From Thunnus maccoyii (lineage: Eukaryota > Chordata > Actinopteri > Scombriformes > Scombridae), in assembly GCF_910596095.1 (NCBI RefSeq), contig NC_056554.1, positions 5,890,001 through 5,954,000 on the forward strand: a stretch of 64,000 bases of DNA, given 5' to 3'. Made by a program: the position numbers and the translations under genes. This document shows positions 1 through 64,000 of this stretch, in pieces; within the stretch, counting starts at the first letter, position 1; every line of letters begins with the position of its first letter. The notes beneath the pieces were generated by a model. The model ran no database searches, had not been told where the DNA came from, and saw only the letters and a program-made list of their open reading frames with translations.

Positions 1-1519
1 ACTGGTTATTATGGCTGCAAATAGCTTACACTGCTGCTAGCAGTACATTTTATATATGCTGATGTAAATTATTTCAGCTGCTTCCCCTAAACACATGTAC
101 AGTGGCCTTGGTTTGGTTGATACAACAGTACGTGTAACACCTTCGTGTTGGCACAGCTGTCTGACAGGCAGAAATATGTTTTTTTTAGAAAAAGGACATC
201 TAATTGTATTTATTTATTGGGATAGTGTACAATTTTTAACAATTTATAAAAGATGCACGGCACCGGAGTTAGCCGTGCATCCGCTGTCCCCCACAATCAA
301 AACATACAACAGCACAACAGTTCAATGCAAAAAACACACAGAATACACCATACAAAATACAAAGCTACACACAACAGCACATCATATAATATACACCCAC
401 AATGTCAATTAGAAATTCATAATGTAAACTTGTCAAATTAAAAGCAAGACTACCTGCCCTTATGAGAAGACCATAGATGAAGTTTAGACTCAGTGGTCAC
501 AGAGCTGATTGGTCTTTAGTAGATTATATAATAAGAAGCTTATACTAACAGCAAAGTCTTGAGGGTTTTTGGCAATACAGTTACACAGCACTATAAATGA
601 TATTGACAAAAACAATCTGATAACCAAGAATATACAGTATATTAATGTTATAGAGCTGTTAGGTGGAGATGTCTATTATTTTATTAAATCATGTCACAGC
701 TTTTTGGTGCTGCTTTGCTGACACAATCTACTGAAATGCTCTGGGCATTACAGTTAGACTGTGTGGCTGCTTTGCATGAAAACACTGTAGACTTCCTGTT
801 TGAAACCACAAAGACAAAGAGAACAGAGGGTCCTGCAGACGTACATGACTGGAGTATATCGAGAGTAAATCTTTTGACTGCCGACCACACAGAGGCTAAA
901 AAAAAGATTCTTATATCTCTGGGTTTGTGATGTACAATAAACACATTTACAGTTTCGGGTAAGACTGTATATCTGTGTGCTTTAGGTGAACTCTCACTAT
1001 CTGACAGACAAATAGGAAATTACATGTTGGTAGGTCTTGTTGCCATCTTGCTGTGAGAAGGCCCAACGTGTTGTTTCTGAGGCTGTAACCATGTGGGGAA
1101 TGAGTCACGTCCGCATCAGACAAACTTGATGTTTGCAATACCTTTCTGACTGTGTCCCTCCGACCAGTAACATTTGTAGCACAGGATATGTGAGATGGCG
1201 AACTACCTTAGTGTGGCAGAGCTTTATCTGCTTTTGAATTAGCAAGTAACCACAAACATGGACCAAATAACGTTAAAGTTCAGTGCCTGAAACGTTTTGC
1301 TTTCACTTCCTCACTCTCACTCACTATCCTGCACACTCTCTGTAGCTTTCTCTTTCTCTTACTCAGTTTTAAAAGACATCTTAAGGTTCAGAAATGACCA
1401 AATGTTTATTTGTATGTCAAATAAGGGGAAAGACAGATAGAGAAAAAACACATCTTAAATATACATTATAGATAGATTGATAGGCAGACTTAGACTTAGT
1501 CATGCCAAGTGCAGCCAGG
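1..1519. other. Flank downstream of NITR A; one copy of a tandem duplication
   Basis: No gene seen. Blocks of this stretch recur downstream of NITR B: about 112-175 matches 4235-4300, and about 740-935 matches 4525-4705 (shared phrases such as GACTTCCTGTTT, CAGAGGGTCCT and ATCTCTGGGTTTGTGATGT). It is thus half of the A/B duplication. A 10-bp stem (252-261 with 272-281, GATGCACGGC/GCCGTGCATC) is present but unexplained. A minus-strand AATAAA near 1404-1409 could serve as the poly(A) signal of NITR A. Confidence 0.6.
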
Positions 1520-3442
1520 TTATTGCTTCACACTGGAGTAAACACACTCAGTCCCAGTGTCGTTCCTCTGTCTTCTTGACCTGCCGACCTTGTTCTCCCT
1601 TAAAGCAGCGTAATGGAGGTCGTCTGTATCTCTGTAACTCTGAAAATAAAGTATGAAGCAATCACCACATTAGTATACATCCTGTGTCTCATTATGTCTT
1701 ATTTTAGGATGATTGTACTGAATTGTGTTCATCCCCTGTACATGTTGTCATGCTGTAATATACAGTATATTGTTGTTGTAGTAGTACAACTCTAAGAACA
1801 CTCACCTCTGGATCTGGAGTCGAGTCCACTGGAGATCTTTCTTGAGACTCTTGAGTTGTGAAAAAAGAACAAAAGCTTTTAAAATGCATTAAGCTGGTGA
1901 TGGGAGGACAAATTTAAGACCTTTTAAAACTTATGATTTTATGTCTAATATATTTCTCAAACATGATGGAAAATGAACCATTGCACCATGATAGATATAA
2001 ATCAATAAAGATCCAAACTAAAACCACTTCTTACTGTAACACTGACACCATTTAACAGTACAGTATAAAGTTTCTAACTTATGGCCTCTTTAGTTAATAT
2101 TTTTGTTGACTGGCTCAGTTTCCTATGAATTGATAAATAAAAACTTGAAGTTCTAGTTGATAAAACATGAAAATATATTCCTACAGTATGTGGAAGTAAT
2201 CAGTGTGGTGGAATATGTTAACACTCTTGTCTTGATTTGATTGACTTGTTGTTCTTATCAACTTCCAATAGCTGTGCCTCCAATATTAAGTACATGAATA
2301 GAAACTATCAACAGTAATAAATAACAGTTGGCCTACCTGTACGTTGGCAGCAGTTTTTGTTCATTGTATATGCTGCATATGCCAGGAAAACAATCAGGAT
2401 GGTGGAGAATGCTAAAGCTCCAAACAAGAAGTAGACCAAGACAAAGTCCACTTCATCTGCAGATTCAGATGATAGGAGACATTACAGAGTTGTAGGAATA
2501 TTGAGTGGGTAGAAATCATAACCACATATGAAACCACAGCTAGAAAGTTACTTACTGCCAATGTCCATCTTGGTCCCGTTTCCAAACACTATCTGTCCAC
2601 ATGAGGTGACAGCGCAGTAGTAGGTCCCAGTATGAGAAAGATTCACACTCTTCATTGGCAAGTTGTAGACACAGGTGTGTGTTTGTGTGTTGTTGTTCCT
2701 CTCACACTGATCATTCCTGCCTCCATGTGTGTAAATGATTCCTGGATGAGATTCTTGAGAGTTTTTGAACCAGTAAACACTGTGTTCTCCATCATCACAG
2801 GTCCCAGTGTGTACTGTACAGTTCAGAGTCACAGAGCCTCCTGGCTGGATGCTCTCAGATTCCGACTGATGGACCGAAGCTTGGATGTTTAAACCTGAAC
2901 CCTTTACATTGAGAGTAGTGCCCTCCAAAAATTCTAACTTGTATGAATAGCCAGCTACGCAGTAGTAAGTAGCCGAGTCTGAAATTTGCACATCTGAGAT
3001 CTTCAAGTGATTTTTACCAGGGCTAGCTTCCAGTTCTAAGCGTGGATAGTTCTTAAATTCACCTTGAAAATTGCCATTTTTGTCATGTTTATAGAATTTA
3101 GACATCAGCTTTGGTTTCTGTCCCAGAGTTTGTTTATACCAGTAGTAAAACATCACTGCAGCATCATCTTCATAGAAACATTCCAAAGTCACGTCTTCAC
3201 CAACATTCACTGAATAAAAAGTCTTCTCTTGACGCACATACTTGGGTGATTTCAGATCATTCATCTGAGCTGAAGAGAAAAGAGATTCAGAAAGTGCACA
3301 TTTAATTCCGTAATAAAAGTGTATCATAATGATTGCACGACATTTTTTTTAATTATATCAAAAACATTTAAAAATTAAACAACTTACCTAAAGTCCCAAA
3401 GAACAAACAAGTCAGATACAAAGCAATTGTCAGAGGTGTCAT
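1520..3442 (-). CDS. Novel immune-type receptor A (inhibitory NITR, 350 aa)
   Basis: Exons (minus): 3388-3442, 2556-3269, 2337-2456, 1806-1849, 1520-1639; the sum is 1053 nt, in frame, with GT-AG borders. Residues 1-18 are a signal peptide (MTPLTIALYL...). Residues 19-142 are a V domain (LECFY, WYKQTLGQKP, DSATYYC) whose J-like end is degenerate (LEGTTLNV). Residues 143-256 are the I domain with the six cysteines and intact J-like strand (VFGNGTKMDI) typical of NITRs. A membrane segment spans about 260-285 without charged residues. The tail (286-350) has a canonical ITIM, LHYAAL (Tyr321), and a second tyrosine in ECVYSSV (Tyr345). NITRs are surface receptors of fish lymphoid/NK-like cells; this one should inhibit through SHP phosphatases. 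V and I share one exon. Closest relatives here are B and pseudogene F. Confidence 0.92.
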
Positions 3443-3515
3443 CGTGTTCAAAATGCTGCGCTGAAAGAATTAAATCTCAGGATGTTCTCTACTCTTCAGA
3501 GAGAAGACTCTGTTT

Positions 3516-3521
3516 GATTGG
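3516..3521 (-). promoter_or_regulatory. CCAAT box of NITR A
   Basis: GATTGG on the plus strand (CCAATC on the coding strand) lies 74 bp upstream of the start codon. The same motif sits 71-93 bp upstream of NITRs B, C, D and E and is missing before pseudogene F. Confidence 0.6.
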
Positions 3522-5305
3522 CTAGTGAGAAGGAACGCCTAATATCCACATGTGGAAACAGTGAAAACATTTTAAGTGCTGCCTTGAATGCAATGCAATA
3601 AGGAAGACCTGCAAGTTCAAACAGAGCTTTGGAGAGAAGTTTCACTCATCTAATTTCTACTCTTTCATTCCATACATGCTATCAGGTTCTGTAATGTCCA
3701 GTTGCTATGAATGTGGGGAGTGGCTCTTAGAAAACTCACTAATCTTACTTTGCTACTTGCTCTAGTTAATGTTCTGTAATTGGTTGGTTTTTATTGAAAT
3801 ATATCATTTGGATACTTTCAGATTGTGCATTAATATTCAAAATTAAATATATATATATATTAAATATTCAAAGTATTAAAAATAATGATTTTTTGTGATC
3901 GCCACACAACATCCCCGCAAATCAGTTGTGGCTTTTAAAGAAGCATTTTTCAGATTTTCAACTTCCTGTGTATTAGTAATGGGATGGTGTGTCTATAATA
4001 ACCATAATCCTTGCTAAAGTGTTCTGCTTTGACTTTCACTCTGGACTGTGAGATTGTGTGAGATTATGTTGCCAGTGCCAAAGGTTGGTGTGTTGGTGTA
4101 ACCTGATATTATGTTCATATTATGTAAACAAAGTAAATACAGTTAGCTTTTGTGGTTATCGTTAACATTGACTTGTTATATGAGGATGTTTATTGTGTTA
4201 CCTGTTCTTACCCAAGCACACATGGCACAGTCATGGCCACCATTTGGTTGATATAGGAGTGAATGTAATGCCTGTATGTTGGCACAACTCTGGCGGGCAG
4301 AAATACCTGATTTCTATGGCTGGACATGATGAAAAGCTGGTGTACATGAACAGGTTTTGACAAAAACATTGACAATATTGGATGCCTCTAACCAAATGCA
4401 CAGAGTTACTAGTTACTATTCTATTAGTTTTGGACATTTGAACCCTGTTTTAGTTCTCGAATATGACACAATATGGAAACTTGTCACAGAGCATCAGTAA
4501 AAAAAAGGTTTTAATCAAGTCTGGGCATTAGAGTTATACTGTGTGGATGCTTTGTATGAAAACACTGCAGAGACTTCCTGTTTAAAACCACAAAGAGAGC
4601 AGAGGGTCCTACTGAAGTACATGAAGTACACTGAGAGTGAATCTTTCGACTGCAGACCACACAGAAGCTAAAAAAAGATCCTCACATCTCTGGGTTTGTG
4701 ATGTGCACTCTGCTAATTTACTGTAAACAACTTGTGAAGAACAATAGGCAGTATCAGTGCTAGAGTGTGTTCAGAATACACATATTGATGAGTATTGTCG
4801 CCAGCCTGCTGTGAGAGGGCCGGTTCTGATGTTTCTGAACGTGCTACCACACCCGAGAGGAGTCTCGTCTGTACCAGACACACAGGATGTTAGCACAACA
4901 AGCTGAATGTGTCCCTCTGACTCTGAAATAGTGTTTCTGTCATATGATGATGGTTTTGCTTTGTAAAACATTGTGACATCATGCCTTTAACAGTGCAGCA
5001 CTTAGAGACTGATACAGACGGCACAGTACTGACTTTGTTTTAATGTTCATTTTCCAGGCTTGCAAACTCTCTCTCGAATATCTGACTCCACAAACACCAC
5101 AGAGATGTGTTGTGTGTGGTCGTGTGTTTGTACATTGTTAACTGCAGGTATAGTGAGAGTGGAAATATCGCACCTTTGACAAACAGATCACATCAAAGAA
5201 CCCTGGCTCAACTGTAACTGAAAGAAAGTGTTTATTTGGTTATATTATATTCAGTTCATTCTTCTAGTCACACAGACACAAAGTACAAATGAAACATGTT
5301 CAGCT
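3522..5305. repeat. Intergenic A-B; second copy of the tandem duplication (4.2-5.3 kb)
   Basis: No gene seen. A short (TA)n run lies near 3846-3860. From about 4200 to 5305 the sequence repeats the flank downstream of NITR A in the same order and orientation, then runs into the last exon of NITR B. The copy spacing is about 3.8-4.1 kb. A minus-strand AATAAA near 5231 fits the poly(A) signal of NITR B. Confidence 0.65.
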
Positions 5306-7175
5306 CTACTGTCTCACACCGGAGTAAACACATTCAGTCCTGGTGTCGTCCCTCTGCCGTCTTGACCTGCTGACCTTGTTCTCCCTTAAAGCAGCGTAAT
5401 GGAGGTTATCTGCGTCTTGGTAGCCCTGGTAATTAAATATAAAACAGTGTTTGTCTCATTATTGATACAGACAAGCATTGAAAAAAGTAGATTAGATATA
5501 GAAAATTAGAGCACTTAAATACCTACCTCTGCATTTGGAGCTGCGGCAGCTGATGGTCTTGCTTGCAAGTCTAGTCATGAAAAAAACAACAAAATTGTTT
5601 TTCAAAATTCCTTTTTAACTTAGTTATGAACCAGTTCTTCTGATTTATCGATCACTGAAATGTTACAGGCATGAAACTGCAGGGTCAGGCAGCACTTAAA
5701 TATAAAAGCCAGATTTGAGTATAAATATTAAACTTACATCAGTTTATTTAGGATACTGTTTTCATTTCAGAGCCTTATTTAAAAAAAAAATATCGTTCTT
5801 GACTGGCTCATTTTTCCAGGATTTTTTGACTATAAATCTGAAGCAGAAGTGAACAGTTCAACACTGATGATGTTTGCAGCTGATGAAACATGAAATAAAA
5901 AATACACAGTATATTCTCATGGTATGTGCATGTTCTTCAATGTACAAATGAACATGTTAAAATGTAAATCTTTGCTAATGTCCACATTGCTGCCCTTCAA
6001 TATCACGTTCATTACACACTTCAAATATAAGGAACTGCAGTTTAGCCTACCTGTGCATTGGCAGCTGTTTGTCTTGAACATTGTATATACTGTGTAAGCC
6101 AGGAAAACAACCAGGATGGTGGTGAGTGCCAAAGCTCCACTCAAGATACACACCAAGACAAGAGAGTCTTCCTCATCTGCAGATCCAATTAGGAGACATT
6201 ACAGTTTTCTTTCTTTGTTCATCAAATTTGATTATAAAGTTTCCTCCACTACTTAACAAATGAGGCCACCTTTGCTACAAAGGTACTTACGCTCAAAATC
6301 CAATGTGGTCCCGTTTCCAAACAGTATCTGTCCACATGAGGCGACAGCACAGTAGTACGTCCCAGCATGAGAAACATTCAGACTCTTCATCAGCAAGTTG
6401 TAGACACAGGTGTGTGTTTGTGTGTCACACTGATCATTCCTGCCTCCATGTGTGTAAATGATTCCTGGATGAGATTCTTGAGAGTTTTTGAACCAGTAAA
6501 CACTGTGTTCTCCATCATCACAGGTCCCAGTGTGTACTGTACAGTTCAGAGTCACAGAGCCTCCTGGCTGGATGCTCTCAGATGCCGACTCGTGGACCAA
6601 AGCTTGGATGCTCAAACCTGAACCCTTTACACCGACAATAATGCTCTCTAAAAATTCATACACATATGAATAGCCAGCTACGCAGTAGTAAGTAGCCGAG
6701 TCTGAAATTTGCACATTTGTGATCTTCATGTGATTTTTACCAAGGCTAGCTTCCAGTCCTAAGCGTGGATAGTTCTCAAATTCACCTTGAAAATTGCCAT
6801 TTGGATCATGTTTATAGAATTTAGACATCAGCTTTGGTTTCTGTCCCAGAGTTTGTTTATACCAGTAAAACATCACTGCAGCATCATCTTTATAGAAACA
6901 TTCCAAAGTCACGTCTTCACCAACATTAACTGATTCAAAGCGTAAAGATGATGATGTATTCAGAGATGTAATAGGAGCTGAAGAGAAAATGGAGACCAAG
7001 CAAATACACAGTTAACTTTACACCATGACAGGGAGCATATTGTAACATACATAATATATGACAGAACAAATAAAAAATATCGATATATAAAGGAAACCAA
7101 ATGTAAAAGATGCAGCTTACCCATTCTCCCCAAGAGCAGACATGTCACATACAAAGCAAAAACTGGAGATGTCAT
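5306..7175 (-). CDS. Novel immune-type receptor B (inhibitory NITR, 343 aa)
   Basis: Exons (minus): 7121-7175, 6291-6977, 6051-6176, 5527-5570, 5306-5425; 1032 nt, in frame. Exon lengths 55, 44 and 120 equal those of NITR A. Residues 1-18 form the signal peptide (MTSPVFALYV...). The V domain follows in the same exon as the I domain; its J-like end is strongly decayed (FLESIIVGV), while the I domain keeps LFGNGTTLDF. The I domain lacks four residues (ERNN) present in A. The membrane segment lies around 252-275 (LVLVCILSGALALTTILVVF). The tail carries ITIM LHYAAL (Tyr314) and ECVYSGV. It is the tandem-duplicate partner of A. Predicted role: inhibitory surface receptor of lymphoid cells (family knowledge). 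Confidence 0.92.
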
Positions 7176-7248
7176 TTTGTTGTAACCACCATGATCATTG
7201 GAGAGAATCTCTATACGTCCTCTACTTTTCAGAGGAACAAGTGTGTTT

Positions 7249-7260
7249 GATTGGCCAATC
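7249..7260. promoter_or_regulatory. Palindromic CCAAT box of NITR B
   Basis: GATTGGCCAATC is a perfect 12-bp palindrome containing CCAAT boxes on both strands, 74 bp upstream of the start codon, exactly the spacing seen in NITR A. Confidence 0.6.
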
Positions 7261-8928
7261 AGAAAAGACTCTGTTAAAGTAACATTGATTGCATGTTCAG
7301 TGCCTCCTACAGTTTTCATGTTTGGTCTAGAAAGGACTGATTCCAAGAGGGCAGAGTTGCGAGTTCAGTTTTTTACACACGACTGTGAACATCATCTTCC
7401 AAAGTTAATGTGGTTGAATATGCATGAATGTACATGAGAAAACTACGGGATCATCTGCTGTATAAATAAAGGAGCCTTCTTACTTTTAGCATAGTTTTTT
7501 CAGTCTTAAGATAAGACTGTATAAAACTGGTTGTGGCAACTCTGACCATTAACACCGCTCTTCTTGACCTTTCTCCCATCACTGTTCGGTATTTGCAGAC
7601 CTGCTGTTTCTTACTGATTTCATAGGACACATATAATATGTGTGTTTTCTCCCTGACACCAAGTTGATAAATTTAAACTTAAAACTTATCAGAGTGTTTT
7701 TATTCATTGGTTAGAATCTGTGATGTTACAAAATACACATTTTAGCAATAATGGAAAGGTTGAAAATAAGATTTAAAATTGACCTCTGACCTCCTTATAG
7801 TAGCCTGTTTATAATATTCTTTCTTACGGACAGTTTTATTAATGGTATAGATGAAGTTGTGCTCATTTGTGTTGTGTTGTATTTATAATGTGCTGCAAGA
7901 AATGTAGTACATCATAAATGATTGAAAATGCCAGCTTGGTTGTGTGAACAGTAAGAAAGTTGATCTCCTTCATTATGCAAATTATGCTTCTAATGCTGAC
8001 AGCAGCAGAAAATATTTCATTAAATATCATGAAATACTGTGATATTATATGGCAGCCATATTGCCCACCACTTTAGTACAGTTTCTAATGTAAAAAGTAG
8101 TAAAGGAACCACTGGAAATGTTCCTGTATGTTCTGTTCAATGTGACTTTATCCACTACTTCAACTTCTTTAACCAGAAAAACCTCATGTAGTTCGACTTG
8201 TGGACCTGCATAATATGTCCACTTCCTCAAAACATTGCAAAATTGGGAGTTTCCTAAAAAGCAAAGCTTTGGGTCAAGTTTGGGCCGGAGTTTTAGGGAA
8301 CTGAAATAGTGAAACTGTGCAACGGTTATGGATGATTGAAACTTTTTGTTTGTTATTTATAGAAGAAGAAAACAGACTGGAATGACAGTTTCACTCAGAG
8401 CACTCTTCTGTAAATACATCTCAATACTTTGAGTGGAAAGTATGTAAAAATCCTTTCAGTCATTTGTTTTCTGCACCTTGGACATGATGCTTGTTTCACA
8501 GTCCCGTGAGATTGGGCTCACTGAGTTGTAAGACGCTGTGACCTGAATGCTACAGGCCACTCTTCCTGTGTTAAAGCTAGGGACTTGTGTTTCCACCAAT
8601 GGAAACTTATTCTCTGTACTTCACACCACCTTCACCGCAAGAGTGAAAGGTAAACGGTGAGAGCCGGCTAGATAAAATGGTGCAATCTCTGCTGACGTTT
8701 CTGGTAGAAGAAGGTATTAATAGAATGCAGGGGATTTTCATGAGCCTGCTTTGTCTAAATCTGCCTCCATTCTACGAAGAAGTTTCTCTGTGTGACTGAG
8801 GAACACTTTCAGAATGTATTTTATCCAAAAACACTGCAAACACATTTTGCTAAAATGTTTTATTGTCTTTATTTCCATATTATTTACATTTATTCTTGTG
8901 AATTGTTGACAAGCAAAGTTGTACTTCA
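7261..8928. other. Intergenic B-C; holds a flank block repeated near 61.2 kb
   Basis: No gene seen. About 8541-8765 (from CCACTCTTCCTGTGTTAAAG to GAGCCTGCTTTG) matches about 61190-61400 in the same order, including the phrases GTTTCCACC and GAGAGC(C/T)GGCTAG. This points to duplicated units over 50 kb apart. Confidence 0.55.
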
Positions 8929-10378
8929 CTATTTTTTACTCTTTATTTTAGAGTACACACAAACACTCTCCGCATTGTCCTCTCGGTGGTGTCGTTCACT
9001 GTTCCTGTTCAGACTCAGAGCAGCATAATGGAGATTGTTTGCATCTTGGCTCTGGTAAGGATAAATAAAAAATAGGAAATAATGAAAGAAATATAAGTGG
9101 AACAAATATGATGGTTGTTTCTATAGGAATGAATTTGGCTTTTCATTATACATTCATTTCACCTACCGCAACGTCAGAGGCTGCAGAACATGTCAGATGA
9201 TAAACAATTCCTGTGAATCAGAATAGAGGAATGATCAAGCCAGGTCAACACGGCAACATTTTGAAAACCTTGATTTTGAAAATCTTACCATGGCAGACAG
9301 AGCACAGGTTTTTCTTCAACTTGTGCACAATGAAAACCAAGACAAGGAGCACAATAATGAAAACTGCCAATGCCACACTCAGACAATACACCAGGAGAAT
9401 GGAAACTCCTAACATGCAATCAAGAGAAGAGATACATCAAATCCCATTTCATATACAAGAGTTCATTCATGACTTCTTCAAAATGGAAAAAAAACAATGT
9501 TATGCAACATCAGCTGCCACCACATACCCGCAATCTCGATTTCTGTTCCATTTCCGAAAACAATCTCCCCACAGGAGGACAGAGCACAGTAGTAGATCCC
9601 AGCATCAGAGGAGCTCACAGACTTTATAGAAAGGTTTAAAGTGCAACTTTTTGTGACAGACTCTTCATTGGAGATGTTCTTGCATTGTCCTGTTCTGGGG
9701 TATATGACTGCAGGCTGAGACGCACCATGTCTGAACCAGTAGAAGCTCTGCTCCCCTACACATGGTTTGGCATGTACTGTGCAGCTCAAATTTGCAGAGT
9801 CTCCTGACTGAAGTGGCTGTAATGATGGCTGATGGACAGCAGCCTGGATGTTGGACAGTGATGTTTTAACATGAAGGAAAGCTCCTTGTCCAAATTCAAT
9901 TGCGTTGAATGCTAAAATCCCACAGTAATATGTTGCTGAATCCGACAGGCGAAGGTCTGTGATTATAAGATGATTGATACTTTCTCCACTTTTTGCAAGA
10001 ACTTGAAACCTCTCCTTAAACTCGGGGGAGATCTCTGCTTCTGTCCTGTGCTTCATCCGTGATGATATGAGCTGAGGTTTACCTCCCAATGTTTGCTGGT
10101 ACCAGAAGATAAAAGTTACAGAATTTTCCTGACAGAGGCATTGCAAAGTAATATTTCCCCCAACTTTGGCTGTTCTGACACCACTATCCTGAATTACACT
10201 TGAGATCTTGTGAACAGCTGGTACCTGACCTGCATAAAGAAACAAAATATATGAATTATACTTTCAAAACCACAAAATCCCTCAAAATTATATTCATACA
10301 AGTAGAAATGGTGAGAAAATGTGTACAATACTCACATAATTGACTGAGAAATACAAGTAGAATGCAAAGTGGCATCAT
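8929..10378 (-). CDS. Novel immune-type receptor C (inhibitory NITR, 343 aa)
   Basis: Exons (minus): 10336-10378, 9528-10229, 9289-9408, 9167-9210, 8929-9051; 1032 nt, in frame. The start could be either of two adjacent ATG codons. The signal peptide (MMPLCILLVF...) is followed by a V domain (LQCLCQE, WYQQTLGGKP, DSATYYC) with a near-canonical J-like strand (EFGQGAFLHV). The I domain, in the same exon, ends in VFGNGTEIEI. The membrane segment is VSILLVYCLSVALAVFIIVL and onward. The fourth exon is 44 nt as in A and B. The tail has ITIM LHYAAL (Tyr312) and CVYSKI, ending KSKK. It is more diverged from A/B than they are from each other. Predicted inhibitory lymphoid receptor. Confidence 0.92.
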
Positions 10379-10453
10379 CTCTGAAGCTCTGCAGTCTGTG
10401 TGCTGTGTTTTGACGAATGCACCCAACTCTTATAGGAGACGAAGGCTGTTTGT

Positions 10454-10459
10454 GATTGG
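10454..10459 (-). promoter_or_regulatory. CCAAT box of NITR C
   Basis: GATTGG on the plus strand, 76 bp upstream of the start codon; see NITR A. Confidence 0.55.
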
Positions 10460-11073
10460 CTAAGGTGACTGGTTTGGTCTAGAGTCAGACTTGCGATTTG
10501 TTTTTTTTCCAAAAGATCAATGTGATCAGGTGACCAGAGGTGTAATTGGTGCTGGTCGAGTTTGTTTGGGTATATTCTTGTTGCTGTACACTGGAGGACA
10601 GCAGGTGTGACAACATGCTTGTATACTATGAAAAGGAAATTCCCTTAAGTCCATTTTTGAACAGAGGCGTGGAGGTTGGGTGTTTCACAATATACACTGT
10701 GCTTAGAGGTGATTTATTTCCATTTGGAAAAACATGTGGTATTCTTCAGTCATGACACAGGTTTGTTCTGTTTGTTAGATTTAGGTGTGTATATATGATT
10801 ATTTATAGGATTACTAGGATTACTTATTACCACCAGTGGTGAAAGATCAAATTGACTTTATCTATTTGAGGCATTATATTATGTATAATGGTTATCACTA
10901 AATGCCAAATGCAGTATTCAAAAAATCTCTGCAAGTAGAAAGAAGAAGAAGGTTAAGATAAAAAAAAGGGAAGAAAAGGAAGCAAGCGCTAACCTCAGAG
11001 CCTGCACTCTGAGATAGCCTCACTTCCATTCCTATTCTATACACACAATTATATGTAGGCATATCACACTCTG

Positions 11074-12416
11074 GGCCCTATTTTAATGATCTAAAGCGCA
11101 CGGTCTGAAGCGCAATTGCATTTAGGGTGTGTCCAAATCCACTTTTGCTATTTTAACGGCGGAAAAATGGTCAAAGGGGCTCAAAGGGGTGGTCCTTATT
11201 AATCATGGATGTGTTTTCGGCGTAACATGCAATAAACCAATCACAGTGTCATCTCCCATTCCCTTTCAGAGCCAGGTGCGCTTGCACCTTGGCGGATTGC
11301 TATTATGATGGCGCATTTGCCGCGTAGTAAGAAGGAACACTTCTCTGCAGTGGAAACAGATCTGCTTGTGCGCAAAGTGAAAGTGCATGATCCATAACGA
11401 GTACACTGGCCTCTGCTGCTCCTGGACCCTCCTATGGTCAGCCACAGACCACCAGTTTAAGATCCTGTTCATTAATTTGTTGCAAATTTATCTTCGTTTG
11501 GTTTTTGAAAAGGTTTATTTTTTTAATTACAGCTCTAGTTTCTTTAAAATCGTTTTGTTCAGTCATGGAGTAACAGATCAAATCAGCGGGGTTTTAATTG
11601 TTGAAAGTATGGAAACCTGATCACTGTACTCTCAGAAATGTCAAAGAATATTTGTTAAATATTGTTCAAAAATTGAATCACTAATTTTAATCATGTAAAT
11701 AATAATTAACACAATTATTAGGACTTGATCAGCTCTCCAAGGTCCTGATCCTGCCGCTGGCAGCAGCTAGAAGCTGTGCAGATTTATTTCCGTCTTTAGT
11801 TTAATCATTGTTTTCACCTCATTTATTTCCTTATGTGTTCCTCATGTCATCATGTATTGATGCTGCAGGAAAGTCGATCTGTGTTTGATCCGTTGTTGTC
11901 CGCCTGTTTAAATACCTATGTGTATTGCCACGATTTGGTCAAATAATTAAACAATTTAATGCATCATTACTGCGATTAGTTAATTCTGATAAATATTATG
12001 ACAAAGCATTATGACATGTATTTTTTAAAATATATCAATATATTAATATACACAATAATAATCTTTCACATTGTAATCCTTTTATTTGTTACCTTTTGCA
12101 TGTTTGTGCGCTGCTGCGTGTCCTGTGTGTGTAACAAGCAGAGTGTATGTTGTGCACCCACCTCTGTAGGTGCATATTACTATCTTGATAATGTGCCCTT
12201 ATAATAACAGTGAAACACTGCGCCATTGACTTGAATGTGCCTGACCACACCTTACTTTTAGACCAACATGCCCATGGGCGCACTGATGGGTGCAAGTACC
12301 ATTGCTATTTTAACAACGTGGGCACTGGACGGGAAAATGACAACTGCATCGGTCTTAAAATAGCAGAGACTTGCACTGTGCTTAGCACCACTCTGCGGCA
12401 GGCGTAAGATAGGGCC
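11074..12416. mobile_element. DNA transposon, 1.34 kb, class not resolved
   Basis: The ends are inverted (GGCCCTATTTTA at 11074, TAAGATAGGGCC ending at 12416) and are flanked by a direct repeat CTCTG (11069-11073 and 12417-12421), as expected of a target-site duplication. The inside begins with CTAAAGCGCACGG and a TTTAACGGCGG block that I associate with interspersed elements of fish genomes. No transposase frame is readable, so this copy is non-autonomous or decayed. The 5-bp target repeat does not decide between superfamilies. Confidence 0.65.
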
Positions 12417-12424
12417 CTCTGTGT

Positions 12425-12625
12425 TGATGGGTTTCGCAATGTTCTCTCAAAAACACAAACCAAAAAATGTCAACCTCATGGTGGCAGTAGAGGAAGAGTC
12501 AGGGGATCACCAAAGTCAGTGGGCTTCATCTTCTGGGGACCATGAATGTTTGTGCGACATTTCATGGCCATCCAAAGACCATGTGGTGGACCAACTGAGC
12601 CAACGTTGCCATCCTTAGAGCCAAA
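12425..12625 (-). repeat. Fragment of a common fish interspersed repeat
   Basis: Contains, in antisense, the phrases of a widespread percomorph repeat of uncertain class (GTCAACCTCATGGTGGC, CAGGGGATCACCAAAGT, GGGGACCATGAATGTTTGT). A related, better-preserved copy lies at 52.4-53.4 kb. No coding content. Confidence 0.5.
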
Positions 12626-15600
12626 CTACTAGCGTGATTAAAAACATAACTATACTCTTAATGACTCAAATGAGTTCTGTTGTGGAAAGTAGACAGCTAA
12701 CTTTTATTATGCTAGTAACACAACTGTCTGAGATAGCTGGTTTTACTGCTTGTAACAAGAGATAAAGTGGACAATTTTATGTTTTATCATGCCTACTATA
12801 AATCACATACAATGTTTTCTAATCATTTTCTAAAACATACCATAGTGCTTTAGACTGACAAATGTGTTTTTGCTGCCCATACATCTGCTGGTTTTCAACC
12901 AGTTCTTCATGAACTAACTTCATTAGTTCATGAAGCTTGGATCTATTTTTGTCAGAATTACATCATTTTGGCATGGTAATTCAATTGGAAGTAAGATTTG
13001 TTTTCAAAATGATGCCCAGGTATAGTGGTGCATTCAAGTGCAGGCTTTGGAAAGAGGGTGGTAGTAATTTAAAATAGCACATGACCTGAAACATACAAAA
13101 ATCCAGGTACTGTCCTCTAAACATTAGCTGCTACAGAGGGCTGAATGCTGTGTAATGGACTCAGGGTACTTGACTGTAACACGTGGTTAAAAGAACTCAC
13201 TGCTCATATACACTTGTGTGTCTGTACTGCACAATTGTGTAGGAGCATGTGTTTCTGTTGGAGTGAGAAAGAAATGGTCTGGTTGTTATCAGATATCTGC
13301 ATCTGTTCTCACGCTTTAAGTACAATTTAGTATTTTTTATTCCCTCAGCCTCACCCTGAAAGATGTAACAGCACTGTCAACTCATGCAGAAGACCTTTGC
13401 CTAGCAGAAGCAGGCTGCTGTGTGTGACTCAAACATGTCTTTTGATCTTTGTGGTCTGTACATACATGCTTTAACAAAGCTGTGGTGAAAGAAGAAGGCT
13501 GTTTACTCAGTAGAGATGAGCCATTACTGACTGACACTCTTCTCACTTGAACCCATACTTCCTGAGAAGTGACAGTAGGACGGCCTAATCTTGAGTGTTT
13601 CTCAGATGAGTCAAAGCTAAACTGAAACAACAAACCATACACCCAACAATGAAGAAATTAAATGGTGCTTTAAAGAAAAGCAAAAAAGGTAGAGATGGAT
13701 CACTGAGAGTAAATATTAACTGCGGTTTCAGTGTGTTAAGCATGTAGCTGTTTGCCAAGCACAACTCTGCACTGTGTTATGTCTTCAATGTTATTTCAAG
13801 GTCATTTGGAGCTAAGTGCTCACTACTGACATGTTTGTGCTGCACCTCTGAAAAAAGGGTGTTTGGAGGACTCTTTTACTTTAGTTTGGTACTTTGCTTT
13901 TTTATTTTGGTTCACATTAAGTTTGACTTTCTTCGGTTGATGCTCTTATTATTAGTCAGCTCAGCTTTCATTATACAACCAGCTCCTCCTTTCTTTATTC
14001 AAAACAAATACCTTTGACCTGCAGAGTCTCCTTCCTCCACAGGGCCACACAGAGTTGCTGCATGCATGGTTGCAACCTTGACAAGTGTAGATGATGTTAA
14101 AGCTATGGTATCATCTGGAGCTGATTTTGTGAAATGACTTAGGAGGCAGCTCATGTAATTAATGTGTATCCTTGAAGTCTAATAAATATGTCAAATGCAT
14201 TTCATTCCACATCAAAAATTTGAAAGCCAATTTTTTAAATATTTTGAATGCATGCATTGTTTACATGTTTGCGTGCCAACACTCTTCTTATTCCTTGCCT
14301 TTGTTGGCACATACATTTCTAGACGTGTTATTGCTGCCAACTGATGATCAGTGGATTAGTGTGAAACTGACAGCAGGATGTGAGTTGCACCACTCTCATG
14401 GGTACATGTACGTCCTTGTGTGGAGGCACAATACAAATTAAACAAGGACCAACTGCTAAAAACTTTAGAACAAAACACTATCACATAACATTTTTTTGTG
14501 TGTGGTTTGTGTGTTTTCTACAGTATGCTTGAACATTCCACATCCAAACCACAACTGAAGACTCTTTATCACAGAAGTATATGCTATTATATACAATATT
14601 GATAGAAGCTATTTTGAGGTGGAGTCTTTTATCCATAAATATTTTTAAAAAGCCACTCCCTATTGAAGTCCTACGACTTCATCAAACGTTATTTGAATTT
14701 TAAATTGGCCACCAAACCATAAACATTTTTTTTCTGGTAACTTTTGGAAACCACTTGCATATTTTGGGAAATAACATTTGAGATTTTATGCTGTTTACAA
14801 GACTTTATAACAGGAGTCAGTGGAGGCAGAGAAACCTTGCTGCCGTTGTGGTTTTCTACACCAGAAATGATCTTTTACATCTAATCTCACTATTTTTACG
14901 CTACAGTCACAAATTACATTACACAGTACTTTGATAATGGCCTTGTGTGGATAAGATGGGTCACATTTTCTTCATTTGTTTTCTGTAGTCAAGTTGTTTC
15001 TCATAACTGTTGAAAATACGTCAGAAACTGTTAGCTGGCTACCAGAGCACCAGCTTGGTCAGCCCATGTTTCTTGTGGCAATATTGGATTTTTTTCCCAC
15101 TGCACTGTTGGCATTAAGAAGTGAATTCAGGTCAGTTAGAGGCAAATATACTTCCTTTGTACTTCTGCACTATAAAACATTAAGATCAAATACCTTTTTT
15201 GTGGCTTGTGTTGCAATCAGAAGCATTTTGCTATTTGCATGCTGCAAATGACACTAAGTTAGAAAGTTTGCATTATTATTCTTTAATATGTTTCTCTTAA
15301 CATTTATAAAGATATATATTTCAAAAACAGGAACAAAAGCCATGTGGTTACAGAGTAGAGAGAAAGCAAAGACAGGCCTCCAGTGACCTTGTCACAGAGC
15401 TCCTCCTCCTCCTTACTTTATAACTGGTGTGACAGCTTCAAGTCAGCAGTGTGACTAATGTGGATGGATTGTTATCATTGCTGTTTTGTTTAGATGAAGT
15501 TAAAAGTGTGACTTTGTATATTGGTTTTTAACCCAACAGACATTAAAGTGTAAAAATATACATCAGAATCAGCAGTGAAAGAACAGAGGCGATGTAGTGA

Positions 15601-16890
15601 AGCGACTGGAAACAAACAAACAAGAAACAGCATCACAAATGAAACCACATAGACATCCTGTTAGGAGGGGGGGCAGGGGGAGAGAAGGGGGCGAGAAAAC
15701 CGCTTAAGTAGAACAGTGTGAGAGCTTGACCAGAGCGGGAATTCAGAAGCGAGACTTTTTTTTCTTTTTCTCATTAGTCATTCGGCTGTTACCGCTTGAA
15801 AACAGCTCACTGACTTGATGAGTTTGAGAGGAAGAGAGAAACAGCAAACCTTTAAGTTTGAACAAAACATCCACCAAACCATACAAATATGTGATCATAA
15901 GTTTTTATCGTCTGAGTATGGCACCACTTTTTATTTCTAAGCATCAAAAAAGTGATCAAATCAAAACAGTGATCTAATTTTTATGAAGTTAAAGAAAGTT
16001 TTGACATATCCATCTGTATCAATCTATTTGCTGCATCCACGGCACCGGAGCATTCTGAACGAAGGGTAAAAGCAAGCTTTTTATGACAGGCGACCACAAC
16101 TAAACCTCCAGACACATCCCCCCGTGAGCGGATGGCTACAGCATGTTAAGAGCAAACAAGACATACCTTACAAGTGTCTGTCTCTGAAATGTTCAAATGC
16201 AGTTCAGCCTCTCTCTGTGGTGAATTCACTCAAAAAATAGTTTTGACGTCATGTCTTTCCAATTTTAGCTATCTGGTGGTCACAACAGTCTGTGTGTTAT
16301 GTGATCAGTTATATTTATTTTAAAAAAGCATCATGATGTAATATGAATTGACATCCTGTATACTGACATATGGAGGTGGACTGTTGCTCCCTACTGACGA
16401 AGAGCTTAACTGCACACAACTGTTGACATTGACTTCATCCACAACCAAAGATGTACAGTAGAAGGCAGCACAGTAAAGTCACACAAAACCATTGTAGCTT
16501 ATACAGTGCATTAATTGTAAATGTTCATTTTTTAGTTCTTTTTTTTTATCATCAATTGGAGGTCATCATATATCAAACATCATTGATTTCACTGAGTTAG
16601 ATGTAAAAATGTAGAAACCACTGCCACTGACATAGTGATATTTATTCTCCACTAGATCCAGAAAAAAAATCACTTTTTTAAATTCTAGTTTTGGTTGGTT
16701 TTTTTTTATTATAAGAATAAACTTTTAATGGAGCAGTAAAGCATATGTATGATTTAAGATGATCAAACACATTAAAACCACAAAAGCTGATCTCATGAAG
16801 GATATTAATAATAATTGGAATGACATGAGTCAGAGAGAGAGCAGCAGCAGTGCAGGTTTTGGAAGGTTTGGTTTGATTCAACAGCAAACA
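12626..16890. other. Gene-free stretch
   Basis: I see no exon with Ig, membrane or ITIM features and no long credible frame on either strand. There are short T- and A-rich runs and a G-rich run near 15665-15692. Nothing can be assigned. Confidence 0.5.
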
Positions 16891-17019
16891 TCAGTCCAGG
16901 TCTGACACTCTCAGTCCAGAGTAAATCATCTGCTTCTCTGTGCTCCTCTGTCTCCTGCCCTTGCGTTGCCTTTTTTTGAAGTCCAGGGCCACGTACTGCA
17001 AAGCACCAGATTCCTCATT
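16891..17019 (-). pseudogene. Orphan ITIM-bearing terminal exon of a lost receptor gene
   Basis: A splice acceptor (TTTCCAACAG) precedes a 43-codon frame ending in TGA at 16891. It reads NEESGALQYVALDFKK and continues with a basic stretch, then QMIYSGLRVSDLD. LQYVAL is a canonical ITIM and MIYSGL is a second tyrosine motif. Layout, phase and basic linker resemble the last exons of the receptors in this cluster, but the sequence belongs to neither the LHYAAL nor the LNYAAL set. No V or membrane exon lies upstream: that side is filled by an L2 fragment and a DIRS-like fossil. It may be a remnant, or the end of a gene whose other exons are far away. Confidence 0.6.
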
Positions 17020-17149
17020 CTGTTGGAAATAAGAAGACTAAATAATTATCATGGGATGCAAAACTTAAAAATTACACTGCAGTAACAGTGCAGTGCAAGA
17101 TATGAATGTGTAGACCTAAATTTTATTTAAGAAAGGTAGTGGCAAACAC

Positions 17150-17510
17150 AAAGGTTTTAAGGCCTTGAATTAATAGAACTGAGAGGTGGAGCGGACCTCA
17201 TGTTTTCTGGGAGTTTGTTCAAGATATGTGATGCAACGAAAACTGAATGCTGCTTCTCCATGTTTAGTTTAGACTTTGAGAACCTCTAAGAAAGGAAACC
17301 TGTCCCGGATGATGTGAGAGATCTGGATGGTTCATATTATAGCAGTATAGAGAAATGTATGTTGGCCCTGAACCGTTCAGTGTTTTTTAAACCAAGCCAG
17401 TGCAAAGATGTGAGAACTGGATGTGATGTGATCCACCTTCTTGGCTGTAGTGAGGACTCTAGCCACAGCATTCTGAATCAGCTGCAGCTGTCTGATCAAT
17501 TACCATTACA
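17150..17510 (-). mobile_element. L2-type LINE fragment (reverse transcriptase C-terminal part)
   Basis: On the minus strand the sequence reads like the C-terminal end of fish L2/CR1-group LINE ORF2: LIRQLQLIQNAVARVL, KVDHITSS, then a segment equivalent to the FL(R)GSQSLN and HHIS motifs. Stops interrupt it, so the copy is old. Confidence 0.6.
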
Positions 17511-17789
17511 TCATCATCTTCCAAAAGATAAAAGCAATGACAAGTTTTTTTCTAAATCTGGCTGAGACATAAGTTTTTTAATTATATATTTTTCAAAGTG
17601 ATGGAAGGTCGATTTTGTAATTGTCTTAATGTGGATATTAGAAGTCTCCATAATGTAAGCAATTAAAGGTGTGGTAGAGGAAATTTTGAAATACCCAATC
17701 ACTGTTTTGATCAAGATAGTTATTCAGTGATTTCATGGGACCATAGTCACACAGTAATATTTTTGAATAAATCTGTGTGTTGTCCACGT

Positions 17790-19470
17790 AGTTATGATAG
17801 TCTGCCCTGTACATTTAACAGTCCCCCCGGATGTGCCAGCGGAGTTCACTGCCCCCTCCCACCGCTGTTCAAGTTCATGTTCTGTGTGTGTATGTGCAGA
17901 AAATGTTGAAAATGTTTTAATAAAAACAAATTGCATTTTAGGCTGCTACATACAGAATGCAGGCTGTTCTGTTGGAACTCCGATGGTCGGCCCTACAGCT
18001 AGCTGTCCTCAGACTGCAGCAGGGAGTGGCAATGACAGCTTTGACTGTTATGCAGGCATTGGGGCTCATGGTGGCAGGCCATACAGTTGTTCCACTTAGG
18101 CTCCTGCACATGCGCCGCCTGCAATGGTGGTTCGCCAGCCTGCGCTTGGATCCCAAGAGGCACAAGCACCACTTGGTAAATTTTCCCCCATCAGTACAGG
18201 AGGACCTGCATCACTGGGGGTCTCCACAGCATCTGTTGGCAGGAACACCATTGGGTTGTGTTGTTCACACTTACATAACAGTGTTCACAGACGCATCCCT
18301 GACAGGGTGGGGGGGCACCTGGTGTGTGGCCTTCAGGGCAACTTCAGGCAGTGCTAATGGTTCTCCAACACTTCCTGACTCTGGTTCAGGGGAGACACAT
18401 GTTGTTGAGAACAGACAACTGCATCACAGTTGCCTACATCAACAGGTGGGGTGGAGTCCACTCCACAGCCCCATTGAAAATGGCGGAGAACCTGTTGATG
18501 TGGGCCTCAGAACACCTCCTGTCTCTGAGAGCCTACCACATTCTGGGTCTGGAGAACAGCGGCTGTCATCCTGATAGCCTGATAGCCAGGCTCCTGGGAG
18601 GGATAGGCTGATGGGGCTGGACTGTCTGCACAAGTTGTGCAGACTATCCAGGCAGTGAGAGCAGGATCTGCCTTTGCTTGCTACGAGGCAAAATGGTCAG
18701 GATTGCAATGCTGATGCAAGGAGAGGAGATTGGACCCCCTGAGATGTGCAGTAGGAGAAGTCCTCTCCTTTCAACAATATCTGGTGGTAAAGAGGCTGCC
18801 TCATGCCTCTGTTAAAATGTATGCAGCAGCTGTTTCCTCCTGTCATGAGGGTTTTGTCAACAGACCTGTCTTTGCCCACCCCCTCGTGAAACGTTTCTTG
18901 TAAGGGGTTAGGAGACAACGGCCAGTGATGCATGTCTCCGCCCCCCAGTTGGAACTACAAGTTGTCCTCGAGGCCCTAGTGAGTGATCCCTATGAGCCTC
19001 TGGATCACTCCTCTCTGAAGGCATTGTCATTCAAAACAGCCTTGCTGCTTGCGCTAACCTCAGCTAAGAGAGTGAGCAAGTTGGGCGCCCTGTCGGTTCA
19101 CCCCAGCTGTTTGCTGGTGACCACAGTGGTTCTACTCTCAGACCGAACTCCTCCTTTGTTCCTAAGAACATTAGGAGCTCATTTAGGTTGAGAACAATTC
19201 AGATAGAGAGAGAATGGCTGGTAAAGCCCTATCCAAGAAGTGCCTAGCTAGTTGGCTTTGTGAGTGCATCTCCAAAGCCTACAGGCAGGCAGATAAGGAC
19301 CCCCCAACTGTGGTCCGAGTGCCACGCATGGCGTGGCAGCGTCTACAGCCTTGTTGTTTGGTAAGTGTCAAGGACATATGCATGGCAGCATCCTGGAGGA
19401 GGGAGCATGCTCACAATACAAAACTTTATCCTGGCTTGTCATGAGCACTCGGTCAGGTGGTGTAATGTAG
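17790..19470 (+). mobile_element. Old DIRS-like retroelement fossil
   Basis: Plus-strand frames hold recognisable pieces of a DIRS-type element: a region near 17960-18180 ahead of RNase H, an RNase H-like part (VFTDASLTGWGG; LRTDNCITVAYINRWGG) and, near 18960-19120, traces of a tyrosine recombinase region (TSAKRVSKLGALSV). It is broken in many places and no terminal repeats were found, so it looks old compared with the Ngaro-like copy at 26-31 kb. Confidence 0.7.
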
Positions 19471-20600
19471 GCCTATAGTATGACTATTCGGCTCCACCCA
19501 AGCTGTAGTATATGAAACTTACAGACTGATGTAGGGTTGTGTGGTTTGGTCAACATTTGATGAGGTTCAGAAATAGATGTCAGTTTATTAAGAGGGTAAG
19601 GTGTGTTCACTGTTCATAACCACAATTTTACACAGGATGTAATCACTTGATAATCATCTGACTCACACCTGATTAACAGTGTGAGTAATATACATCGCAG
19701 AGTAGTGAATTGTCATTAGTCTATTGTTCCTCATCACTGTACAGCAGTTTGATACTACAAACATAAAGCTGTCATTGAAGATATTTTCCTGCCCTAAAAT
19801 TTCAAATGTTCAAACTGCAGCAAGGAACAGGTTTCATTTCTGAATGTATTGTACTTATACTTTCATAGTGTTTTTCAACTGAAATGCACAATTTTCCAGT
19901 TTCATCTGTTGAGTTCGGTCACGGTTTAACAAAGTTAACACTTGTGTGTGGTTTTGCAAGTGCTGGGCCTTTTTTTTTATCTCACATCTTTCCAGCATGG
20001 TAAAACACAAGCTGATACATGATGTGAAGTTAAATGAACCAATAAGATCTTTAAAAATATAACTTTAATAAGTTATTTTGATGAAATATTATTTCTTCAT
20101 AAAAATCAGTAGACCTTTGTTGGTTGTGGTTATAATACAGAGACCTGAGGACCAGTCTTCCTGTTTACCACCACAATGGAAAATAACAAGCAGGGCATCA
20201 ATACATGTCTATATTTGTATGCAAACACGCAGTACTTGACACCATACTGCACTCTCTCTTCCTGTCAAACAACCAACGTGACCTCAGTAACATTGAAGAA
20301 CTCCATCTAAACTCTAAACTCTAAACTTTACATTGAGATTGAAGGCAGATTAAATAAATAAAGGAAAATAAAGAATTATGTGAGAATTAAAACTCAGTGC
20401 AAAGCCTGCAAATTTGTAACAAATACATCTTTATTACAAATTGGATTTTTTTGACATGGTAATAGTTGCTTCTCCCACCTGCCAGCCGAACAAAAATACA
20501 ACAGCAGAGTGATATACTGGAACAAGTTATCGGTTAACCTCTAAACTGCAGTTCCAGGTGCTTCCTGAGTCTATCTGGTGGCAGCATAAATCACATTTGG
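19471..20600. other. Gene-free stretch with flank blocks of the single-V family
   Basis: No gene seen. Around 20140-20175 and 20240-20310 are phrases (ACCAGTCTTCCTG; CACTCTCTCTTCCTGTCAAA) that recur behind other single-V genes. Near 20420-20470 a block TCTTTATTACAAATTGG...TTGACATGGTAATAG resembles 22461 and 32700, each just downstream of a single-V tail exon, and carries a minus-strand AATAAA. It looks like the 3' untranslated end of the orphan tail at 20.6 kb. Confidence 0.5.
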
Positions 20601-20864
20601 CTACACTTCTCTCCCCGATGCAGGCCTTTGGATTCTTTTGGGCTTTGGATTGAAACTCAGTGCTGCGTAGTTCAGGTTATCAGAGCCCAGATTCTGCAAA
20701 TTAAAGTATTTACAATCACTCATCTGACAGCTGACTTTGTGAGGAAAAACTAAAAGAAATAACTGATAAATGACTTGAAGCACTTCCTACATTTTAATAC
20801 ATAAAAGAAAGTTTTCAAGTTAGATTCACCTCACTCTGTGGTGTATTTTGTTCTTCATTAGGAG
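20601..20864 (-). pseudogene. Orphan tail exons of a single-V receptor
   Basis: Two exons: 20830-20864 (35 nt, APNEEQNTPQSE) and 20601-20693 (NLGSDNLNYAALSF..., ending GREV). Both match the last two exons of gene I in length, phase and sequence, including ITIM LNYAAL. A stop codon comes where the other copies continue into a VIYAA-R end, so the final nine codons are not translated. No V or membrane exon of the same unit is visible between 20.9 and 22.6 kb, so this is a remnant, unless it is used as a distant alternative 3' end of gene G. Confidence 0.65.
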
Positions 20865-22605
20865 CTATACAAGAGAGACAACACATGTTATCAATTAATT
20901 AATGACATTTATCATATTCCAAATCATGCGTACACAACTTTAAATAGGACATGCAAAGACAACAAAGCCAAATTCACTCATTTTGATTTCTGTGTAAACG
21001 GAATAACAGAGTTGGTCACTACGTAAACTAACTTTAAACAAAATAGAGGAAAAGCTGATTGTCTCTGACAGTCTCTGGTTTCTCTACAACGTGTATTTAA
21101 CAAGCTGCCGGGACCTTTAAAAAAATGACAATGTGTGGAAACAAATTGCCGACACTGATGCTTCATTAATACGGAGGCTACATGAACAGCTGTCCAGTCG
21201 GAGCAGAGTATGTAAATTATGTGCTCAACACAACACACAACAAACTACAGATTCATAAGAGTGCAGAGACTGCCGACTACTTTGCATCCATATGTGTGTA
21301 CCTGCTGAAAAAGAAGAGTGAAAGGCAATAATATGCAAAGGCAATAATATGTCAGATATTGTCATAACGGTTTGTTCTCCGCTGCCTCCAAGTGGCCAAA
21401 AATGTGTTAATGCAGCTTTAATAAAGTTACATAATTTAGATAATCCATACACACACGTCAGTGTTGCAAAGAGATATTTGCTGTTTTCGTCCCATCTTCT
21501 TTTTGAGGATATTTGCCTTTAGCCACAGGCCCTTTTCACAGCAGACATTTGTCACTGTAGGAAAAGCACAGGTGTCTCTAATAACAATAACCATGCCTCC
21601 ACTTTATTCAGTTGTCCCAGTAAAGTCATGACAGTGTGACAGTGAGCCAGCACGCACAATAGCAGGACCCTGAAACTGAAGCACCTAAATGGAATCCAGC
21701 CATCATTCATTTTATTATTTACACCTTTTCCTGCTGCAACATGTCAAAATGTCTGAAGTGAAAAAGGTCTCTGTGTTACAAGTAAGTAACATTGTTGTTT
21801 CGCGCCTGTTGCAGCTGATATTGTGAACGTTACAGACTGGAGAATAGCACTCAGCTGAAAGCCAGTCTTCCTGTGGTTGAGACTTCACTTCAGGCTGATA
21901 GAGACAGAACCATTTGTTACCACAGTGGAAAGTGTCAGAATGGGCAGATGTGGGGCATACAGTAATGCAAACACACTCAGGGCCGAAACTGAGTAGCTAC
22001 TGTATCTTTGTATTTTTCAGTTGGATATGTAGCAACTGACTACATGCTGCCTAGCTGTGATGTGTGCAAAATCCTGTTTCTGTAATGTGAACTCAATATT
22101 TTCAAGAACATCGATTAAATGTAGAGAATAATTTTAAAGAAAGTCTGCCAGTATTCACTGCTTCCTTTGAGATTTTACTCCCACAAAGCTTTGAGTTAAC
22201 AGACCTCATGATTTTACAACCCTGTCTCCTAAAAATGACGTCAAACAAGTGATGTGTACCTCACTCATTCATCCACTGTTACAGACTTCCATATAACTCT
22301 TTCTATAAGAGAATCTGGACAGTCATATTCCTCCTTCAAACACCAATCACATTCTTCAAACAAAATATGAGAGACTTCAGATGAGAGAAAGAGATAGAGA
22401 GGAAAAAATAAAGGAGCCGATGAGAATTAAAACAGAGCACCATCAAAAATAGCATGAATATAAGCTCTTTATTGCAAAACACAGTTTTTTGACAAAGTGA
22501 TGATAACTCTTCCCATCCAACAGCTGCACTAAATCAAATAAACACATTAATATGAAAAGAAAAATCAGTTTCACTCTGAGTTGCAGTTCCAGTTGCTTCC
22601 TGAGT
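20865..22605. other. Intergenic with repeated flank blocks
   Basis: No gene seen. Blocks at 21860-21935 (CCAGTCTTCCTGTGGTTGAGACTTCA...TTTGTTACCACAG) and 22200-22340 match blocks at 25165-25240, 32410-32540, 39250-39390 and 42100-42400, the recurrent downstream flank of single-V units. A minus-strand AATAAA near 22462 is a likely poly(A) signal for the gene G tail. Confidence 0.5.
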
Positions 22606-22946
22606 CTATCTGCTGGCAGCATAAATAACCTCAGTCTCCACTTTTCTTTCTGACGCAGACCTTCTGATTCTTATTGTTGCTGAATACAAACTCAGTGCTG
22701 CATCATTGACGTCCTCAAAGTCCAGCTCTACAAATAAGAGTCAGAAATGATGATAAATCAAATAAACACACATTAACAGATTAATAGAAAAAAAAAAAAA
22801 GTTTCACTCTGAGTTGCAGTTCCAGTTGCTTCCTGAGTCTATCTGCTGGCAGCATAAATAACCTGAGTCTCCACTTCTCTCCTGCTTCTTATTGTTGCTG
22901 AATATAAACTCAGTGCTGCATCACTGAGGTCCTCAAAGTCCAGATT
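22606..22946 (-). repeat. Tandemly duplicated last exon of gene G (two copies)
   Basis: Copy 1: 22606-22727 (122 nt). Copy 2: 22839-22946 (108 nt). Both read D-A-A-L-S-L-Y-S-A-T where gene I has the ITIM N-Y-A-A-L, so the ITIM tyrosine has become aspartate; both end VIYAASR. Copy 2 starts in phase 0 like the family. Copy 1 has lost one base at its 5' end and starts in phase 1, which lets it join directly to the membrane exon of gene G (23265-23375, phase 1 end) and stay open to its stop. Confidence 0.65.
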
Positions 22947-23088
22947 CTGCAAATAAGAGTCAGAGAACTCTCATACAACATATAGGACTTCACAAACAAT
23001 GTCAGATGATGACAAATTATAAAATCAATCAATCAGAAATAATCATGAGTTAAAGTGATTCTGGGATATTTTAAGTGAGATATAAGGG

Positions 23089-24336
23089 TTATTTTTGTGG
23101 ATGCTGTTCTTCATTTATGGCTAAATGACAATAAGTTTGATCAGCTCATCAACATTAATCATTATCCAAAAACATTGTTGTTAATGCACTTTGACATAAC
23201 AATACAAGGATGTGCACAAGCAATAAAACCAAATATAAAAAGATACAGTAGCTCTAACAAATACCTGTCTGAAGCTTCTTGATTTTGACAACCGGACCAA
23301 TGACGACTATTATAAGGAAAACAGTCAGACCACCCAGGATCACACTCATCAGCTTTGTTATTCCATCAGAATCTTCTACAAGAAAAAATGAAAGATCAGA
23401 TTCTACTTTAGCTTTAGTGTTTTGGCATCCTGCTAACATTGAAACTGAATCTAGTTTCACCTTCAGTTGACTGACAGTTTGTGCAATGAAAGAAAACTTT
23501 AGGAGAATCTTACTTTTATACTTGCTGTCCACGTCATTACTGAATTCATCGTGACCTTTTACAAGAAAGATCATTAAATTAGAATCTGTACATTTTACCT
23601 CTAGTGACTTGCCTTCTAATTCAGATTTAACGGGACAGAACTGACTAATAATTAACAAAGATCTATGCACAATGACAGATTTTTAATGGGAGGCAGGAAG
23701 AATTAAAATTTTAGGTTATGCAAGGAATCTAAAATTGTAAACTGTCATCATGAGTTTCACCAAATTAAATAACAAAGATAAAATTCTCCTAATGTTATTT
23801 TGACAGTAGTCCCAAATACTTTATGACAATCTTACCTTGAACCTCTAAATATGTTGCACTGACAATAATTGGGTTTTTGCTCACATAATATCCACAAAAA
23901 TACAGTCCAGAGTCTGTTAAATCCAATTGCTTGATTTTGAGAAAAAAGGTAGAAATGTTGGATCTCATTTCAAATTTGTCATTTTGAGATCCCTCACAGA
24001 ATGAAGCAGGCTCGAGAGGCTGGAACATAGATGAGATACAGTGAGGCTTGGATCTCTTGACCACTCTGAACCAGAATATCTGAGAGGGAACACTGGAAAA
24101 GTTGGAGCACAGCAGTGTCACGTCTTCACCAGGCTGAACATCCACAGTGTAAAACTCAGAAACTGAGACAGAGATCCAGCCTGAAACAAGCACACAGCTG
24201 ATAAATCTACAGGAACCTAATCAATACTTTTATACAAATCTACTTACAGTTGACATTGCAGTTGATGTTGTTGAGTAATTTAGTGCCAGTACTCACTCAG
24301 GCTGCAGAACAATAAAGCTGTAGTTAAGTTCCTCAT
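23089..24336 (-). CDS. Single V-domain immune receptor G (189 aa in the default model)
   Basis: Exons (minus): 24297-24336, 23836-24180, 23514-23555, 23265-23375, 23089-23120; 570 nt, in frame. Signal peptide MRNLTTALLFCSL. One V-type Ig domain, residues 14-128 (VTLLCSNF, IFWFRVVKR, LDLTDSGLYFCGYY), with extra cysteines (HCISS, SFCEG) and no J-like strand, unlike NITRs. A 14-residue acidic stalk exon (GHDEFSND...) is followed by an uncharged membrane segment (MSVILGGLTVFLIIVVIG). The connecting exon homologous to AQTEGQNPQHSE of gene I here reads AINEEQHPQK then a stop, giving a short tail without ITIM. Alternative tails lie at 22606-22946. I do not recognise the family by name; it is Ig-superfamily and NITR-linked. 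Confidence 0.75.
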
Positions 24337-24456
24337 TTTGCAAATGATTGTGTCACTGCAATTGCACGTAGCAGCTCCTATTAGAGGGTTTGAAGAGGCG
24401 GATTTATATAACTTCTTTGCTACACTGATCACACAAGCACGTTTGAAAAATTGTCT

Positions 24457-24471
24457 CCCCCCCCCCCCCCT

Positions 24472-24527
<56 letters not shown>
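24457..24527. repeat. Poly-C plus (CA)n microsatellite
   Basis: A run of 14 C (24457-24470) is followed by about 27 CA units (24474-24527). It starts about 120 bp upstream of the gene G start codon, so length changes could touch its promoter. Confidence 0.95.
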
Positions 24528-24530
<3 letters not shown>

Positions 24531-25489
24531 AAAGCCTCAAGGAGTGAAACCCTTGTTATTTGAAAGTGGAACGTCATGGGATGGGGGCATGATGAGAGTG
24601 GGGAGTTGGGGGTTTGTGTATGTGTGCCATCCTCCTCGGCACAACAAAGATGACTTGGAAATGTACCACAAATTCAAAACTGGTCAGCCACCATATGTCA
24701 TCCTGCTGTCTTGTCTTCTAAAACATCCAGTTTTCCAGATTTCTATTTTTTCCCGCTTGTTCTATATGAAAAATTAACCTTAACCCTCAACAAAAGGGCT
24801 GTTTTCCACTTGCACAATGTAGTGTGACATATATCCGTTTTACGAACTGCATGTCTGTTTACGTCCACTCAACCTGCTGTCAACTCTGCGCACTTGCCCA
24901 CTTGCTCATTGTTGCAAAGTACAACAATGAGCAAGTGGGAGTCATATATATTTGTATGCTTTATTGCAAATGATCAATTCAGATATTAAGCATACCACTA
25001 GAGACATGTAATGACCAAAGATGGTACAGAAACATAGTCTTCAACTGTGCTGCAGCACGGTGTCTTCAAGTGCTACATACATTCTGTCAGCAACAACAAA
25101 ACCGTTTCATTGTTTTGTGGCTGTTGCTTTAATTGTGAGTTACATGCTGGAAAAAATAGTGTACAACTGAAGACCAGTCTTCTTGTGGTTGAGACTTTAC
25201 TGTATGTTGATACAGACAGTGCTGTTTGTTACCACAGGTGAAGAATATAAATTCATGTTGCATGTTTTCACTTCTTGCTCTTGGACAGTAAGATCACTTT
25301 GTTTTCCTGTGAATGACTTTGAGATCTTACTAACCTTAACATGGACAAAGTGGATCTAGATGAACTGTTTTAGCTTCAGATGACTGACAATCTGCGCAAT
25401 GAAAGAAATGTGATGTACGTGCAATATAAAGAAAGAAGTAAACCAAGAATGGGAACTGAAAGAAAAACAGGACACTGTAATAAGTTTAC
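24528..25489. other. Intergenic G-H with flank block
   Basis: No gene seen. 25165-25240 repeats the single-V flank block (CAGTCTTCTTGTGGTTGAGACTTTAC...GTTTGTTACCACAG). 25370-25410 resembles intron sequence of gene G (TGACTGACAATCTGCGCAATGAAAGAAA). Confidence 0.5.
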
Positions 25490-25558
25490 CTTCAACATTT
25501 AAACTTATCACATTACAATATGGCTCTCCATCTATGTAAAATCCACACAGGTGTCAGG
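25490..25558 (-). pseudogene. Scrap of a single-V exon (3' end)
   Basis: Reads CGFYIDGEPYCNVISLNVE followed by a donor (GTAAAC), i.e. the last 20 or so codons of the V exon of this family. The rest of the exon is absent. It shows that at least one more unit once lay between G and H. Confidence 0.6.
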
Positions 25559-25629
25559 AAATTCAAACTTAGTTTCTGAATTCTATTCAACTACATTCCA
25601 CCATGTATAAAATTTGACAACATTCTTAC

Positions 25630-26117
25630 CTTGAATATTTAAAAATGTTGCACTGACAATAATGTCTGTTCATGTAAAATCCACAGAAATATAGCCCAGA
25701 GTCAGATAAATCCACTTGTTTGATCTTGAGAAAGAGGGGAGTGATGCTGGATGTCATATCCTCTTCTTGAAGTCCATCAGAGAAGGAAGCAGGCTCAATA
25801 GGACTGAACATAGAGGAGATGCAGCGGAGTGTGGTTCTGTTGACCAGTCTGAACCAGATTATCTGTGTGGCAGAAAAGTAGAGAGCACAACAGTGTGGCG
25901 TTTTCACCAAGCTGGACCTCCACAGTGTGAGACAGATGCTGACACAGAGATCCAGCCTGAAACAGACCACAGAGATATTAATCACTTGCAACAGGAAACT
26001 AAACAATGCCTTTAAATGAATTTGTTAATGATAAGCATTACAGTCAGTCCTGTGGAGTAATTCAATGCCAGTACTTACTGAGACTGCAGAGTAGTAGAGA
26101 TGTTATCAAGTTCCTCA
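25630..26117 (-). pseudogene. Single-V receptor pseudogene H
   Basis: The V exon (25630-25956) is 327 nt against 345 nt in G, I and K. It is recognisable (IIWFRLVNRT, CISSMFSPIEPASF, VDLSDSGLYFCGFY) but shifts frame near its 5' end and again toward its 3' end (the VSATYLKVQ part is out of frame). The leader exon (26079-26117, ...GAACTTGATAACATCTCTAC...) is cut at the start codon by the Ngaro-like element; host sequence equivalent to the gene G 5' flank resumes at 31087 (TTGTGCATATGATTGTATCACT). No membrane or tail exon follows downstream. Confidence 0.75.
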
Positions 26118-29100
26118 ATGAAGTTTATAGACTTATAAACAAAGTTCGGGAACCAAAGACCACGCCTTGTACGCAACCCATTTCCGCACCACAGGGTATT
26201 TAGACACACCATATCCGCTCCTCTCCCCTCTGTCTCAGCTTGCAAGCACCCTGTGACACACCAGCATAAACTTAAAACTCCTTACTCACATCATGGACCT
26301 CGAACTGCTCCTCAACGCTTCGGACGAGGACTCGTTCGAAGTCCCGGAGTCCCCCGGCGTCCGATCTTTCCGGCAGCCTCGCCTGCGCTCCTCGGTTTCC
26401 CTCATCCCGGCCTCTCGGCCCTCATCCTCCGTCGACGACGGTATCGTCGAGCCCTCGATCCCCAGCGGCTACAGGGGAAGGTCCCGTACTCGGCGTCCGA
26501 AGGAAGCTACTTATTCCCGACGCTCACTCCAGCCTCGCTCGAGATCCCGGAGCCCGCCCAAGAGGAGCAGCCACCGCGCGCAGCGCTCTCCTCGCCTCCG
26601 GTGTACGGACCGCTCCTCGGCCCCAAACATGTCCGAGTGGACCGTCGCTCGCTTAAAGCATTTCCTCAGCCAAAATAACATTCACTTCCATCGCACCGAC
26701 AACAAGGCAAGACTGTTTCAATTATACACAAACTCCCTGAAGGACAGCACTCTCTCCCGTCCATCTTCCCACGATCTTCCGGGTTCCCGACGTCGCGCGT
26801 GCGACGACGTCCGTGACGTCACGGCACGTCGCTCCGCCACACGCACACCTTCCTCCTCAGCAACCTCAGTCTCCCCAGTACAGTCCGCTTCTAACCCTAT
26901 GCAGGCTCTCTCTGCTCCACAGCCATTTCCTCCTCCTACTTTCTCTTCAGCCGCACTTACATCCCATGCATATACATTCCATCAACCCAGCATCCCTTCC
27001 TCCTCTCCGGCTCCTATCTCTGCTGCTCCTTCCCTCCCGGCCATCTCAGCTGCTCCTCCACCCGCACCAACCACGGCAGCCGCTCAGACAGCACAAACAA
27101 CAGCGGGCCCCAGCAGCTCCACGAGTTACACCCAACCTGTTCCTCCTCTTTCTTCTTTCCACCCTCCCTGTCTCCTCCCCTACCCCCCGGCTCCCCACGA
27201 CCCGCACTCTAGCATTACCCGTACTACAGCACCTGCACCTCCTTATCCTACAGCCTTACACACGGCCAGCCTCGGCCTTTTCCTGGCTCCCACATCTCCA
27301 TCCAGCAGCTACACCCTGGCCACCGCCCAGCCACCAGTGCGCCCCCTAGCATCCGCCCGGCCCTCCCCCGTGTCTCCCACCCTCAGGCAGCAGATCCTAA
27401 CCGGTAATTACATTGATCTCACTCAACTCATTCACCCTACATCAATTAATCCTCACATCCCCAGGGAACTGCTCACCTCATTCGGCCCCTCGGAACTTAA
27501 ACAGCCACTTCCTGCTCGCTCCAAGGACCTCACAGTCGCCGAGTTCGCTTTTGCGTTCTCATTGTATAGAGACATAATTTGTTCAGCCTTCCCCGACCGC
27601 AGGTCCGAGCTCGATGATTACTTGTCATTAATTCTTGACCTGGCCTTGCGTTTCGGCGGCAACGGTTTCTATACCTATCATATCCTCTTCGCCTCCCAAG
27701 CCGCCGGTCGCCTCCAACAGTTCAACCAGGGCACGTACTGGGGAACATTGGACCACGAGCTATACTGCCAAGTTTTCGCAGCTCGCGCTTCTCTGCACTG
27801 CGAAACGTGCGGCGCCCCTTCCCATCCCGCCGCAGCATGCACCCTCTCCGCCCCCCTGCCCCGCGCCTCGGTAACAGACAAGCGAAGCCCAGCCATGCCA
27901 CACTACTTGCCATCGGTGGCTCCCCCACCATCCATCACCCCCAAACCTGCCTTAGATCACCCGTCCATCCTCGGCCCCCTCCCCAAAGGCACGGACAGGA
28001 GAGGGAGACCTGTCCTCTACCAGGGAGGACGGATGATCTGCAATAACTTCAACGACCTCAGTTGCAGCTCCTTCAGCTGCAAATTCCTCCACACTTGTTC
28101 ATTCTGCGGGGGAGCCCACGCCAGAGCCGCATGCCCACACAACCCGACAAAGCAACAGCTGTGTAAGCATCTCAATACCCCCGTTAACATCAACGCCCTA
28201 GCCACCGCCCTACAAAACCATCCAGACACCCAGTTCGTCAACTTCCTCATTCAGGGCTTCACTTACGGTTTCCATCCGGGTCTGCAGGCCACGCCTGAGT
28301 CCACTCACATATGCAACAACTTGCAATCAGCCCTGTCTGAACCCACCACAGTTGACAGACTACTGCAAAAAGAAGTTGATGACGCCTTCATGATTGGCCC
28401 TTTCTCCAGCCCCCCTTTCCCGTCTTTCAGAGTCAGCCCAATCGGAGTGGCAACCAGGAAGTACTCTGGGAAAAAGAGGCTCATCATCAACCTCTCGTCC
28501 CCCCACGGTTCCACTGTTCCAAGCATTAACAGCCTGATTCCCAGCCTGGACTTTTCCACGCAATACGCCACTATAGACCACGCCATTTCCCTCATCCGAC
28601 TTGCGGGCCAGGGAGCATGGTTGTCCAAGGCGGACATCACAAGCGCTTTCAAAGTCCTCCCCATCCACCCCGACTACTGGCACCTCTTCGGGGTCTCCTG
28701 GAAGGGCGCATACTATTTTGCCGTGCGTCTAACCTTCGGCTGCAAGAGCAGCCCAAAAATTTTCGACTCATTGTCCGAAGCCCTCTGCTGGATTCTTTCC
28801 AACAATTATAAACTCCCATACGTCATCCACCTACTTGACGACTTCCTCACGGTCACGCCACCGTCTTCGCCCCCGTCATACGGTCTCACCACAATGATTT
28901 CCGCATTCACTGATCTCGGCGTTCCCCTGTCTCCAGAGAAAACAGAAGGCCCAAGCACATCCTTGGAATTCCTCGGCATCACCCTCAACTCCATTACACT
29001 CCAAGCATCTCTGCCTACTGAGAAACTCCACCGCATTTCTCTACTCATTCAAAACTTTCTCATGGCCAACACATGCACCAAACGTCAATTACTCTCTCTG

Positions 29101-31086
29101 CTGGGCCATTTCAACTACGCCACCCGCATCATCCCTCAGGGCCGATCTTTCTTGTCACACCTTCTCTCCATAGCCACCGCCGTCCCATCCATCCACGACC
29201 ACGTCACGCTAGACAGCGCGTGCAAGATGGAACTAAAAATGTGGCACCAGTTCCTCTCTTCCTGGAACGGCATATCCTTCTTTTACGACGTCCACGTTAC
29301 AGACGCCAATGACATCCAGCTATACACCGACGCCGCCCCTTCAGTCGGCTTCGGTGGTTACTACGGTGGCAGATGGTTCTCTGCCGAATGGCCACCCGAC
29401 TTCTCTTCCCTGGCCCCTTCCTCCACCATTTCAGAAATGTACCCGATTGTCATCGCTGCCATTCTTTGGGGGCATGAATGGTCCAAAAAGACCATCGCCA
29501 TCCACTCTGACAACAGCGCCGTCGTCGACATCCTCAACAAAGGCCGGTCACACAATCTGGACATCATGCAGTTCGTGCGCAAGCTCACATTGGTTTCAGC
29601 CCAGCACCAGTTCATCATCCGTGCACTCCACATTCCAGGCCACAAAAACGCAATCGCCGATTCACTCTCTCGTTTCATGTTTCAGAAATTCAGACAACTA
29701 GCTCCAGCCTCCAACCCTCTTCCAACTCCAGTCCCACCGTTTTCAGCCACAATCTACAACTGAACCCGCAACTGGAACAACTGGTCACCAATTCACGGGA
29801 CAACATCATCAACAGCATCACCCCTTGAACACTATCTCCATACTTCACCGGCTGGAATTCCTTTAAAACCTTTCACGTCTCCCAAGGACTCCCATTCCCT
29901 TCACCGGACATTCTTACCCTCTCCTGCTTCATTACATTCTCTCACACTCAACTCAAGATCAAGTCTTCCACCATACAGACCTACCTCAGCGGAATCAATT
30001 CCCGGATTCCCGGAGCACCATGCCCAGCCTCGTCCCACTCTCATACCTACATCCATCACGACCCGGATAACGTTAAGAAATCCCATTCTCGCCTCTCTGG
30101 TTGAAGTCTCTTTGGGGGCCTCGTACAGATGCCAGATCATCGAGACAGCACCCCCACCCTGAGTCTCAACCCCTGTTCCCACTTACCTCCCCGACGTCGA
30201 CGCATCTCCTCCTTTCATCTATCACTCTCCTATCCACTCCCTCCTTCCCCTCTTTCCCGCCTGCTCTTCTTTCTCCCCATCCCTCGACCCTCATCCCTTC
30301 GACCCCTACCCCCTCATCCCGCATCCCACGACCTCGACCCTCACCCCCGCATCCTCACACCCCCCGACCCTCTCCCTTCCCCCATCCATCCTTCCCTCTC
30401 CAACCATCCCTCTAACTATCCTTCCTCCTTTTCACCCTGCCTTCCATCACACTCCCAATAAACCATTAAATCCATATTCTAGAAGGAGTGGTCTTGGTTA
30501 GTGAAATGAAGTTTATAGACTTATAAACAAAGTTCGGGAACCAAAGACCACGCCTTGTACGCAACCCATTTCCGCACCACAGGGTATTTAGACACACCAT
30601 ATCCGCTCCTCTCCCCTCTGTCTCAGCTTGCAAGTCCCTCCCACCCGACCCCTCCGCTAACTTTCCTCTCTTCTCTGCTCAAACACAGGAACAGGGGGGC
30701 CTCGTACAGATGCCAGATCATCGAGACAGCACCCCCACCCTGAGTCTCAACCCCTGTTCCCACTTACCTCCCCGACGTCGACGCATCTCCTCCTTTCATC
30801 TATCACTCTCCTATCCACTCCCTCCTTCCCCTCTTTCCCGCCTGCTCTTCTTTCTCCCCATCCCTCGACCCTCATCCCTTCGACCCCTACCCCCTCATCC
30901 CGCATCCCACGACCTCGACCCTCACCCCCGCATCCTCACACCCCCCGACCCTCTCCCTTCCCCCATCCATCCTTCCCTCTCCAACCATCCCTCTAACTAT
31001 CCTTCCTCCTTTTCACCCTGCCTTCCATCACACTCCCAATAAACCATTAAATCCATATTCTAGAAGGAGTGGTCTTGGTTAGTGAA
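26118..31086 (+). mobile_element. Ngaro-like (DIRS order) retroelement with split direct repeats
   Basis: Family: tyrosine-recombinase retroelements. The ends show the Ngaro arrangement A1-body-B1-A2-B2: A1 26118-26246 equals A2 30506-30634 (129 bp), and B1 30114-30505 equals B2 30695-31086 (392 bp), with no length difference between partners, so the copy looks young. A 1156-codon open frame (26293-29763) holds a proline/serine-rich gag-like part with a SAP-like segment (WTVARLKHFL) and Cys/His clusters, a reverse transcriptase (LSKADITSAFK; LLDDFL) and an RNase H (LYTDAAPSVGFGG; IHSDNSAVVDIL). A recombinase region is seen only in trace, so the copy is not whole (at least one break). No target duplication is evident, as expected of recombinase-mediated insertion. 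Confidence 0.85.
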
Positions 31087-32822
31087 TTGTGCATATGATT
31101 GTATCACTACAACAGCACTTTGCACAACTAAGCCTCTGTAAGGTGGGTTTCATTGGTAAGAGGCAGGTGTTTTTTTGTGTTTTTTTTTCTTTTACATTTA
31201 TTTTGTTGTTTACACTGACTGACCACATAAATTCCCTCTGAAAAAAACCCAGTCTCAAGGAATCTTTTATGAAGTTTACAGCATCTCATGTTCCCACAAT
31301 TGTATATAGATCTACAAACCATAACAAGGCATGAATATTTCATGTTTAAAATTTAGTCATTTCAAATGTTTTCACCCAACTAAACTTTAACCTTCATGGA
31401 GTCGTACAGTCAGCTGAAGTAATTAGTCAGTTAATCAGTTGGTTGATCCACAGACAATTGGCAATGGCAAAAACTTCACTGGTATGTGATTTTGGATAAA
31501 TCCTTCATTTGCCAGTTTTTCAAGCAGAAATAAATAACATTCACTGGTTATATCTTCGCACACAGTATGTTAGGACTTGCTGCCTCTGTTATTGTAAATG
31601 AAAAATCACCATGAACAGAGCTCACCAAGGCTTTGGATAACCTTTGACATTATGTTGTGTAACTGTTTGTAATTATCAAGTGGCTTATTCTGCTGTGTGA
31701 GATTGGTGATTGATTGTATGACTTAAATGCCTCCTCTTTATTTAACCCATTATTTCACTTTAAACAGAGTTATAAAAATAATGATGGCCAAATTCTATTT
31801 AGTTGCTTCAGTTTCAGGGTCCTGGTATGGTTCAGTCAAATATAGCAGAGCCATCATTAAATATTATTAGTAACACCTGTGTTTTTCCTACTACAAGAAA
31901 AAATGTCTGCTGTGAAAAAAGCCTGTTGTGAGGTAAAATTATGACAACCTTAGCAGAGTGTGTGTGAGTTGTGTTGGACTGCTTTGGGCCAAACTCTGGC
32001 TGCTTTCAGTCTTATGTCTGAATGAGCTTTTCACTGTGTTCAAAGTGTCTGAGCAACATGTCTTTTTCAGTATGGATGTCCTTAAGTGTTTGAGTGAAAG
32101 GCTTCAAAAGAGCAGACATGTATACTCACCTAGCTGAGCTGATAAAGGGAACTTGTGGCAAGTGGAAGAACAGACCAAGAACAGGCATACATAAATCGAT
32201 TTTTGACATAAATCCTAACATATTTATGCAGACACGTCAGAGGTATAAACTGAACAGCTTTTGTACGCCTTGTACTGTGTAACTTTGCATTCCACTACGT
32301 GCTTCCAGGCTGCAAAAATTCAGTCTCAGTTTTGTGAATTGTGTGTTTCTGAAAACAACTGCATCCTTTCAAGATTTATTCTTGCAGATTTGTGGCTTAC
32401 TGCAGCAGGCCTCATGATTTTCACCTCAGTTGTGCTCAGACCACACTGTGCTGTGTCTTTCTGACAAAGTGGTTTGTCCTCCACTGCTGCAGACCTCCAT
32501 TTTCTGTAACTCTGATCTAGACAGTCATCAGTGTTCTTAATGGCTCCTCTTCCACAAAACACAATCATATCAGAGTGAGATCTAAGGCAGATAAAATAAG
32601 TAAGAAAGGGATTTTGGCTGGAAAGTAAGAATTAAAACACACTTTACACTGTAAAGGAGATTTACATGAATCAGCACAACTTGAGTGAATATAGAATCTT
32701 TATTAGAAAATTTAATTTATTGACATTGATGGTAACATCTGCCACCCACATAAAACCCCAACAAGACGGATTTAATAAAGCATCAGTTCCAGTCAGCGTT
32801 CAGTTTCAGTTGTTTGCTGAGT
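31087..32822. other. Intergenic H-I with flank blocks
   Basis: The first 60 bp are the split 5' flank of pseudogene H. About 32400-32545 is the recurrent downstream flank of single-V units (CCTCATGATTTTCACCTCA, CAGACCACACTGTGCTGT, CTAGACAGTCATCAGTG). A minus-strand AATAAA near 32700 fits the poly(A) signal of gene I. No other gene seen. Confidence 0.5.
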
Positions 32823-34015
32823 CTATCTGGTGGCAGCATAAATAACATTTGTCTCCATCTCTCTCTCTGATGCGGGCCTTCTCCTAGTTTTTGCTTTTGG
32901 ATGTAAACTCAGTGCTGCGTAGTTCAGGGCATCAGAGCCCAGATTCTGTAAATAAAAATATTTACAGTCACTCATCTCACATAGCTGAGTTTGTGAGAGA
33001 AAATAAAACCGTGATTTGATAAATGAACCAGACAGCATATAAAAATAGACTTCGATCACCTCACTGTGTTGTGGATTCTGTCCCTCAGTTTGAGCTAAAT
33101 AATGGAAAGAGTAAAACTGGTCAGTTAATAGTTTTTAATTAATTTATTGTTTAAATTAACACATTTAGGCAAACACAACATTTTGCATTTGTAAACTTCA
33201 TTAACTTAATTAAAACCAAATACAAGTACCTGTATGAAGTTTCCTTATTTTGACAACCAGACCAATGATGACTACAAGGAGGAAAACAGTCAGACCAACC
33301 AGGATCGCACTCATCAGCGTGCTTATTCCATCAAACACTTCTACAAGAGAGGTGATTTATATTAAACTTTTTGTACACTGTGTTACCTCTACTGGCTTGA
33401 CATCAGTTCTTATTTTGACAGCAACTGACAGGGCACATATCTGTTTATTTTCAGTTAAAAGAAAGAAAATAGCCTTACCTTGAACCTTTAAATATGTTGC
33501 ACTGACAATAACTGGGTTTCCATCTGTTTTAAATCCACAGAAATACAGTCCAGAGTCAGATAAATCCACTTGTTTGATCTTGAGAAAGAGGGCAGTGGTA
33601 TTGGATGTCATATTAAATTTGCAATTTTGAAATCCATCACAAAATGAAACATTGGAATCAGGGCTGAACATTGAGGAGATGCAGCTGGTGTTGGATCTGT
33701 TGGCCAGTCTGAACCAGTGTATGTGAATGGGAGCACTGGAAAAGTTGGAGCACAGCAGTGTGACGTCTTCACCAGGCTGGACCTCCACAGTGTAAAACTC
33801 AGAAAGAGAGGCAGCGATACAACCTGAAACAAACATCAAGTCATTTATTCATAGGCTGGCTATTCAGCAGAACCAAACAACACATATTATGTTATTAATG
33901 AGTATTTTGTAAGTTTCAGTGCTGGTAGGTTACTGTATTGAAGTTAAATGTTATATTGAGTAAAAATCTGGTAGATGTACTTACAGAATAAAGTCGTTAC
34001 CAAGGTGAAGTTCAT
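32823..34015 (-). CDS. Single V-domain inhibitory receptor I (214 aa)
   Basis: Exons (minus): 33985-34015, 33479-33823, 33230-33340, 33060-33094, 32823-32945; 645 nt, in frame. Leader MNFTLVTTLF; V domain 11-125 (VTLLCSNF, IHWFRLANRS, CISSMF, SFCDGF, VDLSDSGLYFCGF) in a 345-nt exon; membrane exon 126-162 of 111 nt (LMSAILVGLTVFLLVVIIGLVV), uncharged; linker AQTEGQNPQHSE; tail 175-214 with canonical ITIM LNYAAL (Tyr183), basic stretch KTRRRPAS and terminal NVIYAATR (Tyr210). This is the best-preserved member of the family. It is predicted to be a type I surface receptor that inhibits through ITIM-bound phosphatases (inference). No J-like strand, hence not an NITR. Confidence 0.85.
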
Positions 34016-34975
34016 CTTTGTGCATATGGTAGGACTGCACCACTGCTATGTCTGTAACTGAACTGTGCTCCAGCAAGCGTGGTCTCAGCGTAAAGAGACA
34101 AAGTGTTCTTTTGATCTTCCGGGTGCTCAGACGGACAGCTTAGATACTTTAAAGAGTCTGGGTGCTGCAAGGAACTTTAAATAATCTTTAAATAAACTTT
34201 AAATAATCTAGGTAATGTAATGTAATCACTGGACTGTCCATAGAGGTTTAACCCTGCTGCATTATGTTAAGCCATAGACATGTAAGTGATTGTACATGAG
34301 GTGTCCCGACAGCAATAGTCTGCTAACTATACGATTTTCCACTATTGCATTTCCACTTACCACTGGGAAAAGGAAGCTGTGTACAGTATATTGTCATACA
34401 TTTCTTTTGAGTTTTTTGCAGTCCATATAACCCAAAGATAGCCCAGTTTCACCAGCAAGAGTTACATACCTGGTAACATACCATGAAGCAGACTATTGTG
34501 ACCTACAGTTTTATATACCTTGATCAAGAGTTGTGCTTTTTAGGTGTCCTTTTATACAATTTTAACATATTCCTGGCCACCAATGAGAAATTAGTTTCTG
34601 TGTTCATGTTAGGAGAAATTTACAATTCAGTTAATTCATGTAATTTGATCTGATGCTGAAACAAATCTGTAAACAATGCATCTAAACCATTATAATTCAA
34701 ATCTTAAACTCTCATCTAACAAGCAAAATATTTGTACCCTTTGTTAACCCGAATTTTAAAAATGATGCTTCATTGCGCTGTAGTTGCTTGAAAATTCAAA
34801 TTACTGCCAAATTTAACCGGTCATCCAAGAGCCAAGCATTATGACCTCAGACTACGCCTCAAAGGACAACTGATCTGGCAGATATTTGTCCTCATCCTAA
34901 AATTAGTTAAAATTGGGCTTAATCTGTCTTCCTGGCATCAATAAATATATTCTTGCTTTCTTTCTTTTTTTTAAA

Positions 34976-35613
34976 CTATAAACCCCATAAACTGTATATG
35001 TATATAAACTGTATATGAAGATGGACGTCATGATGGCTCCCCAAAAGTGAAGCCAAAATATCTCACCCCCTGATGGCTAGTTGCAGTATAGATTATAAAT
35101 CCTGCCCCCTCCATGTTAGTGGATGGGAAATGAGCCAAACTAAAAACTCGAAGTGCATGTCAAATACATTTTTCCCAAAGATGGTTTTTGTCATTTTAGG
35201 TAGTTCATATCATACTGTTTGTTCAACTGCTCATTTTTCAAGTTTGTGATATTTTATGATATAAAAAGGGGGTGTGACATCACAATTGACAGCTGTGATT
35301 GACAGGCGCTCTCGAAACTCCATCAGACACGCAGACGAGCCGAGTAACCACAGCAGTTTCTGAAGGAAGACGCTAATGTACGTTTTCATTCGTGATTCAC
35401 TACCAGCTGCAGCTGCTATTTACCAACTGGATTTGGTTTGTTTACCTCTCCATTGTGAACATCATCCCGCCCCCTGACCAGACTCTGGTTGCAAATGACA
35501 TCACACATGAAAGATGGCAGCTCTGGAAAAAGAGAAATGTTGGCTTCACTTTTGCATAACAACAGGAAGTGGAGATGTGTCATCCATCTTTATATACAGT
35601 CTATGGTTTACCC
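34976..35613. mobile_element. Non-autonomous DNA element (MITE-like) with long inverted ends
   Basis: The left end (AACTGTATATGAAGATGGACGTCAT...CCAAAAGTGAAGCCAAAATATCTC) is the inverted counterpart of the right end (GTTGGCTTCACTTTTGCATAAC...CATCCATCTTTATATACAGTCTATGG). The arms are about 70-80 bp with mismatches, the whole about 640 bp, and no coding frame is seen. The phrase ATAGACTGTATATAAAGATGG is one I associate with interspersed repeats of percomorph fish. Confidence 0.65.
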
Positions 35614-38600
35614 TAGTGAAATGTTGAGAAGGGTTTAAGGTATGAAAAAACTGATACTGCTTGAGCCTAGATTGTATTAACTATAACAGTTGAAGTTTAA
35701 ATCTTATCTGTCCAGTGGTTATTATTGGATTCATGTCTGCAAGGCTTATTAGTAGGTTCAAATGCATATCACCATGGAGATGGATGGGAGCTGCACTGCT
35801 GTAGTTTTGATGTGATCTGTCATGTCTTCAAGATGTGCAAACTTGAGTCAAGTGAATGCTTTGATATGAGGCTGTGAAAGTGTCACCTTGCTACAGGGAT
35901 CTTCTCACAAAAATGTAGTGATGTGAGTTTGTGGGAGTGATGAGTGTAATAAATTGGAACTGTGATGATGTGGGGAGCAGTGACACAGTTTGACAGTGGT
36001 TTACCACTAACCAAAATTATCTTCACTTTATAGGGTTTTTCTACTCTTGAGAAGATCAAGGCCTTTGTTGTGTGTGGTTGTGATGCAGAGCACCAAAGGC
36101 CAAGCTTCCACTGGCTGAGACCTCATTAAAGATACAGATATACATACACTAAAGTGCTAATGGGGAGGTTACTGCTACTTAAAATTTCTGAGTACATTTT
36201 GCTTTTAGTTCAGACACTCAGAATATCCCTATACAGACATATATTGTAATAATAATAATAATAAAAAAAGAAATAATAATAATAATCATCACAATAATGG
36301 AGCTCAAAGTGCTTTACAACAAAAGAAATTACATGCACCAAGTGTTTCACATGAAAAGGACATAAAAGGAACATAAAAGCATGAAAAAAACATTAATGTA
36401 ACATAAGATGGAAAATAAAATCAACTTGATAACATCAACAAAAATAAGATAAAATAAAGTGAAAATACATTTTCAGCTTAGATCAGAACGTCTTCCCACA
36501 GGTTTAACCTCACTGTGGGTCTGTATCTGTGTCGGGCGCAACCTGAAGCTGCCCCGGTAAAAAAAAATCCTCAGTGGTGCTGTTGGGATTAAAAACACAC
36601 ACCACAAATTTGCTCTAACCTACCAACCATTGACTTCAGCACCTATGTAACATAAGATGGAAAATGAAATCCACTTGACAATAATAATAAAAAATAAGAT
36701 AAAATAAAGTGAAAATATAATAAAGACCACTTGATAATAAAAATAAGATAAAATAGATAAAGTGAACTAAAAATACATAGAATGGGTAATATATAAGGTG
36801 GAAGATGAAGCCCACTGACACATCAAGAGTACGGTCTAGAATGTGAAAAGTACCCTGAGTTGACTTTTGTTGTGATTTAAATAAAATTGAATTGAAAAAA
36901 AAAATTTATACTGAATAATAAAAAGAGAATAAAATATAACAAAAACAAGTTAAAACATAGAATAAAGTAAAATACAAGGGGTCAGAATCTTTGGGTATCT
37001 CATGATTTGATTCAGATTCTTGGTGTCTGAATGAATAGAAAAGGTTTTAGTTTCCTACTCTAGTACACTGTGTGCCAAACTATTCATTGATTCCCTTAGT
37101 CCACCGAAATACAATATGAAAGATAACTGGTTCAATGATCTTGATGAAGGTAACTGTCAGCAGAGAAAAGCATGTGAGAGTACACAGCTTTTTGATTTTA
37201 AAAAGTTAACTGCATTAATGAATTAATGAATTAATTTGAAAGCATCTTACAGTCTTCTGTTGGTATGAGAATAACAAAATGAAAGTGTAATTCACTGACC
37301 AACATCGCTGGTTAATGTCTTTGGTAAAAACAGAAGTTGGTGTGTTCGCCCTGCAGTAAGGGGAGGGGGAGGAGTGCTCTGTGTTGTTATTAATGTCATG
37401 TCTCTGGCGATGGAGAGCAGCCTCTCTGCTGCACCGTTAGCTCTGGGGAAAGCCATTGTTGTCCAAGACACTGAACAGACGAAGGGATTTAGAAGTGAAA
37501 CAGAGTTATTTTTTCACCTCAGAGTTGGTTTAAGTGTTGCAGTGTGTGTTTGTCAGCTGGTCTTGTTTGTTACTGTTGGAGTTCACTGCTCTCCTCTGCT
37601 ATCATTAGTCTCTGGGTGATGGTGTACAAAGTATTCACAATATATTTCATGTACATCTCGCAAAGGTGATTATTTAGTCATTAAATAATTTAAAAAAGCC
37701 CAACTGCTTCCTTTTTTAAGATGAACTACAAGATACCTCTACCGTGTGTGTGTTGTATACTGTCCGGGTGTTGCACTGTCCCCGCAGATGAGTTCTGCTG
37801 TAAAAGTAATGAATGACCAAATGATTGGATTATCATTATAATACAGAATTGTAGAAGTCAGACAAGTACTTTTTTGTCCTGTTATTGTGAATATCACTGG
37901 GAAAGGAATGTTCTCTTGTTATTCTTGAGGCCTACTTCTCTCTCCCATCCTGGATTAAGTCCAAATAAGGTAATACATGCATAAGCAAAACCTCTTATGG
38001 GCTCAAAGGCCACATCCTGGCTTAGGGCCCTTGGTTTCCTGAGCCTTGGTGAAATGTGACTCTCATGTAACATACATGTGCATGCAGATGTATATCTCAT
38101 GGCTGTGTGCCATTGGCTGTAATCATATTAGCTGATACATTGACCAATCACAGATCATGTCTCTGTTCCTTCTGAAACTCTAATAGATGAGGTTTGCTCT
38201 TTGTTCGTTGAGACAAGCTGATGCCAGATCTTTGTGTGAGATCTGCCTCCTTATTGTACAATAATAATTTTTAATCTTCAACCTAGGCAGTGTTTTGTGT
38301 ATTATTTCATATGTGTGTTTAGTGATTTCATACAATTTCCACGACACTGCCTTTTTCATTCCATCATGTTATTAATTAACATATAGAAAATAGATTTTTG
38401 ACATTTTTGAATCGATTGAAAGATAAGAATCACGATTCTTAAGTGAATATGTTTTTTCAGCCACCCCTAATATGTTGATATCACTGTTAAAAAACAGTTA
38501 CTCTGTGTTTTTCAAAGGCTTCTCCATTTGGTCTGCTTGGCAGAAGAAAGTAAGTCAGTATCCAAAGTCATCCATAACTACTTATCTCATCACAATATAT

Positions 38601-39981
38601 AAAAGTCGACATTATAATGTTAACACAGAACAGTGATATTAAATGTAGTTGCACTGAAATCTATTAGGAAATAAATACATTATTGTCACTTGAATAATTT
38701 ACTGTTGTGGTCTGTGTTTACATGACATTTTCATACATCCCTACTTCTAAAACAAAATCAAAATCTCAAACTTACTCTAAAACTCAGCCAGCTAGTAAAG
38801 AAGGACAAAGATCATTGTTATAAAGTAGCATCCTAATATTTAGAATAACTTTGCACTAGCTACTTGTCATACTTGATGAGTGGATGAATGAATGCTTGGA
38901 TGTTGTGTCTATCCCTATGGTGTTTAATGGGACTAATGTAAGGGAAATGTAATGACCTAAATGTTCCTGGAAACATTTGTTGCACGGTTACCAATATTGC
39001 CAAAAGTATTCTGCTTCTTTGGGGGTCCATGATGGCCATGGATGGATATTCATCCTAATTACTGTGATTAATGTGTTGATCCACTGTAGATGCCTTTAGT
39101 GTCGATGAGAAGTACTGTGTGAGGTCATCTGTTGTTTTCATTCACTAGTGCATATTCAGTACAAATATACAGATTGTAATTTATCCTTATGACCAAAGCG
39201 ACAAGGCCAGTGTTCACTTTTTCTGTTTAGAATTTCTTACAGATTTGTGACTGTATCATGATGTGTTCAGACCACACTGTGCTGTCTCTTCCCGTCAAAG
39301 AAGCGATGTATACCTCACTCATTCCTCCACTGTGGCAGACCTCAACTCTTCTTTTACTCTGTGTAGTCATCAGTGTCCAAAGGACAAGATAACAGGAGGA
39401 TTTTTGACAAGTGAAGGGAAAAATAAAGAAGCAACACATTTCATCATTAACAATATGTACATCTTGCTTGAACACTGCAACATTTTACAAAACTACATTT
39501 CTTCTGGTGATGAGGGAGATGGTAATGCTAAAAACAGCAGTTTCCACTAGCAGCTGAGTTGAATTTGAAGTAGCCATGATGCATGGCCAACTGACAGAAC
39601 CTTGATAATGCAGGCACTCAGGGGTTAATAAAATTTGTTACAAGAATGATGGTAGTGAAGTTAAAAATTCTTAGAGACCTTGCAGGCAGAAAAACAACAT
39701 CAGGCAGGTCTGAAGTTACAAAAAACATGATATACCCGGACAGCTCTGCGCTCAATGCTGCCTCCAGTAGCCAGAAGCTATATTGCAGTTTTATTAATAA
39801 TATATTAGAATTATTAATGATTAATTTACATATACTGACCATTATTTGGTGAAGATAGCCTGCCATCCAGTGAGCTCATATTTTTAACGTTCCATTTTAA
39901 CAAATTCTATGAGCCCCTGAGTGACTGAAATGTCTGGCCATCCAGGAATGTGATATGTGGCATGGCGGTCCTGGATCAGGA
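35614..39981. other. Gene-free stretch between I and K
   Basis: No gene seen. 36090-36130 (AAAGGCCAAGCTTCCACTGGCTGAGACCTCA) and 39250-39390 are flank blocks of single-V units. 37960-38340 holds moderately structured sequence with CCAAT motifs that I could not classify. Confidence 0.45.
36245..36990 (-). repeat. LINE-like 3' tail plus A-rich low-complexity tract
   Basis: On the minus strand, GTTGTAAAGCACTTTGAGCTCC followed by (TTA)n resembles the 3' end of fish L2-type LINEs. The adjoining 400 bp is A-rich, with repeated AATAAAATAAGATAAAAT phrases. Confidence 0.45.
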
Positions 39982-41391
39982 CTACATTTCAAGTCTCTCC
40001 CTTAGTCTAGTTGCAGTAGAATGGAGGTTGAGTTTCTGCTTCTTTCTCTTTTTTGGATTGGCAGTCAGTGCTGCATCTTTCTGGTCATCAGAGTGCAGAT
40101 TCTGCAAGTTAAAATGATATAACTAACTTATACAGTACAACAATGTAAACCTCATCATAAAGCTGGATTAATCCATCATCACTGTGGATTTAAAGCTTAA
40201 AAGCTGCTGCAAATCTGATTGGTTACTTGTCAAAAAAAATGCTCTTAATTTTGATTGATAAACAGGACATGTTTGATGATATTTACAACTGTAATGAGGA
40301 TGTGCAAAAACAAATAGAAACAAAATAAAGGACAGCCTTCAAACAGTACCTGTCTGAAGTTGACTCATTTTGATGACAAGTCCAATGATGACCTTAGTGA
40401 GAACAAGAGTCACGCTGCTCACGATCACACTCATCAGGTTTGTCATTTCACCAGGCTCAACTACAAGAAAAAATCAATAGATTAGACTCTACTTTTCTGT
40501 TGAACAAGGATCAAATCTCTACATTTTCACACATTTTTAAGATGAATATTTTCCTTTACTGGCTTAAGTCAACTGAATAATATTTAGTTGATAAATTTTA
40601 TTCTGCAAAATATATCTTGATGGGGGCTAGGGAGAAAGTTTTAGCTTATCTTTCATGTTGTCATGAGGTTAACCACTGCCTTCAAAGATCAGGCAAAATC
40701 CTTCAGATGTTGTTCATATTATTTAGACAGTATTTCATCATAATAATATAATTAAACTATAATTAAAGAGAACACATATCTGTTTTCTTGGTGTGAGCAG
40801 CTAAATGATACTTAAACATTCTTACCTTGAACCTTTATATATGTTGCACTGACTATTACTGGGTATTTGTTTATGTAAAATCCACAAAAATACAACCCAG
40901 CGTCAGATAAATCAACATGCTTGATTTTGAGGAACAAAGTGGAGCTGTTGGATGTCATTTCAAATTTTCCATTTTGAACCCCATTACAGAAAGAAGCAGG
41001 CTCAATATAATTGTACAGAGAGGAAATACAACGGGGCTTGGTTCTGTTGACCAGTCTAAACCAGACTATCTGAGAGGGAGAAGTGGAAAAGTTGGAGCAC
41101 AGCAGAGTGTCTTCTCCACCAAGCTGGACCTCCACAGTCTGAAACTCAGAGGCTGAGACCGAGATCCAGCCTGAAACACACAGCAGAGACAAAATGAGAT
41201 TTAATCCTCGGCTGTTAAGCAACAGACAGACAACAGTTCCTCTAATCAAGTGTATTAATGAGTAAATTCATTCTTCCTGCTGGTTATTAAAGGAAACATA
41301 AGTTAGCCATGGAGTACATTTTGAGAGTAATTCAATGTCAGTACTTACTGAGGCTGCCGAGAAGTAAAGCCGTAATCATAGTAAAGCTCAT
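39982..41391 (-). CDS. Single V-domain receptor K, activating type (Lys in membrane segment)
   Basis: Exons (minus): 41349-41391, 40826-41170, 40350-40460 are clear; the 3' end is uncertain. Leader MSFTMITALLLGSL; V domain 15-129 (LLCSNF, IVWFRLVNRT, CISSLY, SFCNGV, VDLSDAGLYFCGFY), 345-nt exon. The 111-nt membrane exon reads MSVIVSSVTLVLTKVIIGLVIKM: Lys152 sits mid-membrane, where gene I has Val and gene G has Ile. After this exon every acceptor I can find (near 40180-40215) leads to a stop within about ten codons. The family terminal exon (39982-40101) is open but has D in place of the ITIM tyrosine (QKDAAL). By family logic this is an adaptor-coupled activating counterpart of gene I (inference). 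Confidence 0.75.
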
Positions 41392-42589
41392 CAGTGTGTG
41401 TTTGACCGTCTACACAACAATGCAACTTAAGATCACTGAGCTCCAGGAAGGAGGTTTTATTAAAGAGATAGGTGGGTTTTTCTATTTTCATCCTGTAGGT
41501 CACTGACCACATAATAACCACTCACTGCTCTACTTTTGTGGCAGCACAAAGATCAGCACACAGAGCAACACGACAACCTAGCTGACACTGAGGTATACTG
41601 GTATTTAAGTGCTTGTTGTAGTGCACATGGTGTGAATGTGGGAGGATTTCCATCAATATAACAAAAAATTTAAAAAGTCATGCCGTACTCTGTTCCTGAG
41701 TTTTTCTCAGTAACAACAATATTTAATTCCAGCTCTCAACATGTTATACTAATTTGTTCAGATCAAATCTGTCATGTCTTTAATTACTCTGTATAATCTG
41801 TATATTTTGAGCTGTACTGTACTTTTATTCAGTTTTATGAGGTAGACTCTTGTCTTTGCAAGTCTGAGGCTTCTATCAGGGTGCTGGTGTATGACGATAA
41901 AAGAGTGAAATGAGTTTGAGGAAATTGGTTGGTGTGGTTTGTAAAGAATGTGACGGTTTCAAAAGAGATGGATTTATTGTTGATGGGATTTAAACTAATT
42001 ACATCTCCACAGATACAGCACAACAATATTGTCACATTTTAACAAAACTCTGTCAAAGTAGCACAGCTTTTGCTGCATGTGGTTTTGTAGCAGAGAGCTA
42101 AAGGCTAGTCTTCCTGTGGCTTTGTTTTGGCTGATACCACAATAGATAATGACAGGGAGAGGGGACATAAGCCTTGTTTCATGCCTGCATCTGTGTCCAA
42201 ACACAGCAGACGAAAACAGCTACCCCGTTGTATTTTTCTACACATTCACCATGAAACATTTCTAAAATTAGAGAAAATACAGTCTTGTTGAGATAGTTTC
42301 TACATTAGTAAAGGTTGAGAGGTGTAGAGCTTAAACAAATTTAATTTCATGACCCATGATTTTCACCTCATCGTGCTTAGACCACACTGTGCTCTAATTT
42401 CTGTTAACTAGTGCAGTGCCTGTTCAAAATGTGCCTGTTCAGAATGGGCTGATTGCTTGGCCTCCTTTAGTGCTGCTTCAAGGCATAGAAAAAAGAATAC
42501 TGTTGATGTGAGGTGTGAATTAAATGTAAATTAAACCTGTTGTTAAGTAAATTATAATTCTGTTATACACAGATGTTGTAAATAATAGG
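41392..42589. other. Intergenic upstream of K
   Basis: No gene seen. 42085-42160 (AAAGGCTAGTCTTCCTGTGGCT...GGCTGATACCACA) and 42345-42400 (GATTTTCACCTCATCGTGC, GACCACACTGTGCT) are further copies of the single-V flank blocks. Confidence 0.5.
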
Positions 42590-42656
42590 TACTTGAAATG
42601 ACAAAAGAACATTTATATACTTTTAGTATATAAATGTTCTTTTGTCATTTCAAGTA
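42590..42656. repeat. Perfect 31-bp inverted repeat, 5-nt loop
   Basis: Left arm 42590-42620 and right arm 42626-42656 are exact reverse complements (TACTTGAAATGACAAAAGAA...), separated by TTTTA; counting the outer T-A pair of the loop the stem is 32 bp. Such perfection implies a recent origin or conversion between arms. Confidence 0.95.
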
Positions 42657-43307
42657 AAATAAGGGCTGCATTTAACAGAAAGCTTTCAATCTGTTCTCTT
42701 TTTAGAGCACGCCATGTGATTTCTCTGACTGTATTTCTCTTGTCTTGTCGGCCCTGAAGCCCCACCCCCGCTGCTGCACAGAGGGCTGATGGCTTGTTTA
42801 TTCAAAGTTTGTTAATATTAAACATGACACGTGTCCAAATTGCACCAAATTTGACACTGCACTTCCTTGGGTCCCCAGCAATACAGACGCCAAGTGTTGA
42901 ATAGATTGGATGAATGGTTCTCGAGATATGCAAGGACATATATATATACATACAGACAGACAAAGAGTCCTTGCTGTATAGTTAGAAGTGATGTGTGATC
43001 ATCTGCGCTGACACAGGTAAAAACAACAGGTATATACATCCTTACCTGTAATTGTAAATATTACAATATATATCCTTATCTTGGAATGTGATTTCAGATA
43101 CCCCAAAAGTGGACCACACCATTTTTTAACCTTGAGGTTAGTTAAACATCTTGTCTGCCTGCCTCACTCCCATCATTGCAGTGGCTCACATCCTCATTAA
43201 AGTCTATGCTTGCATGTGTCATGCAAGCCAATGGAGACGCTCTAAGTTAATGTAAGTTAGCTATCTAGCTAGTTTAATACACTTTACTTTCTTACCTCCA
43301 GAGCAGG

Positions 43308-44262
43308 GTCCAAAATTAACACACGCCACTCGCCAAACGTCAGTAAATTTAGTCTTTGGCGAATAAATTATGGAGACCACTTGCCCCTCTGGCCAGTGGA
43401 CAAAATGAATTTCCTACACACGCTGGAGAAAGCTGCTGGTTCACTGTGTTTGTTTGTGGGGGTAGATAACTGATTCCCACTCCAGCATAGTGGGTGGCGG
43501 TGATGCACGTTAACGCTGGTTGTCACCCACCATAAAATGGAAAAAAGAAGATAACGCTGCACACCCAGCAGCAGGCCGAGGAGACATATACGACATTTCT
43601 TCAAAAAGGCAGCAGCTCCGCCGAAGGCTGGTCAGGTGAGAAGATTTTGCCAGTTCAGACAAATACAAATTTAAACTGGTTCTTGTAAATCTGAGTTTAA
43701 TAAAATAATGTGTTATTGAAAACAGGTGAGGAGAGGGAGAAGAGGAAGATGGAGGAGACTGAAAGGGCTGAAGGAGCAGGTCTGATGGAGGTTAGTGATC
43801 AAGAAGAAAGCGAGCAGAAGTTGTTGAAGCTTTCAGTTAAAATTAATACTAAACTTTATGACATAGGCCTATTACTCATACTAGGATAAACTAACCTAAA
43901 TGATTTTATGACATTATTACTTTTAGAGGATCACACATCAAACATCAGTCTGTTTATGAATAACATACTAAGGACCTGCAACATATCTAAGACAGAGGAG
44001 ATAGCATTCCTTGACTTCAGTACCTTTGCTTGATCTGTGCCAGTTGTAAGTGGATGGAAAGCATTTAAGTCATATTAGATCCGTACCTATTACAAACTAT
44101 AAAGAGACAGATCTATTGTGTTGATTTTACACCTATTACTACTCTAAGAATTCATGACAAACTGATATTTTGGGACCATTTAAAAAAAAAATCCTCCTCC
44201 CAGCCCCCCCTAGTTAAGGCTTAGCCCCCCTAACCATAAATCTCTAGTGACGCCACTGTGTA
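43308..44262. mobile_element. Probable hAT-like element remnants
   Basis: From about 43308 (CAAAATTAACACACGCCACTCGCCAAACG...CTTGCCCCTCTGGCCAGTGGA) the sequence resembles the 5' part of fish hAT elements, with a short plus-strand RHFFKKAAAPPKAGQ-like segment near 43590 ending at a GT donor. Near 44262 the phrase CTAGTGACGCCACTG looks like an inverted terminus. The two ends do not match each other, so these may be pieces of two elements. Confidence 0.35.
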
Positions 44263-45037
44263 CCTCCCTCACTCCTCCCCCTGACAGACCCCCGATGTGA
44301 CTTCCTTGTGCAAGTTTGACAGTAATAAATGTTCTTTCTGACTCCTCCTCCATCACACATCATACATGCTCTTTTTCTTTTTAGACAAAGGGCAGAAAAA
44401 ATAAAAAAGACTTTGACCAAGAGACACAGAAAAGAAGAAACATGAGCAGGAAAACACAACCACAGCTTGAGTACAGTAACATTATGAACATTTTATTTTT
44501 TGCCAGTGAACCCTCCCCTAGTTTTGTACAGCCATCATGGAAGGAATCCTTACCTTATCTGTATCAGTCTGGTATGGCAGTACAGACAGCAAAACCTGGA
44601 CAACACAATAATACAGACCAAACAATTACCAAATAAGCAAAACAAAAAACAAATGTACAGCAGCACATAATAAATACTGTATTGGATGATGAAATAAAAT
44701 CACATCTGAATCCCACTCACTATATATTTCTGCTTGTCCCCTCTAGGAGGCATTACAGGTCTCTGTCTACCAAAATATCTTGCTCTAAGAACAGTTTCTT
44801 TATGGCTGCAGCAATCATCCTGAACTCTACATCTTAGATCCAGCAATAGACCCCTGCATTATGCAGTGTGTTACTTCCTTCTTCTTGTGGATTGAGTATG
44901 TGTTACTCACTTTATATGATTTTACTGACACTGTGAACTTTAAAACATGCTTTTTATGGCTAGTTCAAAATGAAATATAACAAGTGAATCTGAATTTGGG
45001 AGAATCTTTTGAATTGTACATTGTGTACAACTATATG

Positions 45038-46836
45038 CAGTGCTGTTTGACAGTTTGTGAACCCTTTAGGATGGTCTCTGTGTCTGCATAAATATGACCT
45101 AAAACATGATCAGATATTTCTTTCTGTTGAGCTTCAGTTCACAGATGGATACCTTGACATTTTCCTATAGAATGTGCTGGTACAACTCAGAACTCATAGC
45201 TCCATCAGTGATTGCAACCCGTCCTGGTTCAGAGGCAGCGAAGCAGGCCCAAACCATGATACTACCATGACAATGTTTCACAGATGGGATAAGGTTCTTA
45301 TGCTGGAATGCAGTGGTTGCTCATCGCCAAACATAATGCTTCTCATTCAAGCCAAAAATGTCGATTTTGGTCTCATCCGTCCACAGAAAATTTTTCCAAT
45401 CACCTTCTGGCTTATCCATGTGGTCTTGAGCAAACCATAGACGGCATCAGTGTTCTTTTTGGAGATGAGTGGGTTTTTTCCTTGCAACTCTGCCATGCAC
45501 ACAATTGATGTTCAATGTTCTCCTGATGGTGGACTCATGAACATAGATTGTAGCCACTGCAAGAGAGGGCTTTAGTTTCCTAGACATTACCCTGGAGTCC
45601 TTTATGGCCTCTTGGACTATTACATGCCTTGCTCTTGATCTCTGTTGTTCAACCACTCCTGAGGAAGTTAACACTGGTGTTGGATATCTTCCATTTGTAC
45701 ACCATCTGCCTGACAGTCTACTGGTGTAGTCCAAACTCTTTAGAAATGGTTTTGTAACCTTTTCCAGACTGGTGAGTATCAACAACTCTCCTTCTAAGGT
45801 CCTCAGAAATCTCCTTTGTTCAAGCCATGAAACACTTCAGCAAATCTGTGTTGTGAAGCTCAGACTTTGATAGTGAAGACCAAGAATTCTCTTCTTTAAA
45901 TAAGGCAAGGCTTCCCAGACTCACGTGATTGTCGTCCCATTGATTGAAACATCTGACTCTAATTTCCCCTTCAAATGAATTGACAATCCTAGAGGTTCAC
46001 ATATTTTGCCAAGCACAAATATGTAACTTTGGATCATTTTCCTCAATAAATGAATAAACATGTCTCAGCATGAATTTTAACCAAAATTAGGAAAAGGGAA
46101 CATATTACACCAGTATTAGCATCATTGCCCTGGCTACCTGTAACGTTGAGGATAGATTTTAAAATTTTACTGTTCTACTTGTTTTTAAAGCCCAAAAAGG
46201 TCGAGCACCTTCATATCTCTCAGATTGCTTGTCAGAATATGTGCCAAACCATTCGCTTAGGTCGCTTAATGCTGGCTTGTTAAATGTGCCACAAACAAAA
46301 TGCAAAAAGTATGGTGAGGCAGCTTTTTGCAGCTACACACCAAAGATCTGGAACAAACTCCCACCACATATTAGACAAGCATCCTCTGTTGATATTTTCA
46401 AGAGGCAGCTCAAAATTTATTTTTATGGTTTTGCTTTTAATTAACTCAACCTTTTATTTGCCTTTTACTGTTATCTGCTGTTTTTTTACTTCGTGTTGTA
46501 TCTTTCTTATCTCATAATTTTACCTCTTTTAATCACTGTATTTTTTTATTGTTTATTGTATTTCTTTTTTCTCATTTCTTTTAATATTTTTAAATATCTG
46601 TTTTTTGTTTGTTTGTTTGTACCTCTTTCTGTAAAGCACTTTGAGCTGCATTTTCTGTTATGAAAGGTGCTCTATAAATAAAGTTTATTATTATTATCAT
46701 TATTGTTATTTGTTTAATTGATGTCTCTTTATTTAGTTTTAGGACTTCGATAGAAATCTGATCATGTTTTAGGTCATATCTATGCAGAAATAGATCAAAT
46801 TCTTAAGGTTTCACAAACTTTCAAGCAGCACTGTGA
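45038..46836 (-). mobile_element. Tc1-like DNA transposon, decayed
   Basis: Inverted ends of about 80 bp: 45038 CAGTGCTGTTTGACAGTTTGTGAACCC...GACCTAAAACATGATCAGAT, against ATCTGATCATGTTTTAGGTC...GTTTCACAAACTTTCAAGCAGCACTG near 46833, flanked on both sides by CTATATG. On the minus strand the transposase begins near 45827 (TKEISEDLRRRVVDTHQSGKG), with the helix-turn-helix end STIRRTLN and GRVARKKP, then the first catalytic Asp region (LWTDETK). Stops and frameshifts interrupt it, and the part with the other catalytic acids is missing. Confidence 0.85.
46091..46712 (+). mobile_element. L2-type LINE 3' fragment nested in the Tc1-like element
   Basis: Plus-strand frame 46229-46444 (YTPKIWNKLPPHIRQASSVDIFKRQLK...) is the C-terminal end of a fish L2-type reverse transcriptase. 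It is followed by a typical 3' end, GTAAAGCACTTTGAGCTGC...CTATAAATAAAGTTTATTATTATTATC. It lies between the Tc1 transposase start and the right Tc1 end, so it inserted later. Confidence 0.75.
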
Positions 46837-47229
46837 CTATATGACCTAACAGCTCTTAATATCAGCTATATAGCTTCAGAGGTAGTTAAAGGCCAAACAT
46901 AAGTGCTAAGTTAAATGCTTTTTTTCATTTTCACTAGGTCCTTAAGCCTTCATTATATCTAGTGTTTATGGTTTTACTGTTCTCAAGGAAGGTGAACAAG
47001 TCCATAATGAAGCTTTTCATACCACATGTCCAAAAAGAAAGTTGTGTGTCTTTGTGCTATATTTTTGTAACAAATGTTTTTTTTGTCTGCCTTACAGTTT
47101 TCAATATGAGAAACTTAGAATAACATATTATGTAATAATATATTACATAATCTGTATTACTGTTATGTTAATGAATTCACTTCCTACAGGACGAATGTTG
47201 TGTGTCACACATTTTGACCCTCTTAACAA

Positions 47230-47235
47230 CCAATC
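47230..47235 (+). promoter_or_regulatory. CCAAT box of NITR D
   Basis: CCAATC ends 71 bp upstream of the start codon, the same sense and nearly the same spacing as in NITRs A-C. Confidence 0.5.
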
Positions 47236-47305
47236 AAATGCAACCTCATTTTTTAGCTGTTGTCTGCTCTTTTGCTCAAAGCTTTCCATCCGGACCTTTG
47301 AGACG

Positions 47306-49421
47306 ATGCATCTGTATATGATTCTCTGTGGATTATGTAAGTGTTCAGTATTTGATTTTAATTAAGACTAAAACTTGAATGGCAGCTCATGTTTCTATAA
47401 CATTATACCTTTTTGACCCAGTTCATCTGTCAGCAGTGACCCAGTCGTCGGCACTCACACAGGACACTGGGGTTCTGTCTGCCAGTGTTGGGGACAATGT
47501 GACTTTACACTGCTTCTATGACAGCCAAGTGGCAATGCACTTCTCCTGGTACCAACAAACTTTGGGAAAAGGACCTCAGCGCCTGTCTACTATTTACAAG
47601 TATGATAAATCATCCAAAGACTTCCACTGGTCGGAGAAGAACCCTCGTTTCTCTGTCGAGAGGAAGGAAGGGACAAACCATTTACACATCTCCAACATCC
47701 AGTTTTCAGATTCAGCTTCCTACTTCTGTGGAAGCTCACACTCCAACATGATTGAATTTGGAGAAGGGGTCTTTCTAAGTGTCAAAGGTATTATGCTTAT
47801 GTTTTTTATTGGGTTTGATTAACTGTAGGTGACATGCAAAGGTTGCTGAGGATTTGCATCCCAAACAATAGAAAGTTTTCATATAATCACCCAAAGCTTT
47901 AGCAAAATCACTGGTGTTCATTTGACTTAAAGTGTGAAACTAAACATATGATGCAGATGTGTTTATGTAACACATGTCAACAGCTGTCTTGTTTTCAGTT
48001 TTTACAAAATTTTCACAGAAAAATAACTGGATTAAAAAACAAACAATCAGAAACCTACTTTTTAATGCCCAAAATAAAAGTGTACAAATTCCCAGATTTT
48101 CAAAAAAAGAAAAACAATTAAAGGGTCATGAATATACTGTATATCTCCAAAACCCAGATACAGGAAAGTACCTTTTTTTTCCAAGTAATTCTCTGACAGT
48201 TAATTCTCTGTGGATTTAGAAGCCAACCTCAAGGAAATTGTCCGGGGACCATCATCTGAGACCGTCCAGCCAGGCGACTCTGTGACCTTCAACTGCACAG
48301 TACGAACTGGAACCTGTGATGGAGAGCGCAGAGTTTACTGGTTCAGACACGGATCTCGCCAAGGAATCCTTCACACCCATGTGGATCAGTCTAAACATGT
48401 CTCCACAGCACAGTCTATATCACAGAGCTGTGTCTATCATTTTCAGAAAACGAACCTGAGCTCCTCTGATGCTGGAACTTACTACTGTGCTGTGGCCTCC
48501 TGTGGTGAGATTCTGTTTGGAAGTGGAAGCAAGCTGCTCATCAAAGACGATGTTGACCCAATGACACAGATAAGAATCTTAGTCTGGCTGTCCATCATTA
48601 GAACTGGGGTCCTCCTGCTCTTTCTAACTTTGTGTCTCTTGGCTTATATCAGTAAGTCCTTGATGAAGTCCTGTTGAAGTCCTTAATGTAGAGAATACAG
48701 ACTTTAGCTATCTTAGTTCAAAACATTCAGTTAAAATGTATCATGAGAAATTATCACAAATTACACAAAATGAATACCAAAAGTAGATACACATAATTTT
48801 TTGTTTGACTGTGTTAAAATTTTAAATAAAAGTAACTTTGACGAAGCTCTTTAATCGTTTGCCTCTTCATACAGTGTCATTGTTTTTGCTGTGTCGCTTG
48901 AATTTACAATGAATTTAATCTTTAGAAAAGAAAAGCAACTACACAAACAAAACATTTTAAACAATTATATAACACACTTGAGTTGGCTGACAAAAATATT
49001 GCAAAACACTGTACCTCCTAGTGACTTTTCAATACAGTTGCATTGAATATTATTATTCATTAGTCAATTTGTTTAATTCTCCATATAACTTCTTTTTTGT
49101 AATGATATCCAACTCAAAACTCCAACAACAACATTAAATTTAAAATGCCTTCAGTCAACAAAAAAATACAATCTCAAGTAATTTCAGTGTTGAAATGATT
49201 GAATAAGATGATCATTCTACCAATAACATTCATTAGATTTTGAAAAAAATTATAAGAGAGGCTAATGATGGTGGTGATGTGCTTTTTTTATCAAACCACC
49301 TCCTTTTTCTCTCCTTACTTTTCTGTTGGTTTCTTTTTTTGTTTTAGATCCTCTCACCTCTTTCTTCCTGGCTGAGAAAGAGAACCACAGAGACAAAAGG
49401 CCAGACCATGTGGTGTCTTGA
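47306..49421 (+). CDS. Novel immune-type receptor D, activating type (300 aa)
   Basis: Exons: 47306-47336, 47422-47787, 48220-48651, 49348-49421; 903 nt, in frame. Short leader (MHLYMILCGLF...). V domain 11-132 (LHCFYD, FSWYQQTLGKGP, DSASYFCG) with J-like EFGEGVFLSV. I domain (six cysteines, LFGSGSKLLI) shares its exon with the membrane segment WLSIIRTGVLLLFLTLCLLAY, which holds Arg260. The tail is 24 residues (NPLTSFFLAEKENHR...VVS) without tyrosine, so no ITIM. An intron separates V from I, unlike A, B and C. This is the only gene here on the plus strand. In the NITR family a basic membrane residue allows pairing with DAP12 (established for zebrafish Nitr9); an activating role is inferred. 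Confidence 0.88.
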
Positions 49422-51616
49422 ACCACATGTGCTGCCCGAAGAGTGCAAAGCTGGGTTTTAAATCTCTTAACTGTGTGGGTCTCTGTTTGAGGCCAGTTGG
49501 TGTAAGATAAAGGTGTCAGGTTAGGAAGAGGTTAGTTGCATGCAAGGCCTAGTTACTGGATGTAATGTGTGTTAAGCATGCTAACCTTAACTTAGCGGTG
49601 TGACTATGCAATAACCTGACCATGAATGGGACATCACAATAGCTCAATGAATAACATTAGCCAAATCAATACATGTACAGTGAGTACATTGAGTAAAACA
49701 GTCTTGCTTAGCCGTGCTTTGCTACACTATATGTTGCTAGGCTATGCCCAGTTGTTACCGAGTTTATGGAGGGAGAGAGATGCTTTGTGGTGTGCTGCTT
49801 CTTAGCTGGCGAATCCAAGGCTGAAGGATGCAGGCCTTGGTAGATAGTCAGTGTTCGAGTCATGTGGGTCAGAGGGCCCAGGTCACTGAGGAGGCTGCTG
49901 GTTGTTCTTCTGTTGTCAGAGTTAGCAGCTTGATGCTAACTTTCCTTTGTTGCTGAATTCTAAGCAGGCTCTCGCGTCGCTGCTTGTTCAAGAGAGTTCT
50001 GTGTGGGTCTACTTGGAGCAGATCACACTGGGTCAGAGAGCTTCTGCAGTAGATGCAGCTGTAAAACTTGCTTGTCGGAGTGGATGAATGTATGACCTTC
50101 TTATCCATATCAAACACACTATGTCTATAAAGTTAAATTGCTATTGTACTTTAAATGATATAAATAGGGTTGTTGGTAATATGCTAATCAGTATATAGTC
50201 TACAATAAAATCACTCTACCTGATTCTACTTAAAAGCAACATTTGCAAACATGTGTTTGTGTTCTTATTTATTTATTTCTCCCGTATTCTACATCTCCTG
50301 ATTTAAGTACAGGGGTGAAGGAAGTGGCGGAGTCCAGCAGTCCTCTACAGCCTCAGATGTAGGTCATAGAAAGGAACCTAAAGACACTCTAACTGCCATT
50401 TTACTGTGTCTTTAAGCTTTAATAGATAACATGGATGTGCAGTGGGGTATGGTATCACACCTTTAGTATTTTCCTGGTATTTTTGTGGTTCGAGGTGAGC
50501 AATCTACAGTGCATCATCAGTGGCTGTGTTAGGTGTCACTTTGGGGCTGGTGTAGCTATATGTGGTTATGAATAACACTGCTGTACAGTATAATAAATTA
50601 ACAAAAAATTTAATTAAACAAAATGTGTCCCAATGTTTTGCAGGTTGTCTTTAGTTTTATTGATGAAGGTTTCATCGATTGAATATAACTTTGCTTACAT
50701 GCAACAATATTACTAATGCTAAACCTGCGAGGGACACAATAGTTTGGTCGAGCCCTTGCATGCTGTGTCAGCTGACAGTTCTCTGTATTAATAAAAAAAG
50801 AGAGACAAAGATTTTTAGTATTTCTCTGATGACAAATGCAGTACTTGTCTCATCACTATTAAATTTAACCAACCCAGTAATGACTCTGCTTTACTCCTCA
50901 TGTTGTTCATCCCTGTGCAGCATCTTTTACTCATTTGGCACTGGACTGTATGCTGAGACCCTAAGTGACAGTTTGTGTTACTGTATAAGTCACTGACTTT
51001 AAAATAGTCCCTTTATATTTTTCTAACTGTAATTTTTTTGTTTTTAATTGTATTGAAAATATTTTCAAATATGGTAACTAGTTACTTTTTATTTATCATG
51101 CAAAAATATGTTAAAAGACCAAGCTCAGTTGTGTTTGAAAAATAAATGATTTATTTTAAATTTACATGTAAAGACACAAAAAACACATTAAATGTCAACT
51201 TCTGTCAAATCACACAGGTTTCCTTTAAGTTAAATTTAAGAATTTAAACTCAAGAATACAAAAATGCAGTCTCTAAACTAATCTGATTCTGCAGTTGCAT
51301 GGTTTATTTTCAACCAATTTTTTGGTCAAAAAGCAATTTCTGAAAAATAAATTTAAATTAATGAAAATAATACAGAAAAAACACCATACATTTTCTGTTT
51401 GAAAGCTGGAAGCAAGCACTACTTCTAGCAAAGTGATTGCAGTGTTCATCCAATCAGATGTAGGAAAGGTTTATATTGGTGCCTTAGTGAGGGAGAATAC
51501 TTGACACACTCTGTTCTTTAAAATGATGTCCTGTGAATGTGTTATACAGCCTTGACAGACAACAATAACAGGAAATCCAGTTTTCATTCTTCATTCTCCA
51601 TTCTTTCACCCCTTGT
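49422..51616. other. Intergenic D-E
   Basis: No gene seen. Genes D and E face each other with their 3' ends in this stretch. A minus-strand AATAAA near 51149 could serve E. Nothing else is assignable. Confidence 0.5.
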
Positions 51617-54444
51617 CTATACTTGCTGTTGACAGTATGAGACATCAGTATAAACTACAGAGTCTCTACTGTGTTTAACTGCAGTTGGCCTGCAGGAGGA
51701 GCTTCTGGGAGCTGAACGCACAGCTGCATAGATGACTGCACCTCCAGTCTGAAAGACATGGAAATGCAAATATTGTAGACAGTTTGGACACAGAGACAAA
51801 TATATCCATTACGTTAATATCTGTCACTGGGTGCTGGTGACTGAGGCACACACTATAAATTATATTAAAGAAAATGTATCACCTGATTGCCTTCAAGGGA
51901 TCCATCGTGGGATCTGGATAGTGCTGAAAAAAGGGACAGCTATTACCATTGCTAGTTACTGCAGCATATAACAACAGATATCACTCTACTTCTGCTGCAG
52001 ATATACAGACAGTTAATGCAATGCATAGTTTTAAATACCTGTGGGATCTGTTCTCCAACTCCTGCAATGTGTCCATACAAATAGAAGTGTCACCATCCCA
52101 AGAATGATGTTTGACACAATCAGTGCAATAATGGTTGGACTCAGATCAGCTGGTTTGGCATCATCTCCTTAACAGAAGAAAAAACAAACTTTTGTATATT
52201 CTCTGTAAATGACAGCAAGTATGAACAGGAATCTTACTTAGTATAAGACATATTGTTACACGACAATTTTCAGCGTTAATGTAATCAATGCCATTGCAAG
52301 GTTTTTATCAACCAACACCCATCTGAGTTATCACACCCAGGTGTCTTAAGTTTACACCAAACTTGTGCTCAGAAAATGGAATCACTGAGCGTGGCTCTAG
52401 GGGTGGCAATGTCTATCTGTTTGTTGGTCAGTCCATCGCTTTGGCTCAGGCTGAAATATCTCAACAGTAATTGGCCATTACATTTTTATTGTCATTTCTG
52501 GTCTCCAGAAGTCCCCTAACTTTTTAGAGCCACCAGCACATCAAAGTTTTCATTGCAGTGTTTCCCCTATATTCATTCAGCAGCGGCGCACCACCGCTGC
52601 AAAATTATGAGCACCGCTGCTAAAATTTCAGACGATCATTAATGATTTTCTCTCGCACACTGTGCAACACCCTACGTTATTGTGGATTTTTTTTAGTCAT
52701 CCTCACTCTCTTCGTTCTTCAAAGGACATCTACGTGTTTTTGCAAGAGCAGCGTTGCTCCGTTAAGGAATAAGGCAGTCCGTGTGTGTGTGTATGTGTGT
52801 GTAAATGTGCATGTGTAGTTGCACGATCGCAGACAGCAAGTGGTAGAAACGTGACGTGAATGCGAGCGGAGCAGAGGAAAAGTTTAGCAGTACGTTGTCA
52901 ATCTGGCAGTAAATGTACAGTACAGACTGTGTGTCAGTTAGTAAATGCTGCAGCTCCTCAAGAAAATACTCATCTATCGAAGGGGGTTAGCCTCGAAGTT
53001 AGAAACAACGCGTTAGCTTAACTTGACCAGGCTCACTTAAGGTGGACAGACTTTTAAGGTGGACCAGCAATTCTCATTTTAGTGTCAATCTCAGCCACTC
53101 TTTAGCAGAGAACGGAGAAGTGTGTAGCTGATGAGTCTTTCATACGCCCCCACATATGACAACAAAACTTTGATTTATGGCCAAATACCTGCAAAACAAA
53201 TGACATCCCCATCAGCTGTTCTTTGTGTTTTGTGCTAATTAGAAAATGTTAGCATGCTTCCATGCTAAACTAACATGGTAAGCATTATACCTGCTAAACA
53301 TCAACATGTCAGCATTGTCACTGTGAGCATATTAGCATTCTGACATAAGCATTCAGCCCAAGCACAGTCTCACAGAGACTCACAGAGACTCACTGAGATG
53401 TTTAGTTTTGTTAATTATCAAAGCACCACTTCTTTTCAAATTGAAATGCACCATCTTGGACTGAAACCATACATTTGTCACTATTGTTGTCTTACTGTTA
53501 ACATTAATCCTGGTCCCATTTCCAAACAGTACTTCTCCACATGAAGTCACAGCACAGTAGTAGGTTCCTGCATCATCAGAGCTGAGGTTCCTCATGAGAA
53601 GGTTGTTCACACAGGTAGCTTCTCCAGAGCCAGTATCAGTACTCTGGCAGGTGTCATTTTTATTTCCAGAGGAGTAAATCATCTCAGGAGCAGAATAATC
53701 AGAGTTTTTCAGCCACAAGACGCGAGTGTGTTCTGCTGCACAGCGGTCAGTGTGGACAGAACAGCTGAGAGTCACAGAGTGTCCTGGCTGCACTGACTGA
53801 GACTCTGGTTGCTGGACGACAGAGTCACTGATCATCTTTGCACCTTAAGAAAGAAGCCAAATCAACTGTGATCATTTACATTATGTTCACATTCAGCTGA
53901 ATTTATCGCTGCTTTGTGATAAAGTACATAGAATAAATACCTTTCAGCCTCAAAAAGGTTCCTTGTCCAAACTGAACCTTGTTTAAATTGATCACTCCAC
54001 AGTAGTATGTGCCAACATCTTCCCACTTTGTTGCAGATATGCTCAGATGACTGCTGATGCTGTCAGATTTTACAGAATAATAGTGATGAAATTGGTCGCC
54101 AAATGTTGTCAGATTATAAAAAGTATCTGTTGAGGCCACTAGCTGTAGTCTCCTGCTAGTTGTCAGTTTGTACCATACTCTAGTTCTTACAGAACTATGA
54201 ATGCGACATGTAATAGAAACTGCTTCTCCAAGTGCTGCTGATTGGAAAGGAACAGGTTGAAAGACGTCACTTAGCTGTGCCTCACCTAAAACAAATCAAA
54301 TAAACATGAATGTGTCTAAATAACAGTCACTTTTGTGTGCACATAAAACAATCTCACAAGTGGATTTTTCTGTTACTTACACACAGACCAGAGCAGTAAA
54401 ACATTTAGCAGGCTCAGCAACAACTTCTCTGCTGGTGGCTCCAT
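51617..54444 (-). CDS. Novel immune-type receptor E, inhibitory with two ITIMs (352 aa)
   Basis: Exons (minus): 54381-54444, 53941-54285, 53496-53843, 52039-52167, 51883-51923, 51617-51748; 1059 nt, in frame. Leader MEPPAEKLLLSLLNVLLLWS. V domain 22-136 is divergent (ITCRIHSS, VWYKLTTSR, DVGTYYCGV) with a good J-like strand (QFGQGTFLRL). I domain 137-252 has its own exon (SCSVHTDRC, TYYCAVTSCG, LFGNGTRINV). Membrane segment PTIIALIVSNIILGMVTLLF. The tail has two ITIMs, VIYAAV (Tyr316) and VVYTDV (Tyr342). Six exons and split V/I set it apart from A-C. Intron 3 (52168-53495) is swollen by nested repeats. Predicted inhibitory surface receptor. Confidence 0.88.
52390..53400. repeat. Old fish interspersed repeat carrying a hAT-like insertion, in intron 3 of NITR E
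   Basis: The outer repeat (GGCTCAGGCTGAAATATCTCAACAG...; GCCAAATACCTGCAAAACAAATGACAT...GCTAAACATCAACATGTCAGCAT) belongs to the same widespread fish repeat as the fragment at 12.43 kb. It is split after CAAAGTTTTCATTG at about 52556 by sequence starting CAGTGTTTCCCCTATATTCATTCAGC, which looks like a hAT terminus; the outer repeat resumes near 53158 (CAAAACTTTGATTTATGGCC). The far end of the insert was not resolved. Confidence 0.5.
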
Positions 54445-54536
54445 CTTCTCCACAGCAGTTCTGACTTGTGACAGTGGCAGCAGTCTAAACAGATTCACCA
54501 TGCAGGACACATCCATGTCACATCTGTCAGGTTTCT

Positions 54537-54542
54537 GATTGG
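54537..54542 (-). promoter_or_regulatory. CCAAT box of NITR E
   Basis: GATTGG on the plus strand, 93 bp upstream of the start codon; slightly farther than in the other NITRs. Confidence 0.45.
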
Positions 54543-56336
54543 TTCATTGTATTCATCTTGGTTTACCTGATTGGCTGCTTAGTAAATCCAATATGTAGGT
54601 TTGTTGCAAATGTAGCAACAAAAAAACAAACTTCAATCACAGTCTTTGTGGTTAACATGTCGTAGTTCTACCAGCAGCTATATCAGCAATGTAGCTTTTC
54701 TGGCAAATTGTTTCTGTTTTAAGAATTATTGATGCTCTACTTAATAAAAGATGATGGATAGTAGCAAAGCATATACAGTGTGAGTGAAAAAAAAAAAAAC
54801 AGGAAATACAATAATGTGAAAATAGCAGAAAACAATATTTTGACAAATCAGATTGATCCTTTGACAAGAACAAAAACAAAAAATGTAACTAAACATTTTA
54901 TTGAGAAGAAAAATCTAGTAAGAGGACCTTGAATTAGCTTTTGCTGCTGTGTGGTCCTGAAAGTTTACATCAAAATGATCAAAAGGTTCTCAATCGCACT
55001 GGAAATTAAGTTAAATAAGGGCGGGGCAATATATCAAATTAATCAATTTTTTGTTTTTGTACGATGTGTAAAATGTCTAAATTGTGAAAATCAAGTTACA
55101 TTTAGTAAATGATAGCTTCCTAATGATATCAAGTCGGCCCAGCGCTATATTAAATGATTAAAAACTGGCAGCTTCGGTCGACCTCTTCACTGCATTTGAC
55201 ACTGAATGCTACAGGAACTCTGCTGGATGCCTTTATGACAGAAACACAGAAGGTGTACTGGCTGTGGGCTCGGCTCTTTCTCTTCTTGTAAATATACAGT
55301 TTAACAGGAAGGGGAAGAGGTGGCAAGAAACCGTGTCCTGTTCATACTGATATCTATGTAAAGAAGGGACTGGGAACAATGGTCTTTTAGTCCCAACTAT
55401 GGTCAAGCTTCAAAAACACTTGATCCAACACTTCTCATAATGCAACTCAATAGCATCTTTTGTTTAGACCGTCCCTTCCTGGTAAACACCTACAGCCTTT
55501 AAACTCCATGCAACCAGTTGTAACTGTCTGTTAAAAAACTGATTAGTAGATTAGGTGATTAACATAAAATACCATTTTTTGATCCTTTTGCTAATATTTT
55601 TGGGTTTTGGACCATTGGTTGGACAAAGCAAACAATTTAAAGATGAAGATTTATTTTTCAATCTGCATGTCAGAGATACAGAAAATGTAGTAACATTATA
55701 AATCAGTACTTTTCACTCCTGGTTCTCATGAGCCCTGGTGTTATTTCTTGATTACGTGACTAAATATAATAGTCACCTGACTGGCAGCACAGGTAACAAA
55801 CCAACTTCAGAGACATCCAACTTGAAACCACAGAGACAAAGAAGACACGAGAGAGTCTGAGATCTCTTCTCTTTACTATCAACTGCAAAGAAGTTACAAA
55901 AAGCCTCTTACACCTCTGTCTTTGTGGAAACATGTACAACAAACAACCTTCAAAGAATGTTCTGTGATGCCTTTAGACTTGCGTATTTTACATGTGATGT
56001 CAAAGATGCAGGGCTGGTTAGAAGTGCGGAAACTCTTCGAGTAGCTAACCCACGAACACCTCAGAGGTGTGAGTGCACTTCTTTTAAATTTGGCAACGGA
56101 GAGTACAGTAACAGTGGAAATCAGCAAGTTGTAAGGCAAGATGTAAGTTTCACAACTCACATCACTTCTAAGAAACCTTCTGACAGAAGACAGGTGTTTT
56201 GTTTATGAAAGAGTTCAGTTCATTGCAAGGCTTTCAAAGTATTTGATGAAATGTAAGTGAAATCATTTTGACAGAAGTGTTTGTGTTTGAGGAGAACTCA
56301 CGTTACCCTGATAAACAGTTGTCTTTGTACACAGAA
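54543..56336. other. Intergenic E-F
   Basis: No gene seen. Short A runs (54787-54800) only. Nothing assignable. Confidence 0.45.
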
Positions 56337-59300
56337 TCAAAGTACAAATGAAACATGTTTGCTCTGCTTTACAGTGGAGTACACACATTCACTCCAGCGG
56401 TCGTCCTGCTGTCTTCTTGATCTTTTGGCCTCGTGATACCTTAAAGCAGCATGATGAAGGTTTTCTGCATCTTGACCTAACTGTTAACAAAATATATGGT
56501 TAACCACTATAATGTAAGATACAGCACAAGGCTTGTGGAAGGACCTGTCATGGTGAAACAGACTACATCATGCACTCAAATAAATAACTTGTGTGCACTA
56601 ATTAACAGAACATAACATTAAACAATCAATTAAAACTACTAACAACCAAAGCTGACCAACAGCTGCAACAAAGGCTAGCAGAGAAAGAAAAATAAAGATG
56701 TTGCTGTGCTGTTAAAAATTCTGAAGTCTTCAATAGAACATGGTGCTTACCTCTGCATTAGGAGTAGAGGTCGCTGAAAATGTTGAGTCTGGTTGTGACA
56801 AACAAAATAAAAAGTCAGTTTTATTCAAATGAAATGTGTCCTCAGAACTTCATTGATATTACAAGTACCTGTACATTGGCAGTTTCTCTTCATTATGCAC
56901 ACTGTGAGAGCCAGTAAAACAACCAGGACGGTGGTGAACGCCAAAGCTCCGCTCAAGAAATACACCAAGGGAAGAAGGTCCACCTCATCTGTAGACATTA
57001 CAGAGCTTTTAGCTTTTTTCTCATGTATATCATAATGGTCTTGAGCTTTTCAAGTCTACCTTAAAACAGAACTGACATGCCCATATAGTATGTACAATAA
57101 AAGGGTTGTAAATAGTCCACCTCTCCATACAGGCCACAAAAAGATTTCAGTGTAAGTAAAGGGGGCCAAATCCACAGTTCTTTGACCTGTGTAAAAATTC
57201 ATCCTTAAGTTCAGGTGAAGCTAATATGAGGCTCTAAGCAGTCTGACTTAGTCAAAACAAGTGTTTATCTTCCATATGCAATACTCACATGTCAGTTTAA
57301 AGAGTTGTTGATCCTCAACCCGTTTATCTTCCAGCATTAGTCTTTTTTTGTGATTGAGTCACCACAAAAAGCATCCCTTGCTTAGCTGTGGTGAAGGGAT
57401 ATTAGTTTCAGCTGAACTTTGAAAAGCATATTTGCCACAACAAAAACTGTTGAATTATTCTCCATCTCTTACAGTGGTGTTGCTTTAGGAAGCAGTTGCT
57501 CCATGGTTGGTAAAAACAGAAGGAATAATTACAGCAACCATTCATTCTTACTGGCATGTGAGTATTGTATTAAGATAGAAAATCTGCACCTATTCTTTAA
57601 AGAGTTCTCTCCATTTAACAAATGAGACGGCCTCTGTCCACATGAGGTGACAGCACAGTAGTAGGTCCCAGCATGAGAAAGATTCAGACTCTTCATTGGC
57701 GAGTTGTAGACACAGGTGTGTGTTTGTGTGTTGTTGTTCCTCTCACACTGATCATTCCTGCCTCCATGTGTGTAAATGACTCCTGGATGAGATTCTTCAG
57801 AGTTTTTGAACCAGTAAACACTGTGTTCTCCATCATCACAGGTCCCAGTGTGTACTGTACAGTTCAGAGTCACAGAGTCTCCTGGCTGGATGCTATCAGA
57901 TTCCGACTGATGGACCAAAGCTTGGATGTTCAAACCTGAACCCTTTACATTGAGAGTAGTGCTTTGGATGGATTGTTTTACTTTTTTTTTTTACATTTAC
58001 ATTTTATTTAGCAGACGCTTTTATCCAAAGCGATGTACATATGAGACTGATACAACACAAGCAGGGATCTAGTCAGGAGACAACAACACGAGTACATGCC
58101 ATAAAGCTTAAGTTTGGGCCCGATAGGACGTAGATGCAAACAGGCAGTCCAACAAGGCAATGATTAGAGTGCATAGAAGCATGTTTGTTTGTTTTTTTGT
58201 TTTCTTTGTTTGTTTGTTTTTGTTTTTCTTGTTTTTTCTCTACCTACAGTCCATCAAGTGCAGAGGTGTTTGCAAAAGAGCTGGGTCTTTAGTCTTTTCT
58301 TAAAGATTGAGAGGGACTCTGCAGATCGAACAGACTTTGGTAACTCATTCCACCACCGGGAACTACAGAGGAGAAGAGTCTAGCTAGTGACTTAGGGCCC
58401 TGTTGTGGTGGTGATACCAGGCACCTTTCATTGGCAGAGCGTAGTGGGCGGGAGGGAATGTAGACCTGAATGAGGGAGTTCAGGTAGGCAGGAGCCGTTT
58501 TAGTTGCTGTTCTGTAAGCAAGTGTCAGGGTTTCGAATTTGATGCGGGCAGCAACTGGGAGCCAGTGGAGGGATATCAACAGCAGGGTGACATGTGCTGT
58601 TTTGGGCTGACTGAAGACCAGACGTGCTGCCGCATTCTGGATCATCTGCAGAGGTTTAAGTGTACATGCAGGGAGGCCTGCCAATAAGGAGTTGCAGTAG
58701 TTGATGCATGATATTACGAGAGCCTGTACTAGGAGTTGTGCTGCAAGCTCAGACAGGTAGGGTCTGATCTCCCTGATGTTGTACAGGGCGAATTGATGCG
58801 ATCAAGGAACTGAGGCTACGTGACCCTTAAAGGTTAGTTGGTCATCAATCATGACACCTAAGTTTCGGGCAGATTTTGTGGGCATGAGTTGGGTTGATTC
58901 GAGCTGGATGCTGATGTTTTGTTGTATGGAAGGACTGGCTGGCATGACAAGGAGCTCGGTCTTAGAGAGGTTAAGCTTAAGGTTCTTTCATCCATGCTGA
59001 TATGTCGGCAAGGCATGAAGAGATCCTAGCCGAGACTGTGTGGTCTTCTGGTGGGAATGACAGGAAGAGCTGTGTGTCGTCAGCACCCAGAAACGTGGAC
59101 TGTCCTTGAATTCATCATGAAAAGTGTTAATTTTGTTATGCCTGTAGAATGTAGTCACCGGCTTTGGTTTCTGTCCCGGAGTTTGCTTATACCAGTAAAG
59201 CATCACTGCAATGTTATCTCGACAAAAGCATTGCAAAGTCACACGTTCCTCAACATTAGCTGAGTCAAAACGTATAGATGTTTGTTTTAAAGATGTCATA

Positions 59301-59501
59301 TGAGCTGAGGAGAAAGTGAAGAGACAAAGGAAATGCACAAGTCATTTAATGCCAGTATGTTGTAGTGAACTGTATTACAGAATGCATAAAAACATGTTAC
59401 AATCATATGGTTACACTTTAAAGCAAAAAGGCAAATCACAACTTACCTGTATTCGCCACAAACAGACATGTGAAAAACAAAGCAAAGTATGGAGGCGTCA
59501 T
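56337..59501 (-). pseudogene. NITR pseudogene F, disrupted by a LINE
   Basis: Pieces (minus): leader 59447-59501 (MTPPYFALFFTCLF..., 55 nt as in A and B); first part of V 59095-59304 (LQCFCRD, WYKQTPGQKP) cut after KDSPRF; LINE 57985-59094; V end and I domain about 57633-57975 (STTLNVKG..., GTYYCAVTSCGQ), where the J-like strand and splice donor are gone and sequence matching the gene B intron follows at once; membrane exon 56869-56988, intact; 38-nt exon 56751-56788 (STPNAE); last exon 56337-56480. About 45 V codons are missing. The ITIM reads LHHAAL, the tyrosine replaced by histidine, and the reading frame runs past the usual stop. It belongs to the A/B subfamily. The CCAAT box is also absent. 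Confidence 0.85.
57985..59094 (-). mobile_element. 5'-truncated L2/Rex1-type (CR1-group) LINE inside NITR pseudogene F
   Basis: The copy starts exactly at the reverse-transcriptase active-site segment (GADDTQLFLSF, near 59090), continues with IQNAAARLVFSQPK, LHWLPVAARIKFETL and YIPSRPLRSANER, and ends with GGATAAAAGCGTCTGCTAAAT and an A-rich tail near 57985, a 3' end I associate with fish LINEs. A few frame breaks are present. Its insertion came with loss of the middle of the V exon. Confidence 0.8.
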
Positions 59502-62500
59502 CGTGCCTCAAATGCTGTGATGAATGAATTGATTTAATTAATTAGATTTACAAAGAATCACTGATAAAGAAATGACTTGTGTAGTTTATACAAAACATCA
59601 TACAGTGAAGTCAGTGAACAAGGTGAATCAGGATTTACAGCTTGCAGAAATACATTGACTGACTGACTGGCTGGTGGGCAACACAAGCTTGTTGTAACTG
59701 CTTAGCATTGATGTTAAATGACTACCTGACATACAAGCATATTGGGGATAATTTTCAAGATAACATGAAGGATTTTCTTACAAATCGGGAAGCAATTTCC
59801 TTAATTGTTAGTCAGCCACATTAACAATCCATAGTTGGTTAATCGTTAACAATTTATGAAATACAGTGTACATTTTTCCGCAATAAAATCATTTTAAACC
59901 ACTGTTGTGGCCTATAATCACTGCAAAATCAGTAGTGAATTAGGAATGAAGAACAGAATTAAAAATTAAATTACATAAATATTTTTCTCATTTAAAATGT
60001 GGAGCGCTGACCTCCGTCTGTTGCTATTCGCAGGACTTCCAGGCTTCATTAGAGGACATAGATTAAATAAGACCAGATCTGTTGGACATATCAAACAAAA
60101 AAAAATATAACCCATTTTTCCTCTATCAAAAGGGCCTTCAACAGTAAATGGTCTGTAACAATATTGAATGAATATAAAACAGGTTATCCACAACTGACTT
60201 CAGTCTTACTGGTTTTATATATAATAATATGGGGATTTTTAAAATTTGTGGGGTCCTTACAAGCGGTCAGAAAACACACCTGTAACTCCATCTTATTCAA
60301 CAGTAAGAGGCACCACGGAGTGGCGCAACTACAACAAATCCACAGTATCTTTTCTGACAGTTACACTGCACGTCCGTAGTCTTCTGCATTGTTGGGGAAT
60401 ATATTTTTAATTTCCATTAATTAATTAATGGTAATTAATCAATAACCAATTAATCACCAACATCACTGTTCCAAATAGTCCAAGATATTAATAAAGTAAA
60501 CTTAAGTGTTGTACATTTTGGCAACAAATGAAAGACTTCAAGGTCACATTCAACATCTTAACTCTGCTGACCGCTATAAGAACTCCATCTTCAAGCTATG
60601 TTACACACCAGGGTTTACTGTATATGTACACATGCCTCAGTCAAATGAAAAACAACTACTAAGATTAAAAAAATACACAAAAATCAATGTGTGCAATTTG
60701 TGATCAATAACAGAACTGTCAACAGTACATAAAGCCACATGATGTTCAACCCAAACTGTTTTGACCTAATGATTAGAAAACCCTGCAAAGAGACCATGCT
60801 GATTTGTTGACAGATGACTGTTGATTTAACACTTGAGTGTTTTTTCTGTGTGAACTCTCTGAAGGTGCTGCTCTATTTCCTACCACTTACTGAACCTGGA
60901 GACAATATAATAGCTGAGTTGTTCCACACTTTATAATACATACTAGGAACTAAAACAATAAGTGTTAGGTGTTGTCATGGTCAATTAGAGAAAGCTTCAC
61001 TCTGAGAAGAACTTAAGTTAACATAAGATGATACTCTACTCTCACTTTTAAAATGTTAATCTTTTGGTCCTTTTGTGTTGCAGCATGTTATCTGCATTTG
61101 AAACATGACCCTCATTTCAGCCAGTTGCCTTTCAAAATGGCTTTTTACTTTTGCCATTTGTCTCAGCTTGTATACGCTGTGGTTTGGAGACGACAGGCCA
61201 GTCTTCCTGTGTTCAAGCGAGGGGATATGTTTCCACCGGTGAAAACGTCTTCACAGTCGTTCACACCTTAGTCACAAGAGTGAAATGCTGAGAGCTGGCT
61301 AGTTTGAAAGGTGCTACCTGTGCTTATGTTTCTGGTCAGAAGAATCTATTAATAGGTCAGAGGGGATTTTTTAGCATGCTTTGTGTACTGTGTCTGTATC
61401 TAATGCTGCACATCACAGCTTCCTTTAACAGGGGGTAGTTTTCCATAGACTAGTTTGTGTTGTACATTTTGCCTTTTCTGTGTCATGTATTTTGTGAGGC
61501 TTACAGCTTCTAGCAGAAATGACAGAGAGAAGCTGTGCTCTCTTCTTTCCCTCTGCTATGCAAAATGCTGAATATTATTCTTTTAGTTATTTGTGGAGCA
61601 TTGTAACGTTGTAACTAACTAATGTTAATTATGCATCACCACAAACTTTTCCTGCTGTCAAAATCATTAGCTTTTATTTTGTTTTGCCTACTGCTGCACA
61701 TTAAAGGGCCAGAATGACTTCTGATAATCCACACAGCTCGCTGACCTTTTTATTGGAAGGACTTTATACCAAAGAAATAGTCCCCATGAAAAGTGCTCAC
61801 AGTGAGGTCCATGGATTATTCTGAGTGACAACAACACTGTTTTTGATGTTGAGCTCTTCAAAATTCTTTTTTCAAGCGATGTCTTTCACTGACTTTTGAC
61901 TTTTGTAGTTACATTCACCGAGTCAAGTTTTGAACTACACAAGATTGATTTCATACGTTGATGCATTATGGACCTGAAAATTCTTAACAAAGAGCTTGCA
62001 CAAGCTGCATTCTGAGTGATGCGGCTAGAGTCACTTTATCATGAAACAACAAGAGAAAGCAGACCTCTCCCACTCAAAACAATCTTGTTGACCAGTTCGA
62101 CAAAGCTTTATTTGAACTTTTACACCTATTCTTTCAGACAGGAATTCTCTGTCCTTCCTCTGTGAGCTATTCAAAGTTAGCACATTGCATTTTCTGTGCT
62201 TTTTCTTTCTTCAGTGTTTTTTTGTTTACTGCTGTGGTCATGGAAACGCTCTGATTAGCTTTAACCAGCCTATATTGCCTCCTTAAGAAATGAGATGGAT
62301 TACCTCCTGCACCTAGAGTATGTTCACCAGAGTTGCACGTTTGTGGCTGCTGGGCCAGGATGGTCTACTGGATTCATGCAAGACCCCAGTGCTGATAACT
62401 GAGCCAGGGCTGCAATTAATGGTTATTATACAACAGGTAGGTCCAACCAAGCAATCTGATTAGTCAACTAGACATTTAGAACATGCTCAAATCAGCATGA

Positions 62501-64000
62501 CAGCACACCTAGCCGTGCTCAAATGAAGAAAGCCTGATCACTAAAAAAATGACTCCGCCATTCATTAGAACTATAGACCGTGACGTCACGCTAACAACAA
62601 CAGTGCAACATCACTGCGGTGAAAACCCTTAGTGGAGTTTTGAGTTGTCTCTCTTTTATGTTTGTGAAACTGGATTGAACTGAACTGACTAGGGGTTGTG
62701 GGGAAAACAAAACAGACCCTTTACCGAATGGATTGAACTCTGAGACTGTGAGACGAGTTACACAGGCACACAGTCACGCACACACAAAACCCAAACTCGT
62801 CATCGTTACCTGGCACTCCCATACACAGCAAAACTTAGCCATTTTCACTTCTGTTGAGAGTATATCTCAGCTTCCACTTCGGCATCCTCCATCAGCTGCG
62901 CTGGTGTGTCAGTGACATGGCACTACTAGCTTAAAAATGTCTTTGAAGTTTGCAGACATAGTAGCTAAATCTGTCCATGGAAAAATTATTTTTTCAGCGG
63001 ATATCTTAGTTACAACGAGATTGAGCTAGCAAAGCAGTTCTGTTTATATGTGAGGTATTTATTCAGTTTGGGAAATGCCGTAACCTCCAGAAAACATTAG
63101 CTGAAGTTGGCTGGCTAAGTCAGCAGGGACTAGAAATCGTCTCTGTTGCTAGCTCGTTACTAAGGGTCTGCCTACTTGCTGTGTAGTAAACTAGGTTTTA
63201 TTATGTAGGATTCTACTGACGTGAGTGATTGTTTTCCAGGTATTAGTCATACCCCATGTATTTCCATGGAAACGGAGATAACACAAGCAAAAAGTTTTTT
63301 ATTCTTACAGCGAACTGCCTCACAATATGACTAAATTTTGTTTATATCTTTTATTTTGTTGGCAATGTTGTTTAATCGCAATATTATATTGCTTAATTTC
63401 ATTATTTATTAATCTGACAATTATTTTCTCGATTAATTGTTTAGTCTATAAAATGTCAGAAAATAGTGAAAAATGCCTGTTATAATTTCTTTGAGCCCCA
63501 AGTGACATCTTTAAATGTTTTGTTTTGTCCAATCAATGGTCCAACACATTTGAAATATCCACACTGTCAAACTGAGCCAAATCTGGCAGCCATGTTGGGC
63601 CACAATGAATTCTACAGCACTACCAGAGCACAGCTGGCACCAACACTCAGCAATAATCAACCCCACTGAGCTGGCAGCCTGGCATTGTTTGACTTCTAGT
63701 CTGTCACCATGGTTTACTCATTGGAGGGGTCACAGAAAAATGGGCCAGTCAAAGACAAATAAGTAATCACATATCACATTATTGTCATTTAGAGAGAACA
63801 GTCTTAACATCTTTAGCAAAGTGTAACAGCCAACTAACTGGCCTTGAAATGATTAGTTGATAAATTTATTAGTTGATGGATAGATAATTAATTAGCAAAT
63901 GTTTTGATAATGTATTAATTGTTTTTCTCATGTTTTGATTTTCTTTGTCTTATGTGTTACAAAATTTAATATTTTGGGGATTTGGACCTTGATAATTTGA
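59502..64000. other. Gene-free right end of the window
   Basis: No exon with Ig, membrane or ITIM features on either strand. About 61190-61400 repeats the block found at 8541-8765 downstream of NITR C. Several short TAATTAAT-rich tracts (60415-60460, 63380-63440, 63850-63920). Nothing else assignable. Confidence 0.5.

Follow-up and report, generated by a model that had tools for sequence, protein, structure and literature searches.

A tandemly amplified single-V receptor family inside a NITR cluster of Thunnus maccoyii and its probable affinity to the NITRs

The genes described here raise the question of whether single-V receptors that lie among novel immune-type receptor (NITR) genes are NITRs themselves or a family of other origin. 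The window, a 64,000-nucleotide stretch of Thunnus maccoyii DNA, lies within a large NITR cluster. The initial annotation had described in it an unnamed single-V family nested among the NITRs. We found that the single-V genes of the window are real and form a separate, coherent family inside the NITR cluster. The reading that we prefer, with a probability of about 0.64, is that genes G, I and K and their relatives in the window belong to a large single-V branch of the NITRs that expanded by tandem amplification.

Gene structure

All single-V genes and fragments of the window lie on the minus strand. The leader exon of gene I (33985..34015, MNFTLVTTLFC, phase 1) has an ATG and a GTAAGT donor, and the 345-nt V exon (33479..33823, phase 1-1) is open between a TTTCAG acceptor and a GTAAGG donor. 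The 111-nt membrane exon (33230..33340), with an uncharged span, is open and has AG/GT ends, as does the in-frame 35-nt cytoplasmic linker C1 (33060..33094, phase 1 to 0). The tail exon C2 (32823..32945, phase 0) carries LNYAAL, an ITIM, and ends in VIYAATR-stop. The predicted spliced product has 214 amino acids and no internal stop, and Pfam V-set scored 45.5 bits against the whole protein (cut-off 26). From these motifs we infer that gene I is an inhibitory form, in which the phosphorylated tyrosine of LNYAAL would recruit SH2 phosphatases and damp the cell.

Gene K has a leader (41349..41391), a 345-nt V exon (40826..41170) with 63% identity to that of gene I, and a 111-nt membrane exon (40350..40460) with a lysine within the span (LVLTKVIIGL). 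A functional linker exon was searched for in gene K, and the best match reached at most 16/35 bases. Because no linker exon was found, direct splicing would yield ESAL-stop; the tail-like exon (39979..40101), read in the frame that a linker would set, contains no tyrosine. The membrane lysine and the predicted short tail make gene K a putative activating form. Through this lysine it would pair with an acidic DAP12-type or Fc-gamma-type adaptor and activate the cell.

Gene G consists of a leader (24297..24336), a 345-nt V exon (23836..24180; 67% identity to that of gene I), a 111-nt membrane exon (23265..23375), a damaged linker with an in-frame TAA and no donor (23086..23120), and two tail copies. 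The first copy (22839..22946) reads LSDAAL and VIYAASR and is missing the first ITIM tyrosine, and the second (22606..22728) reads VNDAAL and VIYAASR and is without an AG acceptor in register. A relative of the G linker with both splice sites present was seen at C22:5634204. Pseudogene H has a leader remnant (26079..26113) with a retroelement insertion at the start codon, judged by eye against G, and a shortened V exon (25630..25956) reading in more than one frame. The remaining pieces are a V 3' scrap, CGFYIDGEPYCNVISLNVEG (25490..25531, its letters partly beyond these ends), an orphan 35-nt linker exon with 26/35 bases identical to that of gene I (20830..20864), and an orphan tail exon in which LNYAAL is kept and a TAG precedes VIYAATR (20571..20693).

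A rigid plan had been claimed for all of these genes. The lengths of 345 nt for the V exon, which is open and has AG/GT ends, and of 111 nt for the membrane exon are indeed exact in I, K and G, and each of the three has a leader exon with a GT donor. The whole plan, including the tail with LNYAAL and VIYAA-R, is complete only in gene I, whereas elsewhere it gives way at the linkers of G and K, in the retroelement-hit H, in both tail copies of G, in the predicted short tail of K and at the stop of the orphan tail.

Genome-wide distribution

A V search of the species' own genome, in which 150 of 373 candidates were scored, returned 52 family V exons at E <= 2.9e-28, all at C22:5,631,056-6,056,926. 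Matches in this number and of this strength are more than chance. Blocks of family V exons alternate with 44 weaker V matches, from the same scored candidates, at C22:5.822-6.236 Mb; those of the 44 lying in the window are NITR-type V-I exons, mostly with FG-G or similar J ends, and the NITR-type call for the 44 is taken from these window exons. The gene men1 lies on the same chromosome at 1.75 Mb, some 4 Mb away from the receptor cluster. According to the available text of PMC2442602, men1 shares a chromosome with the large NITR clusters of medaka and zebrafish.

Of the 40 V exons at C22:5.625-5.825 Mb, 32 are open throughout and keep both splice sites. These 32 exons measure 342 nt (n=14), 339 nt (n=13) or 345 nt (n=5), the membrane exons of the array range from 108 to 123 nt, and the leader exon is 46 nt long in 28 of the 32 genes and 34 nt in one, with three not found by pattern. 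The exon plan in this neighbouring array is not rigid. For 20 of the 32 array genes, the nearest predicted tail is of the YAA form.

V domain and its variation

Four or more V cysteines had been noted, and we counted six in I and four each in K and G. An extra pair was present in 37 of 38 intact family V exons, at positions 47 and 61 of the model numbering, which gives CX13C in I, K and G and CX12C in the shorter V exons. The six cysteines of gene I include a further one at 67 (CX5C with 61). Neither NITR10 nor the window's NITR V exons that were read have this pair. In the predicted model, cysteines 47 and 61 lie opposite one another in the C'-C'' hairpin, which they probably staple. The C'-C'' hairpin is also one of the variable loops.

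The V exons of I and G end in a J-like TXLXV (ATYLKV, ATYLEV) and that of K in TXIXV; most array members have lost this end (SVIHLNV, SEIHLKV), and the family lacks the FGXG part of the J motif. In subgroup NVE (13 genes), the loops carried 74 amino-acid changes against 5 silent ones, for a ratio of 3.8 (p 4.6e-4). The loop test was significant in this one of three subgroups (p 0.085 and 0.38 in the others), and gene conversion could inflate it. The CDR-like loops of each receptor would bind a cell-surface ligand.

It might be argued that the genes are mostly decaying relics without function, visible through recent duplication, as damage is evident in G, in H and in the orphan tail, and 7 of the 52 V exons have an in-frame stop. 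However, the 32 intact V exons of the array and the excess of amino-acid changes in the loops of one subgroup speak against decay, and we consider this reading highly improbable.

Relationship to NITRs and other receptors

According to the available text of the medaka NITR paper (PMC2442602), whose survey aimed at every V gene of the clusters, NITRs include forms with a one-V ectodomain, and J or J-like sequence is optional. Nearly all NITRs are stated there to have a J end (FGXGTXLXV) or a J-like one, which may be FGXG, TXLX(V/L/I) or portions of the two. The same text assigns the six-cysteine I domain to the V-I class only, exempting the single-V class, and groups most NITRs without an I domain together. 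The initial annotation had taken the I domain and the J strand as defining NITRs and their absence as a sign of novelty. By this published usage neither step holds, since single-V cluster genes count as NITRs whether or not they have a J-like end. In the gene models of I, G and K the V exon is followed by the membrane exon with no I-type exon between them, and the J-like TXLX(V/L/I) is present in I and G.

Several NITR features are found in the family, namely cluster location, a one-V type I plan, an ITIM-type tail (I) and a charged membrane residue (K). The single-V NITRs of medaka, zebrafish, catfish and Tetraodon, as described in the available text of PMC2442602, are likewise type I proteins with one V domain, a membrane span and ITIM/itim cytoplasmic exons, and they share with the family few predicted activating forms, location in NITR clusters and strong expansion within species. 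The family differs from them in its conserved CX12-13C pair and in having no FGXG, direct sequence comparison covering catfish NITR10/11 only.

The NITR V-I genes of the same cluster (window positions 2548-3348, 6253-7011 and 9478-10263) resemble the family in their cytoplasmic exons and in their tail, which reads LHYAAL versus LNYAAL in the family. By eye, two of the window NITR genes show a similar plan of a short C1 exon followed by a phase-0 C2. Unlike the family, these genes have V and I in one exon, FG-G/FLEG J ends, a C1 of about 44 nt (by eye) and no extra V cysteine pair. Family V exons showed 25-33% identity when compared with the cluster's 44 NITR-type V exons.

Among the best 60 of 231 profile matches to solved structures, the best single-domain matches were catfish NITR10 (4.4e-12) and NITR11 (1.5e-11), which we take to be single-V themselves. 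A fold search with the predicted model (pLDDT 83.8) placed NITR10 at ranks 1-3 and NITR11 at rank 5, at 27-28% identity; the margin was small, a T-cell receptor standing at rank 4 with 1.4e-8 versus 7.2e-9 for NITR10.

We consider it improbable that the genes belong to another named teleost family, namely NILT, CD300/CMRF35-like or DICP. The pIgR chains scored below NITR10 and NITR11, at 2.1e-8 to 4.4e-8, and no CD300 chain was among the best 60 of the 231 matches, in line with the earlier view that the V pattern is unlike CD300. The NILT genes of salmonids and cyprinids resemble the family in a V-type Ig domain, a phase-0 ITIM tail and a multigene cluster. In the available published descriptions, many of them have the 46-nt leader exon seen in most array genes, and two have a 35-nt Cyt1 exon. 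However, those descriptions give NILT a CX3C, CX6C or CX7C pair and a connecting-peptide exon; the family has CX13C or CX12C, and no such exon was found between the V and membrane exons in the predicted models of I, K and G. The stated distinction from NILT is thus upheld, and NILT identity appears unlikely from these motifs.

When NITR10 was searched against the genome, the best match was a V array on C18 (1.6e-12), followed by C8 (6.0e-9), a TCR-like exon on C12 (9.1e-9), the family (1.5e-8) and the C22 V-I NITRs (3.0e-7). This reciprocal search is ambiguous and leans against close kinship of the family with NITRs. When gene I was the query, the V exons closest to it outside the family were a mixture from C12 (3.8e-6 and 4.3e-6), C18 (5.1e-6) and the C22 NITRs (1.1e-5).

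The family V exons formed a clade in two V trees, supported at 98/96 and 98/98, and the stem of this clade was long, at 2.19 and 1.14 changes per column. With 24-36% identity to the other V exons matched and a cysteine pair of its own, the family is separate and nested among NITRs, as had been proposed. The first tree placed it closer to two other V types than to NITRs, weakly (94/48), and in the second the NITR rows came together as a single group in 0% of bootstraps, while a grouping of family and NITRs, with a p-AU of 0.42, was neither rejected nor supported. Deep placement by these trees was set aside, both being without resolution and having long branches.

A family tail profile run on the window found, after the family tails, four NITR-looking tails and one other at E 0.004-0.03, and a reverse profile of three NITR tails found the orphan family tail at 0.0075 and the gene I tail at 0.13. 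Tail homology was rejected as proof of kinship because the NITR tails, at 0.009-0.03, fell to 0.37 at best once the ITIM columns were masked.

An independent single-V family, which entered the NITR cluster and then expanded within it, its NITR-like gene order reflecting a common origin of IgSF receptors, would fit the strong clade with its long stem, the cysteine pair lacking in window NITRs and NITR10, the low identity to the 44 NITR-type exons, the masked tails and the preference of the NITR10 query for other V arrays. It is opposed by NITR10/11 as top solved matches by sequence and, narrowly, by fold, by the finding of members only in the NITR cluster among the 150 of 373 candidates scored, and by the published NITR definition, which in the available text of PMC2442602 takes in single-V cluster genes. 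We regard it as a serious but unlikely alternative.

Discussion

A more detailed proposal, also doubtful, sees in the roughly 50 V exons a receptor family that is specific to fishes, has a separate ancestry and was amplified together with the NITRs in one interleaved complex. Its members would recognise ligands by a cysteine-stapled hypervariable C'-C'' hairpin without a J-type G strand, and would comprise separate inhibitory, tyrosine-poor and charged (activating) forms. A literature search by words rather than sequences found no other name for the family, and among 46 pattern matches in viral contigs none was a relative. We favour the reading as a single-V NITR branch.

NITR ligands are largely unknown, and PMC2442602 urges that they be identified. 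With its approximately 50 germline single-V exons and loop-focused selection in at least one subgroup, the branch may offer small domains for NITR ligand hunting, and I and K are a predicted natural inhibitory/activating pair. A census limited to V-I genes would overlook all 52 single-V exons. By their inferred action, ITIM-bearing inhibitory receptors together with a charged one that has a short tail would resemble mammalian KIR and other paired receptors, which also show fast gene turnover; this likeness would be one of plan only.

A second V array lies at C8:24.08-24.52 Mb, with a spondin gene about 0.45 Mb away at 24.98 Mb, an arrangement like the SPON2/FGFRL1/NITR locus named in the available text of PMC2442602.

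Relationship of the single-V family to NITRs

The initial annotation had set the single-V receptor family, which is nested in a novel immune-type receptor (NITR) cluster, apart from NITRs by its lack of an I domain and a J-like strand. In the accessible text of the medaka study (PMC2442602), single-V forms count as NITRs, the J end is optional, the search targets every V gene within the clusters, and NITRs without an I domain mostly group together. Since single-V forms are included, J is optional and all cluster V genes are targeted, the family would count as NITR under these criteria. The family fits the published NITR definition, but with a distinct V scaffold and a greatly expanded copy number. 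A word search, thin in its coverage of the subscription literature, found no published description of the single-V branch. The mismatch with NILT was borne out, as the family departs from the cysteine spacing and connecting-peptide exon criteria in the accessible text of PMC3022915, which makes NILT identity unlikely.

Chromosome-level synteny agrees with an NITR assignment: men1 maps to C22, some 4 Mb away from the family cluster, and a spondin gene sits about 0.45 Mb from a V array on C8. By synteny, this second large V array (C8:24.08-24.52 Mb) is the second NITR cluster; the only exon read there terminates in TFLRVK.

V trees did not fix the deep order. Accepted NITRs formed one group in 0% of bootstraps, and grouping the family with NITRs (p-AU 0.42), NITRs alone (0.37) or the family with NITR10 (0.41) was not rejected. 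In the first tree, the family fell closer to two other V types than to NITRs, with weak support (94/48). When the genome was queried with catfish NITR10, a C18 V array came first, and C8 and C12 exons also ranked above the family. The C18 array (C18:16.96-17.01 Mb) reached 39% identity, and its one V exon read resembles, by eye, an immunoglobulin light-chain V.

Five non-family tails matched the family profile of the ITIM-type tail exon at E 0.004-0.03 unmasked; four are NITR by look, and the fifth (17037) was given no class. With ITIM columns masked, the best E was 0.37. The likeness between family and NITR tails lies in the ITIM core and was not taken as proof of homology.

Fold of the V domain

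Pfam matched V-set over cut-off in genes I, K and G, and the general ig model in I as well. A single-sequence search with I ranked antibodies first, with NITR10 at 3.2e-8. With a 9-sequence profile, the best single-domain matches were the solved catfish domains NITR10 (4.4e-12) and NITR11 (1.5e-11), and the four chains above them were summed repeats of weaker antibody domains. A fold search with an AlphaFold2 V model (9 sequences, pLDDT 83.8) placed NITR10 first to third and NITR11 fifth (27-28% identity, TM about 0.8); the margin for NITR is small because a T-cell receptor ranked fourth.

Besides the usual V cysteines, 24 and 95, 37 of the 38 intact V exons carry an extra pair, 47 and 61. Cysteine 47 lies within strand 46-51 of the model and cysteine 61 just after strand 59-60; therefore, the pair should face across a hairpin, and may form a disulfide. 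In the G strand, TXLXV is retained in I and G, and FGXG is lost.

Genomic distribution

The 782 Mb genome was searched mainly with a typed consensus of the I, K and G V exons. With 150 of 373 candidates scored, 52 V exons reached E <= 2.9e-28, all at C22:5,631,056-6,056,926. Of these, 40 fall at 5.625-5.825 Mb, 8 at 6.00-6.06 Mb and 4 inside the window, which spans C22:5,890,001-5,954,000. Next came two scraps in three rows (3.3e-15 to 9.1e-10), and non-family V exons started at 8.9e-9. The natural gene I V exon found the same 52 places (E <= 1.4e-20), and the membrane (30 rows) and tail (52 rows) queries matched exclusively at C22:5.63-6.06 Mb. Among the same scored candidates, 44 other V rows, 25-33% identical to the consensus, lay between and beyond the family blocks (C22:5.822-6.236 Mb); those in the window, the only ones whose class was read, are V-I exons of NITR type, with V and I domains.

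A family V scrap of 31 residues (68% identity) was seen at C22:8432199-8432291, 2.4 Mb from the array. C22:6009992-6017459, about 95 kb from the window copies, forms a segmental duplication with window 23837-33821: its V exons match G at 111/114 and I at 109/114 residues, and it holds a fragment like pseudogene H. Downstream of its G-like copy, the linker and tail are unlike those of G.

Family loci in the window

All window family loci are on the minus strand, and only gene I is complete, with an intact leader (34015-33985), V (33823-33479, 345 nt), membrane (33340-33230, 111 nt), linker (33094-33060, 35 nt) and tail (32945-32823). Its spliced product is 214 aa with no internal stops (phases 1-1-1-0). 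Leader, V and membrane exons are also intact in K and G. The best match to a linker in the K intron was at most 16/35 bases, and splicing straight to the tail-like exon gives ESAL-stop. The K membrane span carries a lysine absent from those of I and G. The G linker contains TAA and lacks a donor, and the first ITIM tyrosine is missing from both copies of the G tail. In H, the V exon is frame-broken and a retroelement cuts the start codon (by eye). An orphan linker (20864) is followed by an orphan tail (20693) that carries a TAG. From this exon reading, the proposed shared plan holds exactly for V and membrane lengths and fails for linker and tail, in which K, G and the orphan deviate from complete I.

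The gene layout matches a type I inhibitory receptor bearing one recognition domain. Judging from motif and charge, the receptors would bind ligand, I would recruit SHP and K would pair with an adaptor.

The H retroelement (26117 to about 31086), presumably DIRS/Ngaro-like from its repeat plan, has a 1168-codon frame with an RVT_1 match. Its two perfect direct-repeat sets (130 nt at 26117/30505; 300 nt at 30114/30695) suggest recent insertion. A tail-like frame at 51620-51808, with VIYAAV and a second motif VVYTDV, differs from the other window NITR tails.

The neighbouring array

At C22:5.625-5.825 Mb, 32 of the 40 V exons have an open frame and both splice sites (342 nt in 14, 339 in 13, 345 in 5). 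One of the others is I-like without the usual acceptor; seven are K-like (C22:5685817, 5702645, 5723322, 5745954, 5756651, 5789178 and 5799160), without a V donor and with an identical in-frame TGA directly after the last V cysteine. These seven are copies of a pseudogene co-amplified with its neighbours, with window K as the intact relative.

Among the 32 genes, 20 have a nearest tail of the YAA type (LNYAAL or LNYAAV), and in the other 12 it lacks the first tyrosine (11 DTAL, 1 SSML). A linker was located in 14, one containing a stop, and none was found in most LNYAAV genes. No K, R, D or E was seen by eye in the 32 membrane spans (ten distinct spans checked); one class carries histidine.

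Tests for selection on the V loops

Subgroups NVE (13 genes), LKVK (11) and VIAD (5) were analyzed, leaving out three array genes in no subgroup. Loop borders were set by the author before the counts, though after viewing the alignments. By parsimony, the three NVE loops had 74 amino-acid and 5 silent changes (ratio 3.8, p 4.6e-4), and the rest of V had 25 and 7 (ratio 1.0). Loop ratios were 1.55 in LKVK (p 0.085; rest of V 0.54) and 1.69 in VIAD (p 0.38; rest of V 0.85). Gene conversion among copies may distort these ratios and the dN/dS values below. Positive selection is reportedly named in the title of a paper on sea bass NITRs. Pairwise dN/dS for loops and framework was 4.8 vs 1.7 in NVE, 1.45 vs 0.46 in LKVK and 1.6 vs 0.9 in VIAD, and mean divergence of the flanking introns was 1-17%.
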